This document shows, piece after piece, positions 1 to 64,000 of a stretch of 64,000 bases of DNA. The stretch is from positions 1 through 64,000 of the forward strand of contig JAFWTA010000022.1 in the NCBI GenBank assembly GCA_017519145.1. The letters are read 5' to 3'. Numbering within the stretch: the stretch's first letter is position 1; each line of letters starts with the position of its first letter. Both the position numbers and the translations under genes were made by a program. Below the pieces are notes generated by a model, which saw only the letters and a program-made list of their open reading frames with translations, ran no database searches and had not been told where the DNA came from. The stretch comes from Ruminococcus sp. Lineage in GTDB: Bacteria; Bacillota; Clostridia; Oscillospirales; Ruminococcaceae.

Positions 1-19
1 GATCAAACTCTTTATTAAA
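1..19 (-). rRNA. rrs: 16S rRNA, 5' end only (partial)
   Basis: Read on the minus strand, the first bases give AGAGTTTGATC, the invariant start of bacterial 16S rRNA (universal primer 27F site), preceded by TTTAATAA, as usual at the mature 5' end in Firmicutes. The gene continues off the left edge. The exact mature end is approximate. Confidence 0.85.
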
Positions 20-224
20 GTTGTATATTTAAATCTCTTCAGATTTAGATATCGATCCTAATTCATAACGCTTGCGTTATTACTCTTCGTGTTTTTTAAA
101 GTCTTTTCTTGACTTCCCTTTATTTCTCATAAAGGAATCTCAAGGGTCGTTACTTTTTTTATTCGCATTGTTCAATTTTCAAGATGCTGTTCGTCTTACT
201 GTCTCTCCCTGAGACAGCTTAACT
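20..224 (-). other. rRNA operon leader
   Basis: Transcribed spacer between the proximal rrn promoter and 16S. Around 160-190 the minus strand reads CTTGAAAATTGAACAATG, the motif that recurs in Firmicute rRNA leaders and spacers. No coding potential is seen. The short reading frame at 272-490 on the plus strand is low-complexity and lies over the promoters. Confidence 0.6.
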
Positions 225-253
225 ATTATATCACTTTCCTTCAAGTTTGTCAA
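225..253 (-). promoter_or_regulatory. rrn promoter P2 (proximal)
   Basis: Minus-strand TTGACA (248-253) and TATAAT (225-230) with a 17-base spacer: a perfect sigma-A consensus, about 200 bases upstream of 16S. Confidence 0.85.
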
Positions 254-322
254 GCCTTTTTTCAAATTTCTTTGAATTTTTTTCGCTCGACCGCTTTCGC
301 TTCCCTGTCGGACAGTGATTAT

Positions 323-351
323 ATTATACCACCTGTTTGGCGTTTTGTCAA
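323..351 (-). promoter_or_regulatory. rrn promoter P1 (distal)
   Basis: A second perfect minus-strand TTGACA (346-351) and TATAAT (323-328) with a 17-base spacer, 98 bases behind P2. Tandem consensus promoters are typical of rRNA operons. Confidence 0.85.
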
Positions 352-479
352 ACCAAAGATTGAAAGCAATTTCGCCATTTTTTTGTACGAAATAACCGAC
401 AAAGTCAAAATAAGCCCTTCTTTCCTCTATAAATCGCGCATTACCCTCTCCTTCCCATTTTATTATTCTACTGTCTCTC

Positions 480-508
480 TTGCACTTTGATACTCAATGT
501 GATATAAT
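480..508 (+). promoter_or_regulatory. pnuC promoter
   Basis: TTGCAC (480-485), 17 bases, TATAAT (503-508). Predicted transcript start near 514, giving a leader of about 97 bases before the pnuC ATG. Confidence 0.75.
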
Positions 509-513
509 ATAGT

Positions 514-603
514 TACTGCCACCGGGTAGAAATGCATCGCATTTGTTAGGTACATCGTTAGGTCTTAGAAGATGTGCTCAGCAAATGCTGTTTTTTTTGG
601 AGG
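514..603 (+). promoter_or_regulatory. pnuC leader: probable attenuator or riboswitch
   Basis: The leader has three mutually related hairpins. CTGCC (516-520) pairs with GGTAG (525-529). AAATGC (530-535) can pair with GCATTT (539-544). The same GCATTTG (539-545) can instead pair with CAAATGC (582-588), with an inner helix 551-556/571-576, directly followed by eight T (591-598), i.e. an intrinsic terminator. The two pairings exclude each other, as in transcription attenuation. The ribosome site GGAGG (599-603) abuts the T-run. I cannot match it to a known class. NAD+-II riboswitches precede pnuC in streptococci, but I cannot confirm that consensus here. Confidence 0.55.
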
Positions 604-611
604 TCGATATA

Positions 612-1331
612 ATGAAGCTGAAACAGCTTTTCAGTTCTTTTACTATAATAGACTACATAATATGGACGGCTGCGATCCTGTTTATAACCGTCTCTTTTCT
701 TATTTTTGACAGAAATAATTTTATGACTCTTGCTGCTTCTGTTATTGGAGTTACTTCTATTATCATAAACGCAAAGGGTCACCCTCTCGGACAGCTGCTT
801 ATGCTGTTTTTTGCCGCTGTATATGGCTATATCTCATTTTCCTTCCACTACTATGGGGAAATGATGACCTATCTTGGAATGACCGCCCCCATGGCTCTAT
901 TCTCGCTTATCGCATGGCTCCGAAACCCATTTAAGGATGGAAACGCAGAGGTCCGGGTCAATCATCTCAGCGTACTTGAGGTAGCTTTCATGTCCCTGCT
1001 GACCTGCCTCGTCACCATCATTTTCTACTTCATTCTCAGATATTTCAATACTGCAAATCTCATTCCCAGTACTATATCCGTCACGACCAGTTTTGCCGCA
1101 GTTTATCTCACATTCAGAAGAAGTGCATTTTTCTCGCTTCTTTACGCTGCAAACGATATTGTCCTCATAGTTCTCTGGACTCTCGCTGCAATGACAGACC
1201 GCTCCTACATTTCTGTCCTTATCTGCTTTGCTATGTTTCTTGTAAGCGATATTTACGGCTTTATCAGCTGGCTGAAAATGAAAAAGCGTCAGGAAGACTG
1301 TGATCCATTCCATGACGCATTTCCTTCCTGA
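612..1331 (+). CDS. pnuC: PnuC-family nicotinamide riboside transporter
   Basis: About 239 residues, nearly all hydrophobic, with 7 or so predicted membrane spans and the PnuC-like Trp/Tyr-rich C-terminal end (DIYGFISWLKMKKR). PnuC proteins carry nicotinamide riboside by facilitated diffusion for NAD salvage. The start is the ATG at 612, eight bases behind GGAGG. The longer frame from 543 would read through the leader hairpin and has no ribosome site. It is transcribed alone and divergently from the rRNA operon. The structured leader suggests control by an NAD-related signal. The substrate could also be another vitamin (PnuT and PnuX are homologues). Confidence 0.8.
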   Translation: MKLKQLFSSFTIIDYIIWTAAILFITVSFLIFDRNNFMTLAASVIGVTSIIINAKGHPLGQLLMLFFAAVYGYISFSFHYYGEMMTYLGMTAPMALFSLIAWLRNPFKDGNAEVRVNHLSVLEVAFMSLLTCLVTIIFYFILRYFNTANLIPSTISVTTSFAAVYLTFRRSAFFSLLYAANDIVLIVLWTLAAMTDRSYISVLICFAMFLVSDIYGFISWLKMKKRQEDCDPFHDAFPS

Positions 1332-1347
1332 TTTTTAACGCAATACC

Positions 1348-1376
1348 TTGAATTTTATAATATAGTGTGCTATAAT
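1348..1376 (+). promoter_or_regulatory. Promoter of the HD-GYP-like gene
   Basis: TTGAAT (1348-1353), 17 bases, TATAAT (1371-1376). Confidence 0.65.
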
Positions 1377-1430
1377 CATATTATATTATAGTATTCGTCA
1401 TTTAAGACGCGTCAGAGGGGAGGCTGCGTT

Positions 1431-2372
1431 TTGAATATACTCATATATACTATGCTGAGTATCGGAATAATACAGATGATCGTCAATATCTGGAAATATA
1501 CCCAGTTCCTGCGTTCTCTGAGAGATGTACTTTCGGCAGGCAGGGGCAGAGTAAGAATATGGAAATATGTTGCACTTGTACTGCTCATCTTCTTCCTGCT
1601 GGGCTATCTGCTGGTTACCTTCAAGGGCAAGCCCGATATTATCATCGCAGGCATACTCTTCGGCGGCAGTATTTTCGTTGCAATAATGCTGACTATAACC
1701 TTTATGCTCATGAACAGGACAAAGGAACGAAGCATTGATATAGCTGAAGTTCTGATTGGTGTCATCGACGCAAGAGACCCTAACCTCAACGGTCACAGCC
1801 GCCATGTCCAGAACCTTACCATGCTGCTCTATGAGTACATCCCCTCACCAAAGAAAAAGCTGATCAATCCTGTCAGTCTTGAATATGCAGCTCTTATGCA
1901 TGATGTCGGCAAGCTGGGAATACCTGAGGCAATTCTGAACAAGCCCGCAAAACTCACTGACGAGGAGTGGGCGATAATGAAGAAGCACCCCGAGATAGGT
2001 GTTAAGATACTCGAACCCCTGAAGTCATTCCGTCATGTTTTCCCGTGGATACTCTACCACCATGAACACATGGACGGCACAGGCTATCACGGCATGAAGG
2101 GCTGGCGTATCCCCTATGCTTCGCGGATCATTGCAATTGCAGATACATACTCCGCCATTACCATGAAGCGTTCATACAAAGAGCCGCGTTCACACAGTGA
2201 AGCTCTTGAGATAATGCAGAGCGTTGCAGGGACACAGCTGGACAGCGACCTTGTAGAGATATTCTGTAATATCCCTAAAAACAAGGTACTCGCCTGCAAG
2301 CCCGAAAAGGTTGACTTTGACATCGGCGACATTCACGATAATATCGAAGAAAACAACACCCCCGAAGCCTGA
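1431..2372 (+). CDS. Membrane-anchored HD-GYP-like phosphohydrolase
   Basis: 313 residues. Two clear membrane spans (about 44-63 and 69-93) after a weaker hydrophobic N-terminus, then a cytoplasmic HD domain from about 105. HD-GYP hallmarks are visible: the metal-binding His-Asp in MHDVGK (156-161), HHE at 210-212, DGTGY at 215-219 and IADTYSA near 236. The classic GYP reads GYH, so this is a variant. HD-GYP enzymes usually hydrolyse cyclic di-GMP; that activity here is inference. The start is TTG at 1431, with GGGGAGG just upstream. Own promoter upstream, terminator downstream. Confidence 0.75.
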   Translation: MNILIYTMLSIGIIQMIVNIWKYTQFLRSLRDVLSAGRGRVRIWKYVALVLLIFFLLGYLLVTFKGKPDIIIAGILFGGSIFVAIMLTITFMLMNRTKERSIDIAEVLIGVIDARDPNLNGHSRHVQNLTMLLYEYIPSPKKKLINPVSLEYAALMHDVGKLGIPEAILNKPAKLTDEEWAIMKKHPEIGVKILEPLKSFRHVFPWILYHHEHMDGTGYHGMKGWRIPYASRIIAIADTYSAITMKRSYKEPRSHSEALEIMQSVAGTQLDSDLVEIFCNIPKNKVLACKPEKVDFDIGDIHDNIEENNTPEA

Positions 2373-2393
2373 ACTGCTTCGGGGATTTTTGTC
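2362..2393 (+). terminator. Terminator after the HD-GYP-like gene
   Basis: CCCCGAAGC pairs with GCTTCGGGG around a short loop and is followed by ATTTTTG. The stem overlaps the last codons. Confidence 0.7.
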
Positions 2394-2413
2394 ATCATAT
2401 CCGAGTTCCTTTA

Positions 2414-2462
2414 TGTAAGAAAAACAGGAGCCGCAGTGCTGAACTGCGGCTCTGTATTTTTT
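2414..2462. terminator. Bidirectional terminator between convergent genes
   Basis: AGCCGCAGT and ACTGCGGCT form a stem with a T-run to the right (about 2457-2462) and an A-run to the left (2419-2424). It can end both plus-strand readthrough and the glg operon on the minus strand. Confidence 0.7.
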
Positions 2463-2473
2463 ATGTGTGCAGC

Positions 2474-3895
2474 TCAGTCAGCCGCCAACACCTTCTTGTA
2501 GGTCTCAATATAGAGATCGGCAGATGCCGCCCAGCTGTGGTCGCACTCCATCATGCGAACCATAAGCTCGTTCCATCTTTCCTTGTCGTTATAATCGTTC
2601 CACGCACGCTTGACAGCATCAAGCATATCGTTGGCATTATAGGTCTTGAAGGTGAAGCCGTTGCCGTTTTCGCCGCCGTTGTCGCGGACAGAGTCCCTGA
2701 GACCGCCTGTCTCGCGGACGATGGGAGCTGTTCCGTATCTCATGGCAATCATCTGTGCAAGTCCGCAGGGCTCGCTCTGCGACGGCATGAGGAACATATC
2801 CGAGCCCGCATAAACTCTTCTGGAAAGCTCGGGGATAAAACCGATGGTGACAGATACCCTCTTAGGATATCTTGCAGCCATTTCAAGGAAAAAGTCCTCA
2901 TATATCTTCTCGCCGCTGCCCAGTATGGCGAACTTTATGCCCTCATGTACCATTTCCTCAAAAACGCAGCGTATGAGGTCTATGCCCTTGTGTCGTACAA
3001 AACGGGTAACTATGCCGATTATCGGCTCATCGCCCTCTGCAAGTCCCAGCTCAGATATGAGAGCCGCCTTGCACTTCGCCTTGCCCTCGGGCTTCTTTGA
3101 AGAATAGTTCGCCGCGATAGCTTTGTCCTTTGCAGGATCATACAGCTTTGTATCTATGCCGTTCATGATGCCGCGGAGCTTATACTGCTTGGTGACAAGT
3201 ATCCTGTCAAGACAGTGTGCATACCACGGGTCAAGTATCTCCCACGCATAGCTGGGACTGACCGTGGTTATCATGTCGCAGGTCTCGATAGCTCCCTTCA
3301 TCATATTGACATAGCCGTCATAATCAAGGAGTCCCGCATTGTACATGGGTATGCCCATGAGTTCGCTGAGAACTTCCTTTCCGTATTTGCCCTGATATTC
3401 GATATTGTGGATGGTGTAGACCGTCTTGATACCGTCGTAGCCCTGCTGGTACTTATAATAGACATTATAGTAAACAGGTATCAGAGCCGTCTGCCAGTCG
3501 TTGCAGTTGATGATATCGGGAGTGAACTTGATATACCTGAGCATTTCAAGCACTGCCCTGTCGAAGAAAACAAATCTCTCACAGTCATCATAGAAACCGT
3601 AAAGACCGTCCCTTGCAAAATAATACTCATTGTCAATGAAGTAATAGGTTATGCCGTCCATTACGGCCATAAATATCCCACAGTACTGCTTCCGCCATGA
3701 GACATCAACGGTTATATTGGTCAGAAAGACCATTTTCTCGCGAAGCTCGGGGCTGACAGACTTGTAGAGAGGTATAACTACCCTACAGTCATGCTTCTTA
3801 TTCTTTATAGCCTTCGGAAGCGAACCTATCACATCTGCAAGACCGCCTGAAGCTGCAAATGGCACAGCCTCGCTGGCAGCAAAAAGTATTTTCAT
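2474..3895 (-). CDS. glgA: Glycogen synthase (GT5)
   Basis: 473 residues, the normal length for bacterial GlgA. It adds glucose from ADP-glucose to the growing alpha-1,4-glucan. The N-terminal GT5 fold starts MKILFAASEAVPF. The usual ADP-glucose loop KTGGLADV reads ASGGLADV (15-22), so the motif Lys is Ala, a variant seen in some Firmicute GlgA proteins. The C-terminal GT-B half carries the nucleotide-sugar EX7E-type region (PSQSEPCGLAQM). Last gene of the operon, 15 bases behind glgD. Family call is secure. Confidence 0.93.
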   Translation of the reverse strand: MKILFAASEAVPFAASGGLADVIGSLPKAIKNKKHDCRVVIPLYKSVSPELREKMVFLTNITVDVSWRKQYCGIFMAVMDGITYYFIDNEYYFARDGLYGFYDDCERFVFFDRAVLEMLRYIKFTPDIINCNDWQTALIPVYYNVYYKYQQGYDGIKTVYTIHNIEYQGKYGKEVLSELMGIPMYNAGLLDYDGYVNMMKGAIETCDMITTVSPSYAWEILDPWYAHCLDRILVTKQYKLRGIMNGIDTKLYDPAKDKAIAANYSSKKPEGKAKCKAALISELGLAEGDEPIIGIVTRFVRHKGIDLIRCVFEEMVHEGIKFAILGSGEKIYEDFFLEMAARYPKRVSVTIGFIPELSRRVYAGSDMFLMPSQSEPCGLAQMIAMRYGTAPIVRETGGLRDSVRDNGGENGNGFTFKTYNANDMLDAVKRAWNDYNDKERWNELMVRMMECDHSWAASADLYIETYKKVLAAD

Positions 3896-3910
3896 ATTTG
3901 ATCACCGCCG

Positions 3911-5032
3911 TCAGATCTTACCGCCTTTTCCAATATACAGCGGATATGTCTCGGAGCCCGTAAGCACCTTTTCATTGCTTATCTCAACGTTCTTATCGGC
4001 AATTACCGATGAGATACTGCAGTTCTCGCCCACCTTGGTGCCCTGAAGGAGAACGCAGTCCTTGACCACCGAATCCTTTCCTACCTTTACACCTCTGAAA
4101 AGTATTGAATTTATGACAGTTCCTTCAATGATACAGCCGTCAGCAATAAGGGAATCCTTGATACTTGATTCCAGTCCGTACTTAACAGGACCATTGTCGC
4201 CGATCTTTGTCAGAACAGGCATATCCTTGCGGAAAAGTGCATTTTTCTTCTCGGGATCCAGCAGCATCCTGTTAGCCAGATAGTAGTCCTGTATGCTGTC
4301 GATCTTTGTGAAGAATCCGTCGTGCTTGTAGCCCATTATCTTGAAATCGTCTCTCCTGCCCTGAAGTATCTCACGGGTGAAGCTGAACTGATTTCTGCTT
4401 GCAGCGTCCGAGACGATCTTTTTCAGGAAGTCCTTGGTGATGATACACATCTCAAGCCAGATATTACACTCGCCCGAGAACTGAGGATCAACCAGAACAT
4501 CCTTCAGCCTGTTGTCGCCGTCGAACTCAAGAACAGTTGTACACTTGTTCTTTTCATAGTCGTAAACACCTCTGCTGTAAACAAGGGTGATATCAGCCTC
4601 GTTCTCCATATGCTGCTTCAGCACGGGATTGAAGTTTATGGTAGTTACCACGTCGCAGTTTGACATGATGACATACTTTGCATTTGAATGCTCAACAAAT
4701 CCCCAGATATTGTTGAGCGCATCCAGTCTTCCCTTATAGATACCGCCTGTCTGGCTGTAAGGGGGGAGAAGATGGAGTCCGCCCTTTTTACGGGCAAGAT
4801 CCCAGTCACGTCCGGAACCGAGGTGATCCAGAAGTGAACCGTAATTGGACTTTGTAATGACACCCACCTCGGACACTCCGGAATGAACGAAGTTTGAAAG
4901 GGGGAAATCTATAAGGCGGTAACGTCCGCCGAAGGGTATGGAACCCATAGTTCTCTGCTTGGTCAGCTCACTTACATAGGCGTCGTGCATACTTGCGAAG
5001 ACAAGTCCCAAAACATTATAATTAACACTCAT
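3911..5032 (-). CDS. glgD: ADP-glucose pyrophosphorylase regulatory subunit GlgD
   Basis: 373 residues of the nucleotidyltransferase plus left-handed beta-helix type. It shares [14 protein letters not shown] with GlgC but lacks the GGxGxRL nucleotide-binding signature at the N-terminus (reads LGLVFASMHDAYVSEL), as is typical of GlgD. In Firmicutes GlgD associates with GlgC and raises its activity (established for Geobacillus and Ruminococcus-type pairs). It sits between glgC (15-base gap) and glgA on one transcript. Confidence 0.92.
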   Translation of the reverse strand: MSVNYNVLGLVFASMHDAYVSELTKQRTMGSIPFGGRYRLIDFPLSNFVHSGVSEVGVITKSNYGSLLDHLGSGRDWDLARKKGGLHLLPPYSQTGGIYKGRLDALNNIWGFVEHSNAKYVIMSNCDVVTTINFNPVLKQHMENEADITLVYSRGVYDYEKNKCTTVLEFDGDNRLKDVLVDPQFSGECNIWLEMCIITKDFLKKIVSDAASRNQFSFTREILQGRRDDFKIMGYKHDGFFTKIDSIQDYYLANRMLLDPEKKNALFRKDMPVLTKIGDNGPVKYGLESSIKDSLIADGCIIEGTVINSILFRGVKVGKDSVVKDCVLLQGTKVGENCSISSVIADKNVEISNEKVLTGSETYPLYIGKGGKI

Positions 5033-5047
5033 AGCAACATTCCTCCG

Positions 5048-6274
5048 TCAGATATTTTCACCGATGATCTGCTTTGGTGCTACGACCTTTTCGGCAGATA
5101 CAGTAACGTTATGTCCGACAACGGCAATGCCCCAGTCGTCTCTGTTCTCGATATTTTCAGGACTCGAACCCACACGGGCGCGCGGCTCGATAACGCTGTC
5201 ACTTCCAACGATGGCATACTCTACCACAGCACCCGACTTGATAACAGTACCGGGCATGATGATACTGTAATTTACGGTAGCTCCTGCCTCGATGGTAACT
5301 CCCGAGAAAAGGATCGAGAAGTCAACGGTACCGTCAATAGTGCTTCCCTCGGAGATCATGGAGTTCTCGATATTTGCATTGTCGCCTACATACTGGGGAG
5401 GCATATTGCTGTTGCGCGAATATATCTTCCAGCTGGGATCATAGAGATCCAGCGGAACACTCGGGCTCAGGAGGTCCATATTAGCCTCCCAGAGAGAATC
5501 CAGAGTTCCTACGTCCTTCCAATAGCCCTCGAACTCATATGCGAACAGTCTCTGCTTGTCGCGGAGCATAGAGGTGATGATGTCCTTTCCGAAGTCCTTT
5601 GACCACGGCTCACCCTTTTCACGCTTTGCATTGGCATCGTTCTCATTCTCGATGAGGTACTTGCGGAGCTTCTCCCATGTGAAAACATAGATACCCATGG
5701 AAGCCAGTGTGGACTTGGGCTCCTTGGGCTTCTCCACGAAGTCGGTAACCTGATTTTTGTCATCGCAGATCATGATTCCGAAGCGCGAAGCCTCTGCCTT
5801 GGGAACATCTATTACGGAGATGGTGCAGTCAGCATCGTTTGCAACGTGGAAATCCACCATCTTTGAGTAATCCATCTTGTAGATGTGGTCACCGCCGAGA
5901 ACTACAACATACTCGGGGTCATAGCGCTCGATGAAGCGCATATTCTGATAGATGGCATTTGCAGTGCCCTCATACCACGAAGCGCCTGCCTGTGTCTCAT
6001 AGGGAGGGAGTACATGGACTCCGCCGTTCATTTTATCAAGGTCCCACGGCTGACCGTTTCCGATGTACTCATTGAGCACAAGGGGCTGGTACTGAGTGAG
6101 GACGCCTACTGTGTCAATACCTGAATTGGTGCAGTTTGAGAGAGGGAAATCGATGAGACGATACTTTCCGCCGTAAGGTACTGCGGGCTTTGCCACATTT
6201 TTGGTCAGTGCATATAGTCTGCTGCCCTGACCGCCTGCAAGGAGCATTGCAACGACTCTTTTCTTAGTATACAT
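5048..6274 (-). CDS. glgC: Glucose-1-phosphate adenylyltransferase catalytic subunit
   Basis: 408 residues. Makes ADP-glucose from ATP and glucose-1-phosphate, the committed step to glycogen. The N-terminus holds [12 protein letters not shown] (13-24), then [19 protein letters not shown], the catalytic-domain signature, and [10 protein letters not shown] around the metal site. The C-terminal third is a hexapeptide-repeat beta-helix. Intact and close to E. coli GlgC in length. Second gene of the operon, 35 bases behind glgB with its own AGGAGG site. Confidence 0.95.
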
Positions 6275-6309
6275 ATTTTTCCTCCTGGATCGCTTATGCG
6301 TTATGGAAT

Positions 6310-8442
6310 TTATTTATCCTTGGCAGAGGGTGTTTTCTTTGCCGAGGTCTTTGTCTTTTTAGCAGCGGCTGAGGTCTTTGCCGCAGGCTTTTTCGCAGCT
6401 GTCTTCTTGGCGGCGGGCTTTGCCTTGGGAGCCTCGTCAGCCTTTGCAGCCGTCTTCTTTGCAGCAGTCTTGGTCTTGGTCACTGACTCACTCTTTGCAG
6501 CTGTCTTCTTGGCAGCCTTGGTCTCATCCTTGTCAGCCGCAGTTCTTCTCTTTACGGGAACAAACTTCAGGTAGATAACAGACAGCGGAGCCAGCGTCAT
6601 AGAGATACTGTTATCGTGACCGTGCATAGGTACGCTCTCTGACTTGAAAGAGCTCTCAGTGATGCCCGAGCCGCCGAACTCAGCAGCATCGGTGTTGAAG
6701 ATGACCTTATATCTTCCCTTCTGAGGAACGCCTATCCTGTAATCACGGCGCTCAACGGGAACAAAGTTGCAGACCGCGATTATCTCATCGCCGTTGTCGT
6801 CGATACGTCTGAAGGAGATGATGCTCTGCTTATAGTCATCGTTGGATATCCAGCTGAATCCGTTCCATGAGTCGTCATTCTGCCAGAGCGGCGGATTTTC
6901 AACGTAGAATTTGTTCAGCTTTTCCGAGAACTTCAGCAGGTCTCTGTGAGAGTCGAAGTCCATGAGGTTCCAGTCAAGCTGTGACTTGTAGTCCCACTCC
7001 TTCATCTGTCCGAACTCCTGTCCCATAAAGAGCAGCTTCTTGCCGGGGTGAGCCATCATGTATGCAAGGAAAGCACGGTATGAAGCGAATTTCTGTTCAT
7101 ACTCACCGGGCATTTTATTTATCATGGAGCACTTTCCGTGGACTACCTCATCATGTGAGATAGGCAGGATATAGTTCTCCGAGAATGCATAGAAGAATGA
7201 GAAAGTGAGCTTGTCATGATTGAAAGCTCTGTAAATTGGATCAAGGGACATATAGCTGAGCATATCGTTCATCCATCCCATGTTCCACTTGAAGTTAAAG
7301 CCAAGTCCGCCGATATCGGTGGGCTTTGTGACCAGCGGCCATGCAGTGGACTCCTCGGCGATCATAAGAGCGTCGGGGTGCTTGAGGAAAACAGCCTCAT
7401 TGAGGTGTTTCAGGAACTCAACGGCTTCGAGGTTCTCGTTGCCGCCGTAGATATTTGCAGCCCATTCGCCCTCCTGCCTGTCATAGTCAAGGTAGAGCAT
7501 GGACGCCACAGCGTCAACTCTGAGGCCGTCCACATGGAACTGGTCGAACCAGTAATTAGCGCTGGAAATAAGGAAAGAGCATACCTCGGCCTTACCGTAA
7601 TCGAAAACTCTGGTGCCCCATGCCTTATGCTCCTTTTTGCGGTCATCTGTGTATTCATAGCAGCAGGTGCCGTCGAATTCATAGAGACCGGCCTCGTCCT
7701 TGGGGAAGTGTGCAGGTACCCAGTCAAGGATAACGCCGATGCCTGCGGCGTGGAACATATCTATCATTTTTCTCATGTCGTCGGGAGTGCCATAGCGCGA
7801 GGTAGGGGCAAAATACCCCGTTACCTGATAGCCCCACGAGCCGTCGTAGGGGTACTCCGTCAGTGGCATGAACTCCACATGAGTATAGGACATCTTCTGA
7901 AGATACGGTATTATCTCCTTAGCGAACGTGACATAATCGAGGAACTTCTCATCGCCGTAGTTCTTCCACGAGCTGAGGTGTACCTCATACACGTTCACAG
8001 GGCTTTTGTATATGCTCTTGTTTTTCTTTTCATCGAACCATTTGCTGTCGCTCCACTGGAAACCGCTCTCGAAGATCTTGGAAGCGGTACCGGGTCTTGT
8101 CTCATAGTGCGCTGCATAGGGGTCAGCCTTCATCAGTATCCTTCCGTCCTGCGCTTCGATACTGAATTTATAAGCGTCGAACTGCTTGAGCTTTGATATC
8201 TCAGTCTCCCAGATACCGTCAGCAATGAGGTACATAGGATTGGCAGCTCTGTCCCAGCCGTTGAAATCTCCCACAACTGATACGCTTACAGCATTAGGAG
8301 CCCAAACTCTGAAGATGAAAACCTTGCCTCTTCCCTTTTTCTTGGAATGAACGCCAAAAAACTTATATGCTTCGTAGTTTTTTCCCTGGTAAAAAAGGTA
8401 CAGCGGAAAATCATTAGGATTGTTATTTTTATTAACAGACAT
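6310..8442 (-). CDS. glgB: Glycogen branching enzyme with Lys/Ala-rich tail
   Basis: 710 residues. Makes alpha-1,6 branches in glycogen. An N-terminal CBM48 (about 25-125) precedes a GH13 barrel with DGLRVDAV (nucleophile Asp310), AEEST (acid Glu363/364) and SHDEVVHGK. After the C-terminal beta domain, residues from about 632 to 710 are an unusual tail of KKTAAK/KKPAAK repeats, strongly basic and disordered, like histone H1 tails; ordinary GlgB ends before this. First gene of glgBCDA; start ATG with AGGAGG seven bases upstream. Confidence 0.93.
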
Positions 8443-8467
8443 AATTCAGCCTCCTTTGCTATAATAC

Positions 8468-8496
8468 ATTTTATCAGAATCAGCATAATTATTCAA
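8468..8496 (-). promoter_or_regulatory. glgBCDA promoter
   Basis: Minus-strand TTGAAT (8491-8496), 17 bases, TAAAAT (8468-8473), about 25 bases before the glgB start codon. Confidence 0.6.
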
Positions 8497-8658
8497 GCAT
8501 TTTTGCAAATCGTGAGAAAATTTCAGATGTTATGCTAATATTACCACTTCTAATTAGTGCATTTTGACATATTTAAACTTGCAAATTCTCGTTAGCCTTT
8601 GTTAAAATGCACAGCAATTGAATGTATTTGGCTTGTACTGTATGTCATTTGAGTTAAT

Positions 8659-8674
8659 ATTTTGTTAACAAAAT
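8659..8674. promoter_or_regulatory. Perfect 16-base palindrome
   Basis: ATTTTGTTAACAAAAT, a perfect dyad centred on GTTAAC, 8 bases downstream of the spoIIE stop and about 160 bases upstream of the glgB promoter. It could be an operator; it lacks the G/C-rich stem of a terminator. The rest of 8500-8658 shows no gene. Confidence 0.35.
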
Positions 8675-8681
8675 GTGACTT

Positions 8682-10916
8682 TCAGGCAGTTACCCTCACT
8701 CCTATGACAGTCACATCGTCAGAGTGGATATTCGGGTCAAAAACAGGAGCCTTTCTGCATATCTCGCTGACCATATGACGAAGATCGTCACCGCCGAGGA
8801 GAAGCTCTTTGATAAAGGGATATGCTCCCTCGGAGACACCGTCGGAGAACATGATGACTATGTCACCCTCCTCAAAGCCGCATTCCCTTGTGAACACCTC
8901 CGACTGCTCGTATATGCCAATAGGAAAGGTGGGAGCAGTTATCTTCAGTACGCTGCCCCTGTGACGGATAAGTGTGGCGGCAGCACCCGACTTTATCACA
9001 GTAAGACCACAGTCGTCAAGGTCTATACGCAGAGCATCGAGGGTGGCAAAGTTCTCCTCACCCGACTTTGTTACCATGACGGAATTGATAAGCTTTATTG
9101 CCGAGCGGAAGTCCACACCGCTGCTGACAAGTCTGCGGAAAAGGCTCACCACCATGGAGGACTCCGCCGAGGCAGTGCTGCCTGTGCCCATGCCGTCGGA
9201 GAGAACAACATAGCCTGCCTCCGCTCCATCGGTAAAGACCGTGTGATTGTCGCCGCTCTGCCTGGAGCCGTCGGCACAGGTCGATGAAGCGCAGACCTCC
9301 ATGGTACACCGCGGCTTCTCAAACACTCTTATGCGAACCTCCCTGCCCGTGCGCACAGGCTCGGTGCAGCCCATTTTCAGCCGCAGCTCATCGGCTATGA
9401 GGTCGCAGACTCTCCTGCCGTCCTCGGGAGCGCAGTCAGCAGGAAAGTATATTTCCGTAAGCAGCCTGTTCCTGCTGTTATAGTAAGCAATGACCTGCGT
9501 GGGAGCAAGCCCGAACTTTTCCAGCTTTGTACGTATGCTCCTGCTGGCACTTTCGGAGTAGCGCACATCCAGTCTTTCCCCTGCCGAACGGACAAGCTCC
9601 TCGGTTATCTTCATCTGCTCGTGAAGCAGGTCACGGCTCTCGGAAAAACGCATATCCATCAGCTTTGCCGCAGCCTTCTCCCGTGAGCTCTCCGCAAATG
9701 CGTCCAGAAGCTCCTTTTTCTTCAGGCAGTCAGCCAGCTCCTCGGGAAAGCTCTCCGCAACGAACTCGGTCATTTCCGCAAGCCTGCGAAATCCGCGGTA
9801 GGTGTTGCCCTTGTCCGATCTCCAGCAGAAAGGACGGCGGTAGCAGCCCGAGCACACCGCCTGAGAGTTCTCTTCGATCTCAAAGCTCTCGTTCCTGCGC
9901 TGTGAGATCATATCCGAGATGCGCTCCGACTCCCTGCGAAGCTCCAGAACCGTATCCGAAAGGAAGCCCATTCTTGCGTTTATTACCTCGGGAAGCATCT
10001 TGTCGCCCTCACTGCCCGTCCGTATCCACTTGTCGGAAAATCTTCCGGAAACAGGAATAAAAACCAGTGCGCCGCATATAATATCTATCATGCTCTCTGC
10101 CCTTGCAAAGGTAACTCCCGTAAGCACTGTCAGCACGAAATTGACACCTGTGAAAAACAGAGCCGCTGTCTGGGGCTTGCGGTCGTGCATATAGCCCGTC
10201 AGCAGTCCTGCCGCAGGAAGAAGCACCAGACTCATACCTGCTGATGGCGAGGACAGAAAGGCTCCGCAGACTGACAGGGCACCGCAGAGCACTCCCCCTG
10301 TCTGCTTGTAGAAATATGCTCCCGTAAGAGTCACGGCAGCACAGACTATAACTCCTGCATTTACCGCAGGCAGCTCCACAGAACAAAGGGAAGCCGCGGT
10401 CATGATATAGACCACCGAGCAGGAAAGTCCTCCTGCTCCCGAAAGATCGGCGGAGCGCTCCCTGCGCAGCCCCGTTATGAGCTTTGCCGCAGAGTATGCC
10501 GTATATCCTGCTATACCGCCATAGAACCCGTAAAACAGCAGTTTTTTCGCCAGCTCGCCTATTACCGCCGATACAGCAGCTCCCGATACAAAAACACTTA
10601 TGGCAGTATTAATTCCGCTGAGCTTAGGGTCGCTTTTCGGCTCCAGAAACATCTTGATTATGACTATGAGCGCCAGCGAGGACAGTTTCACGATATTATG
10701 CCCCACAGTGCCGCCTGCGATACTTCGGACAAGGCTCCCTGTGAACACTGCCGCCGACCACGGCAGTCCCACCGCACCTGCGGCGGATATATCCGCAAAG
10801 GAAGCCACTCCCCCCACCTTTGCACCTGTCAGCAGGAAGCCTGCTCCGAAGCAGGCAGCAAAGGCAGCCGCCGCCCCTGCATACCGCCATTCCCTTATGC
10901 TTTTTACTATCTGCAT
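8682..10916 (-). CDS. spoIIE: Stage II sporulation protein E (PP2C phosphatase)
   Basis: 744 residues, a little shorter than the 827 of B. subtilis. The N-terminal 290 residues are a run of about ten membrane spans; a middle region with a Cys cluster (CSGCYRRPFCW, about 360) follows; the last 200 residues are a PP2C/SpoIIE phosphatase with VLSDGMGTG and DIVIMFSDGVSEG, the two metal-binding Asp loops. In spore formers it dephosphorylates SpoIIAA to activate sigma-F and localises at the polar septum. Monocistronic; start ATG behind AGGTGA. An extended -10 TGGTATAAT lies at 10947-10955 but has no good -35. Confidence 0.92.
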   Translation of the reverse strand: MQIVKSIREWRYAGAAAAFAACFGAGFLLTGAKVGGVASFADISAAGAVGLPWSAAVFTGSLVRSIAGGTVGHNIVKLSSLALIVIIKMFLEPKSDPKLSGINTAISVFVSGAAVSAVIGELAKKLLFYGFYGGIAGYTAYSAAKLITGLRRERSADLSGAGGLSCSVVYIMTAASLCSVELPAVNAGVIVCAAVTLTGAYFYKQTGGVLCGALSVCGAFLSSPSAGMSLVLLPAAGLLTGYMHDRKPQTAALFFTGVNFVLTVLTGVTFARAESMIDIICGALVFIPVSGRFSDKWIRTGSEGDKMLPEVINARMGFLSDTVLELRRESERISDMISQRRNESFEIEENSQAVCSGCYRRPFCWRSDKGNTYRGFRRLAEMTEFVAESFPEELADCLKKKELLDAFAESSREKAAAKLMDMRFSESRDLLHEQMKITEELVRSAGERLDVRYSESASRSIRTKLEKFGLAPTQVIAYYNSRNRLLTEIYFPADCAPEDGRRVCDLIADELRLKMGCTEPVRTGREVRIRVFEKPRCTMEVCASSTCADGSRQSGDNHTVFTDGAEAGYVVLSDGMGTGSTASAESSMVVSLFRRLVSSGVDFRSAIKLINSVMVTKSGEENFATLDALRIDLDDCGLTVIKSGAAATLIRHRGSVLKITAPTFPIGIYEQSEVFTRECGFEEGDIVIMFSDGVSEGAYPFIKELLLGGDDLRHMVSEICRKAPVFDPNIHSDDVTVIGVRVTA

Positions 10917-11023
10917 CGCAAATCACCTCACAAAAATATACGATACATTATACCACGGGGAAAGCGCGGCTGCTGTCGGTATGTGCCGTCGAAGAAACGC
11001 AGAGTTCAGAGGATGATGGGACA

Positions 11024-11052
11024 AAAGAAAAAAGCCGTGCAAAGCACAGCCT
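11024..11052 (-). terminator. Terminator of the cobalamin operon
   Basis: Minus strand GCTGTGC-TTT-GCACGGC then six T (11028-11033), just after the cbiC stop. Confidence 0.7.
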
Positions 11053-11058
11053 TTCCTG

Positions 11059-11694
11059 TCATTTTCTGCCGTCAGCCATATAGAGCAGGGCATTGCATAT
11101 CGCCGCTGCCACATTGCTGCCGCCCTTGCGTCCCCTTGCAGCTATACAGGGTATACCGCTTTCGATGATGAGCTCCTTTGACTGCACCACATTCACAAAG
11201 CCAACGGGTACTCCGATTACCAGTTCAGGTACGAAGCTTCCAGACTTTATATGCTCGCAGAGCCTTATAAGTGCGGTGGGAGCATTTCCCACAGCGTATA
11301 TCACGGGACGTCCCAGCTCCGCAGCCTTGTCCACGGAAGCAGCCGCCCTTGTAGTGCCCTCCGCCGCAGCCTTCTCCGCCACATCGGGGTCCGCCATGAA
11401 GCACTCCACCGTGCAGCCGTGACGGGCAAGTGCCGCCTTGTTTATGCCCGATCTTGCCATATTTGTATCGGTGACGAAAACAGCCCCCGACTCAATGGCA
11501 CTCAGCGCTTTTTGTACTGCTCCCTCGGAGAAGTACATATTGTCGTAGTAGTCAAAGTCCGCCGTAGTGTGTATCGCTCTCATGACAATGGGACGTATCT
11601 CCTCGGGAAGCTTCCTGTCTCCCAGTTCCGCTTCGATCAGCTCAAAGCTTCGCCTTTCTATGTCCTTTGGCAGAACGTATTCAAGCTCCATCAT
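11059..11694 (-). CDS. cbiC: Cobalt-precorrin-8 methylmutase
   Basis: 211 residues, standard for CbiC/CobH. Moves the C11 methyl group to C12, giving cobyrinic acid. The conserved MRAIHTTADFDY segment carries the catalytic His (residue 42). The C-terminal half shows the family's GVPVGFVNVVQSKE. Last gene of the long cobalamin string; its ATG overlaps the cbiP stop by four bases, so translation is probably coupled. The end of the operon is marked by a terminator. Confidence 0.93.
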   Translation of the reverse strand: MMELEYVLPKDIERRSFELIEAELGDRKLPEEIRPIVMRAIHTTADFDYYDNMYFSEGAVQKALSAIESGAVFVTDTNMARSGINKAALARHGCTVECFMADPDVAEKAAAEGTTRAAASVDKAAELGRPVIYAVGNAPTALIRLCEHIKSGSFVPELVIGVPVGFVNVVQSKELIIESGIPCIAARGRKGGSNVAAAICNALLYMADGRK

Positions 11695-13160
11695 ATCCCC
11701 TCCCCGATGATCCTGTACAGCAGCTCTGTGTCGATGCTGCTCCTTACGCCCTCCGCCAGCAGGTCGAACTGAGCCTCTTTGTAGGCACGTCTGTCGGCAG
11801 TTCCGCCGCCGAAGGCAAGTCCCTTGCTGGTGTAAAGCTGTTTCACAATGCGCTCAGACACCTGAGGTGCATCGAATATGCCATGTATGTAGCAGCCGTA
11901 AACGTTTCTCTCACAGGCACCGCCGCAGTCAAGGAGTCGAGGACTGCTGCTTTCCGTGGTGCCCATATGTATCTCATAGCCGCTGAACTCAGCACCGCTG
12001 AGGCAGCTGAAGAAGCCGCCGATATTGAGGAATTTTCCTCGCGTCCGCACCTGTGTTTTCTCCGCGCTGAAAACAGTGCTGCACCTGAGAAGCCCCATGC
12101 CCTTAATGCTGCCGCCGCCTTCGCTGCCGAGAGGGTCGGAGATAGTCTCGCCAAGCATCTGATAACCGCCGCATATGCCGAATACGGGAACGCCCTTTGC
12201 AGCAAGCCTGCCGACAGCTATTTCAAATCCGCTCTCACGGAGCCATTTCATGTCGGCGATAGTGCTTTTAGTTCCGGGGATAATTACCATGTCGGGAGTT
12301 TCAAGCTCCTCATATCGGCTGACGTATCTCACCTTTACACCGTCGTACTGAGCAAAGACGTCAAAGTCGGTAAAGTTTGATATCCTCGGCAGCCTTATGA
12401 CCGCAATGTCGATAAGCCCTTTTTCCGTGGAGGCAAGCTTGTCCGAAAGGCTGTCCTCGTCCTCGATGTCGCAGCGGAGATAGGGCACAACGCCCAGAAC
12501 AGGCTTGCCGCCACGCTCCTCAAGTATACGTCTGCCGCTGTCAAAAAGACCTATATCGCCGCGAAACCTGTTAACAATGAGCCCTTTTACCATTGAAAGC
12601 TCATCGGACTCGAGAAGCCCGAGAGTACCGAGAAGCTGCGCAAAAACGCCGCCCCTGTCTATATCTCCCACAAGAAGCACGGGAGCCTTTGCCAGCTTTG
12701 CCATGCCCATGTTAACGATGTCGTCGCTTTTCAGGTTCAGCTCTACGGGACTTCCCGCCCCCTCGATAACGATGATATCATGCTGAGCGGAAAGCTTATC
12801 GTAGCACTCCATTATCTGCGGTATCAGCTCGCGTTTCCTGCGGAAGTACTCCGCGGCTGTCATATTCCCCACGGCTTTGCCGCCCACAATGACCTGAGAG
12901 CCCACGTCGGTGGTAGGCTTCAGCAGCACGGGATTCATCAGCACCGACGGCTCAACGCCTGCCGCCTCTGCCTGCATTGCCTGAGCTCTGCCTATCTCGC
13001 AGCCGTCAGCGGTTATGTAGGAATTGAGTGCCATGTTCTGAGACTTGAATGGCGCACAGGAATAGCCGTCCTGACGAAATATCCTGCACAGCGCCGCTGC
13101 GATGAAGCTCTTTCCCGCATTGGACATGGTGCCCTGTATCATTATCGCCTTAGCCATCAA
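11691..13160 (-). CDS. cbiP: Cobyric acid synthase
   Basis: 489 residues. Amidates cobyrinic acid a,c-diamide at four side chains using Gln and ATP. An N-terminal BioD-like ATPase with the loop QGTMSNAGKSF (8-18) is followed by a C-terminal class I glutamine amidotransferase domain with the nucleophile Cys in FGICGGYQMLG and a late His in YGCYIHGIFD. Full length. Overlaps cobD by 11 bases and cbiC by 4. Confidence 0.95.
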   Translation of the reverse strand: MMAKAIMIQGTMSNAGKSFIAAALCRIFRQDGYSCAPFKSQNMALNSYITADGCEIGRAQAMQAEAAGVEPSVLMNPVLLKPTTDVGSQVIVGGKAVGNMTAAEYFRRKRELIPQIMECYDKLSAQHDIIVIEGAGSPVELNLKSDDIVNMGMAKLAKAPVLLVGDIDRGGVFAQLLGTLGLLESDELSMVKGLIVNRFRGDIGLFDSGRRILEERGGKPVLGVVPYLRCDIEDEDSLSDKLASTEKGLIDIAVIRLPRISNFTDFDVFAQYDGVKVRYVSRYEELETPDMVIIPGTKSTIADMKWLRESGFEIAVGRLAAKGVPVFGICGGYQMLGETISDPLGSEGGGSIKGMGLLRCSTVFSAEKTQVRTRGKFLNIGGFFSCLSGAEFSGYEIHMGTTESSSPRLLDCGGACERNVYGCYIHGIFDAPQVSERIVKQLYTSKGLAFGGGTADRRAYKEAQFDLLAEGVRSSIDTELLYRIIGEGI

Positions 13161-14184
13161 GGCACCTCCTTACCGCGCAAACAAGCGCTTCGTTATCATC
13201 ATGCAGTCCAACCGCCGTGCGGAAGAAGCTTCCGTCAAGACCGCTGTAATCCTTGCAGCTGCGGACGAGAATACCATCGCACAGCAGCTTTTCTCCCAGC
13301 TCGGGTATGCTGCGGAACAGTATATAGTCTGCCTCCGAGGGGTATACCCTGCAGCCGAGGGCGCTGAGCTCCGATGAGAGATATTTTCGTTCCTCAGCTA
13401 TAAGTGACACTGTTCGCCTTACATAGTCCGCCTCGTCAAGGGCAGCAATACCTGCTGCCTGTGCAGGTGCGGAAACGCTCCAGTACTGACCTGCGGCAGC
13501 TATTTTTTCAGCAGTATCGGTACTGCCGCAGACCGCGTATCCAAGTCTCAGACCCGCCATCGCATAAAGCTTCGTAAAAGAGCGCAGGACAATAACATGA
13601 CTGCCGGGAAGGTTCATGGCTGTCAGCTCTCTTTTTCTCCCCGTAAACCCAATGAAGCTCTCGTCTGCAAGAAGATAAGTGCCGTTTTTTTCGCACTCCG
13701 CAGCTATTCTCTCCATGAGCTCACGGGGCACCGTAATTCCCGTGGGATTGTTGGGAGTGCAGATAACTGCCATGTCCACACCCGACAGCTCCCCGAGGAT
13801 ACGCTCCGTAAGACAGAAGTTCTCATTCTCGCGTAGGATATGCTCCCGGAGCTCGCAGCCGTTTTCGCGCAGCGCCTTGCCGTATTCTGCGAATGTGGGG
13901 GCGCAGATCAGCGCCCTCCGCGGCTTCAGTGCAGAAGCTATGCGGTAGATAAGATCGTCGGCACCGTTTCCGCAGACGATTTTTTCCATATCTTCACCGA
14001 GCTTCTCCGCCAGCTTTTCGCGGAGCTCCCTGCACATAGGATCGGGGTAACGCTCCCAGCAGTCCGCCGAAGCAACAGCGGCTGCCCTGACGCTTTCGGG
14101 CATACCCATGGGATTGAGATTGGCGGAAAGATCCAGCCTTATATCAAGACCGAGATCGTTTCCGCCGTGTGCAGCATTTATCAT
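13150..14184 (-). CDS. cobD: Threonine-phosphate decarboxylase-like aminotransferase
   Basis: 344 residues, fold type I PLP enzyme. CobD makes (R)-1-amino-2-propanol phosphate, the linker that CbiB attaches to cobyric acid. Visible are ANLNPMGMP near the N-terminus, ICTPNNPTG in the middle, the PLP Lys in LRSFTKLYAMAG and the GLRLGYAV Arg patch. Histidinol-phosphate aminotransferase is the alternative by sequence, but the position between cbiB and cbiP argues for CobD. It overlaps cbiB by four bases. Confidence 0.9.
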   Translation of the reverse strand: MINAAHGGNDLGLDIRLDLSANLNPMGMPESVRAAAVASADCWERYPDPMCRELREKLAEKLGEDMEKIVCGNGADDLIYRIASALKPRRALICAPTFAEYGKALRENGCELREHILRENENFCLTERILGELSGVDMAVICTPNNPTGITVPRELMERIAAECEKNGTYLLADESFIGFTGRKRELTAMNLPGSHVIVLRSFTKLYAMAGLRLGYAVCGSTDTAEKIAAAGQYWSVSAPAQAAGIAALDEADYVRRTVSLIAEERKYLSSELSALGCRVYPSEADYILFRSIPELGEKLLCDGILVRSCKDYSGLDGSFFRTAVGLHDDNEALVCAVRRCLDG

Positions 14185-15149
14185 AACATTCCTCCGACTA
14201 AAATCGCCCTGACTGCCGCCGCAAAAACAAATACAAGAGCCGATGCGGCGTACATAAGCCTGTTTGCTCGCGGGATATCCTCGTTTTCTATTTCCCTGAC
14301 AGGGTCGCCGATGAACTCCTTTTTGTGGAGCTCCCCGAAGTAGTACGCATCTCCTGCAAGCTGAACTCCGAGAGCACCTGCACAGGCTGATTCGGTCTGT
14401 GCGGAGTTGGGACTTGCGTGTTTTCTGCGGTCACGCTTCCAGATACGGTATGCCCTTCTGCCGTCAAGTCCCACGATGGGAGCACAGACTATCATAGCAA
14501 GAGCGGTGAGCCGCGAGGGGATAAAGTTCAGCACATCGTCCAGCTTCGCTGCAAACCTCCCGATATCGGCGTATTTCTCGTTTTTGTAGCCTATCATTGA
14601 GTCCATGGTATTTGCTGCCTTGTAGAACGCTCCGAGGACAGCTCCCCCCAGCGACATATACATTATGGGAGCAGTTACACCGTCGGAGGTATTCTCCGCC
14701 ACAGTTTCCACAGCCGCCTTGATTATGCCCTTGCTGTCGAGGACTGCCGTATCCCGTCCCACTATCATGGATACCGCCTTTCGCGCTCCCTCGGTATCGT
14801 CCTTTGCCGCTGCACGGTATACCTTCATGCTCTCGTCGCGGAGGCATCTTGCCGCCATGAGATAATAGCATATAACGCCCTCAGCTGTGGCTCCCAGCCA
14901 TATATTCACGCAGTAGCACAGAATGAGTATACCCAGAGGGACTGCCGCTGAAATAATGAGCACCGTGACCGCAAGGAAAACTCCCCCTGCGCAGAGGTGA
15001 CTTCCCATATGGCTGCGGACAAAGCTCTCCAGTCCTGATATTAGCCTTCCCACAAGTCTGACGGGGTGCGGAAGGCTGTAGGGGTCCCCGAAAATGCTGT
15101 CCAGCACCGCTCCGATGATGAGGGGCAGAACTGCTGCAAAATAATTCAT
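14181..15149 (-). CDS. cbiB: Adenosylcobinamide-phosphate synthase
   Basis: 322 residues of membrane protein. Joins aminopropanol phosphate to adenosylcobyric acid. The family N-terminus DSIFGDPYSLPHPVRLVG (17-34) is intact, as are GRDT, AVETVAENTSDGVTAPI and the PNSAQTESACAGALGVQL segment. Several hydrophobic spans are spread over the length. Four-base overlaps with cobC upstream and cobD downstream suggest coupled translation. Confidence 0.95.
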   Translation of the reverse strand: MNYFAAVLPLIIGAVLDSIFGDPYSLPHPVRLVGRLISGLESFVRSHMGSHLCAGGVFLAVTVLIISAAVPLGILILCYCVNIWLGATAEGVICYYLMAARCLRDESMKVYRAAAKDDTEGARKAVSMIVGRDTAVLDSKGIIKAAVETVAENTSDGVTAPIMYMSLGGAVLGAFYKAANTMDSMIGYKNEKYADIGRFAAKLDDVLNFIPSRLTALAMIVCAPIVGLDGRRAYRIWKRDRRKHASPNSAQTESACAGALGVQLAGDAYYFGELHKKEFIGDPVREIENEDIPRANRLMYAASALVFVFAAAVRAILVGGML

Positions 15150-15706
15150 ATTTTCTCCGTAACTGTTATCTTTTCGCCGTCAAACTCGGTGATAAAGCCG
15201 TGTCCGTTGGTGACCTGCCAGTGGTAATAGCCCTGATGGGGCTGTGCAAAGCGCTCCAGTATTGCCATTATTGTGCCGCCGTGGACTACAAACGTGGCGC
15301 TGCTTCTCTCGGGTACCTTTGCTATGGACGCAATAAAGCCTGCGACACAGCGTTCTTTGAAATCGGCAGGGTCCTCACCCTCGGGGAAGGGGCTCTCGCC
15401 GCCGCTGTCTATCCATTTCTGATACCTGCTGTCGGTAGAGAGCTCAATGTAGTTCCTGCCCTCAAATGCCCCGAAATCGCACTCTCTCAGCTCCTCGCAT
15501 ATAATGGGAGCCTTTTCGGGATAAAGCAGCTCAGCCGTCTGTATGCACCGCTTCATGGGACTGGTTATGAGCACTCCGCAGGGTGGATAGTCGGTCTTCA
15601 TAAGCTCGGCTATGCCCGAAAAGGAAAGTGGCTCGTCGGTCCTGCCGACGTAGCGCATCTCAAGGTTTCCCTCGGTCTTTCCGTGACGTATGAAGTCAAC
15701 CCTCAT
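15146..15706 (-). CDS. cobC: Alpha-ribazole phosphatase (histidine phosphatase family)
   Basis: 186 residues. Removes phosphate from alpha-ribazole phosphate or adenosylcobalamin 5'-phosphate at the end of nucleotide-loop assembly. MRVDFIRHGKTEGN carries the phospho-accepting His (residue 8); VVHGGTIMAI carries the second His. The start is taken at 15706, behind AGGGAG; the longer frame from 15760 would add 18 residues unlike the family. It overlaps the upstream cobU-like gene by 11 bases. Other histidine phosphatases look alike; the position fixes the call. Confidence 0.87.
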   Translation of the reverse strand: MRVDFIRHGKTEGNLEMRYVGRTDEPLSFSGIAELMKTDYPPCGVLITSPMKRCIQTAELLYPEKAPIICEELRECDFGAFEGRNYIELSTDSRYQKWIDSGGESPFPEGEDPADFKERCVAGFIASIAKVPERSSATFVVHGGTIMAILERFAQPHQGYYHWQVTNGHGFITEFDGEKITVTEKI

Positions 15707-16094
15707 GGGGAGCTCCCTTGAGGTAGGTGGGGATACCGCAGATAACACGGATGACCACATCGCTTTCCTTAGCTATCATGCAGCCGCATCTGCCGGTAGC
15801 CTCACGGCGCACACGCTCGGACTTCACCAGCGGAACTATACCGCAGCCTATCTCGTCCATGATGACAACAACATCCTTGTTTGTCTCGCATAGACGCTTA
15901 GTGAACTGCACAGGGTCAACGCCCTCAGCCAGCAGTTTTGCAATGAGCTTATGATAGCTCTTTATGCAGACCGCGGAAAAGACCTCCTCAAAATCGCAGG
16001 TGCTGCCGTTTACCATATCTTCCTCATTTATGCCGAACAGCTCCGTGGCACAGCCTATCTTGCCCTGAAAAGCTCCTCCGATTATCATTTTCAT
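15696..16094 (-). CDS. Short CobU-like protein
   Basis: 132 residues, shorter than CobU (about 175). The N-terminal loop reads GGAFQGKIG (6-14), so the Ser/Thr after the P-loop Lys is Ile. The middle is reduced, but the C-terminal CobU hallmark is kept: DEIGCGIVPLVKSERVRRE, a Gly-Arg segment, and VIRVICGIPTYLKG. A full cobU lies two genes upstream. It may be a second adenosylcobinamide kinase/guanylyltransferase with one activity lost, or a regulatory or partner subunit. It is squeezed between cobS and cobC with a one-base gap and an 11-base overlap, so it appears to be part of the set. Confidence 0.75.
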   Translation of the reverse strand: MKMIIGGAFQGKIGCATELFGINEEDMVNGSTCDFEEVFSAVCIKSYHKLIAKLLAEGVDPVQFTKRLCETNKDVVVIMDEIGCGIVPLVKSERVRREATGRCGCMIAKESDVVIRVICGIPTYLKGAPHEG

Positions 16095-16095
16095 A

Positions 16096-16863
16096 TCACA
16101 TGACCTCCATTAATCTGTATGTAAGTGCAGCAGAAGCTGCAAGGACCAATTCGCACACCTGCAGGAACCAGCCTGCAAGGTCTCCCGTAATGCCGCCGAA
16201 CTCCCTGTATGCCATACGGCGGTAGTATAAAAGCGTGAGCAGTGCCCCGACGGAAGCAGCTGCTCCCATCGCAGGAGAAATGACTGTCATTGCAGCAGCA
16301 GCAAGAACGGAAACTGTTACAAGAGCTGTAACCGTTGCCTTTTTATCGGCAGGAGCGGTAAAGCTGTAAAGGCTCCCCTCTTTTTTTGCGGCGCGGAAGG
16401 TAACAGCTGCAAGTCCGCTGAAGGAACGCGAAAGCACATATCCAATGCAGACCACAGCGGCGGCGGAGACATCTCTCAGCTCCGTGAATACCGCAGTGTA
16501 AAGGATGAGACAGAGTCCCAGCTTTATCGCTGCAAAAGCTCCTATATGGGAGTCGGTGAGGATCTTCAGCTTTTTCTCCCTGTCTCCCCACGAAGCTCTC
16601 GCGTCGCAGGTGTCGCAGAAGCCGTCAAGATGTATGCCTCCCGTTATCAGAACAGTGATGCCAACAGCTCCCGCTGCGTAAAGGATATCGCCTGTATCCA
16701 GAACATCGCATATGTACCGCCATCCCATGACCAGTGCCCCGATGACAGCTCCCACAAGCGGGAAGAAGCACAGAGAGAACCGCCTGTTCTTCTCGTTCCA
16801 CTCGGGTCTCGGAACGGGTATGCGCGAGTACATAAGGATAGCCGAAAGCATTGAATTCAGCAT
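16096..16863 (-). CDS. cobS: Adenosylcobinamide-GDP ribazoletransferase
   Basis: About 255 residues, polytopic membrane protein. Joins alpha-ribazole to adenosylcobinamide-GDP, the last assembly step. The family's Asp-rich segment GGIHLDGFCDTCDARASWG and the DSHIGAFA block are intact, with hydrophobic spans throughout. The start is taken at 16863 (ATG behind AAGGGAAG), overlapping the cobU stop by 7 bases; a longer frame from 16905 lies inside cobU and lacks family similarity. Confidence 0.93.
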   Translation of the reverse strand: MLNSMLSAILMYSRIPVPRPEWNEKNRRFSLCFFPLVGAVIGALVMGWRYICDVLDTGDILYAAGAVGITVLITGGIHLDGFCDTCDARASWGDREKKLKILTDSHIGAFAAIKLGLCLILYTAVFTELRDVSAAAVVCIGYVLSRSFSGLAAVTFRAAKKEGSLYSFTAPADKKATVTALVTVSVLAAAAMTVISPAMGAAASVGALLTLLYYRRMAYREFGGITGDLAGWFLQVCELVLAASAALTYRLMEVM

Positions 16864-17378
16864 ATTATACTTCCCTTGCGGGCAATTGGTATACCGTAGA
16901 CGCACTCCACCACATTGTCAGCAAACTCCGCTATACGGCGGTTTATTATGCCCATCTGCTTTATGTACGCCATAGTGTCGGGAGAGTAGTCGTTCCCGTC
17001 GGAGCCCACCTCATTGGTGACTATGACAAGCTCGGAGGTCTTCTCCGAAAGCCGCTTTATGCCCTCGACTATCTTGTTTGCAGGGTCGAGGATCTCTGCG
17101 CCGACAAACATCTCATTTGCACAGAGATTGCCCACACATTCCAGCAGCACACCGCTGCCGTCGGGGATCTCCGTATCGCCTATATCACGGAGTCTCTCAA
17201 CAGTAACGTAGTTCTTGCCGCAGCGCATTTCAACATGACGGGCGATTATCTCCTCTGCATCATCTCCCACGGGGTTCATGGTGGCGATGTAGTATTTCTG
17301 CCCCTCAAAGCACTCCAGTATTTTCTCGGCATATCCCGATTTACCGCACTTTGTTCCGCCTGTTACAAGTGTGATCAT
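16857..17378 (-). CDS. cobU: Adenosylcobinamide kinase / guanylyltransferase
   Basis: 173 residues, normal length. Phosphorylates adenosylcobinamide and transfers GMP to it. P-loop GGTKCGKS (7-14); the His48 in ARHVEMR corresponds to the guanylylated His of Salmonella CobU; NEVGSD and the C-terminal CVYGIPIARKG follow the family. Second P-loop position differs slightly from the usual RSGKS. It overlaps cobT by four bases. Confidence 0.92.
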   Translation of the reverse strand: MITLVTGGTKCGKSGYAEKILECFEGQKYYIATMNPVGDDAEEIIARHVEMRCGKNYVTVERLRDIGDTEIPDGSGVLLECVGNLCANEMFVGAEILDPANKIVEGIKRLSEKTSELVIVTNEVGSDGNDYSPDTMAYIKQMGIINRRIAEFADNVVECVYGIPIARKGSIIC

Positions 17379-18427
17379 TTCAGTTCCACATACCTTTCTA
17401 TCCCTGCGCTCTCAAAGCTGTGGGAATTATAGTAAAGCGCCGACGCTCCGTCAAGAAGCGGCAGCAGCAGTATTCCTCCGGTTCCTTCTCCAAGTCTGAG
17501 ACCGCCGTCGATAACGGCTCTGAGCCCCAGCTTTTCCAGAAGCATCCTGCCTGCAGGCTCCGCCGAAACATGGCCTGCAAGCATATAATCCTTGCAGTCC
17601 GGGGCAAGCATCGAAGCAAGCACCGCCGAAACTGCTGAAATAACTCCGTCTATTATGACAGTGACACCGTATACGGCACCTCCGAGGAAAAGTCCTGTCA
17701 TTCCCGCTATCTCATAGCTGCCAAGCTTAGCCATGAGTTCAGCAGCACCGCAGTCATAGGAAGAGTTTACCTCAATGGCACGTTTAACGGCTCCGATCTT
17801 GCGGCGGAGCCCCTCGGTGGTGAGTCCTGCGCCCCTGCCTGTGACAGTCTCGGGCGCAAGCCCAAGTATCACCGATGAAAGAGCAGCTGTGGGAGTTGTG
17901 TTGCCTATACCCATTTCTCCCGTAACTACCGCCTTAACACCCTCATCAGCCAGCTTCCCGACAATATCCATTCCAACTGCGATGGCACTCTCCGCCTGCT
18001 GTACAGTCATTGCCGGACCGGCAGCGATATTGCCCGTACCGTGGGCGATCTTCCTGATGATGAGCTTTTCGCAGGAGGATTCCCCCTCCATGCCCACATC
18101 GACCGCCAGCACCTCAGCACCATAGACTGCCGCCAGAGCGTTTATATTGGATCTTCCGCAGGCTATCGCCTCTGCGCAGGCAAGAGTGACGGAGCTGTCC
18201 GTCTGAGTGACTCCCTCGGCGGTAACGCCGTTGTCACCGCACATGACAACAACCGCCCGTTTGGAAATATCGGGGGCGACAGTCCGCTGGACCGCGGCTA
18301 CCCTGTCCCACATCTCCTCAAGGGCACCGAAGCTGCCAAGGGGCTTTGCCACGCTGTCCCAGTGCTCCTGTGCCCTTTCGGCAAAAGACCTGTCAGCAGG
18401 CCTGATAAGCTTTATCCTTTCCATCAT
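17375..18427 (-). CDS. cobT: Nicotinate-nucleotide:dimethylbenzimidazole phosphoribosyltransferase
   Basis: 350 residues, standard length. Activates the lower-ligand base as alpha-ribazole phosphate. Seen are the GDNGVTAEGV segment, GEMGIGNTTPTAAL, and the C-terminal LRLGEGTGG with the catalytic Glu. No bza or bluB genes are in the window, so the origin of the base (made elsewhere, salvaged or a different base) is unknown. Overlaps cbiA and cobU by four bases each. Confidence 0.95.
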   Translation of the reverse strand: MMERIKLIRPADRSFAERAQEHWDSVAKPLGSFGALEEMWDRVAAVQRTVAPDISKRAVVVMCGDNGVTAEGVTQTDSSVTLACAEAIACGRSNINALAAVYGAEVLAVDVGMEGESSCEKLIIRKIAHGTGNIAAGPAMTVQQAESAIAVGMDIVGKLADEGVKAVVTGEMGIGNTTPTAALSSVILGLAPETVTGRGAGLTTEGLRRKIGAVKRAIEVNSSYDCGAAELMAKLGSYEIAGMTGLFLGGAVYGVTVIIDGVISAVSAVLASMLAPDCKDYMLAGHVSAEPAGRMLLEKLGLRAVIDGGLRLGEGTGGILLLPLLDGASALYYNSHSFESAGIERYVELK

Positions 18428-19764
18428 TTACCTCCATATGCAGCGCAGGCAGCTGCGAAGCGCTCAGCAAGTCTCACATCCGAATAAAAGTACAGATGGG
18501 GAAATCCTGCGTACAGTGCAGGTGAAGCGTGAACACATCTCCAGCTCCTGCCGTCGGACTTGGCAGCAGTGAAGCCGTCACCGCAGTCGGTGCTGTCCCA
18601 GTAATGGAACTCATGGGCAGGAAAGCTGTCACCCTTGCTGCACAGAAGGCAGTCCCTATCGGCGGTCATAGTGACGTAGCCGAAGCGCTGAAGCCTGTCT
18701 GTCTCGTAGGCAGTTCCGCTGATGACACCTGCCATAGGGTATTCCGCACCGTCGGCAGTCCTTATGCTGTCGTGGAGATACATGAAGCCGCCGCACTCAG
18801 CAATGGTGGGAAGTCCGCTGTTTATCGCCGTTTTTATACATTCCCTCATGGAGCTGTTCGCCGCCAGCCTTTCCGCGTGGAGCTCGGGATAGCCGCCGCT
18901 GAGAATGAGTCCGCAGCAGTTTTCGGGCAGCTTTTCGTCCTCCATGGGCGAGAAGTACTCCACCGAGCAGCCAAGCCTTTTCAGCAGGCTTATATTCTCG
19001 GAATATGTAAAGCAGAAAGCTCTGTCCGCCGCAACAGCTATCTTTGGCGAGTTATCTGTGCATATCCTGTGCAGTTTTTGCTCGGTAAAGTCGGGGAAAC
19101 TTCTTTTCGAGACTTCCACAAGCCTGTCAAGGCGGATATGCCGCTCCGCAAGTCTGCCCAATTCGGCAGTTTTTTCCATAAGATCAGCTATCTCGGCAGC
19201 GGTGACAAGTCCAAGTCTGCGGCTCTCTATACCCGGACTTTTCGGCGGCATACAGCCGAAATACTCAGACCCCAGCTCCGCGCATAGCCGCTCTGCCATT
19301 GGGACAAGTCTCGCAGGGAGCCTGTTGAAAATAAAGCCTGTGATATTATTGGGAACCTTGTACGTCAGGAAGCCTTTCATCACTGCGCCTATGGACTCTC
19401 CCGAGCCCTTGCAGTCAAGTACTATCACGGAAGCTGTGTCAGTGATGGCAGCGACCGAGTGAGGAGAGCCCCTGCCGTCAGCACCGTCATAGTAGCCCAT
19501 GACGCCCTCGATCACAGATATATCAGCATTTTGGCTGTTCTCCCACAGCAGCTGCCTTATACAGTTATCATCGCAGAAAAAGCTGTCCAGATTATGAGCG
19601 TCAGCACCGATGATACTGCTGTGAAACATGGGGTCTATATAGTCGGGACCGCACTTGAAGGAGGAGACCGCAAGTCCGCGCGCCTTCAGCGCCGCAAGAA
19701 CTGCACAGGTGACCGTGGTCTTTCCGCAGCCGCTGTGAGTTCCGCCGATGAGAATTCTTTTCAT
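18424..19764 (-). CDS. cbiA: Cobyrinic acid a,c-diamide synthase
   Basis: 446 residues. Amidates the a and c side chains of cobyrinate. The N-terminal ATPase domain starts with GGTHSGCGKTT (8-18), then KCGPDYIDPMFH; the C-terminal amidotransferase domain has LSGGYPELHA and the nucleophile Cys in AECGGFMYL. Full length, four-base overlaps on both sides. Confidence 0.95.
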   Translation of the reverse strand: MKRILIGGTHSGCGKTTVTCAVLAALKARGLAVSSFKCGPDYIDPMFHSSIIGADAHNLDSFFCDDNCIRQLLWENSQNADISVIEGVMGYYDGADGRGSPHSVAAITDTASVIVLDCKGSGESIGAVMKGFLTYKVPNNITGFIFNRLPARLVPMAERLCAELGSEYFGCMPPKSPGIESRRLGLVTAAEIADLMEKTAELGRLAERHIRLDRLVEVSKRSFPDFTEQKLHRICTDNSPKIAVAADRAFCFTYSENISLLKRLGCSVEYFSPMEDEKLPENCCGLILSGGYPELHAERLAANSSMRECIKTAINSGLPTIAECGGFMYLHDSIRTADGAEYPMAGVISGTAYETDRLQRFGYVTMTADRDCLLCSKGDSFPAHEFHYWDSTDCGDGFTAAKSDGRSWRCVHASPALYAGFPHLYFYSDVRLAERFAAACAAYGGK

Positions 19765-20951
19765 ATAAGCTTCCTTTTAATGATAAATACAGGATTTGAG
19801 GCGGACAACATGGTGTGAGAGCCTACTTTATTAGTCCTTGTTACGGCTATCTGTGAGATATCAGCTTCAAAGCCGAGCTCATCAAATACTGCGATGCACT
19901 CCGAAAGCGTTTCCAGAGAGACCGCAGTAACAGTCAGTCTTATATTGCTGTTTTTCTCATAAGCCGCTGTGACTATCTCCCTGAGTTCACCTGCCGAACC
20001 GCCGATGAAAACGCAGTCGGGAGGCGGCAGTTCACCGAGCAGCTCAGCCGCTCTGCCCGTATGGATAACAATATTATCACAGCCGAATTTACGTCGGTTG
20101 CTGTCGATAAGCTTCGCCGCCTCGGGAGACTTCTCCACGGAATGGACAGTACCTCGCTCGCAGCGCACAGCCATCTCAACGGACACAGAACCCGTTCCGC
20201 CGCCTATATCCCAGCATATGTCCTCCCTGCCGATATCAAGCCCTGCAACGGCAATTCCGCGTACCTCCGCCTTGGTCATAGGCACCCTGTCCCTGATAAA
20301 CATATCATCGGGAATACAGCTCAGAACGCAGCGCTCAAATCCGGGATTTTCCGCCAGCAGTACACACAGCTCCGCAGTCTTGATATCCGAAAGGTCAGCA
20401 GCTGTTCCGCTTGTTATCCTCTCTTCGGCATAGCCCAGTCTTTCGCCGATATGCACTGTAACGCCTCCCATTCCGTAGTCACACAGCCGCCTGCACACTT
20501 CCGCTGCCGTCACATCTCCGCCGAGGAGAAAAAACGTAAGCCTGTGAGCTCGGACCGCTCTGGCGATATTGCCGCTTTTGCCGTGTAGACTGACGAAATT
20601 GCAGTCGGACCAGTCCATTTTCAGTTTAGAGAAAAGGTAGACAGGTGAAGATATACCGCTGATAAACTCCACATCATGGTCGCGGAGCGCCTCTGCAAGC
20701 CGCGCCGCACCGCTGAAAAATCCGCAGTCTCCCGACATGAGCACCGCCGCTGCGGAAAAGCTGTTCTCCGCAAGAAAACGCGCTATCTCAGAACTTCTGT
20801 ACTCCTCCAGAACGACCTTTCCGCAGAAGCGGTATCCCTCCACCATGCGCCTTGCGCCGATGATGACCTCTGCTTCTTCTATGGCAGACCGTGCCTCGAC
20901 GGTCAGAGTCCTGCTGCCGTCGGCACCTGTGCCTACGATGTATACCTTCAC
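19761..20951 (-). CDS. cbiET: Fused CbiE-CbiT precorrin-7 methyltransferase / decarboxylase
   Basis: 396 residues, a CobL-type fusion. The N-terminal half (1 to about 200) is the CbiE C5-methyltransferase with VGTGADGSRTLT and LMSGDCGFFSGA; the C-terminal half is CbiT, with the SAM site DIGGGTGSVSVEMA near 240 and the VFIGGSAGEL block. It methylates C5 and C15 and decarboxylates the acetate side chain on ring C. Salmonella has these as two genes. Four-base gap from cbiJ. Confidence 0.93.
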   Translation of the reverse strand: MKVYIVGTGADGSRTLTVEARSAIEEAEVIIGARRMVEGYRFCGKVVLEEYRSSEIARFLAENSFSAAAVLMSGDCGFFSGAARLAEALRDHDVEFISGISSPVYLFSKLKMDWSDCNFVSLHGKSGNIARAVRAHRLTFFLLGGDVTAAEVCRRLCDYGMGGVTVHIGERLGYAEERITSGTAADLSDIKTAELCVLLAENPGFERCVLSCIPDDMFIRDRVPMTKAEVRGIAVAGLDIGREDICWDIGGGTGSVSVEMAVRCERGTVHSVEKSPEAAKLIDSNRRKFGCDNIVIHTGRAAELLGELPPPDCVFIGGSAGELREIVTAAYEKNSNIRLTVTAVSLETLSECIAVFDELGFEADISQIAVTRTNKVGSHTMLSASNPVFIIKRKLI

Positions 20952-20955
20952 ATTG

Positions 20956-21705
20956 TCACCTCCTCATGCCGCATATCAGCGACTTTATCTCCTCCATTGT
21001 ACTGCCCTTTTCCTCGGGACGGGCAAGCACAACTGTCTTTATGCCGCATTTTTCCGCAGCTTCAAGCTTCTCGGGGAAACCTCCTGCCGCACCGCTCTCC
21101 TTGGTCACCATCAGTGCCGCACCGCTCAGCTCTATGTGAACCATATTCTGCCGAACCGTAAACGGTCCCCTTTCAAGTATAAGGTGCTCCTCGGGAAAGC
21201 CCAGCTCCGCGCACAGAGCTCTTACACTGTCAGTGGGGAGAGCTCTCACCCAGATCCTTTCTGCGAAGTTATGCACCTCCGTAAGCTTTGGAAGCTCCTT
21301 GCTGCCGAGGGTGCTGAGAATACTGCCGACACTTTTATTGATGAGCTCCACAAGCTCGTCCATATCCCCTACGGTCATGCAGTCCCCAAGCTCCGATGAG
21401 CTGCGCAGGAGCCTGTGATATGGCAGTTCCACAGCTTTGCAGGCGGCGATGATATTAGCTGTGACCTCAGTGGCATATGGGTGGGTAGCGTCAATTACCG
21501 CCCTGCACCCCAGCTCACTCATAAGAGCTGCCATTTCGTCACTGTCAAGCCTCCCCACAAGGACGCGAAGCCCTTTTTCGTGAGGGAGAAGCTCTCCTCC
21601 GTACTTCGTTGCCACGGACACCGCAGCCGAAACTCCGCAGGCGCAGCAGTACTGAGCGAGCTCCCTGCCCTCGGTAGTTCCGCCGAATATGAGAAGCTCA
21701 CACAT
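20956..21705 (-). CDS. cbiJ: Precorrin-6A / cobalt-precorrin-6A reductase
   Basis: 249 residues, standard. NADPH-dependent reduction of the macrocycle. The N-terminus ILIFGGTTEGREL type sequence (LLIFGGTTEG, 4-13), DATHPYA and the VTKESGAAGGFPEKLEAA block near the C-terminus are the family marks. It overlaps cbiH by 8 bases. Confidence 0.93.
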   Translation of the reverse strand: MCELLIFGGTTEGRELAQYCCACGVSAAVSVATKYGGELLPHEKGLRVLVGRLDSDEMAALMSELGCRAVIDATHPYATEVTANIIAACKAVELPYHRLLRSSSELGDCMTVGDMDELVELINKSVGSILSTLGSKELPKLTEVHNFAERIWVRALPTDSVRALCAELGFPEEHLILERGPFTVRQNMVHIELSGAALMVTKESGAAGGFPEKLEAAEKCGIKTVVLARPEEKGSTMEEIKSLICGMRR

Positions 21706-22426
21706 TTCTGTAGCCTCTCGGCGTCACCATTTTTCCGCCTATGACCTTGGTCTCGGAGTTGCCGATGAATACGGTAGTGAACATATCCACGGCAGTATCC
21801 CGGAGCTCCCCGAGTGTGAGGACTCTGCTTTCCTGTCCCTCCCTGCCGATATTGCGGACGTATCCGCAGACTGTGTCCGCAGGGCGATAACCGAGGATAA
21901 TGTCGCAGGCACGCATAAGGTAGTCCGCACGTTTTTTCGACGAGGGATTATACAGGGCGATGACGAAATCCCCCTCCGCCGCACAGCGAAGCCGCTTCTC
22001 TATCTTCTCCATTGGAGTCAGCAGGTCGGAAAGGCTGATGAGGGCAAGGTCGTGGGTCATTGGCGAGCCGAGAACAGCTCCGCCGCTGAATGCCGCTGAA
22101 ACTCCTGCCACCACCTCAATATCCGCGTCGGGATAATCCGAGGAAAGCTCATAGGCAAGCCCTGCCATGCCGTAGAGTTGACTGTCTCCGCTGCAAACAA
22201 GGGACACTGTCTTACCGTTTTGTGCCAGCTCAAGCGCAAGGGCAACGCGGTCACGTTCCTGTCTCATGCCTGTGGAAAGGCACTCCTTTTCCGGGAAGAA
22301 GCTCTTTATCTGCTCCGCATAGACGGTATAGCCCACAACAACATCGCTGTTCATCACAGCCTGCTGCGCTTCGAGGGTCATGCCCTGACGGCTTCCGCAG
22401 CCGATGCCCACAACGTAAAGCTTCAT
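21698..22426 (-). CDS. cbiH: Cobalt-factor III C17-methyltransferase
   Basis: 242 residues of the uroporphyrin-III C-methyltransferase superfamily. Carries out ring contraction with C17 methylation. The N-terminus VGIGCGSRQGMTLEA and the SAM loop CSGDSQLYGMAG (the more usual GDPGIYGMA varied) are visible; IALYNPSSKKR is the conserved C-terminal block of CbiH/CobJ. No extra C-terminal ferredoxin-like part. Overlaps cbiG by four bases. Confidence 0.93.
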   Translation of the reverse strand: MKLYVVGIGCGSRQGMTLEAQQAVMNSDVVVGYTVYAEQIKSFFPEKECLSTGMRQERDRVALALELAQNGKTVSLVCSGDSQLYGMAGLAYELSSDYPDADIEVVAGVSAAFSGGAVLGSPMTHDLALISLSDLLTPMEKIEKRLRCAAEGDFVIALYNPSSKKRADYLMRACDIILGYRPADTVCGYVRNIGREGQESRVLTLGELRDTAVDMFTTVFIGNSETKVIGGKMVTPRGYRNV

Positions 22427-23460
22427 AGCACGTTCCTCTCAAAATCCAGATATACGGGAGCCTCAGCCGCTGCCACGGTAACTCCCTCAAAGGCTGTCTT
22501 GCGGAGCACGAGTTTACCTCCGCTGCACAATACAGCACTGCGCTCGCAGACGTTGTCTGCCCCTGTGGTCTCGCGCACAAATTCCGAGGAGTCAAAATCT
22601 CCCTTTACCGCCATAAGCTCCTCGGCAGTATATGTCCTCAGGTCAATATCCCGACGTCCGCAGAAGCCGAGAAGTCCCTCCTCCCGGGCTTTCAGGTCAA
22701 TGGTAGCCACCTGACATACCCTCTCTGCGTCGATGCCTGCCTCAGCGAGAGCCCTGCTTACCGCTGTCTCAACAGCTTCGGCAGATGTCCCCTTTTTGCA
22801 GCCGATACCCATAACGATATTCCTCGGTACAAGGCGCAGAGTAACGTCAAATGGCTTCACATCGCTCTCCGTGCCAACATAGATGCCTGTCCTGCAAATG
22901 CCGAACTCCGTCAGCTCGTCGGGAAGTCCTCCGTGTCTGTACTCCGTGGAAAAGCCCACCTTTTCATCGTCCAGCACCTCGGCAGCTATCTCCTTTGCAG
23001 CAGCAAGGTCGGTGATTATAAGACCATTTGCAACAGCGAAGCTGTCGGGCGAGAACTGTCCGCCCACATCAGTCGCGGTAGTGATGACAGCGGTATTTCC
23101 CAAAGCATCAGCAAGCACCTCCGCAAGTCGGTTGGCACCGCCGATATGTCCCGAAAGTACAGGGATAACGAAACGTCCGCTGTCGTCCATGACAATGACA
23201 GCAGGGTCGTCCGCCTTGGTACCCAGCAGAGGAGCAACAGCCCTCACAGCAATACCGCAGGCACAGACAAATATAAAGGCATCGGAGCGCTTGAAAAGCC
23301 GTCCCACCATGCTTCCCATATTCCAGAACACCGCAGCGTTATCATCAGTGTGCTTGTGAAAACAGTAGCGGCTGACCTTGTGTTCACCGCCGAGAAATTC
23401 AGCAGCTCTTTCCGAGAGCTGTCTGCCCTTTTCCGTAACGGAAAAAATCGCTATATTCAT
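22423..23460 (-). CDS. cbiG: Cobalt-precorrin-5A hydrolase
   Basis: 345 residues. Opens the delta-lactone and releases the C20 carbon as acetaldehyde; a marker of the anaerobic, cobalt-first route. N-terminal CbiG domain (FVCACGIAVRAVAPLL, LSGHIGGAN), a middle region, and the C-terminal domain starting MGIGCKKGTSAEAVE. Four-base overlaps with cbiF and cbiH. Confidence 0.94.
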   Translation of the reverse strand: MNIAIFSVTEKGRQLSERAAEFLGGEHKVSRYCFHKHTDDNAAVFWNMGSMVGRLFKRSDAFIFVCACGIAVRAVAPLLGTKADDPAVIVMDDSGRFVIPVLSGHIGGANRLAEVLADALGNTAVITTATDVGGQFSPDSFAVANGLIITDLAAAKEIAAEVLDDEKVGFSTEYRHGGLPDELTEFGICRTGIYVGTESDVKPFDVTLRLVPRNIVMGIGCKKGTSAEAVETAVSRALAEAGIDAERVCQVATIDLKAREEGLLGFCGRRDIDLRTYTAEELMAVKGDFDSSEFVRETTGADNVCERSAVLCSGGKLVLRKTAFEGVTVAAAEAPVYLDFERNVL

Positions 23461-24215
23461 TTGGCTTCTGCCTTTCTGAACTCAGTTTCAAAGTTTTTGT
23501 CATAGAGCTTTGAAAGCTCATAATCGTCACCGAGGAAATCTCCCACGGTTATGAGAGCGGTCTTGCTTATGCCGTTTTCACGGGCAGCCTGCGCAAGAGT
23601 GCCCACGGTACAGCGCACCACCTTTTCGTCCTGCCATGTGGCTTTGTAGACTATTGCCGCAGGAGTATCGGCACTGTATCCGCCCTCTGTAAGCCGAGCG
23701 GAAAGCTCCTCCGTCATGGAAGCGCTTAGGAAAATGACCATGGTCGCATGATGAGCGGCAAGGCTCTCTATGCTTTCCTTTTCGGGGACGGGAGTCCGTC
23801 CTGCCATACGGGTGAGTATCACCGTCTGTGACACATGGGGCAGAGTGTATTCCGCCTTCAGAGCCGCCGCAGCTCCGCAGAAGGAGCTGACCCCGGGAGT
23901 AACATTATAAGCTATACCGAGAGCGTCCAGCCTGTCCATCTGCTCCCTTATGGCGCCGTAAACCGACGGGTCTCCCGTATGGAGCCTTACGGTGGCAAGT
24001 CCCTCAGCCTCAGCCTTCTCCATGACCTCTATTACCTCGTCAAGATGCATTAGGGCGCTGTTGTATATCCTGCACCCCTGCTTTGCATAGTCAAGGAGCT
24101 GAGGGTTTACCAGCGAGCCTGCATAGATTATAACGTCAGCCTGTTCCAGCAACCGCTTTCCCCTGAGAGTTATAAGATCGGCAGCACCGCAGCCTGCTCC
24201 CACAAAATCAACCAT
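23457..24215 (-). CDS. cbiF: Cobalt-precorrin-4 C11-methyltransferase
   Basis: 252 residues. N-terminus VGAGCGAADLITLRG, YAGSLVNP, and the SAM loop LHTGDPSVYGAI identify CbiF/CobM. The SASMTEEL and AALKAEYTLP blocks agree. Overlaps cbiD by 8 bases. Confidence 0.94.
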   Translation of the reverse strand: MVDFVGAGCGAADLITLRGKRLLEQADVIIYAGSLVNPQLLDYAKQGCRIYNSALMHLDEVIEVMEKAEAEGLATVRLHTGDPSVYGAIREQMDRLDALGIAYNVTPGVSSFCGAAAALKAEYTLPHVSQTVILTRMAGRTPVPEKESIESLAAHHATMVIFLSASMTEELSARLTEGGYSADTPAAIVYKATWQDEKVVRCTVGTLAQAARENGISKTALITVGDFLGDDYELSKLYDKNFETEFRKAEAK

Positions 24216-25350
24216 TTTCTTCCTCCGTAATTGCCTTTATGAGCTCCTCCGCAAGAGCCGTCCTCACGCGGAGCTCACGCTTATATGAAAACGCCAGAGC
24301 CGCAATTGGTATCGAGTCCTTTACTCTTGCGCGAAGATAGCTGTCAATGCGCTGAGAGAGTATCTCCGCAGTTTTTTCAAGGTATCCGCCTTCATCAAGT
24401 ATATCCATGGCAGCGTCCGCAGTGGCGCATTCGGGCAGCCTTTTCAGTGTATCCGTATCAGCTCCCGCAAGTACACCGCAGGTGACAAGGACGTCCATTC
24501 TGCCGTCCGCCCATGAGGAGTGGGTGTTCATGATACCTGCACCCAGCTTTACCAGCTTTCCGATATGCCCAACGATGAGAATTGACTCAAAGCCAAGCTC
24601 CATGCCGATGTCGATGGCATCACCTATGAAGTTGCTGCAAGTGACGCTTCTCTCCAGTGAAAAGGGCAGCTCTCTCTGAACGAAGTCCTCGCTGTAATTA
24701 CCGATAGTCAGGAGCATATTCCGCTGACCTGCGGCACGGCGCATATTCGCCTCCGCGCGGATAGTCTCAATGACGGCAGAATTGCTCATAGGCTCCACGA
24801 TACCGCTGGTACCGATGACGGAGATGCCTCCCTCTATGCCCATGCGAGGATTGAAGGTCTTTTTCGCCAGCTCCACACCCTGAGGTATGGAGACTGTCAC
24901 CTCGAAGCCTCCCGAGTAGCCGTATTTCTCGGCAATTTCCGCAACAGCCCCACTTATCATGCGCCGCGGCACGGTGTTTATGGCAGCGTCCCCCACAGGA
25001 CGATCAAGCCCTGCCTTTGTGACGACCCCCACACCCTCGCCGCCGAGGATAACAGTTCCTTCGGGGATAAGTCTGACACGGGAATATACCCTGATACCAT
25101 TGGTTATGTCGGGGTCGTCGCCGCTGTCCTTTACTATGGCACAGGAAGCGCTTCCCTCATTCAGCTCAGCGTCCGCCACATCAAGGTCAAGCATGATGCC
25201 CTTGGGAGTCATGAGCTTCACGCCCGTGACTTCATGCCCCGTGAATATCATCTCCGCCGCAGCCTTTGCGGCAGCTGCCGCGCAGGAGCCCGTGGTATAT
25301 CCGCATCTGAGCTTTTCCGCGCCCCTGTAAACATATTCCTCAAGTCTCAT
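24208..25350 (-). CDS. cbiD: Cobalt-precorrin-5B C1-methyltransferase
   Basis: About 380 residues. CGYTTGSCAAAAAKAA near the N-terminus is the CbiD signature; IGTSGIVEPMSN and the ILIVGHIGKLVKLGAGIMN block follow. The start is taken at 25350, behind GGGAGAG and overlapping cbiL by 11 bases; the frame to 25410 would add 20 residues encoded inside cbiL. It marks the anaerobic route together with cbiG. Confidence 0.94.
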   Translation of the reverse strand: MRLEEYVYRGAEKLRCGYTTGSCAAAAAKAAAEMIFTGHEVTGVKLMTPKGIMLDLDVADAELNEGSASCAIVKDSGDDPDITNGIRVYSRVRLIPEGTVILGGEGVGVVTKAGLDRPVGDAAINTVPRRMISGAVAEIAEKYGYSGGFEVTVSIPQGVELAKKTFNPRMGIEGGISVIGTSGIVEPMSNSAVIETIRAEANMRRAAGQRNMLLTIGNYSEDFVQRELPFSLERSVTCSNFIGDAIDIGMELGFESILIVGHIGKLVKLGAGIMNTHSSWADGRMDVLVTCGVLAGADTDTLKRLPECATADAAMDILDEGGYLEKTAEILSQRIDSYLRARVKDSIPIAALAFSYKRELRVRTALAEELIKAITEEENG

Positions 25351-26035
25351 CTCTGCTCTCCCCGATGATGAACACCGTAAAATAGCCAAGGTCATCGGTG
25401 ACCTCATCAAGGCTGCCGAATATCCTCTCGTTATCGAGTCCGCAGTTCTCTATTACAGAAGTACGCATGGCAAGTCCCTTTTTTTGCAGTAATGCAATAA
25501 GTTCACCGCTTTTGCTGCCTGTTTTCATTATGACCTTCGTTCCCTCACAGTCGAGCAGCTTCTCAAAGTCTCCGCAGCCATAGGGAAGTATATGCAATGG
25601 CTCGCTTCCAAGACACAGGGGCTTTCCGAGAGAGGCAGCAGCAGCGCTGAAGCTTGTGACTCCCGGGCATATCTCTGCTTTGAAGCCCCGTTTCTCAACA
25701 CGCTTCGCAATGCGGCTGAATGTGGAATAAACGGAGATATCCCCCAGTGTGGGGACTGCAACGTCCTCGTTTTCCAGCAGTCCGCAGAGCATTTCCGCTG
25801 TTTCGTCATAGTTTCTGTCCAGTGCCTCCCTGTCCCTGCACATAGGCAGATCCAGATAGACCTTACGCTTGCGTGACAGGTCCGCAGCCTGCTCCGCAAT
25901 TGACAGAGCCAGACTGTTCTCACCGTGAGTCCGCGGAACTGCGATAACACCGCAGCTCTTCAGTATACGCACCGCTCTCAGGGTCATGAGCTCCGGGTCG
26001 CCTGCTCCTACACTTACGCCGAAAAGAATTCCCAT
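25340..26035 (-). CDS. cbiL: Cobalt-factor II C20-methyltransferase
   Basis: 231 residues, first pathway-specific methyltransferase in this operon. N-terminus GVSVGAGDPELMTLRAV and the PTLGDISVYSTF loop are characteristic. Its ATG overlaps the ksgA stop by one base, so no riboswitch or promoter can lie directly in front of it. The cobaltochelatase (cbiK/cbiX) and the sirohydrochlorin steps are not in the window. Confidence 0.93.
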   Translation of the reverse strand: MGILFGVSVGAGDPELMTLRAVRILKSCGVIAVPRTHGENSLALSIAEQAADLSRKRKVYLDLPMCRDREALDRNYDETAEMLCGLLENEDVAVPTLGDISVYSTFSRIAKRVEKRGFKAEICPGVTSFSAAAASLGKPLCLGSEPLHILPYGCGDFEKLLDCEGTKVIMKTGSKSGELIALLQKKGLAMRTSVIENCGLDNERIFGSLDEVTDDLGYFTVFIIGESRDET

Positions 26036-26889
26036 CAGCCCTTCATCAGCTCAGCTGAAAGTGCAATGAGCTGCTCCATATCCAGCTGCTCGATCCTTGC
26101 AGCCTCGGGAAGCCCCAGTCCTGTCAGCGCGGCATAAACTCTGTCCTTTGGGATCCCCATAACGGAAGCAAGTGAGTTTGCAAGAGTCTTGCGGCGCTGT
26201 GAGAAGCCTGCCTTTACCACGCGGAAGAAGAACCTCTCGCTTTCCTCGTCAAGACGCTGCTCACCGTTGAGGTCTATCCTTATGACAGCAGAGTCCACAT
26301 TGGGCGCAGGCATAAAGCTGCCCCGTGAAACACTGAAAAGATTCTTCACGGTGCCGTAGTAGTTTACTCCCACGGTAATAGCTCCCGACTCTCTTGTGCC
26401 CACCTTTGCGCAGAGGCGCTGTGCGGCTTCTTTCTGCACCATTACGGTGATGGATTCGATGGGGAGCCTGCTCTCCAGAAGCATCATTATGATGGGAGAG
26501 GTTATGTAGTAGGGCAGGTTCGCGCAGACAGCCACTCTCAGCCCGCCGAACTCCTCCTTTATGAGTTTGTGGAGGTCGCATTTCATAACGTCCTCATTGA
26601 TTATCTTCACGTTGTCGAAGTCTGCCAGTGTCTCATCAAGAATGGGCAGCAGACGGGTATCTATCTCCACCGCCGTCACCTTGTCCGCTCTTTTGGCGAG
26701 CTCCGCCGTAAGAACACCTATGCCCGTGCCTATCTCCAGCACTCCGAAGCCCTTGCAGGCGTTGCCGTTTTCGGCTATTTTCGGGCAGATATCGGGATTG
26801 ATGATGAAGTTCTGTCCCAGTCCCTTTGAGAAGCTGAAACCGTGTCTGGAAAGTATCTCCTTAACGGTGCCGATGTTAGTAAGATTCAT
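26035..26889 (-). CDS. ksgA: 16S rRNA dimethyladenosine transferase
   Basis: 284 residues. Dimethylates two adjacent adenines near the 3' end of 16S rRNA. LGQNFIINPDI, the SAM motif EIGTGIGVLTAELA and the catalytic NLPYYITSPI are intact. A housekeeping gene placed directly in front of, and overlapping, the cobalamin genes; see findings. It lies 10 bases behind the small gene at 26900. Confidence 0.96.
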   Translation of the reverse strand: MNLTNIGTVKEILSRHGFSFSKGLGQNFIINPDICPKIAENGNACKGFGVLEIGTGIGVLTAELAKRADKVTAVEIDTRLLPILDETLADFDNVKIINEDVMKCDLHKLIKEEFGGLRVAVCANLPYYITSPIIMMLLESRLPIESITVMVQKEAAQRLCAKVGTRESGAITVGVNYYGTVKNLFSVSRGSFMPAPNVDSAVIRIDLNGEQRLDEESERFFFRVVKAGFSQRRKTLANSLASVMGIPKDRVYAALTGLGLPEAARIEQLDMEQLIALSAELMKG

Positions 26890-26899
26890 TCAGTACTCC

Positions 26900-27169
26900 T
26901 TAGACCTTATGCCTTTCTTTTTCGGAAAACTCCTTCTGCTTTGCGTCATTGAGCTTTTCCATAGTGTTTACCAGATAGTCAGCCGAACGGTAGGCTCTCT
27001 GAAAATCCATGTCCTTGAAGTGTACCTTCAGGTCTACGAATTCGCCGTCAATAACTATGTCAAGCTCGCCTATCTGGCGTCCCTTGTACTTCTGTCCCGC
27101 ATATTTTATGTACTCGTCTATCTCCGCTCTGTCCATTTCTCCGCCGATAACATTGATTTTCATATTCAA
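26900..27169 (-). CDS. Small conserved-looking protein, unknown
   Basis: 89 residues, charged, no membrane span or signal. Predicted beta strands (IGELDIVIDGEFVDLKVHF) are flanked by helices; the last 25 residues are a basic/acidic helix. I do not recognise the family. Good AGGAGG-type site (GGAGGC) ahead of the ATG. Its place in the string between the propeller-like gene and ksgA and the clear codon pattern make it a real gene. Confidence 0.6.
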   Translation of the reverse strand: MNMKINVIGGEMDRAEIDEYIKYAGQKYKGRQIGELDIVIDGEFVDLKVHFKDMDFQRAYRSADYLVNTMEKLNDAKQKEFSEKERHKV

Positions 27170-27192
27170 GCCTCCTGTTCAGTATAAAAATA

Positions 27193-28350
27193 TCACTCTG
27201 ACTTCTTGTCGCCGTTGTCAGTGTTTTCGTTTATGACGCTGAGCTTTTCTGCCAGCTCAGCCTTAGCTATGACCTTTTCTGTGCCGTCACTGCCGATGAG
27301 GAGTATCTCCTTGCCGTTGGAGCAGACAACACCCTCACTGCACAGGGTATAGTCCATGACTCCCTTTCGCACCACAGTCTCGGTGCCGTCGGGACTTATC
27401 CTTACAAGCACGCGGCTCCTCGGGAATATACCCGGGTTTGCGTCCCCTGCCGCAGCGTTTTCCTTCTCGTTTTTCTCCGCCTCCAGAAGTCTCTGCTCGA
27501 AGAATATCTCCCTCGGTGACTTGTTTCTGGTCTTGACATCCCCCTTTTTCTGAGACTTTCTCAGGGGCTCGCCGCCGAATATGACGCTGAAAGCGTTGAT
27601 GAAGCCCAATATGGCTTTTACCAGTCTCACAGGGAAAAGCAGCACCGACTTCCATATAGGCTCCCTTTCAGTCTTGGGCTGCTTATATGGCTGACGTATG
27701 AACCAGAAGTTGCCATCTACGTCATTTTTAGGCTTCAGCAGGTCGTTTGCCTCGTCCTCATATAGAGTCTCGATGGTACCTGCCTCCTCGTCAACCGCAA
27801 GTATCGAGCCTGCGGAAAACACCCTCGGGTCCTCCACTGAGCGTCCCTTGGTGGTGCAGAATATCCTGCCGTCGGCAGCTGACCATGAGGGACTTTCCTC
27901 CACAGACTGGCCGTCCGTGAGCTCATTGTAGTCGCCGCGCTCGTCGAATATGGCAAGATGACCGTCAAGGACAGCGGCTATCCTGCCGTCCTTGTAGGAG
28001 ATATCTCCGATGCTCCTGTCCATACCCGTATAAATATGCCCCTCGGGAGCTTTGGGCGAATCGGCACTCTTTCTGTACACAGCTCCCATCTCGCCAAGTC
28101 TTGCGGAGTAGATGAAGCCCTCGTCAGCCGCGCAGATACCGTTTATGCTGATGAGCTTCTCGGGGTCGGTCTCGCCGAGCCGCATATCCTCGCGGAATGC
28201 CGCTCCTGCGCCCTGATGCTTCCACTCCTTGTTCTTGTTTATCTCATTGACGGCAGAGGTATACTTCTCCGCCCTTTCACAGGGAAGCTCCGAGACCTTG
28301 CCGTTATTGCAGACATACATCTTATTTCTTGAAGCATAAACTATCTTCAT
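27193..28350 (-). CDS. Propeller-like protein with a hydrophobic patch, unknown role
   Basis: About 385 residues. The N-terminal 220 and last 60 residues alternate short beta strands with Asp/Gly turns (for example DGRIAAVLDGHLAIFDERG, SPDGTETVVRKG), suggesting beta-propeller or WD/TolB-like blades. An insert around 225-300 holds a hydrophobic stretch (LLFPVRLVKAILGFINAFSV) and a charged linker, possibly membrane-associating. No signal peptide. The start is taken at 28350, where ATGA overlaps the stop of the FAD gene and GGAGGGAG lies upstream. Confidence 0.55.
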   Translation of the reverse strand: MKIVYASRNKMYVCNNGKVSELPCERAEKYTSAVNEINKNKEWKHQGAGAAFREDMRLGETDPEKLISINGICAADEGFIYSARLGEMGAVYRKSADSPKAPEGHIYTGMDRSIGDISYKDGRIAAVLDGHLAIFDERGDYNELTDGQSVEESPSWSAADGRIFCTTKGRSVEDPRVFSAGSILAVDEEAGTIETLYEDEANDLLKPKNDVDGNFWFIRQPYKQPKTEREPIWKSVLLFPVRLVKAILGFINAFSVIFGGEPLRKSQKKGDVKTRNKSPREIFFEQRLLEAEKNEKENAAAGDANPGIFPRSRVLVRISPDGTETVVRKGVMDYTLCSEGVVCSNGKEILLIGSDGTEKVIAKAELAEKLSVINENTDNGDKKSE

Positions 28351-29948
28351 TGTCTCTCTGCTCCCTCCATTTCTCTGCAAACTGCCTCCGCGCACTTCAT
28401 TCCGTCAACTGCCGCGGATACTATGCCTCCTGCATAGCCTGCTCCCTCACCGCAGGGGAAAAGTCCCCTGAGTGAGACAGACTGCAGATCCTCTCCCCTG
28501 TTTATCCTTACGGGAGAGCTGCTCCTGCTCTCAATGCCTGTCAGCAGGGTATCCTTATCGTCAAAGCCCTTTATCTTCTTTCCCATTTCCTTTATGCCCA
28601 GTTTCAGGGACTCACAGACGAAATCGGGAAGATACTCCTCGGGAGCCGCAAAGCGCACCCCGGGACGGTACGAGGGCTTTACCCTGCGAAGCTCAGTGCT
28701 GACCCGTCCCTCCATGAAGTCCCCGAGAACAGCCGCAGGAGCGCGGTAATCGCTGCCGCCTGCCCTGAATGCCTTTTCCTCAAGGTCACGCTGGAACCAC
28801 ATACCTGCCAGAGGGTGGTCGCTTCCGTAGTCCCCCGGACCCACGTTCACAAGGAGAGCGCTGTTTGAATTGTCTGCATCACGGGAAAAACAGCTCATGC
28901 CGTTGACCGCAAGCCTGCCCTCCTCGGAGGAAGCTGCAACCACATATCCGCCCGGACACATACAGAAGGTGTACAGAGTGCGTCCGTTGGGGAGATGAAC
29001 CGCCAGCTTGTAATCCGCAGCTTTAAGGGCAGGATGTCCTGCGAAACCGCCGTACATCGCCCTGTCTATATCTGTGCGGAGATGCTCCGCTCTCACTCCC
29101 ACGGAAAAATTCTTCTGTGAGAGGGTAATTTTTTCGTTGTAAAGCAGCTCAAAGATGTCCCTTGCGCTGTGACCTGTTGCCAGAATGAGGCTTTTTGTCT
29201 CAATGCGCTGAATTTCTCCGCCGCAGCTGTACGAAACTGCCGCCAGCCTGCCGTTTTCCGCTTCAAATCCGCAGAAACGGGAATTGAAACGCACCTCGCC
29301 GCCGAGGGCGATGACTCTTTCCCTCAGTGCTTTTACGGCTCCGCGGAGCTTGTCTGTGCCGATGTGGGGCTTGGCAAGATATAATATCTCCTCTGGAGCG
29401 CCGAACTCCACCAGCCGCTCAAACACCCAGCCTATTCGTCTGTCCTTGATGCCAGTGGTAAGCTTTCCGTCGGAAAAGGTACCTGCGCCGCCCTCGCCGA
29501 ATTGCACATTGCACTCGGCGTCCAGTCGTCCGCCGCTCTGAAACTCCTCAACAGCCTTTACTCTGCTGTCAACGTCGCCGCCTCTTTCGAGGACGATGGG
29601 CTTTGCGCCTGCCATAGCAAGGACAAGTGCCGCAAACATTCCCGCGGGTCCGAATCCCACGATAACGGGACGGTAGTCAGCATTGCCGACAGTGGGCACA
29701 TCGTAGTGTACGGGCTCATGCTTTGCCGCATTTTTCAGTGTGCGGAGCAGCTTCTCCTCCCCCTTTGCCTCAATGTCAAGGGAGATGAGGAAGTGTACGT
29801 CGGACTTCTTTCTTGCGTCCACAGACTTCTTTGCCAGCTTCACGCTGATAATCCTGTCACGGCTCAGCTTCAGCTTTTTCTCACAGAGGGAAACAAGGTC
29901 GGACAGATCTGTATCCAGCGGTACTCTAATGCCGCCGACTCTTATCAT
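28347..29948 (-). CDS. FAD-dependent dehydrogenase (COG2509 type)
   Basis: About 533 residues. An N-terminal domain of about 95 residues precedes the dinucleotide-binding GFGPAGMFAALVLA and ERGGDVDSR. The C-terminal end has GLFPCGEGAGYAGGIVSAA, the flavin-site block of this family of uncharacterised oxidoreductases. The start is taken at 29948, where ATGA overlaps the stop of the upstream gene; the frame to 30014 lies inside that gene. Substrate unknown. Confidence 0.85.
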   Translation of the reverse strand: MIRVGGIRVPLDTDLSDLVSLCEKKLKLSRDRIISVKLAKKSVDARKKSDVHFLISLDIEAKGEEKLLRTLKNAAKHEPVHYDVPTVGNADYRPVIVGFGPAGMFAALVLAMAGAKPIVLERGGDVDSRVKAVEEFQSGGRLDAECNVQFGEGGAGTFSDGKLTTGIKDRRIGWVFERLVEFGAPEEILYLAKPHIGTDKLRGAVKALRERVIALGGEVRFNSRFCGFEAENGRLAAVSYSCGGEIQRIETKSLILATGHSARDIFELLYNEKITLSQKNFSVGVRAEHLRTDIDRAMYGGFAGHPALKAADYKLAVHLPNGRTLYTFCMCPGGYVVAASSEEGRLAVNGMSCFSRDADNSNSALLVNVGPGDYGSDHPLAGMWFQRDLEEKAFRAGGSDYRAPAAVLGDFMEGRVSTELRRVKPSYRPGVRFAAPEEYLPDFVCESLKLGIKEMGKKIKGFDDKDTLLTGIESRSSSPVRINRGEDLQSVSLRGLFPCGEGAGYAGGIVSAAVDGMKCAEAVCREMEGAERQ

Positions 29949-31192
29949 GAGAGCCCTCCTCTCAGTGAGTCGGCGCAGCTCCTGCCTGCAAGAATGCCCG
30001 AGGACCACGCCCACTGGAGATTGTATCCGCCGCAGTCGCCGTCAACGTCCAGTATCTCTCCGCAGAGGAAGATGCCCTTCTCGCTTCTGAGCTGGAGCCT
30101 TTCGTCAACGCACTCGCCGCTTATGCCGCCCGATGTGACCTGAGCGTCCTTCCACGGAGCAGTACCCGTAACGTCAAATTCAAGGCACTTTATGAGCTGT
30201 ACCACCTGTCTGATGTCGTTGTCGCGGAGCTCCGAGATAAGCACCGTAAGAGGCTTGCCGAGAGCCCTCTTTGTTATGTATGATGAGAGGTTCCTTGGGA
30301 ATATACCCGTGAGAAGCTCCTCTGTGGTCTGTTTTCCTCTCTGATACTGTATAACACGGAGATATCCTTCCAGCTGGTCGGCGTCCATATCGGCTGCAAG
30401 GTCGAGTCTCAGCTTCAGCTTGCCCTCATACTGGGAGAACAGGTGAGCCATATTGAAAACGCAGATACCCGACAGAGCATTATCGGTGAACTGTATCTCG
30501 CCCACCTCCTCCTTGAGGAGCCTGCCTGCGGAATACGCCATTACCCTGCCCTTTGCGCGGACGCCCTTGAGTCCCTTGAGGAGCTCGGGACGCACTCTCA
30601 GCGGCGCAACTGCGGGGCATATCTTCGTGGTGTGGCAGCCCTTGCTGCGGAGAAGTCTTATAACGCTTCCGTCGGTGCCGAACTGTGGAGCCGCATAGCC
30701 TCCTGCGGCAACGATGACCCTCCTGCACGGGAACTTTTCACCCGATGCTGAGTGTATCCTGAAGCCGTCATTTGTGCTTTCGATAAATGTCGCTTCAAAG
30801 TTGCAGCGCTCGCTGATATACAGCTCCTCTGCACGAAGCCTCAGAGCAGACAGCACAGTAGCCGCGCTGTTGCTCTTAGGGTAGATACGCCCCTTCGTAT
30901 CCGCCGTGCATATCACTCCGATGCTTCCGAAAAATTCCTTTGCCGAGGGAGTCGCACCGATTATGCGCATGACGTTCTTCACGCTTCCATGGTAGTGGTC
31001 GGCACTGAGATTGATGTTGCTGAGATTGCATCTGCCGTTGCCTGTGGCGAGTATTTTTCTGCCCACGCGGTCAAGCTTTTCCAGAATGACCACCTTTGCC
31101 TTTGGCAGAGCGGTCTTAGCCTCGATAGCAGCTGCAAATCCCGAGGCTCCTCCGCCTATAACGGCGATGTCAGTGATATTGTCCTTACTCAT
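29945..31192 (-). CDS. NAD(P)/FAD-dependent oxidoreductase, HI0933/BaiN family
   Basis: 415 residues. FAD site VIGGGASGFAAAIEA (10-24), LATGNGRCNLSN, and the C-terminal GGYNLQWAWSSG block are the marks of the HI0933 family. Members include BaiN (bile-acid dehydroxylation) but most have no known substrate; I do not assign one. It lies 4 bases behind the phosphoesterase gene. Confidence 0.88.
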   Translation of the reverse strand: MSKDNITDIAVIGGGASGFAAAIEAKTALPKAKVVILEKLDRVGRKILATGNGRCNLSNINLSADHYHGSVKNVMRIIGATPSAKEFFGSIGVICTADTKGRIYPKSNSAATVLSALRLRAEELYISERCNFEATFIESTNDGFRIHSASGEKFPCRRVIVAAGGYAAPQFGTDGSVIRLLRSKGCHTTKICPAVAPLRVRPELLKGLKGVRAKGRVMAYSAGRLLKEEVGEIQFTDNALSGICVFNMAHLFSQYEGKLKLRLDLAADMDADQLEGYLRVIQYQRGKQTTEELLTGIFPRNLSSYITKRALGKPLTVLISELRDNDIRQVVQLIKCLEFDVTGTAPWKDAQVTSGGISGECVDERLQLRSEKGIFLCGEILDVDGDCGGYNLQWAWSSGILAGRSCADSLRGGLS

Positions 31193-31196
31193 ATTT

Positions 31197-32093
31197 TCAC
31201 CCCTTTGGCTTGACTTCGATAACGGCTATCTCGGGACGGTTGTTCAGTCTCACAGGGGCAGGATAAACGCCTATGCCCGAGGTAATGAACATCCTTCCGC
31301 CGTCATAGCTGAAGCAGCCTTTGTCATATATATCAAGCTCTTTGTGCAAGAGCTTTGGAAACCAGACCTTTTTCTCTGAGTCGTAAACGGGTCCGAGTCC
31401 GAATGGCAGCCTTGCCATTTCTCCGTGGGTATCACCGCAGAGAGTGAGCTCGGCGCCGAAATCAGCGAATTTCTCATAATTCGGTATATGTGCCAGCAGG
31501 ATATTGAAGCTGCCGTCATCAAGTGAAAAGGCGTTGTTAAGGTCGAATGTAGGGCTGTAATAGACATTGTCTATGCCCATGATATGAAGCCTGCTGCCCC
31601 TGACCTCAATGGTGTCCTCCTCATATGAGAGCACCTTGGCTCCTGTCTTTTCAAGCTCCGAGACATACCTGTCATCGTAGTCGTGTTCACCTGTGACACA
31701 GTAGAGCGGATAACCTGCGGAGGTCAGCATCTCGGCAAGGTCAACGGGCTTCTGAATGAGCTCCCATTCGCTCTGTCTGGTGTACATATCGCCGAGGAAG
31801 AACACCACATCGGGGTGCTCCTTATCCACTGCTTCAAAGATGGTCTTGTTTTTTATGCCGTGCTTTGTGGCATGAAGGTCGCTGATGACCGCCAGTCTTA
31901 CGGTGCTTTTCACCTTGCTGCCGGTGATCTCCGAGTCATTTATCCTGAGCGTGAAGTTATTGAACCACCACACAAATATCAGGATGATGACCCACAGCCA
32001 GAGCTTTGATCTTTTCTTCTTTTTGCTGTCCGGCTTATTGTTGTTGTCGGGCTTTTTCTTTGGAGCCTCTTTCTTCTGTTTAGTCTCTGCCAT
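31197..32093 (-). CDS. Membrane-anchored metallophosphoesterase
   Basis: 298 residues. A Lys-rich cytoplasmic start, one membrane span (about 32-50), then a calcineurin-like domain outside: ISDLHATKHG, FFLGDMYT and CGDTHGEM. The usual GNHD and GHTHGG motifs read GEHD and GDTHGE, so the metal ligands are mostly kept but the surroundings differ. Similar to YkuE/YaeI-type enzymes. Its ATG overlaps the stop of the MscS gene by one base. Confidence 0.85.
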   Translation of the reverse strand: MAETKQKKEAPKKKPDNNNKPDSKKKKRSKLWLWVIILIFVWWFNNFTLRINDSEITGSKVKSTVRLAVISDLHATKHGIKNKTIFEAVDKEHPDVVFFLGDMYTRQSEWELIQKPVDLAEMLTSAGYPLYCVTGEHDYDDRYVSELEKTGAKVLSYEEDTIEVRGSRLHIMGIDNVYYSPTFDLNNAFSLDDGSFNILLAHIPNYEKFADFGAELTLCGDTHGEMARLPFGLGPVYDSEKKVWFPKLLHKELDIYDKGCFSYDGGRMFITSGIGVYPAPVRLNNRPEIAVIEVKPKG

Positions 32094-32986
32094 TATTTTC
32101 TGTCCTTTACATGGATATCCAGCTGGTCAAATGGTATCTCGATACCGTTCTGCTCAAATGCAGACTTTACGTTCTCCGTCATATCGTATTTCACTGTCAG
32201 GAAGTCCTCGTTTTTCACCCATACAAGAACATCAACGGAAACCGAGCTGTTATTATGCGAGCTCATGCGCACAATAGGCGCAGGGGCGCTGAGTATCTGC
32301 TTCTCCTCGTTGATAACAGCCATGATGACTGACTGAGCCTTCTCAAAGTCGGAGCCGTAGCTTATATCGAAGCGGAGGTCAACTCGTCTTTGGGGAGTCT
32401 CTGTGTAGTTAACTATCTTTGCATCAGTGACCTTGCCGTTGGGAACGAGCACTGTCCTGCCGTCAAAGGTGTCTATCTTGGTATAGAATATGCCGATGTC
32501 CTTCACAGTTCCCACAGAGGCATCGATCTCGATGATATCACCTGTGGTAAAGGGCTTGGTGAACAGTATTATGAAGCCGCCGCTGAGGTTTGAAAGGCAG
32601 CTCTGGAGGGCAAGGCTTATGGCGAGACCTGCTGCTCCCAGAATGGTGATTATTGATGACATGGGCACGTTCAGCACCGACAGAGCCATAATGACCACGG
32701 CGATATAGAGGATTATCTTTATCAGCGACACAAGGAAGCTCTTTGCCGCACCGTTGACATTTGACTTTGACACTGCCTTGCCCACTATCTTTGCGATGAG
32801 TTTAGAAACAATTATGCCCACCACAAGTATGACAATGGCGATAATGAGCAGCGGAAGCCCCTTTTTCAGATAGCCCGCAGCCTCAGAGAACATTCCCGAG
32901 GTCTTTTCCACCGAGTCATGGATGCTTCCGAGGACTTCTCCGTCCCCTGCCGCCGTTTCAAGGGCGAGCCTGTATATATCAGTCAT
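32093..32986 (-). CDS. MscS-type mechanosensitive channel
   Basis: About 297 residues, the usual size of the minimal MscS. Three membrane spans (about 40-130) are followed by the pore-lining Gly/Ala-rich helix (GAAGLAISLALQSCLSN), the beta domain (GDIIEIDASVGTVKDIG, VLVPNGKV) and the cytoplasmic cage domain. It relieves osmotic pressure. First gene of the long minus-strand string. Two starts are possible; 32986 has GGAG nine bases upstream, the ATG at 33004 has none. Confidence 0.9.
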   Translation of the reverse strand: MTDIYRLALETAAGDGEVLGSIHDSVEKTSGMFSEAAGYLKKGLPLLIIAIVILVVGIIVSKLIAKIVGKAVSKSNVNGAAKSFLVSLIKIILYIAVVIMALSVLNVPMSSIITILGAAGLAISLALQSCLSNLSGGFIILFTKPFTTGDIIEIDASVGTVKDIGIFYTKIDTFDGRTVLVPNGKVTDAKIVNYTETPQRRVDLRFDISYGSDFEKAQSVIMAVINEEKQILSAPAPIVRMSSHNNSSVSVDVLVWVKNEDFLTVKYDMTENVKSAFEQNGIEIPFDQLDIHVKDRK

Positions 32987-33063
32987 GGATATCATCTCCG
33001 ACATATAGTAAATTCTTGCAGTGACCGAGCGGTACTGCTATTAAAAATGTATACTTATAATTT

Positions 33064-33092
33064 ATTATATCAGATTTCAGCAGAAAGGTCAA
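33064..33092 (-). promoter_or_regulatory. Promoter of the mscS to cbiC gene string
   Basis: Minus-strand TTGACC (33087-33092), 17 bases, TATAAT (33064-33069). It is the only strong promoter I see for the following 22 kb on this strand. Confidence 0.7.
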
Positions 33093-33111
33093 TATAAATA
33101 TCAAATGATAT

Positions 33112-33146
33112 AAAAAAATGCACCGCAGCAGAATGCCGCAGTGCAT
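33112..33146 (-). terminator. Terminator of the CapD-like gene
   Basis: Minus strand TGCACTGCGGC and GCTGCGGTGCA pair imperfectly and are followed by seven T (33112-33118). Confidence 0.75.
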
Positions 33147-33152
33147 TGTTAT

Positions 33153-34688
33153 TTACTTATTGTTTGAAGCGCCGCAGATGGTCTTCAGCTGCTCCTTGTT
33201 GAAGTCATTGGGATTGATGAAGGTAGGCACCATCTCATGGAGGGCGCTTATAGCTACTTCCTCGTCATTTTCAAGTGCAGCGTCGCGGAGAGCCTTCAGT
33301 CTCGCAGCGAACTCCTCCTCCTCGATCTCGATCTGTCTGCCGATGAAGATGAGCTTGTTGGAGGTCTTTTTGAGTCCCTCCTCGTTCATAAGGAGCTCCT
33401 CCTTTATCTTCTCGCCGGGGCGGAGACCTGTGAACACAATGGGAACATCTTTATAAGGCACCTTTCCGTACATACGGATGAGGTTCTCTGCAAGGGTGAC
33501 TATCTTGACGGGCTGTCCCATATCGAGGACGAAGATCTCGCCGCCGTGAGCGATGGCAGCAGCCTCCATAACAAGGCTTACAGCCTCGGGGATAGTCATG
33601 AAGTACCTGATGATATCCTCATGTGTTACGGTAACGGGCTTGCCCTGCTCTATCTGCTTCTTGAAAAGCGGGATAACAGAGCCGTTTGAGCCGAGAACAT
33701 TGCCGAATCTTGTGGTCACGAACTCGGTCTTTCCCTCATGCTGCTGGGAGAGATACTGCACTATCATTTCGCAGCAGCGCTTTGAAGCTCCCATAGCATT
33801 TGTGGGGTTTACAGCCTTATCCGTGGATATCATAACGAACTTCTCCGCATCGTGGAACTGTGCGAGAGTAGCCACATTGAAAGTGCCGACAACATTGTTC
33901 TTGATAGCCTCCATGGGAGAGCTCTCCATGAGCGGAACGTGCTTGTGGGCAGCCGCATGGAAAACTATCTGTGGCTTGTACTTCTCGAATATCTGGTTCA
34001 TGCGGTAATAATCGCGGACAGAAGCGATAAGTGTAACGAGGTCAAGGTCATCGCCGTAATCCATAACGAGCTCCTGCTGGATCTCATAGGCGTTATTCTC
34101 ATAGATATCGACGATGATGACCCTTTCGGGGTTATATTTGGCGATCTGGCGTACCAGCTCGGAGCCGATGCTTCCGCCGCCGCCTGTTACCATACAGACC
34201 TTTCCGCTGATAAACTCCCTGATGTCCTTATTGTCGAACTTGATAGGATCGCGTCCAAGGAGCTCCTCCACCTGAATATCGCGCACCTGACCGAGGAGAG
34301 TTGCCTCGTCGTCGAGGATGAGGGTGCCGATAAAGGGAACTATCTTCAGAGGGAGCTTTGTCTCATTGCAGGTATCTATGATCTCCTTGCGCTCCTCGGG
34401 TGTGATGGACGGGATAGCAAGGATGAGCTGCTCGATCTCGTATTCCTTGGCGAACTTCACGATCTCTTCCGACCTGCCTACCACCTTGACGCCCAGCACT
34501 TCCTTGCCAAGCTTAGCGGGATCATTGTCGATAATACAAACAGGATCGAACTGAGCAGAATACTTGTCATCCTTGTAGGGTGACTTCTGCGCATTGAAGA
34601 TCTCGGTAAGCAGCATCTTGCAGGCACTGCCTCCTCCGATTATCATGGTCCTCTTGGCGTTGATGCAGTAATTTACCTCCGCTTCCAC
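33153..34688 (-). CDS. Nucleoside-diphosphate-sugar dehydratase, CapD/PglF-like, soluble form
   Basis: 511 residues. An N-terminal Rossmann/CoA-binding-like domain (TMIIGGGSACKMLL, about 14-27) and a C-terminal short-chain dehydrogenase-type domain with VTGGGGSIGSELVRQI and STDKAVNPTNAMGASKR, the catalytic block of UDP-GlcNAc 4,6-dehydratases. Typical FlaA1/CapD/PglF proteins carry four N-terminal membrane spans; these are absent here. It likely supplies a dideoxy-amino sugar for surface glycans. GTG start with GGGAGG six bases before it. Monocistronic. Confidence 0.87.
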   Translation of the reverse strand: MEAEVNYCINAKRTMIIGGGSACKMLLTEIFNAQKSPYKDDKYSAQFDPVCIIDNDPAKLGKEVLGVKVVGRSEEIVKFAKEYEIEQLILAIPSITPEERKEIIDTCNETKLPLKIVPFIGTLILDDEATLLGQVRDIQVEELLGRDPIKFDNKDIREFISGKVCMVTGGGGSIGSELVRQIAKYNPERVIIVDIYENNAYEIQQELVMDYGDDLDLVTLIASVRDYYRMNQIFEKYKPQIVFHAAAHKHVPLMESSPMEAIKNNVVGTFNVATLAQFHDAEKFVMISTDKAVNPTNAMGASKRCCEMIVQYLSQQHEGKTEFVTTRFGNVLGSNGSVIPLFKKQIEQGKPVTVTHEDIIRYFMTIPEAVSLVMEAAAIAHGGEIFVLDMGQPVKIVTLAENLIRMYGKVPYKDVPIVFTGLRPGEKIKEELLMNEEGLKKTSNKLIFIGRQIEIEEEEFAARLKALRDAALENDEEVAISALHEMVPTFINPNDFNKEQLKTICGASNNK

Positions 34689-35101
34689 AATAAACCTCCC
34701 AAACTCCGCCTCTTGATGCGGAAATATTTTTATTTCAAGCCTGATTCACTGTCTGAAATGAGCTTTTTCACCGCAGGAAAAGGCAGACCCGCCGTCACGG
34801 CAAGCCCTCCTCCGCGGACATAGACATGGTAAAAGCAGATTACTCCACTTTAAATACATTATAACACATCGTAATAAAGAAATCAAGTGTAACATATCAT
34901 ATTTTACGGAAAACAGGGCGTTTCGTGGACAAATAGTCTAATTCACCGAAATATCCCTGATTTGCCGAATTTTTATAAGCAAAAATGCCGTTTTGGAGCA
35001 CCAATTTGTAAATTTTCTATTGCACCGCTTTACACAGCTCAAAAAAAGTATTAAAGTATTAGTAGGGATATTAAATTCACTGAAAAACGGAGGTTTTTTT
35101 A
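34689..35101. other. Intergenic region between divergent genes
   Basis: No coding frame. It holds a minus-strand promoter for the CapD-like gene: TTGATT (34881-34886), 17 bases, TATAAT (34858-34863), giving a leader of about 165 bases with no clear riboswitch. On the GH9 side only a weak TTTACA-17-TAAAGT is seen near 35030-35060, before the GGAGG at 35089. Confidence 0.5.
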
Positions 35102-37819
35102 ATGAGGAAAAATGACAGGCTCATCCGCAGCACGCTGTCCTTGCTGGCAGCCGCAGCCCTTACCGCCGGCGCTTTTGTGCCCGTTGGTGCAGTGCTTTCA
35201 CCTGTTACCGCATATGCGGGTCAGCAGCTTGGTCAGACGGATTTTGACGACGGTGTAGGTCTCCCGTGGCATATCGTGGAGTCCGCTCCCGGAGAGATGG
35301 ATTTTGACATTGATGACGGCGTATACTCGGTAGAGATAATCAACACAGGCGGCGCCTCCGAGGGCGGCGAGGACCGCTGGGACTGCCAGTTCAGACACAG
35401 AGGACTTACCATAGTATCGGGACACAAGTACAAGGTGTCCTACGAGATAACCGCTTCCGAAAGCGGCAAATACTACACAAAGATAGGCAACCTCGACGGC
35501 AAAGTGGAGGTATGGCACAACAATATGGAGGACAACGGCGCAAACCTTGACTCCTCATGGGAGCGCCTCCAGATAAACAAGGGCGAGACCAAGAAGGAGG
35601 AGCACACCTTCACAGCGGACAAGACCGTTGAGGTAGCCGAATGGGCATTCCACCTGGGCGGCGACGGACAGTACACTCCCGACAAGTGCTTCCCCGCAGG
35701 AACCGTCATCACCTTTGACAATATGTCACTCATCGACCTTACCAGCGATGACAATGACTATCCCGAGGAAGAGCCCTATGAACGCGCAGGCATACTCACC
35801 AATCAGGTGGGCTACTTCACCGACAGAGCCAAGAAGGCTACACTTCTCTCCGACTCAAAGAAGCCCGTTGACTTCACTCTGAAGGACGAGTCCGGCAAGG
35901 TGGTATACGAGGGCGAGAGCAAGCCCTTCGGCGAGGACAGGGACTCGGGGGACAATGTACATATCCTCGACTTCAGCACCTTCACCAAGGCAGGCACCTA
36001 CTACCTTGAGGACGAGGACGGCAATGTCAGCCGCGAATTCGATATAGACGGCTCGGAGAAATACTCCTCCCTGCTGTACGACTCGCTGAACTACTTCTAC
36101 CAGAACCGAAGCGGCATAGAGATCGAGGCGGACTTCATCTCCTCGGGCGACGCAAAGTCCCTTGCCCGTGCGGCAGGTCATACAAAGGACTCCGCGGAGA
36201 TAGAGCAGACATGGGGCTACAGCGGAAGCAGCGGCACCATCGACGTTACAGGCGGCTGGTATGATGCAGGAGACCACGGCAAATATGTTGTAAACGGCGG
36301 ACTCTCCCTGTGGCTCATGCAGAACCAGTACGAGACTGCCCTGAAATACGGCTTTGAGGACGCATATGCCGACAGCACCATGCTCATACCCGAAAACGTT
36401 AACGGCGCTCCCGATCTCCTTGACGAGGCTCGCTGGGAGATGGAGTGGATGCTGAAAATGATGGTGGACAGCGGCAAATACGAGGGCATGGTCTACCACA
36501 AGGCTCATGACGAGAAGTGGACAGCTCTGGGAATAGCTCCTGCGGACGACGACATGAAGCGTATCGTAAAGCCTCCCACGACAGCAGCAACTCTCAACCT
36601 TGCAGCCTGCGGCGCTCAGGCAGCAAGACTCTGGAAGGACTACGACAGCGATTTCGCCGACGAATGTCTCGAAGCTGCCGAAAAAGCCTTTGCAGCCGCA
36701 AAGGAGCACCCCGATATGTATGCTCCCCTTGACGAGTCCATAGGCGGCGGAGCCTACGGCGATACCGATGTTGAGGACGAGTTCTGCTGGGCTGCCCTTG
36801 AACTTTTCATCACCACGGGCAACGAGGACTACTACGACGAAGCCACCGAGAACAAGTTCTTCCTTGACGTCCCCAATACACTGGGCGGCGGTGAGAGCGT
36901 TGACTCCGTGGGAAGCTTCGACTGGGGCAACACAGGTGCTCTCGGCACACTGAGCGCAGCCCTCAATCCCGAGAAGTTCGACAAGGGCGATGTGGAGATA
37001 ATCAACGAGGCGATAGTATCGACCTCCGACAGCTATCTCTCTCTTGAAGAAAATCAGGGATACGGACTCCCCTACGGTCAGAGCACCCTCAGCTACAATG
37101 ACAGCGACGAGGGCTATCTCTGGGGCTCAAACTCCTTTGTTACCGACAACTCCATTATATTGGCTTATGCATATCTCCTCACCGATGATGAACACTATCT
37201 TGACGGAGCTATCAGCGGTATGGACTATATCCTCGGCAGGAATCCCATGGACTACTCATACGTTACAGGCTACGGCACTCACGCCATCGAGTACCCTCAC
37301 CACCGCTTCTGGGCACACCAGATAGACGAGGAATTCCCCATGGCTCCCAGCGGAGTAATGTCAGGAGGTCCCAACTCGGGTATGCAGGACCCGTGGGTAA
37401 GAGGCTCAGGCTGGAAGAAGGGCGAGATACCTCCCCAGAAGTGCTACCTTGACAACATCGAGGCATGGTCGGTAAACGAGTGTACAATCAACTGGAACGG
37501 CTCACTGGCATGGCTCACGGGCTTTATCGCTCAGGAGGCAAGTGACGACGGAATAATCGTAACTCCCCACAGCAACGGAAAGAAGTCCGACAAGGACGAT
37601 GACGATGAGGAGGAAAAGACCACCACCTCAAAGAAGAAGGACAACAAGGCGGAAAAGACCACCGCAAAGTCAGAAAAGTCCGAGAAGGACAGCGATGTCA
37701 AGGAAAAGGACAACACGGGGCTCATCAAGATCGCTCTCATTTCGGGAGCCGCAGTAATAGGTCTCATCTCCCTTGAGCTGTTCATCTACAAGATGGCAAA
37801 GCTGAAGAAAAAGCAATAA
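35102..37819 (+). CDS. GH9 endoglucanase with C-terminal membrane anchor
   Basis: 905 residues. Signal peptide (about 1-38), a CBM4/9-like jelly-roll (about 45-210), a CelD-type Ig domain starting at ILTNQVGYF, and a GH9 (alpha/alpha)6 barrel. GGWYDAGDHGKY carries the base Asp pair, PHHRFWA and SVNECTINW carry the His/Arg site and the acid Glu. Cleaves beta-1,4-glucan. After the barrel comes a charged DDDDEEE/KKTTTS linker and one membrane span (about 875-895) ending KMAKLKKKQ. No dockerin and no LPXTG, so it should stay on the cell membrane. Own terminator. Confidence 0.92.
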   Translation: MRKNDRLIRSTLSLLAAAALTAGAFVPVGAVLSPVTAYAGQQLGQTDFDDGVGLPWHIVESAPGEMDFDIDDGVYSVEIINTGGASEGGEDRWDCQFRHRGLTIVSGHKYKVSYEITASESGKYYTKIGNLDGKVEVWHNNMEDNGANLDSSWERLQINKGETKKEEHTFTADKTVEVAEWAFHLGGDGQYTPDKCFPAGTVITFDNMSLIDLTSDDNDYPEEEPYERAGILTNQVGYFTDRAKKATLLSDSKKPVDFTLKDESGKVVYEGESKPFGEDRDSGDNVHILDFSTFTKAGTYYLEDEDGNVSREFDIDGSEKYSSLLYDSLNYFYQNRSGIEIEADFISSGDAKSLARAAGHTKDSAEIEQTWGYSGSSGTIDVTGGWYDAGDHGKYVVNGGLSLWLMQNQYETALKYGFEDAYADSTMLIPENVNGAPDLLDEARWEMEWMLKMMVDSGKYEGMVYHKAHDEKWTALGIAPADDDMKRIVKPPTTAATLNLAACGAQAARLWKDYDSDFADECLEAAEKAFAAAKEHPDMYAPLDESIGGGAYGDTDVEDEFCWAALELFITTGNEDYYDEATENKFFLDVPNTLGGGESVDSVGSFDWGNTGALGTLSAALNPEKFDKGDVEIINEAIVSTSDSYLSLEENQGYGLPYGQSTLSYNDSDEGYLWGSNSFVTDNSIILAYAYLLTDDEHYLDGAISGMDYILGRNPMDYSYVTGYGTHAIEYPHHRFWAHQIDEEFPMAPSGVMSGGPNSGMQDPWVRGSGWKKGEIPPQKCYLDNIEAWSVNECTINWNGSLAWLTGFIAQEASDDGIIVTPHSNGKKSDKDDDDEEEKTTTSKKKDNKAEKTTAKSEKSEKDSDVKEKDNTGLIKIALISGAAVIGLISLELFIYKMAKLKKKQ

Positions 37820-37825
37820 ACGGTA

Positions 37826-37870
37826 AGCAGGATACGCCGCAATTTAACGGGCAGTATCCTGCTTTTTTTT
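37826..37870 (+). terminator. Terminator of the GH9 gene
   Basis: AGCAGGATAC (37826-37835) pairs with GTATCCTGCT (37854-37863), followed by eight T. Confidence 0.85.
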
Positions 37871-37919
37871 ACAGACCGCAATTTTCATTCTCCTATCACA
37901 TAGAAGGCTGCTCTTTGAC

Positions 37920-37948
37920 TTGACTTTTTCCGACATTCGTAGTATAAT
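37920..37948 (+). promoter_or_regulatory. Promoter of the Gly-rich membrane protein gene
   Basis: TTGACT (37920-37925), 17 bases, TATAAT (37943-37948). Confidence 0.75.
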
Positions 37949-37984
37949 ATTTTATATCTATTTTATTAGGAGCGTGTTTTTTTA

Positions 37985-38653
37985 ATGAGTAAAGGAAACG
38001 GCGTTTTCAGTAATCTGAAAAGATCCACAAAGATAACCCTCGTGTCTTGCGGCTGTTTCATCGCACTTACGGCTTTAATACTTTTATTCTTTGTAATGTT
38101 CCCCATCACTCCCTCTGAAAAGGTGATATCCAGCTTCGGACGCGAAAGCATCTATAAGCAGGACGTTACGGGAACAGCTGTCACCACAGCAGTCACAACT
38201 ACCATGAACGACGATATAATGATAGCCAAGGGTTCAAAGACAACTACTGCTTCACGAACCACAGCAAAGAGCTATACGACCCACAAGCTCACATCGGGCT
38301 CGGGCTTCTATATGGATCAGCGTATCCCCACAGGCGAATTCCCCAACCAGTACTACGTTCCCACAACGACCACAATAGCCGAGGGCGGCTATGCAGGCGA
38401 AGGTCAGGGCACAGGCACCGGTCAGGGCGGCTATCAGGGCGAAGGCGGTCAGGGCGGTCTTCAGGGCGGCACAGGCACCGAGATACCCGGCGGCGGTACA
38501 GAGATACCCGGCGGCGGCACTGAGATACCCGGCGGCGGTACAGGCGAGGAACCTGCTCCCGTAGAAGGCGGAGGCACTCCTGCTCCCGTAGAGGGCGGCG
38601 GCACACCTGCTCCCGTAGAAGGCGGCGGCGCAGCGGCTCCGCAGGTCGAATAA
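37985..38653 (+). CDS. Membrane-anchored Thr- and Gly/Pro-rich repeat protein, unknown
   Basis: 222 residues. One N-terminal membrane span (about 17-39), then an extracellular low-complexity chain: a Thr-rich stretch (about 60-105), a Gly/Gln stretch, three GGGTEIP repeats and three APVEGGGTP repeats. It has no catalytic domain and no sorting motif, so it looks like a surface spacer or wall-penetrating stalk. The repeats are near-exact at DNA level (38479-38640) and prone to length change. It follows the cellulase but has its own promoter and terminator. Confidence 0.65.
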   Translation: MSKGNGVFSNLKRSTKITLVSCGCFIALTALILLFFVMFPITPSEKVISSFGRESIYKQDVTGTAVTTAVTTTMNDDIMIAKGSKTTTASRTTAKSYTTHKLTSGSGFYMDQRIPTGEFPNQYYVPTTTTIAEGGYAGEGQGTGTGQGGYQGEGGQGGLQGGTGTEIPGGGTEIPGGGTEIPGGGTGEEPAPVEGGGTPAPVEGGGTPAPVEGGGAAAPQVE

Positions 38654-38697
38654 AGCAAATGCTCCCGAATAAGAGCGCAACTTATGTTGAAGATTTA

Positions 38698-38746
38698 AGC
38701 CATAGTATTTCCGATAAACGATCAGAGGTACTATGGCTTTTCTTTT
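38698..38746 (+). terminator. Terminator of the Gly-rich protein gene
   Basis: AGCCATAGTA (38698-38707) pairs with TACTATGGCT (38729-38738), followed by TTTTCTTTT. Confidence 0.8.
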
Positions 38747-38755
38747 CAGCGCTTA

Positions 38756-38835
38756 TGCGGAGAATTGAGAATAGAGAATTAATGCCGCCAAAGGCGACAC
38801 CATAACTTTTCACTTTTAGCGCTTGCGCTAAACAA
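38756..38835. repeat. Low-complexity intergenic repeat patch
   Basis: Contains GAATTGAGAATAGAGAATTAATG and the dyad TAGCGCTTGCGCTA. Similar AT-rich stutters with GCGTAAT/GGAAT units occur at 51700-51830, so this seems to be a genome-wide type of intergenic filler. Confidence 0.35.
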
Positions 38836-38842
38836 ACACAAT

Positions 38843-38874
38843 GCCCCCGAGCTTAAAATGTGCTCAGGGGCATA
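38843..38874 (-). terminator. Terminator of the NUDIX gene
   Basis: On the minus strand TGCCCCTGAGC pairs with GCTCGGGGGCA and is followed by TTGTGTTTG. Confidence 0.55.
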
Positions 38875-38917
38875 ACCTTTATGTGAGTATCCGAATTGCT
38901 CGGAAGCCTTGTTTTTA

Positions 38918-39709
38918 TCAGAATACCGCTTTCTTTATCATATCAAGCTCCTCGATGGAGATGCAGTTGGGTATATCCTCGTATTTCATTATGGAGAGCA
39001 GCTCGTCTATCTCTGCCCAGCAGACCTCTGCCACCTCCGACGACTGGAGAGTGAGATCCTCAATATTTATCTTCTCGCGGCAGATATAAACAGCTGCCAG
39101 TTCGTTGTCCTTTATGCTGCCCTTGGAATAGCAGGCTCTCCTGAGACCGATGAACTCCAGCTGACTGCGGTCAATGTTCAGTCCCAGTTCCTCGCGTACC
39201 TCTTTAAGGGCGGTATGGCGGAACTCCTCTCCCTGAGTAACGTGACCTGCTGCGGAAACATCATAGCAGTCGGGGTTGATGTCCTTTTCGTGAGCGCGCT
39301 TCTGGAGAAGCACAAAAACTCCCATATCGCGGCGCTTTATCATCCATATATGGACAGTCGGGTGAAGGTCGCCGTCCCTGTGAACAGCAGTTCTCGGCTT
39401 GCTTTCGGCAGTTATCCTTGCCTTGTCGTCGATGAGGTTGAGGAACTCATCACAGATGAACTCCACCTTGATATCGGGCTCCTCCTCGGCAGCCTCGGTA
39501 AAGACCGCCTTTATCTCGTCGATGGTGCTGTTTTCAATGTCCTCGTCGGAAACATACAGCTTATATGAAGCAGGTGCGCCGATCTCGGCAACAGCTCCTG
39601 CCAGTGCGAACCTGTCGGTTATGTCATCTTTTCCAAGCTTTTTTGCAGCCTCGGCATAGAGCTTATCAGCTGCCGAAAGTCTGCTAAGATAGATCTCAAC
39701 GTCTTCCAT
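38918..39709 (-). CDS. NUDIX hydrolase
   Basis: About 263 residues. The last 170 are an isopentenyl-diphosphate-isomerase-like NUDIX fold (HRDGDLHPTVHIW) with the box G-x5-E-x7-KEVREELGL; the box Arg is Lys, as in several IDI-like NUDIX proteins. The first 90 residues are a helical, acidic region I do not recognise. Substrate unknown. The start is taken at 39709, with GGAG six bases upstream; in-frame ATGs at 39721 and 39730 lack one. Minus promoter TTGACT (39797-39802)-17-TATAAT (39774-39779). Confidence 0.8.
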   Translation of the reverse strand: MEDVEIYLSRLSAADKLYAEAAKKLGKDDITDRFALAGAVAEIGAPASYKLYVSDEDIENSTIDEIKAVFTEAAEEEPDIKVEFICDEFLNLIDDKARITAESKPRTAVHRDGDLHPTVHIWMIKRRDMGVFVLLQKRAHEKDINPDCYDVSAAGHVTQGEEFRHTALKEVREELGLNIDRSQLEFIGLRRACYSKGSIKDNELAAVYICREKINIEDLTLQSSEVAEVCWAEIDELLSIMKYEDIPNCISIEELDMIKKAVF

Positions 39710-39773
39710 AATACACTCCATAAATCTCATTTTACCCGTAAAAATGTCATGTTTTCACATCACAGCGCTATAC

Positions 39774-39802
39774 ATTATATACCCACAGCGCGAAAAAGTC
39801 AA
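39774..39802 (-). promoter_or_regulatory. NUDIX gene promoter
   Basis: Minus-strand TTGACT (39797-39802), 17 bases, TATAAT (39774-39779). Confidence 0.75.
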
Positions 39803-39885
39803 GTACTTTTTATGTACAAGGCAATATTTGGGAAGGAATGAGAATTTATTGAATAATAACGATATAAAAGTATACAGACGAAAAC

Positions 39886-39925
39886 AAGCCCCGGGGATAA
39901 CCACGGGGCTTTGTCTGTTTATTCG
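39886..39925 (-). terminator. Terminator after the small peptide gene
   Basis: Minus-strand AGCCCCG and CCGGGGCT pair around a nine-base loop and are followed by TGTTTTCG. Confidence 0.6.
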
Positions 39926-39927
39926 GT

Positions 39928-40023
39928 TTACTGGGGCGGAAGCTCGGGATCGCTTGTTGTGATAACGTCCTCGTTCTCGAACATTACAAGCTCCATCTCG
40001 GGAGCGGTATACTTTTCTTTCAT
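39928..40023 (-). CDS. 31-residue peptide with EDVITTS core
   Basis: ATG at 40023 with AGGAGG six bases before it and TAA at 39928-39930. The peptide starts MKEKYTAPEMELVMFENED and continues VITTSDPELPPQ. It lies 14 bases behind the BspA-like gene on the same transcript and just before a terminator. Short peptides of the form (M)K-x-Y-x-x-P-E-(x)n-F-E-x-E-D-V-I-T-T/A-S are, to my recollection, frequent and unexplained in Lachnospiraceae and Ruminococcaceae. No signal peptide; function unknown. Confidence 0.65.
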   Translation of the reverse strand: MKEKYTAPEMELVMFENEDVITTSDPELPPQ

Positions 40024-40037
40024 GAGTTACCTCCTTG

Positions 40038-41921
40038 TTACTGTGCGTTCATGTATGTTTCGGCAGCCTTTGCGTAGACATAAACTGCCTTTGCGACGTC
40101 CTTGAGCTTATTGGAAGAAGCGCTGTTGTCCAGCACTCTGTATACATATGCCATGGGAGTCACTGTGTAGTCATTGCCGTCAACAGTGAGCTTGTGAGGC
40201 TTCAGAAGCTCATGTGCGGGGATATTCTTTATCTCGTAATATCTGCCGAACTGACTTGTCTTTGCTGTTGCCTTTGCGTCGTCGATCCTTACATTATCTC
40301 TGAGGGTATAGAACCTGAGAGAAGTCTCTGAGCCAAGTACCAGTGATACAGCGGGATCGGTGCCGAATGTGGGCTTGTAATCCTCAACATTGCTCTTTCC
40401 GACACCGCTTATGCCGCTGACTGTGAACCCTTTGTCAAAGAAGAAATTCTCGGCAGCATAGCCGTAATTGTTAAGAGCCTCGACCAGTGCGGTGAGTTTT
40501 GTGTCGGACAGATACTTGCCGGAATCAGCAACATAGCTCCTGACGCTGTAATCTCCCTTTGCATAAGAAGCAAGGCTGCCGCTGCTCTTGACGATTATGT
40601 GCTGTTTTCCGTCGTCACTGTATATTTTCAGAGTGACCTCATCGCTCATCTGTACAGCGTTAACGGGATAGCTGAACTTGTATGAGCCGTTTTCGCGCCT
40701 GCAGGAAGCAAGGTCGTCTATGAGTACAGCACCGTTGGGACCGATGAGGACTGCCTTTGAAGCAGAGCTTCCGAGGGTCACATAGTAGTTCACGCTGATG
40801 TCGCCGTCAAGGCTGATGCTTGCGCCGTTGATGGTGGAGATATAGGGAGCAAGAGTGTCGCACTCCTTGAACACATCGGAGGCATAGTTCATGCTGTCGA
40901 AATTGTACTTGCTGAAGTCAATGTACTTCAGGTTTTTGCAGCCTTCAAACATATACGAAGCTTCTGTAAGCTTTGAGGTATCAAAGCTGCTTATATCAAG
41001 GTCCTCAAGGTATGTGCAGCCGATAAACATATCTTGTGCATTTGTCAGTTTTGAAGTATCAAAGCTGCTGAGATCAAGCTTTTTAAGCTTTGCACAGCCT
41101 GCAAACATATAATACATACTTGTCACATTAGAAGTATCAAAGCCGCTCAGGTCGAGATTTTCAAGATGAGAGCAGTTATAGAACACTTCGCCCATATATT
41201 CAACATTAGGTGTTCTGAAGCTTGAAAGGTCAAGGCTTTTGAGAGATGTGCAATTCTTGAACATATCATTTATATACTTTGCATTTTTGGTATCCCAGTT
41301 CGATACATTGAGATCAGTAAGTGAAAGGCAGTCATAGAACATATATGTGAAATCAGTTCCCTTAGAAGTATCAAAGCCTGTCAGGTCGAGAGTTTTAAGT
41401 GATTGACAATCGTAAAACATACTGTAGAATTCTGTTACGGATGATGTTTTCAGAGGACTGAGGTCGATAGTTTCAAGAGACTTGCAGCCGGCGAACATAC
41501 CGGAAACACCTGTGATCCCGGGATTGTTTAACTGACAGAGCTTAACTTCCTTCAGCGACTCACAGCCTTCAAACATATGATGGATAGTTTTTGCTCTTGA
41601 ACCGTCCAGATTTGTCAGGTCTATCTTCTCAACGTCCTTGAAATCATAAAACAGATAAGCTGCATACTCCACCAGAGCAGCGCCTTCCTCGGCAACGATG
41701 GTCTTTACGCCTTTATCCTTGTACTTTTGAAGAGTGTAGTTGTCAAATTCGCCTCTGAGGGTGAGCACATGAGTGGTCTCGTCATAGGTGATGAGGTTAT
41801 TATCAATGGCAGAAGCAACAACGGGTCTGAAAACGTCTGCTCTGCCAAGTACGGGAGCTGTTCCGCCGATGATGAGCAGCGAAAGCAGAGCTGCCGCGAT
41901 CTTTTTGTGAGTGTAGTTCAT
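40038..41921 (-). CDS. BspA-family leucine-rich repeat surface protein
   Basis: 627 residues. Signal peptide (1 to about 36), then about ten DUF285/BspA-type repeats of 23-24 residues (about 60-345) with the pattern MFxGCxSLKxLDLSxFDTSxVT. The remaining C-terminal 270 residues form a separate beta-rich region seen in clostridial surface proteins (VTLGSSASKAVLIGPNGA). No LPXTG, SLH or membrane anchor is visible, so it is probably secreted or held non-covalently. Such proteins bind host or plant surfaces in some bacteria. The small peptide gene follows on the same transcript. Confidence 0.87.
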   Translation of the reverse strand: MNYTHKKIAAALLSLLIIGGTAPVLGRADVFRPVVASAIDNNLITYDETTHVLTLRGEFDNYTLQKYKDKGVKTIVAEEGAALVEYAAYLFYDFKDVEKIDLTNLDGSRAKTIHHMFEGCESLKEVKLCQLNNPGITGVSGMFAGCKSLETIDLSPLKTSSVTEFYSMFYDCQSLKTLDLTGFDTSKGTDFTYMFYDCLSLTDLNVSNWDTKNAKYINDMFKNCTSLKSLDLSSFRTPNVEYMGEVFYNCSHLENLDLSGFDTSNVTSMYYMFAGCAKLKKLDLSSFDTSKLTNAQDMFIGCTYLEDLDISSFDTSKLTEASYMFEGCKNLKYIDFSKYNFDSMNYASDVFKECDTLAPYISTINGASISLDGDISVNYYVTLGSSASKAVLIGPNGAVLIDDLASCRRENGSYKFSYPVNAVQMSDEVTLKIYSDDGKQHIIVKSSGSLASYAKGDYSVRSYVADSGKYLSDTKLTALVEALNNYGYAAENFFFDKGFTVSGISGVGKSNVEDYKPTFGTDPAVSLVLGSETSLRFYTLRDNVRIDDAKATAKTSQFGRYYEIKNIPAHELLKPHKLTVDGNDYTVTPMAYVYRVLDNSASSNKLKDVAKAVYVYAKAAETYMNAQ

Positions 41922-41984
41922 TAAAGTACCTCCTTTGTAGTAGGTATCTGAGGGACATTGCTGCCCATATCAAATACATATAGT

Positions 41985-42013
41985 ATTATATCACTTTGAT
42001 ATTATGATGTCAA
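41985..42013 (-). promoter_or_regulatory. BspA-like gene promoter
   Basis: Minus-strand TTGACA (42008-42013), 17 bases, TATAAT (41985-41990). Confidence 0.8.
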
Positions 42014-42062
42014 ACCAAATATTGCTATGTGAGAGGCAGTCCCCTTTCCGTCTGCCGCAATA

Positions 42063-42105
42063 AATAAAAACTGACGCCCCACTTAGCGTGAAGCGTCAGA
42101 CTGTT
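42063..42105 (-). terminator. Terminator of the tRNA-Arg(CCU) transcript
   Basis: Minus strand CTGACGC...GCGTCAG, then TTTTTATTTATT. It lies about 220 bases downstream of the tRNA, beyond two repeat copies. Confidence 0.65.
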
Positions 42106-42124
42106 GTTATATGTACTTATCACA

Positions 42125-42210
42125 GTGCCTTAAGCGATGTACAATAAAGCCTTTCGTAAAAAGTAAACGAGTAAAACGAGTGCCCCCGTGGAAGGGGGCA
42201 CAGGCTCTGC
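42125..42210 (-). repeat. tRNA-tail repeat, copy A (degenerate)
   Basis: On the plus strand it begins GTGCCTTAAGCGATGTAC and ends CACAGGCTCTGC, the same frame as copies B, C and E, but the middle GAGCGAGCxxGCGAGCGA is decayed. About 86 bases. Confidence 0.6.
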
Positions 42211-42238
42211 AAAAAGACTTTGTGTCCGTAAACGTAAT

Positions 42239-42325
42239 GTGCCGTAAGCGATGTACGTCTATGCCCTCCTGATAAAAGAAAGCGAGCCTGCGAGCGACAA
42301 CGGGGTCGGGACACAGGCTCTGTGC
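42239..42325 (-). repeat. tRNA-tail repeat, copy B
   Basis: Plus strand GTGCCGTAAGCGATGTAC at the left, GCGAGCCTGCGAGCGACAAC in the middle, CACAGGCTCTGTGCT at the right. It abuts the CCA end of tRNA-Arg(CCU). Confidence 0.75.
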
Positions 42326-42402
42326 TGGCGTCCCAAAGAGGAGTCGAACCTCCGGCCTACTGCTTAGGAGGCAGTCGCTCTATCCTACTGAGCTATTGGG
42401 AC
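42326..42402 (-). tRNA. tRNA-Arg (anticodon CCU)
   Basis: Minus strand: acceptor GTCCCAA/TTGGGAC with discriminator G and encoded CCA; D arm GCTC/GAGC; anticodon stem ACTGC/GCAGT with loop CTCCTAA, so the anticodon is CCU, reading AGG; T arm with GTTCGACTC. Cloverleaf complete. Minus promoter TTGCAA (42440-42445)-17-TAAAAT (42417-42422). Confidence 0.93.
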
Positions 42403-42416
42403 ACATTACAAGTTAT

Positions 42417-42445
42417 ATTTTACCACATATTTCTCCCCATTGCAA
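42417..42445 (-). promoter_or_regulatory. tRNA-Arg(CCU) promoter
   Basis: Minus-strand TTGCAA (42440-42445), 17 bases, TAAAAT (42417-42422). Confidence 0.65.
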
Positions 42446-42521
42446 GCCCTGAGATATAATTTTATCATTTTACATAATGCCCGCATAGTTCTCAACAGCC
42501 TTTTATGGGAGTTTTTACGCC

Positions 42522-42550
42522 TTGAAACTCTCCCCTTTCTGCGATATAAT
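42522..42550 (+). promoter_or_regulatory. Cupin gene promoter
   Basis: TTGAAA (42522-42527), 17 bases, TATAAT (42545-42550). Confidence 0.75.
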
Positions 42551-42583
42551 TGTATTATTATATTAAAGACAGGAGGATATTAT

Positions 42584-42949
42584 ATGGAATTCATAAGCGC
42601 TCACGAAATAAAGGAGCTCTCAAACCCGGGAGTTGTCTCCCGTCAGCTTCTCAATCCCGAGAACTCCGCCAGCACAAGAGTGACCATCACAGAGGTCCAT
42701 CTTGAGGTGGGAGCAAGCCAGCCCAGGCATACCCATGAGGCTTCCGAGCAGATATGGTACGCCACCAAAGGCAGCGGCACTCTCCTTCTTGCGGACGATA
42801 AAACGAAGCCCTTCAGGGCAGGCGATGTGGTGCGTTTTGCGGACAGGGACGTCCACGGACTTCTCAATGACGGCGATGAGGAATTCATCTATGTCTCCGT
42901 GACAGCTCCCCCCATAAACTTCGGCTACGCATACGAGAAGAAGTCATAA
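42584..42949 (+). CDS. Single-domain cupin protein
   Basis: 121 residues, one cupin barrel. Metal-site motifs GASQPRHTHEASEQIWYATKG-type (His/His/Glu, about 45-60) and the second motif with GDVVRFADRDVHG (His). Could be a small sugar-phosphate isomerase, dioxygenase or binding protein; no specific role can be read. The start is ATG at 42584 behind AGGAGG; the frame upstream to 42440 is promoter DNA. Own promoter and terminator. Confidence 0.82.
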   Translation: MEFISAHEIKELSNPGVVSRQLLNPENSASTRVTITEVHLEVGASQPRHTHEASEQIWYATKGSGTLLLADDKTKPFRAGDVVRFADRDVHGLLNDGDEEFIYVSVTAPPINFGYAYEKKS

Positions 42950-42954
42950 GCACA

Positions 42955-42980
42955 GAGGGCGGTAACTCCGCCCCTTTTTT
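42955..42980 (+). terminator. Cupin gene terminator
   Basis: GGGCGG-TAACT-CCGCCC followed by CTTTTTT. Confidence 0.8.
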
Positions 42981-43028
42981 CTGCCTGTGAAAAATGCTCC
43001 GTTCGGACAGATGTAACCTTTTTTTAAC

Positions 43029-43057
43029 TTGACACCGTATATGCCCTGTGCTATAAT
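43029..43057 (+). promoter_or_regulatory. Promoter of the cobalamin uptake operon
   Basis: TTGACA (43029-43034), 17 bases, TATAAT (43052-43057); transcript start predicted near 43064, just ahead of the riboswitch. Confidence 0.85.
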
Positions 43058-43067
43058 GTATCTGTAA

Positions 43068-43165
43068 TATGGTGTCTGAAACTGAGGGAAGCACGGTGAG
43101 ATTCCGTCACAGCAGTCACTGCCGTACAGTCGGATCGCTCGTCAGACACAGCAGGTCATTAACGT
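43068..43165 (+). promoter_or_regulatory. Cobalamin riboswitch
   Basis: The core has GAGGGAAGCACGGTGAGA, TTCCGTCACAGCAG and GTCACTGCCGT, matching the conserved receptor of cobalamin riboswitches (B12 box normally GCCACTG, here GTCACTG). A compact closing helix GTGTCTGA (43072-43079) with TCAGACAC (43142-43149) makes it a short version. It is followed at 43228-43256 by a terminator, then by the ECF operon, so binding probably causes premature termination. Confidence 0.85.
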
Positions 43166-43227
43166 TTTTGGGCAAGGAAGAACGTATGCCGAAAGCTTCG
43201 CAGCTTACTGCGGAGTTATTTTGCTGC

Positions 43228-43256
43228 GCTTTTCTGCACCGCGGAAAAGCTTTTTT
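43228..43256 (+). terminator. Riboswitch-controlled terminator
   Basis: GCTTTTC (43228-43234) pairs with GAAAAGC (43244-43250), followed by six T, 35 bases ahead of the first start codon. Confidence 0.75.
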
Positions 43257-43290
43257 GTTGCCTGCATAAAATATAAAGGAGTAGGTTACT

Positions 43291-44229
43291 ATGAAAAAAT
43301 CATTCGCTATGGCAGCTGCACTGGCAATGGCATTCTCAGCTGTTGCTGCAAACACTTACGCTGAGGGCGAGACAAAGGTCTATGTCACTGTCTCTGACAG
43401 CAACAGTGCTCTGGTACTGACTCAGGAGCCCGTTAATGTTACCGATATCGACGGCGACGGCAAGCTCACTGTCAACGATGCTCTCTACATCGCTCACGAG
43501 GAAAACTACGAGGGCGGCGCAGCAGCAGGCTACAAGACTTCTGTGGGACAGTACGGTCTTGGTCTTGACGTACTCTGGGGCAAGGAAAATAAGCAGTCCT
43601 TCGGCTACTATGTAAACTCAAAGATGGCTAATGGTCTCACAGATGAGATAAAGGACGGCGACTACGTTGACGCTCTCACCTTCCCCGACCCTTCCGACCT
43701 TGACTATCATTACAGCTGGTTCGACGCAAGAGAGGGCGAGGGTGACCCCGACAAGGAAGTTACTCTCCAGCTCAAGGCTCTCTCCTTCGACGCTTCATGG
43801 GCTCCCGTTGAGAACCCCGTTGAAGGTGCAAAAATCACCATCAACGGCAATGAGACAGACTTCGTTACCGACGCCGACGGAAAGGCTGTCGTAAAGTTCA
43901 CCGAAGCAGGCAGGAACGTTGTCAGCGCAAAGGGCGGCAATATCAAGATAGCTCCTCCCTCATATGTTATGCAGATAAGCGGTGAAGCTGCTTCAACTAC
44001 ATCTACCACCACAACTACTACAACTACCACAACTTCCACGACAACATCAACTGCAGCAACTTCAGCTTCCGCAAAGACAACTGCAAAGGCTTCCACAACA
44101 GCTAAGGCTACAACAACATCAAAGAACAACTCTCCCAAGACAGGAGACTCGGGCGCAGCTGTCGCACTGGTTTCACTCGGAGCAGCAGCCGCTGCAGCAT
44201 TCGCTCTCAGACGCAGAAATGAGAAGTAA
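43291..44229 (+). CDS. Wall-anchored DUF4430-like protein with EF-hand-like loop
   Basis: 312 residues. Signal peptide (1 to about 25). Residues 28-130 resemble the DUF4430/transcobalamin beta domain (GYKTSVGQYGLGLDVLWG, SFGYYVNSKMANG, IKDGDYVDALTF) but include an inserted calcium-loop-like DIDGDGKLTVNDALYIAHE (about 51-69). A beta-sandwich-like region (about 145-230) follows, then a Thr/Ser/Ala linker with a run of Thr codons, and a C-terminal sorting signal SPKTG, hydrophobic span, RRRNEK. Likely a wall-bound cobalamin-binding or relay protein. First gene behind the riboswitch; AAGGAG ahead of the ATG. Its stop overlaps the next gene by 11 bases. Confidence 0.78.
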   Translation: MKKSFAMAAALAMAFSAVAANTYAEGETKVYVTVSDSNSALVLTQEPVNVTDIDGDGKLTVNDALYIAHEENYEGGAAAGYKTSVGQYGLGLDVLWGKENKQSFGYYVNSKMANGLTDEIKDGDYVDALTFPDPSDLDYHYSWFDAREGEGDPDKEVTLQLKALSFDASWAPVENPVEGAKITINGNETDFVTDADGKAVVKFTEAGRNVVSAKGGNIKIAPPSYVMQISGEAASTTSTTTTTTTTTTSTTTSTAATSASAKTTAKASTTAKATTTSKNNSPKTGDSGAAVALVSLGAAAAAAFALRRRNEK

Positions 44230-46081
44230 GATACTCACGGTCTGCCTGAGTTCTGCACTGATATTTGCAGCCGCTCCCTGCATACCCGTTATGCAGGAGG
44301 CGCACTGTGAGCATACCGTCGGTGAGGTCGATGACCTTATCGGCGGTATCGTTGATTATAAGCTCGGTCAGGTCGGTGCAGGCAGCATAGAAGAATGGCT
44401 GGCGGGCGATATCGCCGCAGGTGCAGGCACCTCCACGGACTGGTACGCCCTGACTCTCAGCCAGTGCGGATATACAGACCTTTCGGCATACGAAAGCTCC
44501 CTTGAGAGCTATCTCAGCAGCAACAACATCACCTCTGCCACCTCCCGTGAGAAATACGCTCTGGGACTCTGTGCGGCAGGCAGCAGAAGCAGCTATATCT
44601 CCGATATCCTTGACACCTCAATAGGTCAGCAGGGCGTTATGAGCTGGATCTACGGGCTCCATATCCTCAACAACGGCTACACCTGCCCCTCATACACCGC
44701 CGAGTCCGTAACGGACAGCATACTCTCCATGCAGCTTGATGACGGCGGCTGGGCACTGTGGGGAGAATACGGCGACATAGACGTTACCGCCATGACCGTT
44801 CAGGCTCTTGCTCCCCGATATGATGAAAGCAGTCAGGTGTCGGAGGCTGTGGACAGGGCTGTGGACTTCCTTTCCGAGCGGCAGAAGGAGGACGGCGGCT
44901 ACGAGAGCTTCGGCAATCCCAACGCTGAGAGCACTGCACAGGTGCTCACGGCTGTATCGGCTCTGGGGATAGACTGCCGTTATGACGACCGCTTCATCAA
45001 GAACGGCAATGACCTTATCGACGGCATAGCGCAGTACAGGCTGCCCGACGGAAGCTTCTCCCACATAAAGGACGGGGGCTTCAACGAGACCGCCACGGTG
45101 CAGGCATACTACTCATTTGTGGCGTTCAGGCGCATGACCGAGGGGAAGTCTCCCCTGCTGGTGCTTGACAACAGGGCGTCGGCACAGTCCCCACAAGGCG
45201 GAAATGAGGGCAGCGGCAGCAATAACGGCAGCTCTCAGGGTGGCAGCTCCACGGCAAATGAGGGGGTCAGCAGTACAAAGGCTGCGGCTCCCGTAACGGG
45301 AAACACCACCACCACCGCAGCCACGGCAAAGTCCACCGTGACTACCACAACGGGTACGGGCACACAGACCTCCACGAGCAGGCTGACTTCATCGGGGACT
45401 TCCCTTTCCTCAGCGGCAGCTTCACAGACCGTTACCGTTATCACATCGGCTGAGAAGCTTGACAAACAGCACTCGCGCAGAAGCTACAAGCCCTTTGCCA
45501 TACTCATTGTACTGGGAGCGGCTGCTGTGATCGCTCTCATCATCTTCATCATGGGCAAGCGCAGCTACAAGAACTTCATCTTCCTCGGAATAGCGGCGGC
45601 TGCGGCGATAGCGGTCATTATCCTGACGGATATTCGCTCACCCGAGGAGTATTACAGCGGCGAGAAAAAGCACAAGGACAAGGTCATCGGCTCTGTCACT
45701 ATGGAGATACGCTGCGACACCATCGCAGGGAAGTCCGACTCGGAGCATATCCCCGAGGACGGCGTGATACTGGCTCCCACAGCCTTTGACATCGAGAGCG
45801 GCGACACGGTGTTCGACATACTGACCGAGGCTGCACAGACCTACGGCATTCAGGTGGAGAATAAGGGCAGCGCAGGAAGCTCCCACGGAATGGTCTACAT
45901 CTCGGGCATAAACTACATCTACGAATTCGATTTCGGCGACCTTTCGGGCTGGGTATATCATGTCAACGGCATCACTCCCTCGCGTAACTGCGGAGAGTAT
46001 GTCCTCAGCGACGGAGACCGCATAGAATGGCTCTACACCTGCGAGGTGGGGCACGACCTTAACGAGGTATACGAGGAATGA
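44219..46081 (+). CDS. Intrinsic-factor-like membrane protein (alpha-barrel plus DUF4430)
   Basis: 620 residues. Signal peptide (1 to about 24); an alpha/alpha-barrel of prenyltransferase/terpenoid-cyclase repeat type (about 35-300) with LDDGGWALWG and QKEDGGYESFG turns; a Gly/Ser/Thr linker (about 310-415); two membrane spans close together (about 424-445 and 451-472); and a C-terminal DUF4430 domain (about 485-618) with GWVYHVNGITPS and LSDGDRIEWLYT. The two spans form a hairpin, so both soluble domains face outward. Barrel plus DUF4430 is the domain pair that encloses B12 in animal intrinsic factor and transcobalamin. The start at 44219 overlaps the previous gene. Confidence 0.82.
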   Translation: MRSKILTVCLSSALIFAAAPCIPVMQEAHCEHTVGEVDDLIGGIVDYKLGQVGAGSIEEWLAGDIAAGAGTSTDWYALTLSQCGYTDLSAYESSLESYLSSNNITSATSREKYALGLCAAGSRSSYISDILDTSIGQQGVMSWIYGLHILNNGYTCPSYTAESVTDSILSMQLDDGGWALWGEYGDIDVTAMTVQALAPRYDESSQVSEAVDRAVDFLSERQKEDGGYESFGNPNAESTAQVLTAVSALGIDCRYDDRFIKNGNDLIDGIAQYRLPDGSFSHIKDGGFNETATVQAYYSFVAFRRMTEGKSPLLVLDNRASAQSPQGGNEGSGSNNGSSQGGSSTANEGVSSTKAAAPVTGNTTTTAATAKSTVTTTTGTGTQTSTSRLTSSGTSLSSAAASQTVTVITSAEKLDKQHSRRSYKPFAILIVLGAAAVIALIIFIMGKRSYKNFIFLGIAAAAAIAVIILTDIRSPEEYYSGEKKHKDKVIGSVTMEIRCDTIAGKSDSEHIPEDGVILAPTAFDIESGDTVFDILTEAAQTYGIQVENKGSAGSSHGMVYISGINYIYEFDFGDLSGWVYHVNGITPSRNCGEYVLSDGDRIEWLYTCEVGHDLNEVYEE

Positions 46082-46956
46082 GAAGCTTTTCTGAATACAA
46101 TCCCATAGCTGTGGCGGTGTGGTTCTTCAGCGTCACGGGAGTAGCCATGTTTTGCAGCTATCCCATACTCATGGCAATATCGCTTTCGGGAGCGGTGCTC
46201 TTCTTCCTCATACGCAACGGCTTCACCCACGGGAAAACTCACCTGTTTTTCTGGCTGCTTTTCGCAGTCCTTGCACTGGCTAACCCCCTTGTCTCACACA
46301 ACGGCAAGACGGTGCTGTTCGTCATGAACCACAATCCCGTAACTCTGGAAGCTGCGCTTTACGGCGTAAATTCGGCAGTTATGATAATCGGGGTGCTGTA
46401 CTGGTTCCGCTCATTCACACAGATAATGACCTCGGAGAAGCTCCTCTACATCACGGGAGCTCTCTCCCCGAAGCTGTCACTGGTGCTGTCAATGGCGCTC
46501 AGGTCCGTCCCCCTTTTCAGCCGCCAGTCCGCAAAGATAAGCGCTGCACAGACCGCAATGGGACTGTACAAAGACGACAATATCGTTGACGACATACGGG
46601 GAAAGTCCCGTATCTTCTCCATCATGGTAACATGGGCTCTGGAGAACGGCATAATCACCGCCGACAGCATGGAGGCGAGGGGCTACGGCATCGGCAGGCG
46701 GACACAGCTCCGCAGATTCGGCTTCCGAACGGGAGATATACTTCTCCTGACGGCAACGCTGGCGCTTCTGGGCGTGACAGCTGCCGCCATCGGTACGGGA
46801 GCTCTCAGCTTTGAATTCTACCCGTCCATGAAGATAAAAGAGCTCACATTTCTCGGTATTTCGGGGATAATTTCCTACGCAGCACTGGTGTTGCTGCCAG
46901 TAATCATAGAAACGGAGGCGGAACTGAGATGGAAATACTTGCGGTCAGGGATATGA
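46078..46956 (+). CDS. ecfT: ECF transporter transmembrane subunit EcfT
   Basis: 292 residues, several membrane spans (about 15-115 and 220-285) around a cytoplasmic region. The coupling helices with AxMALRSVP-type sequence (LSMALRSVPLFSRQ) and a second motif SMEARGYGIGRRT contact the ATPases. ATGA overlap with the preceding gene and a 28-base overlap with the ATPase gene show tight coupling. Confidence 0.92.
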   Translation: MRSFSEYNPIAVAVWFFSVTGVAMFCSYPILMAISLSGAVLFFLIRNGFTHGKTHLFFWLLFAVLALANPLVSHNGKTVLFVMNHNPVTLEAALYGVNSAVMIIGVLYWFRSFTQIMTSEKLLYITGALSPKLSLVLSMALRSVPLFSRQSAKISAAQTAMGLYKDDNIVDDIRGKSRIFSIMVTWALENGIITADSMEARGYGIGRRTQLRRFGFRTGDILLLTATLALLGVTAAAIGTGALSFEFYPSMKIKELTFLGISGIISYAALVLLPVIIETEAELRWKYLRSGI

Positions 46957-48560
46957 CCTTTACCTACCCCACCTGCAAAGAGCCTGCCATTCGGGATATA
47001 TCCCTCACCCTCGGACGGGGCGAGATGGCTGTGCTATGCGGTGCTACGGGAAGCGGCAAGTCCACTCTTCTGCGTCTGCTCAAGCGTGAGCTTGCTCCCA
47101 TGGGAGATATGAGCGGCAGTGTCGCTTTCTGCGGAAAGGCTCTCGGGGAGCTTTCCGACAGGGAGTCCGCCTCGGATATCGGCTTCGTCATGCAGAACCC
47201 CGAACAGCAGATAGTCACCGACAAGGTCTGGCACGAGCTGGCATTCGGTCTGGAAAATCTTGGAACTCCTCCTGCTCAGATATCGCGGAGGATAGCGGAA
47301 ATGGCAAGCTACTTCGGTATCGGCGACTGGATAAACAGGGATACCGCGGTGCTGTCCGGCGGTCAGAAACAGCTCCTCAACCTTGCTTCCGTACTTGTCA
47401 TGCAGCCAAAGCTGCTCATTCTCGACGAGCCAACAGCTCAGCTCGACCCCATTGCCGCCTCGGACTTCATTGCAACTCTGCGGCGTATCTCCAACGATCT
47501 CTCCATAACCATACTCATGGCGGAGCACCGTCTTGAGGACGTTGTGCCCCTGTGCGACAGGCTCCTTGTAATGGACGGCGGCTCCCTTATAGCCGACGGC
47601 TCTCCCTCACAGGTCATTGCCGCTCTCGGCAAAAGGGGCGACATAATGTGCGGGATGCCTGCGGCTTCGCGTCTTTACGCGAAGCTCAGCGGCAGCGGAC
47701 CCTGTCCGCTGACAGTCCGCGAGGGCAGGAACTTCATAGAGAGCAGCTACGGTAACACTACTCGCGGACTACCGCAGGCATCCCCTGCGGCTGAGAGTGA
47801 AACGGCGCTGGAATACAGCGAGGTCTGCTTCCGCTATGACAGAAACGGCAGGGACGTCCTTGACGGACTTAGCCTGAAAGTCTCTCGGGGTGAGATATAC
47901 TGCATTCTCGGGGGAAACGGCTCGGGAAAGACCACCTCGCTCTCGGCGGCGGCAGGTCTCATAAAGCCGTACAGCGGCAAAATAAAGGTGTTCGGGAAGA
48001 AGCTCAGGGACTACAAGAACCGCTCACTTTACCGTGATTGCCTTGCGATGCTGCCTCAGGACGTTCAGACCGTCTTTCTCAGAAGCACCGTCAGAGAGGA
48101 GCTTGCGGAGTGCAATGCGGAGCTGAAAGAGCTTCCCTACGACCTTTCTCCCCTGCTGGAAAAACACCCCTACGACTTGTCGGGGGGACAGCAGCAGCTT
48201 GTGGCACTGGCAAAGGTACTGGCTGCACATCCCCGTCTGCTGCTTCTGGACGAGCCCACAAAGGGACTTGACGGGGCGGCAAAGGAGAGCTTCACAGAGC
48301 TGCTCAAAAGGCTGAAAGCCGACGGTCTCACCGTTGTTATCGTCACCCATGATGTGGAGTTCGCAGCCCTCTGCGCAGACAGGTGCGCTATGTTCTTCGG
48401 GGGCAGGATAGTCTCGGAGGGAGCTCCCCGTGAGTTCTTCTCGGAAAACAGCTTCTACACCACCGCAGTGAGCCGCATGACAAGGGGCTATTACGAGGGA
48501 GCCGTCACCGTTGAGGACGCTGCTGCGCTGTGCCGTATGAACGGCAGAAAGGAGAGCTGA
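46929..48560 (+). CDS. Fused ECF ATPase (EcfA-EcfA')
   Basis: 543 residues with two complete ABC domains. First: Walker A GATGSGKSTL (37-46), signature LSGGQKQ, Walker B LLILDEPTAQLD. Second: GGNGSGKTTS (about 328), LSGGQQQ, LLLLDEPTKGLD. In most Firmicutes these are two genes, ecfA1 and ecfA2; here one chain serves as the heterodimer. It powers substrate release through EcfT. ATG start inside the end of ecfT, 2-base gap to the S component. Confidence 0.93.
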   Translation: MEILAVRDMTFTYPTCKEPAIRDISLTLGRGEMAVLCGATGSGKSTLLRLLKRELAPMGDMSGSVAFCGKALGELSDRESASDIGFVMQNPEQQIVTDKVWHELAFGLENLGTPPAQISRRIAEMASYFGIGDWINRDTAVLSGGQKQLLNLASVLVMQPKLLILDEPTAQLDPIAASDFIATLRRISNDLSITILMAEHRLEDVVPLCDRLLVMDGGSLIADGSPSQVIAALGKRGDIMCGMPAASRLYAKLSGSGPCPLTVREGRNFIESSYGNTTRGLPQASPAAESETALEYSEVCFRYDRNGRDVLDGLSLKVSRGEIYCILGGNGSGKTTSLSAAAGLIKPYSGKIKVFGKKLRDYKNRSLYRDCLAMLPQDVQTVFLRSTVREELAECNAELKELPYDLSPLLEKHPYDLSGGQQQLVALAKVLAAHPRLLLLDEPTKGLDGAAKESFTELLKRLKADGLTVVIVTHDVEFAALCADRCAMFFGGRIVSEGAPREFFSENSFYTTAVSRMTRGYYEGAVTVEDAAALCRMNGRKES

Positions 48561-48561
48561 T

Positions 48562-49248
48562 ATGCTGCTGATAAAAAGCAAAAGGCTCCGTGACACTATC
48601 CGCGTGGTGGTGCCCTTCATAGCAGTTCCCCTCATTACAGTCCTTGGAGCCCTCGCCTTTGACGAAAAAAAGCACATAATCATAGCCCTTGCAGTTGCGG
48701 TGTCGGCACTGCTGCTCTTTGCGGCAGGCTTCGAGAAGAAGTCCACAGGAACACGCCGCATGGTCATTGCAGCCGTTATGACTGCCCTTTGCTTCGCAGG
48801 AAGGTTCATACCCATACTCAAACCCATAGCCGCCCTCACCATAATCACAGCCCTGTATCTCGGCGGAGAAGCAGGCTTCCTCGTGGGAGCCATGTCCGCC
48901 ATACTCTCCAACTTCTACTTCGGACAGGGTCCGTGGACAGCCTTTCAGATGCTGGCATGGGGACTCATCGGGCTCTTCGCAGGCATATTCTCGGAAAAGC
49001 TGCTGAAAAGCCGTGCCCTGCTCCTCATCTACGGAGCCCTGACGGGTATCGCCTACTCATTTATAATGGACATCTGGACAGTCCTCTGGTACAACCGCGG
49101 CTTTGACATAAAGCTCTATCTGGCGGCACTGGTGTCCGCTGTGCCCTATACTCTCAGCTATGCGGTGTCAAACGTGCTGTTTCTGTATCTGCTGGCAAAA
49201 CCCTTCGGTGAGAAGCTCTCCCGTATCAAGACCAAGTACGGGGTGTGA
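48562..49248 (+). CDS. ECF transporter S component, probably cobalamin-specific
   Basis: 228 residues, about six membrane spans. Sequence blocks RMVIAAVMTALCFAGRF and FYFGQGPWTAFQMLAWG resemble S components found with cobalamin riboswitches (CblT/CbrT-like). An S component binds the vitamin and topples in the membrane. Cobalamin is inferred from the riboswitch and neighbours; no binding residues are identified here. Last gene of the operon. Confidence 0.82.
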   Translation: MLLIKSKRLRDTIRVVVPFIAVPLITVLGALAFDEKKHIIIALAVAVSALLLFAAGFEKKSTGTRRMVIAAVMTALCFAGRFIPILKPIAALTIITALYLGGEAGFLVGAMSAILSNFYFGQGPWTAFQMLAWGLIGLFAGIFSEKLLKSRALLLIYGALTGIAYSFIMDIWTVLWYNRGFDIKLYLAALVSAVPYTLSYAVSNVLFLYLLAKPFGEKLSRIKTKYGV

Positions 49249-49269
49249 ATACAATCCATATCATGTAAC

Positions 49270-49338
49270 ATTCATTCTTTCTTTGTTTCTTCCTTCCCAC
49301 ACAACAACCAAAATGAAGGAAGAAAGAAACAAAGATAT
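49270..49338 (+). terminator. Probable terminator of the uptake operon
   Basis: TCTTTGTTTCTTCCTTC and a nearly complementary GAAGGAAGAAAGAAACAAAGA form an imperfect A/T-rich hairpin with a 4-base bulge, with TTATCTTATTTT shortly after. Weak by GC content. Confidence 0.45.
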
Positions 49339-49343
49339 AAACA

Positions 49344-50327
49344 TTATCTTATTTTCCAGTACCACAGTTTTTCCTTTTTAAATGATCCTAAGTTAAGTCC
49401 TTTCTTGACGGCACACAGCAAAGAATAGGTTATCCCCATATTCTCTGCTTTCATAGTTAGCTCCTTGACTGCTTTCGGCTCGCCGCTTCCAAGCTCAGCC
49501 ATAAGGAACTGTTTAGCAAGGTCTGTCTGTGTCTGCTGCGGAACGGGAGCTGCTCCCAGAAGAATGCTGTCGGGGTCAGCCTCGCACTCTCCCTCATAGG
49601 TGAAGCTGTTGTTGTCCCCAAGTCTGAACGCCACGGGCTTTCCCTCTCTTGCAAGGGAACTCTTTATGTGCATGACTATGCGCCTGTCGGTGTCGCGCTT
49701 GTCACGGGCTACCAGAAGAACGCTTCTTGCGGCAGCTGTCAGGTCTATGGAGCCCAGTCCGCGGTAAGCCGCCTTTGCACCCGTGTTCTTGTTCATGTGT
49801 CCGATGAGGATTATTGCACAGCCGAACTGCTCCGCCATATTGGAGAGATAGCTCATAACGGGACGTATCTCGTTGGCGCGGTGCATATCAACGTCCGCAC
49901 CCAGATAAGCCTGCAAAGGGTCGAGGATAATGAGCCTTGCGTTGGTGAGCCTGAGAGCTTCGTCAAGGCGTCCGTCGGTAATGGTGAGAGGATAGACGCT
50001 CTCGTCAACGCCGCTTATATAGCCGCAGTCAGCCCCCGCCGCAACAAGGCGGGGCTTTATCGTATCCGCAAGACCGTCCTCGGCAGTCTGGAACAGCACA
50101 GGCACGGGATAGAGCTCCTGCCCCGTAAGGGGGTCTGTCTTGCCTCCCGTCACGTTCTCGCCCTTTGTGAGAGCCGCAGCGATATTCAGCGCAAGAGTGG
50201 TCTTGCCCTCGCCGGGGTCGCCCTGAATGATAGTGACCTTGCCGTAAGGGATATAGGGGTACCAGAGCCATTCTGTCTCGGTCTCCTGAATTTTTGCCAT
50301 GTTGTAGATACAGCTTTTAGCTTCCAT
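49344..50327 (-). CDS. RepA/RadA-like AAA ATPase
   Basis: 327 residues, RecA-fold. Walker A GDPGEGKTTL (35-44), Walker B RLIILDPLQAYLG (about 128-140), and GHMNKNTGAKAAYRGLGSIDLTAAAR, typical of RepA-like helicases of plasmids and phages (AAA_25 family). A C-terminal 75 residues may form a winged helix. It stands alone, with no primase, integrase or phage gene close by, so it may be a relic of a mobile element. AGGAGG nine bases ahead of the ATG. Confidence 0.8.
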   Translation of the reverse strand: MEAKSCIYNMAKIQETETEWLWYPYIPYGKVTIIQGDPGEGKTTLALNIAAALTKGENVTGGKTDPLTGQELYPVPVLFQTAEDGLADTIKPRLVAAGADCGYISGVDESVYPLTITDGRLDEALRLTNARLIILDPLQAYLGADVDMHRANEIRPVMSYLSNMAEQFGCAIILIGHMNKNTGAKAAYRGLGSIDLTAAARSVLLVARDKRDTDRRIVMHIKSSLAREGKPVAFRLGDNNSFTYEGECEADPDSILLGAAPVPQQTQTDLAKQFLMAELGSGEPKAVKELTMKAENMGITYSLLCAVKKGLNLGSFKKEKLWYWKIR

Positions 50328-50598
50328 AGTGAAAGTCCTCCTTGAAATGTTTTTTCACTATAGGTCCGTAAAGCCCCCTCAACCAACGGAAAACCGTTGT
50401 ATATCACAGAAAGTTTACAATTAGAGCCCTTAGCCGTTAGCCCTTAGCCTGCAGACCGCCCGGCTTTGCATATAGCATTGCCATCCAAATCATAGATTTT
50501 GGGCACTGCTTATTGGTGATGGAACGGATTATGAAGCCGCTCACATAACTGATCACTCAAGCGGAACGCCGAGGCGGCGTTCCCTACAATTAAAGAGA
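50328..50598. other. Intergenic region with repeats
   Basis: No gene. It holds a stuttering TTAGCC patch (50428-50450) and an inverted repeat GGAACGCCGAGGCGGCGTTCC (50563-50583) followed by CTACAATT. Both motifs recur in modified form near 51770-51990. Confidence 0.45.
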
Positions 50599-50627
50599 TT
50601 GACTTTGCCCGACAGGTGTGATATAAT
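50599..50627 (+). promoter_or_regulatory. pta promoter
   Basis: TTGACT (50599-50604), 17 bases, TATAAT (50622-50627). Confidence 0.8.
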
Positions 50628-50665
50628 AGTAAGGTAAAATTCAAATCCAATGGAGGTATCTCAAA

Positions 50666-51682
50666 ATGGGAATGTTTGACAAGCTTATTGCAAACCTTAA
50701 ATCCAGCAAGAAAACCATCGTCTTCACCGAGGGAAGCGATCCCCGTATTCTCTCCGCTGCTGACAGACTTATCAAGGAAGACCTTATGGGCGTTATCCTC
50801 TGCGGAAACGTTGACGAGGTAAAGGCAGCTGCCAAGAACGGCGGCTTCAATATCGACGGCGCTGAGATCCTTGACCCTGCTACATATCCCGAGATGGACG
50901 CTCTCGTTGCTCAGATGTTCGAGCTCAGAAAGGGCAAGATGACTGAGGATGAGTGCCGCGCTGCTCTGGCTAAGTCCAATTACTTCGGAACTATGCTCGT
51001 AAAGGCAGGCAAGGCAGACGCTCTCCTCGGCGGTGCTACATACTCCACAGCCGATACAGTAAGACCTGCTCTCCAGATAATCAAGACCAAGAAGGGCTCA
51101 AATCTGGTAAGCTCCTCATTCATTCTCTTCAGAGAGAAGGACGGCAAGGAAGAGAAGATAGCTATGGGCGACTGCGCTATCAACCTCAGCTATGAGGATA
51201 CAGTTGACAAGGAGGGCAATGTTGTTCTCACAGGTGCAAGAAAGCTGGCAGAGGTAGCTGTTGAGACTGCAAAGACAGCTGATTTCTTCGGCATCGACCC
51301 CAAGGTAGCTGTTCTCAGCTTCTCTACATACGGCTCAGGCAAGGGCGGCACAGTTCAGCTCAGCCACGACGCTGTTATCGAGGCAAGAAACATCGACCCG
51401 AACCTTGTTATCGACGGTGAGTTCCAGTTCGACGCTGCTGTTTCAGCAGAAGTTGCAAAGACAAAGTGCCCCGACTCAAAGGTAGCAGGACAGGCTAACA
51501 CATTCATCTTCCCCCTCATCGAGGCTGGAAACATCGGCTACAAGATAGCTCAGAGACTTGGCGGCTACGAGGCTTACGGTCCTATCCTTCAGGGACTTAA
51601 CGCTCCTATCAACGACCTTTCAAGAGGCTGCAACGCTGACGAAGTTTACAAGATGGCTATCATCACAGCAGGCATGGCATAA
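50666..51682 (+). CDS. pta: Phosphate acetyltransferase
   Basis: 338 residues, the short clostridial form without the N-terminal DRTGG part. Interconverts acetyl-CoA and acetyl phosphate for ATP from fermentation. FTEGSDPRILSAAD at the N-terminus, KADALLGGATYSTADTVRPAL and the C-terminal PINDLSRGCNADEVYKMA are the family blocks. No ackA follows; acetate kinase must be elsewhere. Codon use favours C-ending and preferred codons, as in a highly expressed gene. Confidence 0.95.
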   Translation: MGMFDKLIANLKSSKKTIVFTEGSDPRILSAADRLIKEDLMGVILCGNVDEVKAAAKNGGFNIDGAEILDPATYPEMDALVAQMFELRKGKMTEDECRAALAKSNYFGTMLVKAGKADALLGGATYSTADTVRPALQIIKTKKGSNLVSSSFILFREKDGKEEKIAMGDCAINLSYEDTVDKEGNVVLTGARKLAEVAVETAKTADFFGIDPKVAVLSFSTYGSGKGGTVQLSHDAVIEARNIDPNLVIDGEFQFDAAVSAEVAKTKCPDSKVAGQANTFIFPLIEAGNIGYKIAQRLGGYEAYGPILQGLNAPINDLSRGCNADEVYKMAIITAGMA

Positions 51683-51694
51683 GCAATGCTTTGC

Positions 51695-51900
51695 ATTGCT
51701 TAATTCGGAATTCGGAATGCGGAATTCGGAATTATGGTTGAGCTAAATCTTAATAAAACGGGATTATATGTAGGGGACGGCGTCCTCGACGTCCCGCCAA
51801 TGCGTAATTCATAATGCGTAATGCGTAATTATGGTTGAATTAAATCTTAATAAAACGGGATTATATGTAGGGGACGGCGTCCTCGACGTCCCGTAAGTAA
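51695..51900. repeat. Direct repeat pair with GC-rich palindrome
   Basis: Two 67-base copies (51730-51796 and 51827-51893) differ at two positions. Each starts AATTATGGTTGA and ends with GGGGACGGCGTCCTCGACGTCCCG, which can fold on itself. Each copy is preceded by a stutter of GGAATTC or GCGTAAT units. Period 97 bases. No coding frame. Confidence 0.7.
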
Positions 51901-51921
51901 CAGTAAGATCATATTAAATCA

Positions 51922-51959
51922 GAAAAAAGGGACTGCGTTTATTGCAGTCCCGTTTTTTT
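51922..51959. terminator. Bidirectional terminator
   Basis: GGGACTGC-GTTTATT-GCAGTCCC with six A to the left and seven T to the right. Serves pta on the plus strand and the anti-sigma-like gene on the minus strand. A GCTAATGGC stutter (51960-51990) and a second TGCAGTCCCGTTTTG follow, so the right arm has been duplicated. Confidence 0.75.
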
Positions 51960-52012
51960 GCTAATGGCTAATGGCTAACGGCTAACGGCTGATTATGCAG
52001 TCCCGTTTTGTT

Positions 52013-53473
52013 TTATTCATTTTCTTCGACAGGCTTTTCCGTAACATCGCTTATTCGCCAGCCATTCTCTGTATTTGTAATAGTAAAGTCTGTCTCAACG
52101 GTGTATTTATTTCCAGCACCATCAAAGCTTGATCTATGGAGAACTGTAATAATATTACCATTCTCGTCCGTCTCGGCATTTACAATGTCCTCGTCCCAAT
52201 CATGGGGTCCCATGCTGCCATCATGAACATATTTTTCGATATAATATCCGTTATCTGTAGTATACATAAATGTATCGTAGTTAATGTCATCTTCTTTATC
52301 GCACATACAGTTGTCAAGCACTACCTTTCCGAACTTTTCATCGAATATCTCAAAGCATCTCTTTTCTATATCCGCCCATGTGGGATACCTCAGGTCTGTG
52401 ACAAGGTAGAACTCTCTCTGAAGTTCAACACCGTCGGATGATATTATAGTTTTTGTAACGACATTATTCTTGTCTACTTCAAGATTTCCTCCATGAAGGT
52501 CATTCGAAAAATCTCTGTATGCTCCTGTAAGTTCCTTGGCTATAGCGTCTGCGTCGGTGCTGTTGTCGGTTTCTTCATCAAGGGGCTTTTCCGTAACATC
52601 GCTTATTCGCCAGCCGTTTGGAGTTTCCACGATAGTGAATGTGGTCTCGGGGATTGGATAATCATGGACTTCGCGGAGCTCTGTCTCTACAATTGTTGCG
52701 ATTATATTACCGTTTTCATCGGTATGGACGTCCATGTCATATTCGCTGGTCGATAACGGGTCTATGCCATTATCATGGAGACCTGTTTCGTGATAGTATC
52801 CGTCCTCAGTGACACAGAAAAACGGATTGCCCATAATATCTTCTGTATTCTCGGTACTAATTTCGAGTATTCTCTGTGCAAGCTCGGTATCGAGTATCTC
52901 ATAGCAGCGCTTTTCTATATCTGCCCATGTGGGAAATCTGGAATCGGTAACGCGATAGAACTCTCTGTCAAATGTAACGTCGTTATCGGGAAGTGTTATT
53001 GCCCTTGTGATAATATCGGACTTGTCAACTTCAAGGTCTCCTCCATAAAGGACGCACATAAACTCTCTGTAATCGTCGATAAGAGACTTTGCAACTGCGT
53101 CTGCGTCGATTTCTGCATCGGTCTGCTCCTCGGTAAGGGCTTCTGTTGTGACCTCGGTGGTCTCTGAAATGCTCTCCTCCACCTCAGCTGCGGGAGCCTT
53201 ACCGTTACGGCTGATATAGTACATACTGCCGCCTATGCCTGATACAAGGAGCAAAGCCGCTGCTGCAACGCTTACGCCCTTGAACCACCTTGGTCTGCGG
53301 TATTTCTCAACTCCCGATACGTCAATACTGCTGTTGTCGATCTTTATATCAAACTTTCTTTTACTCATGGCGTACAGCCTCTCTTTCTGCTCGTCTCTGA
53401 GGACGGGATACTCTTTTGCGAGCCTGTCTGCTGTTCTGCTGTCGATGTCATTGAATACATCGTCTGTTCTCAT
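52013..53473 (-). CDS. Membrane protein with duplicated sensor domain, probable anti-sigma partner
   Basis: 486 residues. A cytoplasmic N-terminus of about 65 residues, one membrane span (about 68-88), a Thr/Glu linker, then two copies of a domain of about 160 residues (about 130-300 and 312-480), each starting YR-(D/E)F, with GG-(D/N)-LEVDK, a PTWADIEKRC block, and closing with GWRISDVTEKP. Its ATG overlaps the stop of the sigma gene by four bases, the usual arrangement of an ECF sigma factor and its anti-sigma. No zinc-binding anti-sigma motif is visible, so the role is inferred from position. Confidence 0.65.
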   Translation of the reverse strand: MRTDDVFNDIDSRTADRLAKEYPVLRDEQKERLYAMSKRKFDIKIDNSSIDVSGVEKYRRPRWFKGVSVAAAALLLVSGIGGSMYYISRNGKAPAAEVEESISETTEVTTEALTEEQTDAEIDADAVAKSLIDDYREFMCVLYGGDLEVDKSDIITRAITLPDNDVTFDREFYRVTDSRFPTWADIEKRCYEILDTELAQRILEISTENTEDIMGNPFFCVTEDGYYHETGLHDNGIDPLSTSEYDMDVHTDENGNIIATIVETELREVHDYPIPETTFTIVETPNGWRISDVTEKPLDEETDNSTDADAIAKELTGAYRDFSNDLHGGNLEVDKNNVVTKTIISSDGVELQREFYLVTDLRYPTWADIEKRCFEIFDEKFGKVVLDNCMCDKEDDINYDTFMYTTDNGYYIEKYVHDGSMGPHDWDEDIVNAETDENGNIITVLHRSSFDGAGNKYTVETDFTITNTENGWRISDVTEKPVEENE

Positions 53474-54048
53474 TGTGATCCCTCCTCTGTGATACCTGCC
53501 GCGCTGAGAAGTTCCCTGAGCTTTTTTCTTGACCTGCTGAGCCTTTTCTGCACAGCAATGTCGCTCAGTCCCACAAGAGCGGCTATCTGTTTGGTTTTCA
53601 TTCCGTAGTAATAGAAGTAAACGATGATGGAAGAATCGGGCTCCCCGAGGTTTTTTATGCAGTCGAGAACTGTCTCGCGCAGAGCCGAGAGCTCCGCTGA
53701 CTCATCGACTCTGATGTCGGAAGAAAGCTCTCCCAAGGTCTCCGACTCCATAGATACGGTAGTATCCTTTTTAGCGGAAAGCCGCCTGAAATAGCTTACC
53801 GCAGTACGCTTTGCAATGGTGCCTATCAAGCCTTTCAGGTCTCCGTCGGCAGCTTTGTGGCTTTCGAGATAGCGGAATACCGCCGCAAATGTATCGCTGA
53901 GGCACTCGTCCGTGTCCTCGGGACTTCCGCAGCCTTTAAGCTTGTTGGCGCAGATAGCATAGACGTAGCCGCAGTATTCATCGAACAGAGCCCGTCTGCC
54001 TTCCTCGGCTGACTGCTCCATCATACGGCTCAGCTCTTTATCTGTCAT
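53470..54048 (-). CDS. ECF-type RNA polymerase sigma factor
   Basis: 192 residues. Region 2 (about 15-85, DTDECLSDTFAAVFRYLE and IAKRTAVSYFRRL) and region 4 helix-turn-helix (about 125-180, MKTKQIAALVGLSDIAVQKRLSRSRKKLREL). No sigma-70 region 1 or 3. Paired with the membrane protein downstream; the cue it answers is unknown. AGGAG ahead of the ATG. Confidence 0.88.
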   Translation of the reverse strand: MTDKELSRMMEQSAEEGRRALFDEYCGYVYAICANKLKGCGSPEDTDECLSDTFAAVFRYLESHKAADGDLKGLIGTIAKRTAVSYFRRLSAKKDTTVSMESETLGELSSDIRVDESAELSALRETVLDCIKNLGEPDSSIIVYFYYYGMKTKQIAALVGLSDIAVQKRLSRSRKKLRELLSAAGITEEGSQ

Positions 54049-54116
54049 CGTTTCACTCCTTTGAATGCATTCATATATTACACTCGCTTTGCCATGAGTT
54101 TTTCTGACCTGTTTAC

Positions 54117-54153
54117 AAAAAAAGGGAGAGAACTTTCTTCAAGTCTCTCCCTT
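54117..54153 (-). terminator. Terminator of the WG-repeat gene
   Basis: Minus strand GGGAGAGA (54144-54151) pairs with TCTCTCCC (54124-54131), then seven T. Confidence 0.8.
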
Positions 54154-54182
54154 AAATGCGAATTATTCTGCTGAGCGCTCAT

Positions 54183-55559
54183 TTACGCTCCGTCGTCATT
54201 GTAGTCCTCAATGCCTATGTACTTGGGCCGGAACATTATCCTGCCCTTTGAGTTTACAACTCCATACTTGTCGAGGTGTTTCCCCCGTGTAAAGACAGCA
54301 TAGCCGTCGTCCTCAAAAGTGCTGAGATAATCAGTTTTTATGGTGAAGACCTTCCTGAAGTTTTTATCCAGAACGGTACATTTCCCGTGATGGTACACCC
54401 TGATGTAACCATCAAACAAGGCCGCATCAAGATCGGTACACGGTGCCTCGTACACCACCTCATTGTCACTGTCAGTGACAGTCAGCCATTCGTTTTCGAG
54501 CTTCGCATAAAAGCCGTTCACATCGTACTCTTCAATGTCAGGTGAGCTGTGATCGTAAGATGAAGTGTCTGTAACATAATCAAGGGGCGGAAGATCCGAT
54601 TCATGAGCCTCTCTGTCCTCATAGAAGTATTCCTCGATCTCCTCGAAGTTTTCGTCGAATACGAACACCTTACCGCCTCTTTCTCCTGCCCAGCAGCCGT
54701 CAGTGCGTTTACTCAAAGAGAGAAATATCGGTGAGAGCAATTCATTGCCGTTCATATCCAGAATACCGTAGCATTGTCCTTGCCTGACCCGTACGAACTT
54801 GTCGTCCTCTACCTCCACACTTTCATAGACAACGGGGATAATTATGTTCATGTCTTTATCGGCAACGCCGTATTTACCGTTCTCTCCCACATCGTAGAAT
54901 GAGTCATCGGACATGATCGTATCATAAACAAAGGGCACCAGCACCTCATTATTGATATTAATAACTCCCTCTTTGCCGTATTTAAAGGTAGACAGGCTGT
55001 CACAATAACCGAAAATACGTTCATCGTAATCAAAGGGGACTATAACATTCTCGTCAATGTCGATGACACCGTACTTCCCGTCCTTACAGGCTGAAAAATA
55101 ATCATCAGCGTCTAATATCGAGTCGCTGAGCCTGTCGTATTTACCTTTCAGAAGACATTTGCCGTTCTTGTCCATTATATTTGCGCAGCGTCCGCCGTTG
55201 ATGAGATATAGCCCCTTTTCCTCGTCGTATTCAGTGACCCGTTTATAGCTGTTCTTTGCTATGATACGTCCCGATGTGGTTATGAGGTAGTCTCTTTCCC
55301 CATCGCTGACAATGGCTCTCTCGTTCTTGTCAAAGGGATTTGCCACCCTGTATTTGCAGGGAATGACCTTTCTGCCGTGCTCGTCGGCATAGCCCCAATT
55401 GTAGAAGCTGTTCTCCACGGGAGTAAGTCCGCAGACAAAGAGCCCCTCTCTGCCGTCATAGCAGTAGGTGGGCTTAGCGTAAAGCATTGTATGCAGAATG
55501 AGCAGCGGAAAAGCTGTCCATATGACAAGAGGAACTAATGCTCTGAATGATTTCTCCAT
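54183..55559 (-). CDS. WG-repeat protein, membrane-anchored
   Basis: 458 residues. One N-terminal membrane span (about 8-28), then repeats of about 35-45 residues of the WG/KWG type over most of the length (for example YGVIDIDENVIVPFDYDE, GVININNEVLVPFVYD, YGVADKDMNIIIPVVYE). These repeats form beta-rich solenoids or propellers and likely bind partners at the cell surface. Function unknown. Start overlaps the end of the AlbA_2 gene by 25 bases. Confidence 0.82.
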   Translation of the reverse strand: MEKSFRALVPLVIWTAFPLLILHTMLYAKPTYCYDGREGLFVCGLTPVENSFYNWGYADEHGRKVIPCKYRVANPFDKNERAIVSDGERDYLITTSGRIIAKNSYKRVTEYDEEKGLYLINGGRCANIMDKNGKCLLKGKYDRLSDSILDADDYFSACKDGKYGVIDIDENVIVPFDYDERIFGYCDSLSTFKYGKEGVININNEVLVPFVYDTIMSDDSFYDVGENGKYGVADKDMNIIIPVVYESVEVEDDKFVRVRQGQCYGILDMNGNELLSPIFLSLSKRTDGCWAGERGGKVFVFDENFEEIEEYFYEDREAHESDLPPLDYVTDTSSYDHSSPDIEEYDVNGFYAKLENEWLTVTDSDNEVVYEAPCTDLDAALFDGYIRVYHHGKCTVLDKNFRKVFTIKTDYLSTFEDDGYAVFTRGKHLDKYGVVNSKGRIMFRPKYIGIEDYNDDGA

Positions 55560-56011
55560 TTTTCTGCCTCTCTTAGTAAAGCTGCTACCTCCTCGACGCT
55601 GCAGCGGTAGTCACCGTCGCCGCTGCGCCTGTAAGTGCCCGTATAAAGGCTTCCGCCGATATAGATGGGCTCCTCGCCTTTTCCGATCCTTGGTACGTTT
55701 ATAACTATGATATGTTTTCCCTCTGTCTCGACTATCCTGACGTCCTTATCCGTGAGGATATTCCTGCTGACGCGCTTTTTGTCGCGGATTATGTCCCAGA
55801 AATCACTGATGAGCCACTGAGGGTCGGGCAGGTCAACCGGGTGCAGTGACCTGTCGGGGAACTCCTCCACACCGAGGAGAATGATACCGCCGAGGGTATT
55901 TGCAAAGGCGGAGTATGTCTCCCAGAGACTTATGGGAAGTCCGCCTGTCGCCTTTTTGGCTTCAATGCGGTTATTCTCCTTATACTTTTCGATATTGTCA
56001 ATGTCTATCAT
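55535..56011 (-). CDS. Stand-alone AlbA_2 (Schlafen-type) ATP-binding domain protein
   Basis: 158 residues. E-x-KKA-x-GGLP (18-27), LWETYSAFANTLGG and ILLGVEE are the AlbA_2 motifs; IYIGGSLYTGTYRR ends the domain. Most relatives continue for another 200-300 residues with a winged helix; that part is absent here. Might be a transcription regulator remnant or a functional small form. GGGGGGAG precedes the ATG. No own promoter is clear; it may be read from the tRNA-Arg transcript. Confidence 0.7.
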   Translation of the reverse strand: MIDIDNIEKYKENNRIEAKKATGGLPISLWETYSAFANTLGGIILLGVEEFPDRSLHPVDLPDPQWLISDFWDIIRDKKRVSRNILTDKDVRIVETEGKHIIVINVPRIGKGEEPIYIGGSLYTGTYRRSGDGDYRCSVEEVAALLREAEKWRNHSEH

Positions 56012-56104
56012 TCGGCTCCCCCCTCGCGTGAGTGCTTAGTATATAACGAAAAGTGAACAGCAAACAGCACTGCAAAGCACTATTCACTATTCACCGAACG
56101 CTGA

Positions 56105-56333
56105 GCCCGTGGGGGCTCCCCGCTGTATGACTGTGACAGAAACAATAAAAGTGCCGTAAGCGATGTACAACTATCATTTCCGATACGGGTAAGCGAGCTT
56201 ACGAGCGCCCCCGTGGTCGGGAGCACAGGCTCTGTGCTGTGTTATCTGTACTAAACATATAACTGTGCCGTAAGCGATGTCACAGTATGTCATTTGAAAA
56301 ATGGGAGCGAGCCTGCGAGCGACAACGTGGTTT
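56105..56333 (-). repeat. 229-base tandem duplication, first unit
   Basis: Runs from GCCCGTGGGGGCTCCCCGC to the GTGGTTT before the next unit and contains tRNA-tail copies C (56151-56239) and D (56265-56332). It differs from the second unit at about 20 positions. Confidence 0.75.
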
Positions 56334-56561
56334 GCCCGCGGGGGCTCCCCGCTGTATGATTGTGACAGAAACAATAAAAGTGCTGTAAGCGATGACAACT
56401 ATCATTTCCGATAACGGTAAGCGAGCTTGCGAGCGACAACGTGGTCGGGAGCACAGGCTCTGTGCTGTGTTATCTGTACTAAACATATAACTGTGCCGTA
56501 AGCGATGTCACAGTATGTCATTTGAAAAATGTGAGCGAGCTCGCGAGCGACAACGTGGTCG
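56334..56561 (-). repeat. 229-base tandem duplication, second unit
   Basis: Starts GCCCGCGGGGGCTCCCCGC and contains tRNA-tail copies E (56380-56467) and F (56493-56561). It ends 19 bases before the tRNA-Arg(CCG) CCA. Confidence 0.75.
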
Positions 56562-56580
56562 CGGTCAAGCTGGCTCAGCT

Positions 56581-56655
56581 TGGTACGCCTGACTGGAATC
56601 GAACCAGCGCACACGGCGTCGGAGGCCGATGCTCTATCCTCTGAGCTACAGGCGC
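56581..56655 (-). tRNA. tRNA-Arg (anticodon CCG)
   Basis: Minus strand GCGCCTG/CAGGCGT acceptor, D arm GCTC/GAGC, anticodon loop CTCCGAC in stem TCGGC/GCCGT, so anticodon CCG reading CGG; T arm with GGTTCGATTCC; CCA encoded (56581-56583). U27 opposes U43. Promoter at 56685-56713. Confidence 0.93.
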
Positions 56656-56684
56656 ATATCAATAAAATTACATACAACAATATA

Positions 56685-56713
56685 ATTATAGCAAAAACTC
56701 TTGAAATTTGCAA
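56685..56713 (-). promoter_or_regulatory. tRNA-Arg(CCG) promoter
   Basis: Minus-strand TTGCAA (56708-56713), 17 bases, TATAAT (56685-56690). It lies face to face with the promoter of the plus-strand gene. Confidence 0.75.
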
Positions 56714-56729
56714 GCATTTATGATATAAT
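56701..56729 (+). promoter_or_regulatory. Promoter of the papain-fold gene
   Basis: TTGAAA (56701-56706), 17 bases, TATAAT (56724-56729). Overlaps the -35 region of the divergent tRNA promoter. Confidence 0.75.
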
Positions 56730-56757
56730 TATAAAAAATAAATTAGGAGGGAACGTT

Positions 56758-57309
56758 TTGGGGGACTACATTTATCTGATAGTTGCACAAACAGGTACAA
56801 GACCCGCACGATTCTTCAAATTTCTAACAAAAAAGCCATATAATCATGTTTCTCTTTCAGGAGATATACAGCTTTCGGAGATGTACAGCTTCTGCCGTAC
56901 ATATCGTCCGTTTCCGCTTCCGGCAACCTTTAACAAGGAAATAGTTGGTCAGGGTACCCTCGGGCAGTACCACAATATACCCTGCGAGATATACCGCATC
57001 AGCGTAACTCCCGAGCAGAAGGAAGCCTATAACAAAATAATCAATCACTTCTCCGAGCACAGGAAGATATATTCCTACAATCTTCTCGGACTCCTCGCCG
57101 TTTACTTCAATATCGAGTGGAAGCGCGAGAGGAGCTTCGTCTGTTCGCAGTTCGTAGCCTACACCATGGACAAAATAGGCATTCATCTCGAAAAGGCATT
57201 CTCACTGTATAAGCCTGACGATTTCCGCAGCTTCCCCGGGGCTGACCTTATCTATACGGGCGAGCTGAACACCTTCTACTACGCAAGACAGTCCAAGCTA
57301 TATACATAA
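56758..57309 (+). CDS. Permuted papain-fold (NlpC/P60-like) protein
   Basis: 183 residues. NHVSL (about 28-32) offers the His and RSFVCSQFVAYTM (about 123-135) the Cys, in the reversed order of circularly permuted papain-fold enzymes (YiiX/YebB-like). Possible amidase or peptidase; substrate unknown. No signal peptide. The start is TTG at 56758, seven bases behind AGGAGGG; the frame upstream covers the promoter. Its 3' end overlaps the convergent gene by 12 bases. Confidence 0.75.
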   Translation: MGDYIYLIVAQTGTRPARFFKFLTKKPYNHVSLSGDIQLSEMYSFCRTYRPFPLPATFNKEIVGQGTLGQYHNIPCEIYRISVTPEQKEAYNKIINHFSEHRKIYSYNLLGLLAVYFNIEWKRERSFVCSQFVAYTMDKIGIHLEKAFSLYKPDDFRSFPGADLIYTGELNTFYYARQSKLYT

Positions 57310-57597
57310 CGACACAACATATGCCGCAAGCCTTACCTCATCCGGCGAGAGCAGATATGCTCCGCAGTAGAGCTTGCTGTGGGGAGCTATCCCCGATATG
57401 CTGAAACGGGCGCTGTGACCGAGAATGTCCACAGTCGCGCTGTCGTCCTCCACCACCATCTGAGCAGGGACAATGTGTTCCCCTCTCATGTGATTGCAGG
57501 AATTGGCATAAGAATATATGAACATCCATGAGCCGCCGCTCAGAAGCAGATACATGAAAACTGCTCTGAGGACGGTTTTTTTCTTTTTTCTCCGCAT
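57298..57597 (-). CDS. Small single-span membrane protein, unknown
   Basis: 99 residues. Basic start (MRRKKKK), one span (about 9-28), then a 70-residue extracellular region with no known motif. One base behind spoIIP and therefore probably co-expressed with it. Converges with and overlaps the end of the papain-fold gene. Confidence 0.6.
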   Translation of the reverse strand: MRRKKKKTVLRAVFMYLLLSGGSWMFIYSYANSCNHMRGEHIVPAQMVVEDDSATVDILGHSARFSISGIAPHSKLYCGAYLLSPDEVRLAAYVVSLCI

Positions 57598-57598
57598 A

Positions 57599-58756
57599 TT
57601 ATCTCCCTTTCATGGAACTGAGCAGCTCTCCCAGCGACTTGCCGAAAAGCTGACCTGCGTACTGTGACTGCTCCAGAGTATTGCCGTGGGAGCCCACCTC
57701 AATGAGGAGACTTCCGTTGGTGAGGTCCTGATTATAGTGCCTGTAATCGAACAAAATGGGACGGGTAAAGCCCTCGTAGTCGGACTCCAGCTTTTGCTGG
57801 AGAGTGCAGGCGAAGTGAAAATTCTGCATATAATGGGGCATACCGAGAGTCCCGTCGTCACAGCCCGAAATTATCATTATCTGCGAAGCCTCTCTGCCAC
57901 TGACCTCAACAAATGGCTGATAGGCGTAGCCCTCTCCCGCAATGGCGTCCCTGTGTATGTCCAGCACTACCTTTATGCTGGGGTACTTCTCCAGAATGGG
58001 CATGATAGTCTCGCGGCTCCGCGCGTATGAGCCGTTATAGGAGGGATAGTCGTGTATCTCCCCTGCGTGTATGACACCTATGCCCTGAGCCTCCAGCTCC
58101 GCCTGAATGGCATCTCCCACCATGACCACGTTCTTTGTATCGTCGGTGGTACGGTAGTTGAAGCTGCTGTCATAATGCTCCCTGACATATGGCTCGAAGC
58201 TCTCGGTGGTGTGGGTATGGTAGATCAACACAAGGGGCTCATCGGTATCCTTCACGGTGAAATTGGGCAGGCAGCCGCTTTCGCGGATAAGCTCCTCGTT
58301 GGGGATATCGGTCTTATTGTTGACCTGTCCTCCGCCCTCAAGGTCAAAGAAGGCACTTCCGCTGTACCGCCCATAGGTGGTGCGGACTATCTCCCCCTCA
58401 CCTGTTTCCCAGTGTGTGGGATAGGGCTTTGCACCTGCATCATCTGAGTTCATATCCAGCGGAGATGGAAGCCTGAGAAGCTCACTGCTGCCGCTCTCGT
58501 CCTCGATGCCGTAACCCACCGAAAGCATGACACTCTCGTCGGGAAGCTCAGAAAAGGTCACCCTGCTCTCTTTTTTCTCCTCCTTTACGGGAGCCGCCGC
58601 CCCCTCGGTTCTCTGCGGCACTGCCCTGCCCTCACCCGTAACAGTTCTGCTCACATAAGCCGCTCCCCTTGCACCTGCCGCCACAAAAAGGGGCAGTATC
58701 ACCGCTGCCGTGCATTTCATAAGTCCTCTCAGCTTTCTGCGTCTATGGCGCGTCAT
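57599..58756 (-). CDS. spoIIP: Stage II sporulation protein P
   Basis: 385 residues. N-terminal membrane span (about 13-33), variable linker, then the SpoIIP amidase/endopeptidase domain with LIYHTHTTESFEP (zinc His), VLDIHRDAI (His) and LIEVGSHGNTLEQ (Glu/His). Works with SpoIID and SpoIIM to thin septal wall for engulfment in spore formers. Length and motifs look intact. Confidence 0.93.
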   Translation of the reverse strand: MTRHRRRKLRGLMKCTAAVILPLFVAAGARGAAYVSRTVTGEGRAVPQRTEGAAAPVKEEKKESRVTFSELPDESVMLSVGYGIEDESGSSELLRLPSPLDMNSDDAGAKPYPTHWETGEGEIVRTTYGRYSGSAFFDLEGGGQVNNKTDIPNEELIRESGCLPNFTVKDTDEPLVLIYHTHTTESFEPYVREHYDSSFNYRTTDDTKNVVMVGDAIQAELEAQGIGVIHAGEIHDYPSYNGSYARSRETIMPILEKYPSIKVVLDIHRDAIAGEGYAYQPFVEVSGREASQIMIISGCDDGTLGMPHYMQNFHFACTLQQKLESDYEGFTRPILFDYRHYNQDLTNGSLLIEVGSHGNTLEQSQYAGQLFGKSLGELLSSMKGR

Positions 58757-58877
58757 AAATACTCACCTCACAAGTAATTCCTCTGAAATAAGTATATTAG
58801 CCTTATACGGGAAGTATGTCCTTTTTAGATCGTTATTTTTCCGCATTTTTCAGCATATTATTCAGTGAGGTGATACC

Positions 58878-59738
58878 ATGTTCAGATGTTTCCGGCTGAA
58901 AAAGCTGCTGACCGCGGCTGTGACGTCAGCCCTACTGCTCCTTGTTATTGGGGCAGGCTTTGCCCTTATCCCCGGCTTTGCGGACAACACCGCGGAAGCT
59001 CCCACGGCTCTTCCCGTCATCATGTACCACAGCGTCTGCGAGAAGGAGCCCTCCCCCTACACTGTCACTCCCCGACAGCTTGAAAGCGACCTTGCGTGGC
59101 TCAGTGACAACGGCTACAGAAGCGTCACCGCTGAGCAGCTCATCGGCTACACACGGGGCAGGGGCAAGCTCCCCGAAAAGCCTGTGCTCATAACCTTTGA
59201 TGACGGCTTTTACAACAATCTATCCCTTGCCCTGCCACTGCTGGAGAAGTACGATATGACCGCCGTTGTATCTATTGTTGGCAGGTACACAGATGATTAT
59301 GCAGCCGCCGACCCTCACGCCGACAGCTACTCCTATCTCACATGGGATGACGTTTCCCGGCTTCTCTCCTCGGGACGCATAGAGATAGGCAGTCACACCT
59401 ACGACCTGCACTCCGGCACTGTGAGAAAAGGCTGCGCAAGGCTTCCCGACGAGACCGTGGAGGACTACACCGCCATGCTTGCTGCTGATGTGGGACTTCT
59501 CAGCACCGAGCTCCACCTTAACTGCGGAGTCTCCCCCGTTGTATTCGCCTATCCCTTCGGAGCGCTCTGCCCCGAGAGCCTTCCCGTGCTCCGTGACAGC
59601 GGCATACTCATGACCCTGACCTGCCGCGAGGGAATGAACCTCATCACCCGTGACCCCGACTGCCTTTACGGAATATTCCGCTATAACCGCAGCGGACTTC
59701 TCTCCACCGAGGAATACATGGAGCGCCTGACAAAATAA
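58878..59738 (+). CDS. Membrane-anchored polysaccharide deacetylase (CE4)
   Basis: 286 residues. N-terminal span (about 11-33), then a NodB-fold domain: VIMYHSV, LITFDDGFYNN (catalytic Asp-Asp) and EIGSHTYDLHS (His). VVFAYPFGA is the third motif. Probably removes acetyl groups from peptidoglycan or another wall glycan outside the cell. GAGGTGA ahead of the ATG; divergent from spoIIP across a 121-base gap with no clear promoter. Confidence 0.88.
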   Translation: MFRCFRLKKLLTAAVTSALLLLVIGAGFALIPGFADNTAEAPTALPVIMYHSVCEKEPSPYTVTPRQLESDLAWLSDNGYRSVTAEQLIGYTRGRGKLPEKPVLITFDDGFYNNLSLALPLLEKYDMTAVVSIVGRYTDDYAAADPHADSYSYLTWDDVSRLLSSGRIEIGSHTYDLHSGTVRKGCARLPDETVEDYTAMLAADVGLLSTELHLNCGVSPVVFAYPFGALCPESLPVLRDSGILMTLTCREGMNLITRDPDCLYGIFRYNRSGLLSTEEYMERLTK

Positions 59739-59740
59739 AA

Positions 59741-59780
59741 AGCCCCCGAGCGCCGTTCTGAACGCTCAGGGACTTGTCAT
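59741..59780. terminator. Bidirectional terminator
   Basis: GAGCG/CGCTC stem flanked by C- and G-runs, with AAAATAAAAAG to the left, which reads as CTTTTTATTTT on the minus strand. It separates convergent genes. Confidence 0.55.
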
Positions 59781-59786
59781 GACATA

Positions 59787-60506
59787 TTATACTAAAAGTG
59801 CAGGCTGAAAGCCCAGTGCAAGATCATTGGAGCTTCCGCTGTATGAATAGCTTCCGCTGCTGCTGTTTTCTCTCTTGCGCTCCTCAATGAACTGACCGAA
59901 GAAATCATCGAAGTCCTTGAATCCGTTGTCCTTCCATGTCTCGTCATATTTGGATGATCTGTACTTGTCGAACCTGTCGGGGATAGTGCCGTCTCTGTCG
60001 TAGTCCTCGATGATCTGATCCTCGTTCTCTGCGAAGTAAATAATGTCGCTTCCGAAATCGTAGGCAGTCTTGCCGTATACCACGAATGCAGTACCTGCAA
60101 GGAGTGAGAGTATGATGCCGAAAATAGCCAGAACTGTTCCCTTTCTCTTCTTCACAAGCGAGATGATGGAGAAAATAAGACACAGGGGCACTGTAATGAT
60201 ACTCAGCAGTGTACAGCACAGGAGAAGATTGACCAGTGAGATAACGAATGAAGCGATAGCGAGACCTGCTCCCCCTCTGGTATCCGGCTCATAGTCGCTG
60301 TTATAGCCGAAGTTCTGACCGTTGTTGTAGCCATTGTTGTAGCCGCCGTTATTGTAGCCATTGCTGCCGTATCCATTGTTGTTGTAACCATTGCTGCCAT
60401 AGCCATTGTTGTTGTAACCACTGTTGTTGTAACCGCCGCCGTAACCGTTATTGTTATAGCCGCCGTTGTTGTAGCCGCTGCCGTTGTTTCCGTAGAAATC
60501 ATCCAT
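59787..60506 (-). CDS. Gly/Asn/Tyr-rich membrane protein (DUF4190-like)
   Basis: 239 residues. The first 75 are a low-complexity NNGYGxNGYNNGG chain, then two spans (about 84-104 and 112-145, SFVISLVNLLLCC) as in DUF4190 proteins, then an Asp/Arg-rich C-terminal region. No signal peptide. Function unknown. It is the last gene in a string from rluB through metA; 16 bases behind metA. Confidence 0.7.
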   Translation of the reverse strand: MDDFYGNNGSGYNNGGYNNNGYGGGYNNSGYNNNGYGSNGYNNNGYGSNGYNNGGYNNGYNNGQNFGYNSDYEPDTRGGAGLAIASFVISLVNLLLCCTLLSIITVPLCLIFSIISLVKKRKGTVLAIFGIILSLLAGTAFVVYGKTAYDFGSDIIYFAENEDQIIEDYDRDGTIPDRFDKYRSSKYDETWKDNGFKDFDDFFGQFIEERKRENSSSGSYSYSGSSNDLALGFQPALLV

Positions 60507-60522
60507 AGTTTTTCAGCTCCTT

Positions 60523-61470
60523 TTAAAGACTTGTCTGCCAGTTCCAGTTGCGCACCTCAAGCTCGTCCAGATTATAGGGAGTCTTCTGGTATACGCAATA
60601 GTTCAGCCAGTTTGAGAACATAAGATTTGCCGTGCATCTCCATGAGAAAACGGGCATATTATCGGGATTGTCTCCCGGGAAATAATTATAGGGCAGCTGT
60701 ATGTCAATGCCCTTTTCGAGGTCGCGTCTGTACTCGTTGGCGATGGTGTCCCTGTCGTACTCGGAGTGTCCCGTGATGAAGTACTGTCTGCCGTTCTTGT
60801 TGGCGACGATGTGGACTCCCGAGATATCGGAGGAGGTAAGTATCTCCAGCTGAGGGATACGCTCTATATCCTCTCTGCGGACCTCAGTGTTCCTTGAATG
60901 AGGCACATAGAAGATATCGTCAAAGCCCCTGAGGAGCTGACAGTTGCTGACCTCTGCCCTGTGAGGGAAGATGCCGAACATCTTATGGTCAAGTGTGTAT
61001 TTGGGTATGCCGTAGTGATAATAAAGACCTGCCTGTGCAGCCCAGCAGATATACAGTGTGGAAAAGACATGGGTCTTTGACCACTCCATAATGCTGCATA
61101 TCTCCTTCCAGTAGTCCACCTGCTCGAAGTCAAGAAGCTCAACGGGAGCGCCTGTGATTATCATGCCGTCATAGCGGTAATCGGCTATCTCGTCGAAGGT
61201 CTTGTAGAAGGAATCAAGGTGGGTGGAGGAGGTGTTCTTTGACACATGGGAAGCCATCTGGAGCAGCTCCACATCCACCTGTAAGGGTGTATTGCTGAGG
61301 AGCCTCATGAGCTGGCTCTCGGTCTCTATTTTTTTAGGCATTATATTGAGAATAATCACCTTCAGCGGACGGATGTCCTGATGCTCCGCTCTCTCCTTTG
61401 ACATAACGAAGATATTCTCCTCGCCGAGAGTCTTGAATGCAGGGAGCTCTGAAGAAATCCTGATGGGCAC
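60523..61470 (-). CDS. metA: Homoserine O-acetyl/succinyltransferase
   Basis: 315 residues, standard. Activates homoserine for methionine synthesis. Nucleophile Cys in [10 protein letters not shown], the conserved His/Glu in [12 protein letters not shown], and the EEIxVM-like N-terminus ([14 protein letters not shown]). In Firmicutes many MetA proteins use acetyl-CoA; which acyl donor is used cannot be read here. No SAM or T-box element: the gene starts 6 bases behind its neighbour. Confidence 0.93.
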
Positions 61471-61476
61471 TCAAAT

Positions 61477-61869
61477 CTATCCTTTCTTTTCATCTTTCTT
61501 GCTCTTGCAGCTCTGACAGCCGTTCATGAAGCTTTCAAGGTCGCCGCACTGTCTGCTGTCGCCGCTTAAAAATCTTAGTTTTCTGAGGGTCTCGAATTTG
61601 CTTTCGTCCTCTATCTGAAACAGCATATGGTTAATGCCCTTCAGCACGCTCTTGAGCATGACGGAGCGTACAAGCCCGTCACAGAGCATCATATCACCGC
61701 AGTCGTCGTAGTCATAGACCACAGTTCTTTCGCTGCCGTAGGAATATGCGATAAAGCCGATGACCTCGCCCCTGTCAAGGGCTTCCGTAATATGGAGCTG
61801 ACTGCTTCCCGCAGTCTTTACAAGGCTCTCATAGCCGTCGGTATTGAATCTCTCCTGAATTTCAAGCAT
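61477..61869 (-). CDS. Small GNAT-like protein with Cys-rich tail, unknown
   Basis: 130 residues. The order GEVIGFIAYSYGS, DMMLCDGLVRSVMLK and LRKLRFL is like a shortened acetyltransferase fold, without a clear acetyl-CoA loop. The tail GCQSCKSKKDEKKG has paired Cys. Lies between rluB (1-base gap) and metA (6-base gap), so co-transcribed. I do not assign an activity. Confidence 0.6.
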   Translation of the reverse strand: MLEIQERFNTDGYESLVKTAGSSQLHITEALDRGEVIGFIAYSYGSERTVVYDYDDCGDMMLCDGLVRSVMLKSVLKGINHMLFQIEDESKFETLRKLRFLSGDSRQCGDLESFMNGCQSCKSKKDEKKG

Positions 61870-61870
61870 A

Positions 61871-62602
61871 TCACTTCTCCTTGCCTATGGCATTTCTGAT
61901 GGCGCGGAGCTCCTCGGCGGTCAGGTCGCGGTAAGTGCCGGGCTTCAGCATACCCAGCTTCAGAGGACCTATGCTTATGCGGCGGAGCCTTGCGACCTCC
62001 AGTCCCACAGCCTCGCACATCTTTCTTATCTGGCGGTTCCTGCCCTCCTTGATGGTCATGAGAAGAACCACTCTGCCCTCAGCCTTGTCCTTTACGACTA
62101 CGGTTGCAGGGAGAGTTTTTTTGCTGTCTATCTCAACGCCCTCTGAGAGCCTTACCAGCTGCTCGTCGGTGATGTCGGGACGAACCGTAACGCGGTAGGT
62201 CTTGGAGATATGGCGGCTGGGGTGCATGATGCTGTTGGCGAATTCGCCGTCGTTGGTAAAGAGAAGAAGTCCCTCCGAGTTCCTGTCAAGGCGTCCCACG
62301 GGATAGACTCTCTCCTCCACATCCGTAAGGAGGTCCATGACGCAGCGCCTGTCCAGCTCGTCTGAAACGGTGGTGACATATCCTCTGGGCTTGTTCATCA
62401 TAAGGTAGACGAAGCTGCGCTTCTTGGGCATATATATCTTCTCACCGTCAACGGTGATGAGATCCTTGAAGCCGCACTTATCGCCCAGCTTGACAGGGCG
62501 GCCGTTTAGCTTTACCCTGCCCTGTGTTATGAGCTCCTCAGCTTTTCGGCGGGAGCATACGCCGCAGTCGGCGATCATTTTCTGAATTCTTATTTTTTCC
62601 AA
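61871..62602 (-). CDS. rluB: Ribosomal large subunit pseudouridine synthase B
   Basis: 243 residues. An S4 RNA-binding domain (about 3-60, RIQKMIADCGVCSRRKAEELI) and the RsuA/RluB catalytic domain with VGRLDRNSEGLLLFTNDG (catalytic Asp). Modifies 23S rRNA. Follows the carboxypeptidase gene, an arrangement common in clostridia (gerW-dacF-rluB). Confidence 0.93.
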   Translation of the reverse strand: MEKIRIQKMIADCGVCSRRKAEELITQGRVKLNGRPVKLGDKCGFKDLITVDGEKIYMPKKRSFVYLMMNKPRGYVTTVSDELDRRCVMDLLTDVEERVYPVGRLDRNSEGLLLFTNDGEFANSIMHPSRHISKTYRVTVRPDITDEQLVRLSEGVEIDSKKTLPATVVVKDKAEGRVVLLMTIKEGRNRQIRKMCEAVGLEVARLRRISIGPLKLGMLKPGTYRDLTAEELRAIRNAIGKEK

Positions 62603-62615
62603 AGTTATCCTATCC

Positions 62616-63761
62616 TTAATGGGAGAAAAAGCTCCCGATCTTATCCTTGATTTTCTGAAAAAGGCTTTTGCTTCGCGGCTTCACAGCCTTTGCGGACACA
62701 TTCTCCGCTGCGAAAAGGTCTACCCTTTCCACCTCTCTGCCGAGGAAGCTGACCGACAGGCTCCCCACCTTATCCCCCTCATTTACGGGAGCGTACAGGA
62801 AAGGACTGCCCATCACCGTAAAGGTGAAGTCCTCCTCATTTCCTGCGAGGGTGGTGACCGTGACAGTGTCCTTTTCGGGAACTATCCTGAGCCTTTCGGC
62901 GTTTCCGCCCACAATATCCGCGGAGATATCCTGAGGCAGGCATATTTCCGCAAGCCTTACATTTTCAAAGCTGCTGTCATACAGCGCCATATGGTCGTTC
63001 CAGTCATTGCTGTCGCTGAGGGTCACGCAGATGAGGTCCCTGCCATCTCTTTCGCAGGCGGACACCAGACAGCGTCCCGCCTCGTCGGTAAAGCCCGTCT
63101 TAACGCCGTAAACTCCGTCGTACATACCGAGGAGCTTATTGGTGTTCCTCAGCCACCTGTCATAGGGCGGCGAGCCGAACTTCACCTTCATGCTGCTCTG
63201 TGAGCAGATACTGCGGAAGATATCGTTTCTCAGTGCCTCACGGGCAAGGAGCGCCATATCAGCCGCCGAGGAACCGTGTCCCTCGCCCTCAAGACCCGAG
63301 GGCGTGACGAAATAAGTCCTTGACAGTCCCATTTGTCGGGCGCGGTCGTTCATCATTTCCGCGAAGTCCTCAATGCTGCCTGCTATCCTTACGGCAGCAG
63401 CATTGGCAGCGTCATTCCCCGAGGGGAGCAGCATACCGCAGCACAGTGCATACTTTGTGACAGTGTCCCCCTCCTGCAAGCCCATAGACGAGCCTTCCAC
63501 CTTAATGGCATCGCTGTCCACGGTGAACTCCTCATAGAGTCCGCCGCTTTCGAGACAGAGCAGGGTCGTCATTATCTTTGTGGTGCTTGCCATGGGGAGC
63601 TTTTCGGAAGCGTTGACCGAGTGGACTATCTCACCTGTATCGGCAGATATGACCACTGCAGCCCTTGCGGATACCTGTGGATATTCGGCTCCGAGAGCAT
63701 TGAACGGACAGACCGCAGCAGCTATGACCGCTGCCGCAGATATAGAAACGAGCCATTTCAT
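62616..63761 (-). CDS. dacF: D-alanyl-D-alanine carboxypeptidase
   Basis: 381 residues. Signal peptide (1-24), a penicillin-binding catalytic domain with STTK (Ser-x-x-Lys), SGND (Ser-x-Asn) and KTG (YGVKTGFTDE), and a C-terminal beta domain ending in a basic amphipathic helix for membrane contact (LFQKIKDKIGSFF). Trims stem peptides; its place beside gerW and rluB fits the DacF/DacB type used in spore formers. Confidence 0.92.
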   Translation of the reverse strand: MKWLVSISAAAVIAAAVCPFNALGAEYPQVSARAAVVISADTGEIVHSVNASEKLPMASTTKIMTTLLCLESGGLYEEFTVDSDAIKVEGSSMGLQEGDTVTKYALCCGMLLPSGNDAANAAAVRIAGSIEDFAEMMNDRARQMGLSRTYFVTPSGLEGEGHGSSAADMALLAREALRNDIFRSICSQSSMKVKFGSPPYDRWLRNTNKLLGMYDGVYGVKTGFTDEAGRCLVSACERDGRDLICVTLSDSNDWNDHMALYDSSFENVRLAEICLPQDISADIVGGNAERLRIVPEKDTVTVTTLAGNEEDFTFTVMGSPFLYAPVNEGDKVGSLSVSFLGREVERVDLFAAENVSAKAVKPRSKSLFQKIKDKIGSFFSH

Positions 63762-63819
63762 GGGCGCACCTCCGTATATTGATATACTAAAGGTTATGCC
63801 CGAGGCTTATTATTTATTC

Positions 63820-64000
63820 TCAGTTAAGGGGAACAGACTCGTCTGTGATACCGCCTGCGGCAGTGTCGTCGGAGCCGCCCTTTCTCTTGCTGATAAAGCC
63901 GCTTACCTTGTCGATGATGCCGGGCATCTTCTCGATAGCAGCACTGATGGGATCGCTTGAGCCCTCCATAGTTACCATCTTTGCGGAACCGTCGGGAGAG
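63820..64000 (-). CDS. GerW-family sporulation protein (YtfJ), C-terminus only
   Basis: The last 59 residues are in the window, starting SPDGSAKMVTMEG and containing AIEKMPGIIDKVSGFISKRK, which matches the conserved end of GerW/YtfJ proteins; a 20-residue acidic tail follows. The start lies beyond the right edge. The gene order with dacF and rluB supports it. Confidence 0.75.
   Translation of the reverse strand, partial: SPDGSAKMVTMEGSSDPISAAIEKMPGIIDKVSGFISKRKGGSDDTAAGGITDESVPLN

Follow-up and report, generated by a model that had tools for sequence, protein, structure and literature searches.

Organization of the operon and its leader

The window analyzed here is a 64,000-nucleotide stretch of DNA from a Ruminococcus sp. 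On its forward strand, a leader with promoter, riboswitch and terminator precedes five tightly packed genes, with the following features:

43029-49248, + strand: the whole locus, read as a B12 operon with its leader
43029..43057, + strand: sigma-70-type promoter, TTGACA-17-TATAAT, with TG ahead of the -10 box
43073..43148, + strand: AdoCbl-II cobalamin riboswitch aptamer (RF01689)
43162..43185, + strand: hairpin 3' of the aptamer
43228..43258, + strand: intrinsic terminator, a 10-bp hairpin with a T-run
43291..44229, + strand: gene 1, 312 aa, secreted surface protein with a sorting-signal anchor
43444..43479, + strand: dockerin/EF-hand-like loop of gene 1 (aa 52-63)
44219..46081, + strand: gene 2, 620 aa, with signal peptide, toroid, S/T-rich tether, transmembrane hairpin and DUF4430
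44306..45193, + strand: alpha/alpha-toroid region of gene 2 (aa 30-325)
45494..45634, + strand: membrane hairpin that separates toroid and DUF4430 in gene 2, with helices at aa 426-444 and 454-472
45800..46039, + strand: DUF4430 (transcobalamin C-terminal-type SLBB) domain of gene 2 (aa 528-607)
46078..46956, + strand: gene 3, EcfT (CbiQ-type) transmembrane component
46929..48560, + strand: gene 4, fused EcfA-EcfA' ATPase with two ABC domains
48562..49248, + strand: gene 5, CbrT-type S component

A first-pass annotation had described a cobalamin riboswitch and terminator followed by five overlapping genes. Both leader elements were recovered: the Rfam covariance model of RF01689 scored the aptamer at 39.6 bits against a cut-off of 36.5 (E = 6e-6), and a hairpin with a T-run was found after it. 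As for the packing, the coordinates show that genes 1 to 4 overlap successively, whereas genes 4 and 5 are separated by one base.

The promoter matches the consensus at 12 of 12 positions and was the best of the 10 promoter-like sites found in a scan of the region, where 3.5 were expected; the same scan gave 11 terminator-like sites against 5.0 expected. Some short-P6 AdoCbl-II forms prefer methyl- or aquocobalamin over adenosylcobalamin, and the aptamer here is the form without the P6 extension that many relatives carry. The hairpin 3' of the aptamer was found by folding, with a similar stretch visible in relatives, and is possibly the L13 (kissing-loop) hairpin. Leader positions 43150-43275 gave a stable fold (z = -3.2; equally stable shuffles, 0 of 200), and the terminator is the probable expression platform of the riboswitch.

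Genes 3 to 5 encode an ECF transporter with its own module

The T, A and S genes lie together in a single operon and make up an ECF transporter with a dedicated module, the type that we take to be the one named group I. The annotated set of EcfT, fused EcfAA' and S component agreed with the Pfam and NCBIfam matches and with CbrT as the best solved relative of the S component. Gene 3 matched Pfam CbiQ (29.9 bits, cut-off 25) and had no match in NCBIfam, and gene 4 matched NCBIfam ECF_ATPase_1 (338, cut-off 315). Gene 5 matched Pfam ECF-ribofla_trS (43.9, cut-off 26.7), and in NCBIfam a FolT-type model only, below its cut-off. Among 177,635 solved sequences, the best match of gene 5 was 6fnp_A from the ECF-CbrT structure (E = 2.4e-15 as a profile, 6e-10 as a single sequence), followed by 4hzu_S at E = 2.7e-4. 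These matches support gene 5 as a CbrT-type S component and putative cobalamin carrier.

The sections of the Lactobacillus delbrueckii study drawn on here report that ECF-CbrT imports B12 and cobinamide and that CbrT by itself binds B12 with nM affinity (PMC5997447). A separate receptor is therefore not strictly needed. Gene 5 aligns over residues 5-177 of the 182 of CbrT, and the ECF module is common to both systems; gene 5 differs from CbrT in two extra N-terminal hydrophobic segments (PMC5997447). According to the same sections, L. delbrueckii ECF-CbrT uses a shared module, whereas here the T component and the fused AA' are encoded in the operon, which also adds two extracellular proteins (PMC5997447).

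Gene 2 joins a toroid and a DUF4430 domain through a membrane hairpin

Gene 2 had been annotated as a membrane protein with an alpha/alpha barrel and DUF4430, both outside the membrane, and our analysis agrees. Its DUF4430 domain (PF14478) scored 55-59 bits against a cut-off of 23.8, is the single DUF4430 place found in the genome, and recurs in all 71 aligned homologues (E <= 1e-3). Y568 and W578 are invariant among these homologues, and the domain contains a conserved YISGINYIYEFDFGDLSGW stretch whose position, judged from sequence, would fit the ligand-touching beta-hairpin insert after the helix.

The toroid reached 24.0 bits with SQHop_cyclase_C, below the Pfam cut-off of 26.1; within the gene 2 family, 45 of 71 members matched SQHop_cyclase_C and 33 of 71 Prenyltrans at E <= 1e-3. 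Family profiles matched solved toroids, the best being of squalene-hopene-cyclase type, with E = 1.3e-10 for full gene 2 and 1.6e-17 for the toroid.

The topology pattern is uniform. Exactly two hydrophobic segments lie between aa 322 and 528 in 71/71 homologues and none after aa 528 in any of them; the loop between the two hydrophobic helices carries a net charge of +2 to +5 in all 71, and an N-terminal hydrophobic segment is found in 70. Hydropathy and loop charge thus support a predicted location of both toroid and DUF4430 outside the cell.

The close tie to animal intrinsic factor proposed in the first-pass annotation was not supported at the sequence level. PF01122, the family of the animal carriers, gave 0 matches in the genome at E <= 10, and one match, below the cut-off, among 14 control genomes. 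Neither toroid nor gene 2 profiles reached a transcobalamin or intrinsic factor among solved chains at E <= 10, nor did a narrow DUF4430 profile reach transcobalamin. With a broad DUF4430 profile, human transcobalamin-2 ranked second at E = 0.68, which is at chance level, next to an unrelated hydrolase at rank 1 (0.61) and XIAP chains (1.0). By these profile comparisons, the toroid is closer to terpene cyclases than to the animal carriers. Intrinsic factor, haptocorrin and transcobalamin are soluble, and we know of no animal B12 carrier with a membrane hairpin. The parallel lies in domain order: in the portions of two papers that treat the carriers, they have, like gene 2, a toroid followed by a DUF4430-type domain (PMC1796856, PMC4350170). 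By analogy with them, a corrinoid might be enclosed between the two domains of gene 2.

Gene 1 has a wall anchor and a probable diverged DUF4430-like domain

Gene 1 had been described as a wall-anchored DUF4430-like protein, of which the anchor stood. It scored 27.7 bits with the Ruminococcus NPXTG-anchor model NF033846 (cut-off 23.5), and it has an SPKTG sorting motif, a hydrophobic segment (aa 288-306) and a basic tail. A PxTG within the last 60 residues occurs in 40 of 61 aligned homologues, and the stricter sorting-motif pattern in 1 of 61.

DUF4430 was not matched directly: Pfam gave no PF14478 match in gene 1, no match at E <= 0.01 appeared among the 61 aligned homologues, and profile-profile comparison with the gene 2 DUF4430 gave none. 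The gene 1 profile had no match among solved structures. L151, a relative of gene 1 outside the 61-member alignment, does match DUF4430. The link to DUF4430 is purely transitive. Gene 1 probably consists of a diverged DUF4430-like domain and a beta domain, with a Thr-rich stalk. The 12-residue loop DIDGDGKLTVND is a possible calcium site: D52 and D56 are invariant, D54, G57, T60 and D63 occur in at least 90% of homologues, and a strict EF-hand-like loop pattern is found in 47 of 61.

The operon and its riboswitch recur in relatives

Among the 80 loci fetched, from the best of 561 relatives, the five genes were adjacent and in the same order at 52; at 58, all five lay somewhere in the stretch, irrespective of order or closeness. 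A riboswitch was found no more than 1 kb before the first gene in 48 of the 72 loci with enough upstream DNA, by a model of 26 sequences, 7 of them from these same loci. It was absent from this place in 24 of the 72, two of which (L096 and L123) have a riboswitch ahead of a rearranged operon. Across 99 genomes, RF01689 gave 21 matches, 10 of them above the cut-off; all of these 10, and 13 of the 21, lay upstream of gene 2 of the operon, at a distance of no more than about 1.3 kb.

Corrinoid metabolism of the genome

The same window contains a second set of corrinoid genes:

11059..26035, - strand: cbi/cob cluster for the corrin ring and nucleotide loop

Its members are CbiC, P, CobD, CbiB, CobC-like, CobS, CobU, CobT, CbiA, CbiET, J, H, G, F, D and L; for the members of TP_methylase, aminotransferase, phosphatase and GATase_3 type the names are tentative, assigned from gene order and general background. 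HemC was not detected in the genome, as in 53 of 60 genus genomes, and no TP_methylase was left over to serve as SUMT. Since the cbi/cob cluster is present and HemC undetected, the host probably salvages corrinoids or precursors. Two other views of the host were dropped: a plain B12 auxotroph, given the cluster in the window, and a full B12 producer, HemC not having been found. B12-dependent MetH is present and the MetE family PF01717 had no match in the genome, both points in favor of a salvage operon. A second cobalamin riboswitch in this genome precedes genes for a BtuF/C/D-like transporter.

Relation to described systems

The first-pass annotation knew of no worked-out description of this arrangement; a genome-based prediction of it dates from 2007. 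Burroughs et al. predicted B12 scavenging for bacterial toroid-SLBB (DUF4430) proteins encoded beside CbiO/CbiQ, and their account of these proteins shares with our locus a toroid N-terminal to DUF4430, a signal peptide, Gram-positive anchors, a second SLBB protein (paralogue) in the operon, and an ECF ATPase with T component (PMC1796856). That account names no S component or inter-domain membrane hairpin, and the word "riboswitch" is absent from the text, whereas all three are present here (PMC1796856). What is added here is the hairpin between the halves in 71/71 homologues, and a cbi/cob cluster without detectable HemC. No experiment on the grip of B12 by the toroid and DUF4430 pair was found in the literature, and nothing was found pointing to uptake from host proteins, a source that the annotation had thought possible.

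BtuG is a surface B12 binder of Bacteroidetes, and BtuH and BtuG belong to outer-membrane systems, unlike the operon here. As proposed for genes 1 and 2, BtuH of Bacteroidetes is a surface B12 binder ahead of a transporter; in Eubacterium siraeum, a btuH homologue has an ECF-like cobamide transporter nearby, and the paper mentions neither DUF4430 nor transcobalamin (PMC8941943). A Lactobacillus rhamnosus proteome table labels one entry 'Additional lipoprotein component of putative cobalamin ECF transporter', likewise an extracellular accessory, though, by label and size, small, unlike gene 2 (PMC9963975). In the same source, a DUF4430 protein is given as a neighbor of the reductase gene rtpR, and the paper does not state its identity with the lipoprotein entry (PMC9963975).

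Proposed mechanism and alternatives

In function, the locus is best read as capturing a corrinoid outside the cell and passing it to an ECF importer, a reading that is not new, and we consider it likely that this is a corrinoid salvage operon repressed by B12. With enough intracellular cobalamin, the riboswitch would let the terminator form and turn the operon off; when cobalamin falls, the operon would be read. Gene 1 on the wall may form a layer that binds B12 first or in an accessory role. Gene 2 would sit in the membrane, with its DUF4430 just above the bilayer and its toroid attached through a long, flexible tether, and the two domains could clamp a corrinoid between them in the manner of transcobalamin. 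We infer that the corrinoid would then be handed to CbrT (gene 5), with EcfT/EcfAA' (genes 3 and 4) driving import with ATP. Several observations count against this reading: the toroid and DUF4430 profiles gave no more than a chance-level match to the animal carriers, Pfam and NCBIfam do not label gene 5 as cobalamin type, CbrT binds B12 tightly without a receptor, 24 of 72 loci showed no riboswitch in the counted place, 14/71 gene 2 homologues have one or two additional hydrophobic segments within the toroid stretch, and loci L139 and L142 carry gene 2 but, within 21 kb, no other gene of the five. The cbi/cob cluster is a further point against, as the bacteria in the account of Burroughs et al. 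usually lack key B12 enzymes (PMC1796856).

Tentatively, and with some doubt, we propose that gene 2 is a membrane-bound 'intrinsic factor', its B12-binding halves joined via the transmembrane hairpin and its DUF4430 right above CbrT, which would give the ECF transporter its own extracellular receptor in bacteria with corrin-finishing genes, undetected HemC and a life on salvaged corrinoids. ECF transporters are described as working without a separate binding protein (PMC7689651), and receptor-fed ECF import would therefore be a new transport step. If true, this would reveal both a separate extracellular receptor serving an ECF importer and a means by which some Gram-positive bacteria of the gut and rumen compete for B12. 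Gene 2 also offers a concrete, well-conserved protein for testing the 2007 prediction, in which the B12 carriers of animals arose from capture proteins of bacteria that feed CbiO/CbiQ-type importers (PMC1796856).

The cargo might instead be mainly an incomplete corrinoid or other cobamide (cobinamide, cobyrinate, pseudo-B12) that the cbi/cob genes finish or remodel, which we regard as rather unlikely. The late cbi/cob set in the same window, the failure to find HemC here and in most genus genomes examined, and the lack of a spare TP_methylase for SUMT fit such a cargo, as do uptake of cobinamide by ECF-CbrT (PMC5997447) and the entry of cbrUVT as cobyrinate diamide uptake in a review (PMC8123684). 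Against it, the riboswitch senses finished cobamide, not the cargo, and cobinamide lacks the nucleotide base on which, in the account of Burroughs et al., DUF4430 of the animal carriers stacks (PMC1796856). It is very improbable that the operon instead encodes a B12-controlled ECF importer for cobalt (CbiMNQO-like) or for a lower ligand (CblT-like) and that genes 1 and 2 have no relation to corrinoids. In favor of this, DMB uptake by CblT is listed in the same review (PMC8123684), and gene 3 matches Pfam CbiQ while gene 4 matches models of cobalt ATPases, matches that related ECF modules share. Against it, no CbiM or CbiN model was among the matches of the five genes, and the match of gene 5 to CbrT is better in E by eleven orders of magnitude than that to any other solved S component, a comparison outside which CblT falls, as we know of no solved structure for it.

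An enzymatic role of terpene-cyclase type for the gene 2 toroid is barely credible, despite the squalene-hopene-cyclase-type best matches given above. Its GDIDVTA aligns with PDVDDTA of squalene-hopene cyclase, which we take to be the catalytic DxDD motif, and D186 and D188 are invariant; the third Asp, however, is Val in gene 2. The toroid fold is common to many functions. In gene 2 it is fused to DUF4430 and predicted to be extracellular, and the ECF operon that encodes it is headed by a cobalamin riboswitch. Genes 1 and 2 could also be general surface adhesins merely sharing the operon, a reading to which the sorting signal, the S/T-rich stalks and the dockerin domains on the equivalent protein in three relatives (L049, L054 and L055) lend themselves. 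It is nonetheless highly unlikely: both genes stand in order with the ECF genes at 52 of the 80 loci, mostly behind a riboswitch.

Organization and control of the operon

Five + strand genes encoding an anchored surface protein, a 620-aa protein with an alpha/alpha-toroid region and a DUF4430 domain, EcfT, EcfAA', and an S component make up a real and well conserved operon, which, judging from its sequence, very probably functions in B12 (corrinoid) salvage. The order of the region is promoter, riboswitch, terminator and genes, as follows.

43029–43057, + strand: consensus promoter, 12 of 12 consensus matches
43073–43148, + strand: AdoCbl-II riboswitch, 39.6 bits against a cut-off of 36.5
43228–43250 plus T-run, + strand: intrinsic terminator
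43291–49248, + strand: genes 1 to 5

The cobalamin riboswitch and terminator reported in the first-pass annotation were thus both recovered. Its description of five overlapping genes held for genes 1/2 (11 bases), 2/3 (4 bases) and 3/4 (28 bases), but not for genes 4/5, which are separated by one base. The source genome comprises 3.17 Mb in 65 contigs and is 94% complete. Among the best 80 of 561 relatives, the nearest gene 2 proteins from named records belong to Ruminococcus, several of them to R. flavefaciens, with 63–71% identity over the best segment.

The operon and its riboswitch are conserved

The 620-aa protein was matched in 50 of 99 related genomes (source genome included) at E ≤ 1e-5, in some by one domain only. 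All five genes were found by best match in 27 of 40 fetched loci; in L054 and L055, also from this set, the first gene encodes a DUF4430 protein. In a second set, the best 80 of the 561 relatives, all five genes were present somewhere in 58 loci, and 52 kept them adjacent in the same order with gaps below 800 bases. The remaining loci were truncated by contig ends, split, fused, rearranged, or without some genes: L139 and L142 carry gene 2 with the other four genes absent in 21 kb, L096 and L123 have the ECF genes first, and L150 has them on the opposite strand.

RF01689 matches occurred in 20 of the 99 genomes at E ≤ 0.001, 10 of them above the cut-off. All 10 of the latter, and 13 of all 21 matches, lie within about 1.3 kb upstream of this operon's gene 2. 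We also built a covariance model from 26 operon-leader sequences, 7 from the 80 loci and the others from the window and further relatives. With this model, 48 of 72 loci showed a riboswitch no more than 1 kb ahead of the first gene, the remaining 8 of the 80 having too little upstream DNA; L096 and L123 have it ahead of the rearranged operon, and L112 gave a weak match only. From these counts, gene order, riboswitch and anchored protein often co-occur.

Gene 2 is predicted to expose both domains outside the cell

Besides its toroid region, the 620-aa product of gene 2 carries a DUF4430 domain (aa 528–607; 55 bits, cut-off 23.8). In 71 aligned homologues, DUF4430 was matched in all, SQHop_cyclase_C in 45 and Prenyltrans in 33 (E ≤ 1e-3). 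The tether between toroid and DUF4430 has a median of 96 aa (range 20–169), about half of it S/T/P/G/N/Q. Exactly two hydrophobic segments separate the two domains in 71/71 homologues, joined by a loop with a net charge of +2 to +5; an N-terminal hydrophobic segment is present in 70/71, and none follows DUF4430 in any of the 71. Read by the positive-inside rule, this segment pattern and loop charge give a predicted topology that puts both toroid and DUF4430 outside the cell. Contrary to a clean topology, 14 of the 71 homologues have one or two hydrophobic segments within the toroid stretch, which toroid helices could explain. Three residues are candidates for ligand contact: D188 belongs to a conserved GDxDxTA stretch, and Y568 and W578 fall in what is presumed to be the hairpin of DUF4430. 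In one close relative (L046:6471-8329), gene 2 is spread over three reading frames, through frameshifts, assembly error or decay.

Kinship with the animal B12 carriers

The animal carrier family model PF01122 had no match in the source genome at E ≤ 10. Toroid profiles reached squalene-hopene-cyclase-type chains (E = 1.3e-10 and 1.6e-17) and, more weakly, alpha-2-macroglobulin (0.07) and Rab geranylgeranyltransferase (1.1); neither transcobalamin nor intrinsic factor was reached up to E = 10. A broad DUF4430 profile put human transcobalamin-2 at rank 2 among 177,635 sequences (E = 0.68), with 81 of 130 positions aligned in register, but with similar scores for an unrelated hydrolase (0.61) and XIAP (1.0); a narrow DUF4430 profile did not find human transcobalamin-2. 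Therefore, the case for kinship of gene 2-type proteins with the animal carriers comes from Burroughs et al. 2007 (PMC1796856), who searched iteratively and compared folds, and not from the present searches.

Gene 5 resembles the B12 S component CbrT

Gene 3 is EcfT by Pfam, and gene 4 encodes two fused ECF ATPases. Gene 5, an S component of 228 aa, matched 6fnp chain A with E = 6e-10 as a single sequence. When 26 operon-linked S components were combined into a profile, the E value for this chain was 2.4e-15, against 2.7e-4 for the next solved S component. 6fnp is the structure of ECF-CbrT, whose activity is known from the literature and which imports both cobalamin and cobinamide (PMC5997447). 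General family models do not name gene 5 as CbrT or a cobalamin component: Pfam gave the riboflavin-type S model, and NCBIfam a FolT-type match below cut-off. EcfAA' reading frames of 881–905 aa occur at L060:7557-10271, L065:2738-5380 and L132:13074-15716; A and S seem to be fused in L060 and L065, since the S component was matched in the same frame as EcfAA'.

Gene 1 is probably a DUF4430 protein

The 312-aa product of gene 1 has an N-terminus like a secretion signal, a stalk rich in Thr and a sorting signal of the Ruminococcus type. The first-pass annotation called it DUF4430-like, but every direct test was negative: Pfam matched no DUF4430 in the window protein, nor in 61 aligned homologues at E ≤ 0.01, and profile-profile comparison gave no similarity to the DUF4430 of gene 2. 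The label gained support indirectly. In Pseudoruminococcus massiliensis (L151, not among the 61), the gene in gene 1 position has a DUF4430 at E = 1.4e-8, and its protein aligns with gene 1 over almost the full length (34.8 bits; E = 2e-9 in another search), part of this score being due to the low-complexity stalk. Through this transitive link, gene 1 is probably a DUF4430 protein. The protein in gene 1 position has two DUF4430 copies in L049 and L054 and one in L055.

A dockerin/EF-hand-like loop lies directly ahead of the presumed beta-grasp helix of gene 1 (window 43444–43479, aa 52–63). The strict loop pattern occurs in 47 of the 61 homologues, and the conserved DxDxDG...D loop suggests a calcium site. 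Instead of this short loop, the L049, L054 and L055 proteins each have a full C-terminal dockerin, of type I. Directly upstream of gene 1, five loci (L044, L045, L051, L052 and L053) carry a short gene whose product, about 100 aa long, has a sequence like ...RYPKRSDF...AIKAFLGPWPRALE...

The host probably salvages corrinoids

The source genome encodes a B12-dependent methionine synthase and a corrinoid adenosyltransferase, and has no MetE-type (PF01717) match. Corrin ring finishing genes are present in the window.

11059–26035, − strand: cbi/cob cluster

Within it, a second, short CobU-like gene (15696–16094, − strand) adjoins a full-length CobU; its match to the model is confined to the C-terminal third.

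HemC (PF01379) was not found in the source genome. As it was found in only 7 of 60 genus genomes, 10 of 99 overall, and 8 of the 66 with at least 90% completeness and at most 5% contamination, its absence is not merely an assembly gap. Five TP_methylase matches comprise four cbi genes and one further protein, which we read from its sequence as RsmI, so that none remains as SUMT. With neither HemC nor a SUMT candidate, the host looks unable to start synthesis from the first tetrapyrrole steps, and it probably salvages corrinoids or late precursors. The corrin-finishing cluster stands in a genome without detectable HemC or SUMT, so that corrin rings would be finished with no tetrapyrrole supply of the cell's own; precorrin-2 dependence, the same idea, has been raised for other gut bacteria (PMC6593275).

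A second system under a cobalamin riboswitch lies on another contig of this genome, C53.

C53:40181-40388: classic cobalamin riboswitch RF00174, 92.9 bits
L071:810-6052 (C53 about 34.8–40.1 kb): gene set behind this riboswitch

Encoded in this set are a CbiK-like chelatase whose signal resembles that of lipoproteins, a protein whose NEAT-like stretch scores 31.5 bits and so stays below the cut-off of 32.8, a Peripla_BP_2 protein, FecCD, and an ABC ATPase. The transporter resembles FecBCD/BtuFCD. Its presence invalidates, for this genome, the contrast with BtuF-type uptake drawn in the first-pass annotation. The substrate may be a tetrapyrrole rather than B12; possibly the system supplies the cbi genes with a tetrapyrrole that was metallated outside the cell.

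Proposed route of corrinoid uptake

We propose that cobalamin would turn the operon off through the riboswitch. Gene 2 would clamp a corrinoid between the tethered toroid and the membrane-near DUF4430 and hand it to the CbrT-like gene 5, with the ECF module powering import; gene 1, on the wall, may be a first binding layer. The idea of capture by an intrinsic factor-like protein feeding an ECF importer is sound, but it is not new. Burroughs et al. 2007 already described bacterial toroid-SLBB fusions and their anchoring by sorting signals, in operons that encode a further SLBB protein and have CbiO/CbiQ genes nearby; they predicted a role in scavenging B12 and described a transfer to animals (PMC1796856). 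In the open-access literature we found no experiment that tests whether a bacterial toroid-DUF4430 protein binds corrinoids, which is weak evidence of absence. Beyond the 2007 prediction, the present analysis adds a membrane hairpin placed between the two halves, a riboswitch ahead of the operon, the relation of the S component to CbrT, and a host in which HemC was not found. Catalogues of B12 uptake systems include CbrUVT (PMC8123684; also in PMC6722938), with a table entry 'CbrUVT/BtuBCDF' for a group including Ruminococcus albus (PMC8123684). In Eubacterium siraeum, a homologue of BtuH is encoded close to an ECF-like transporter for cobamides (PMC8941943).
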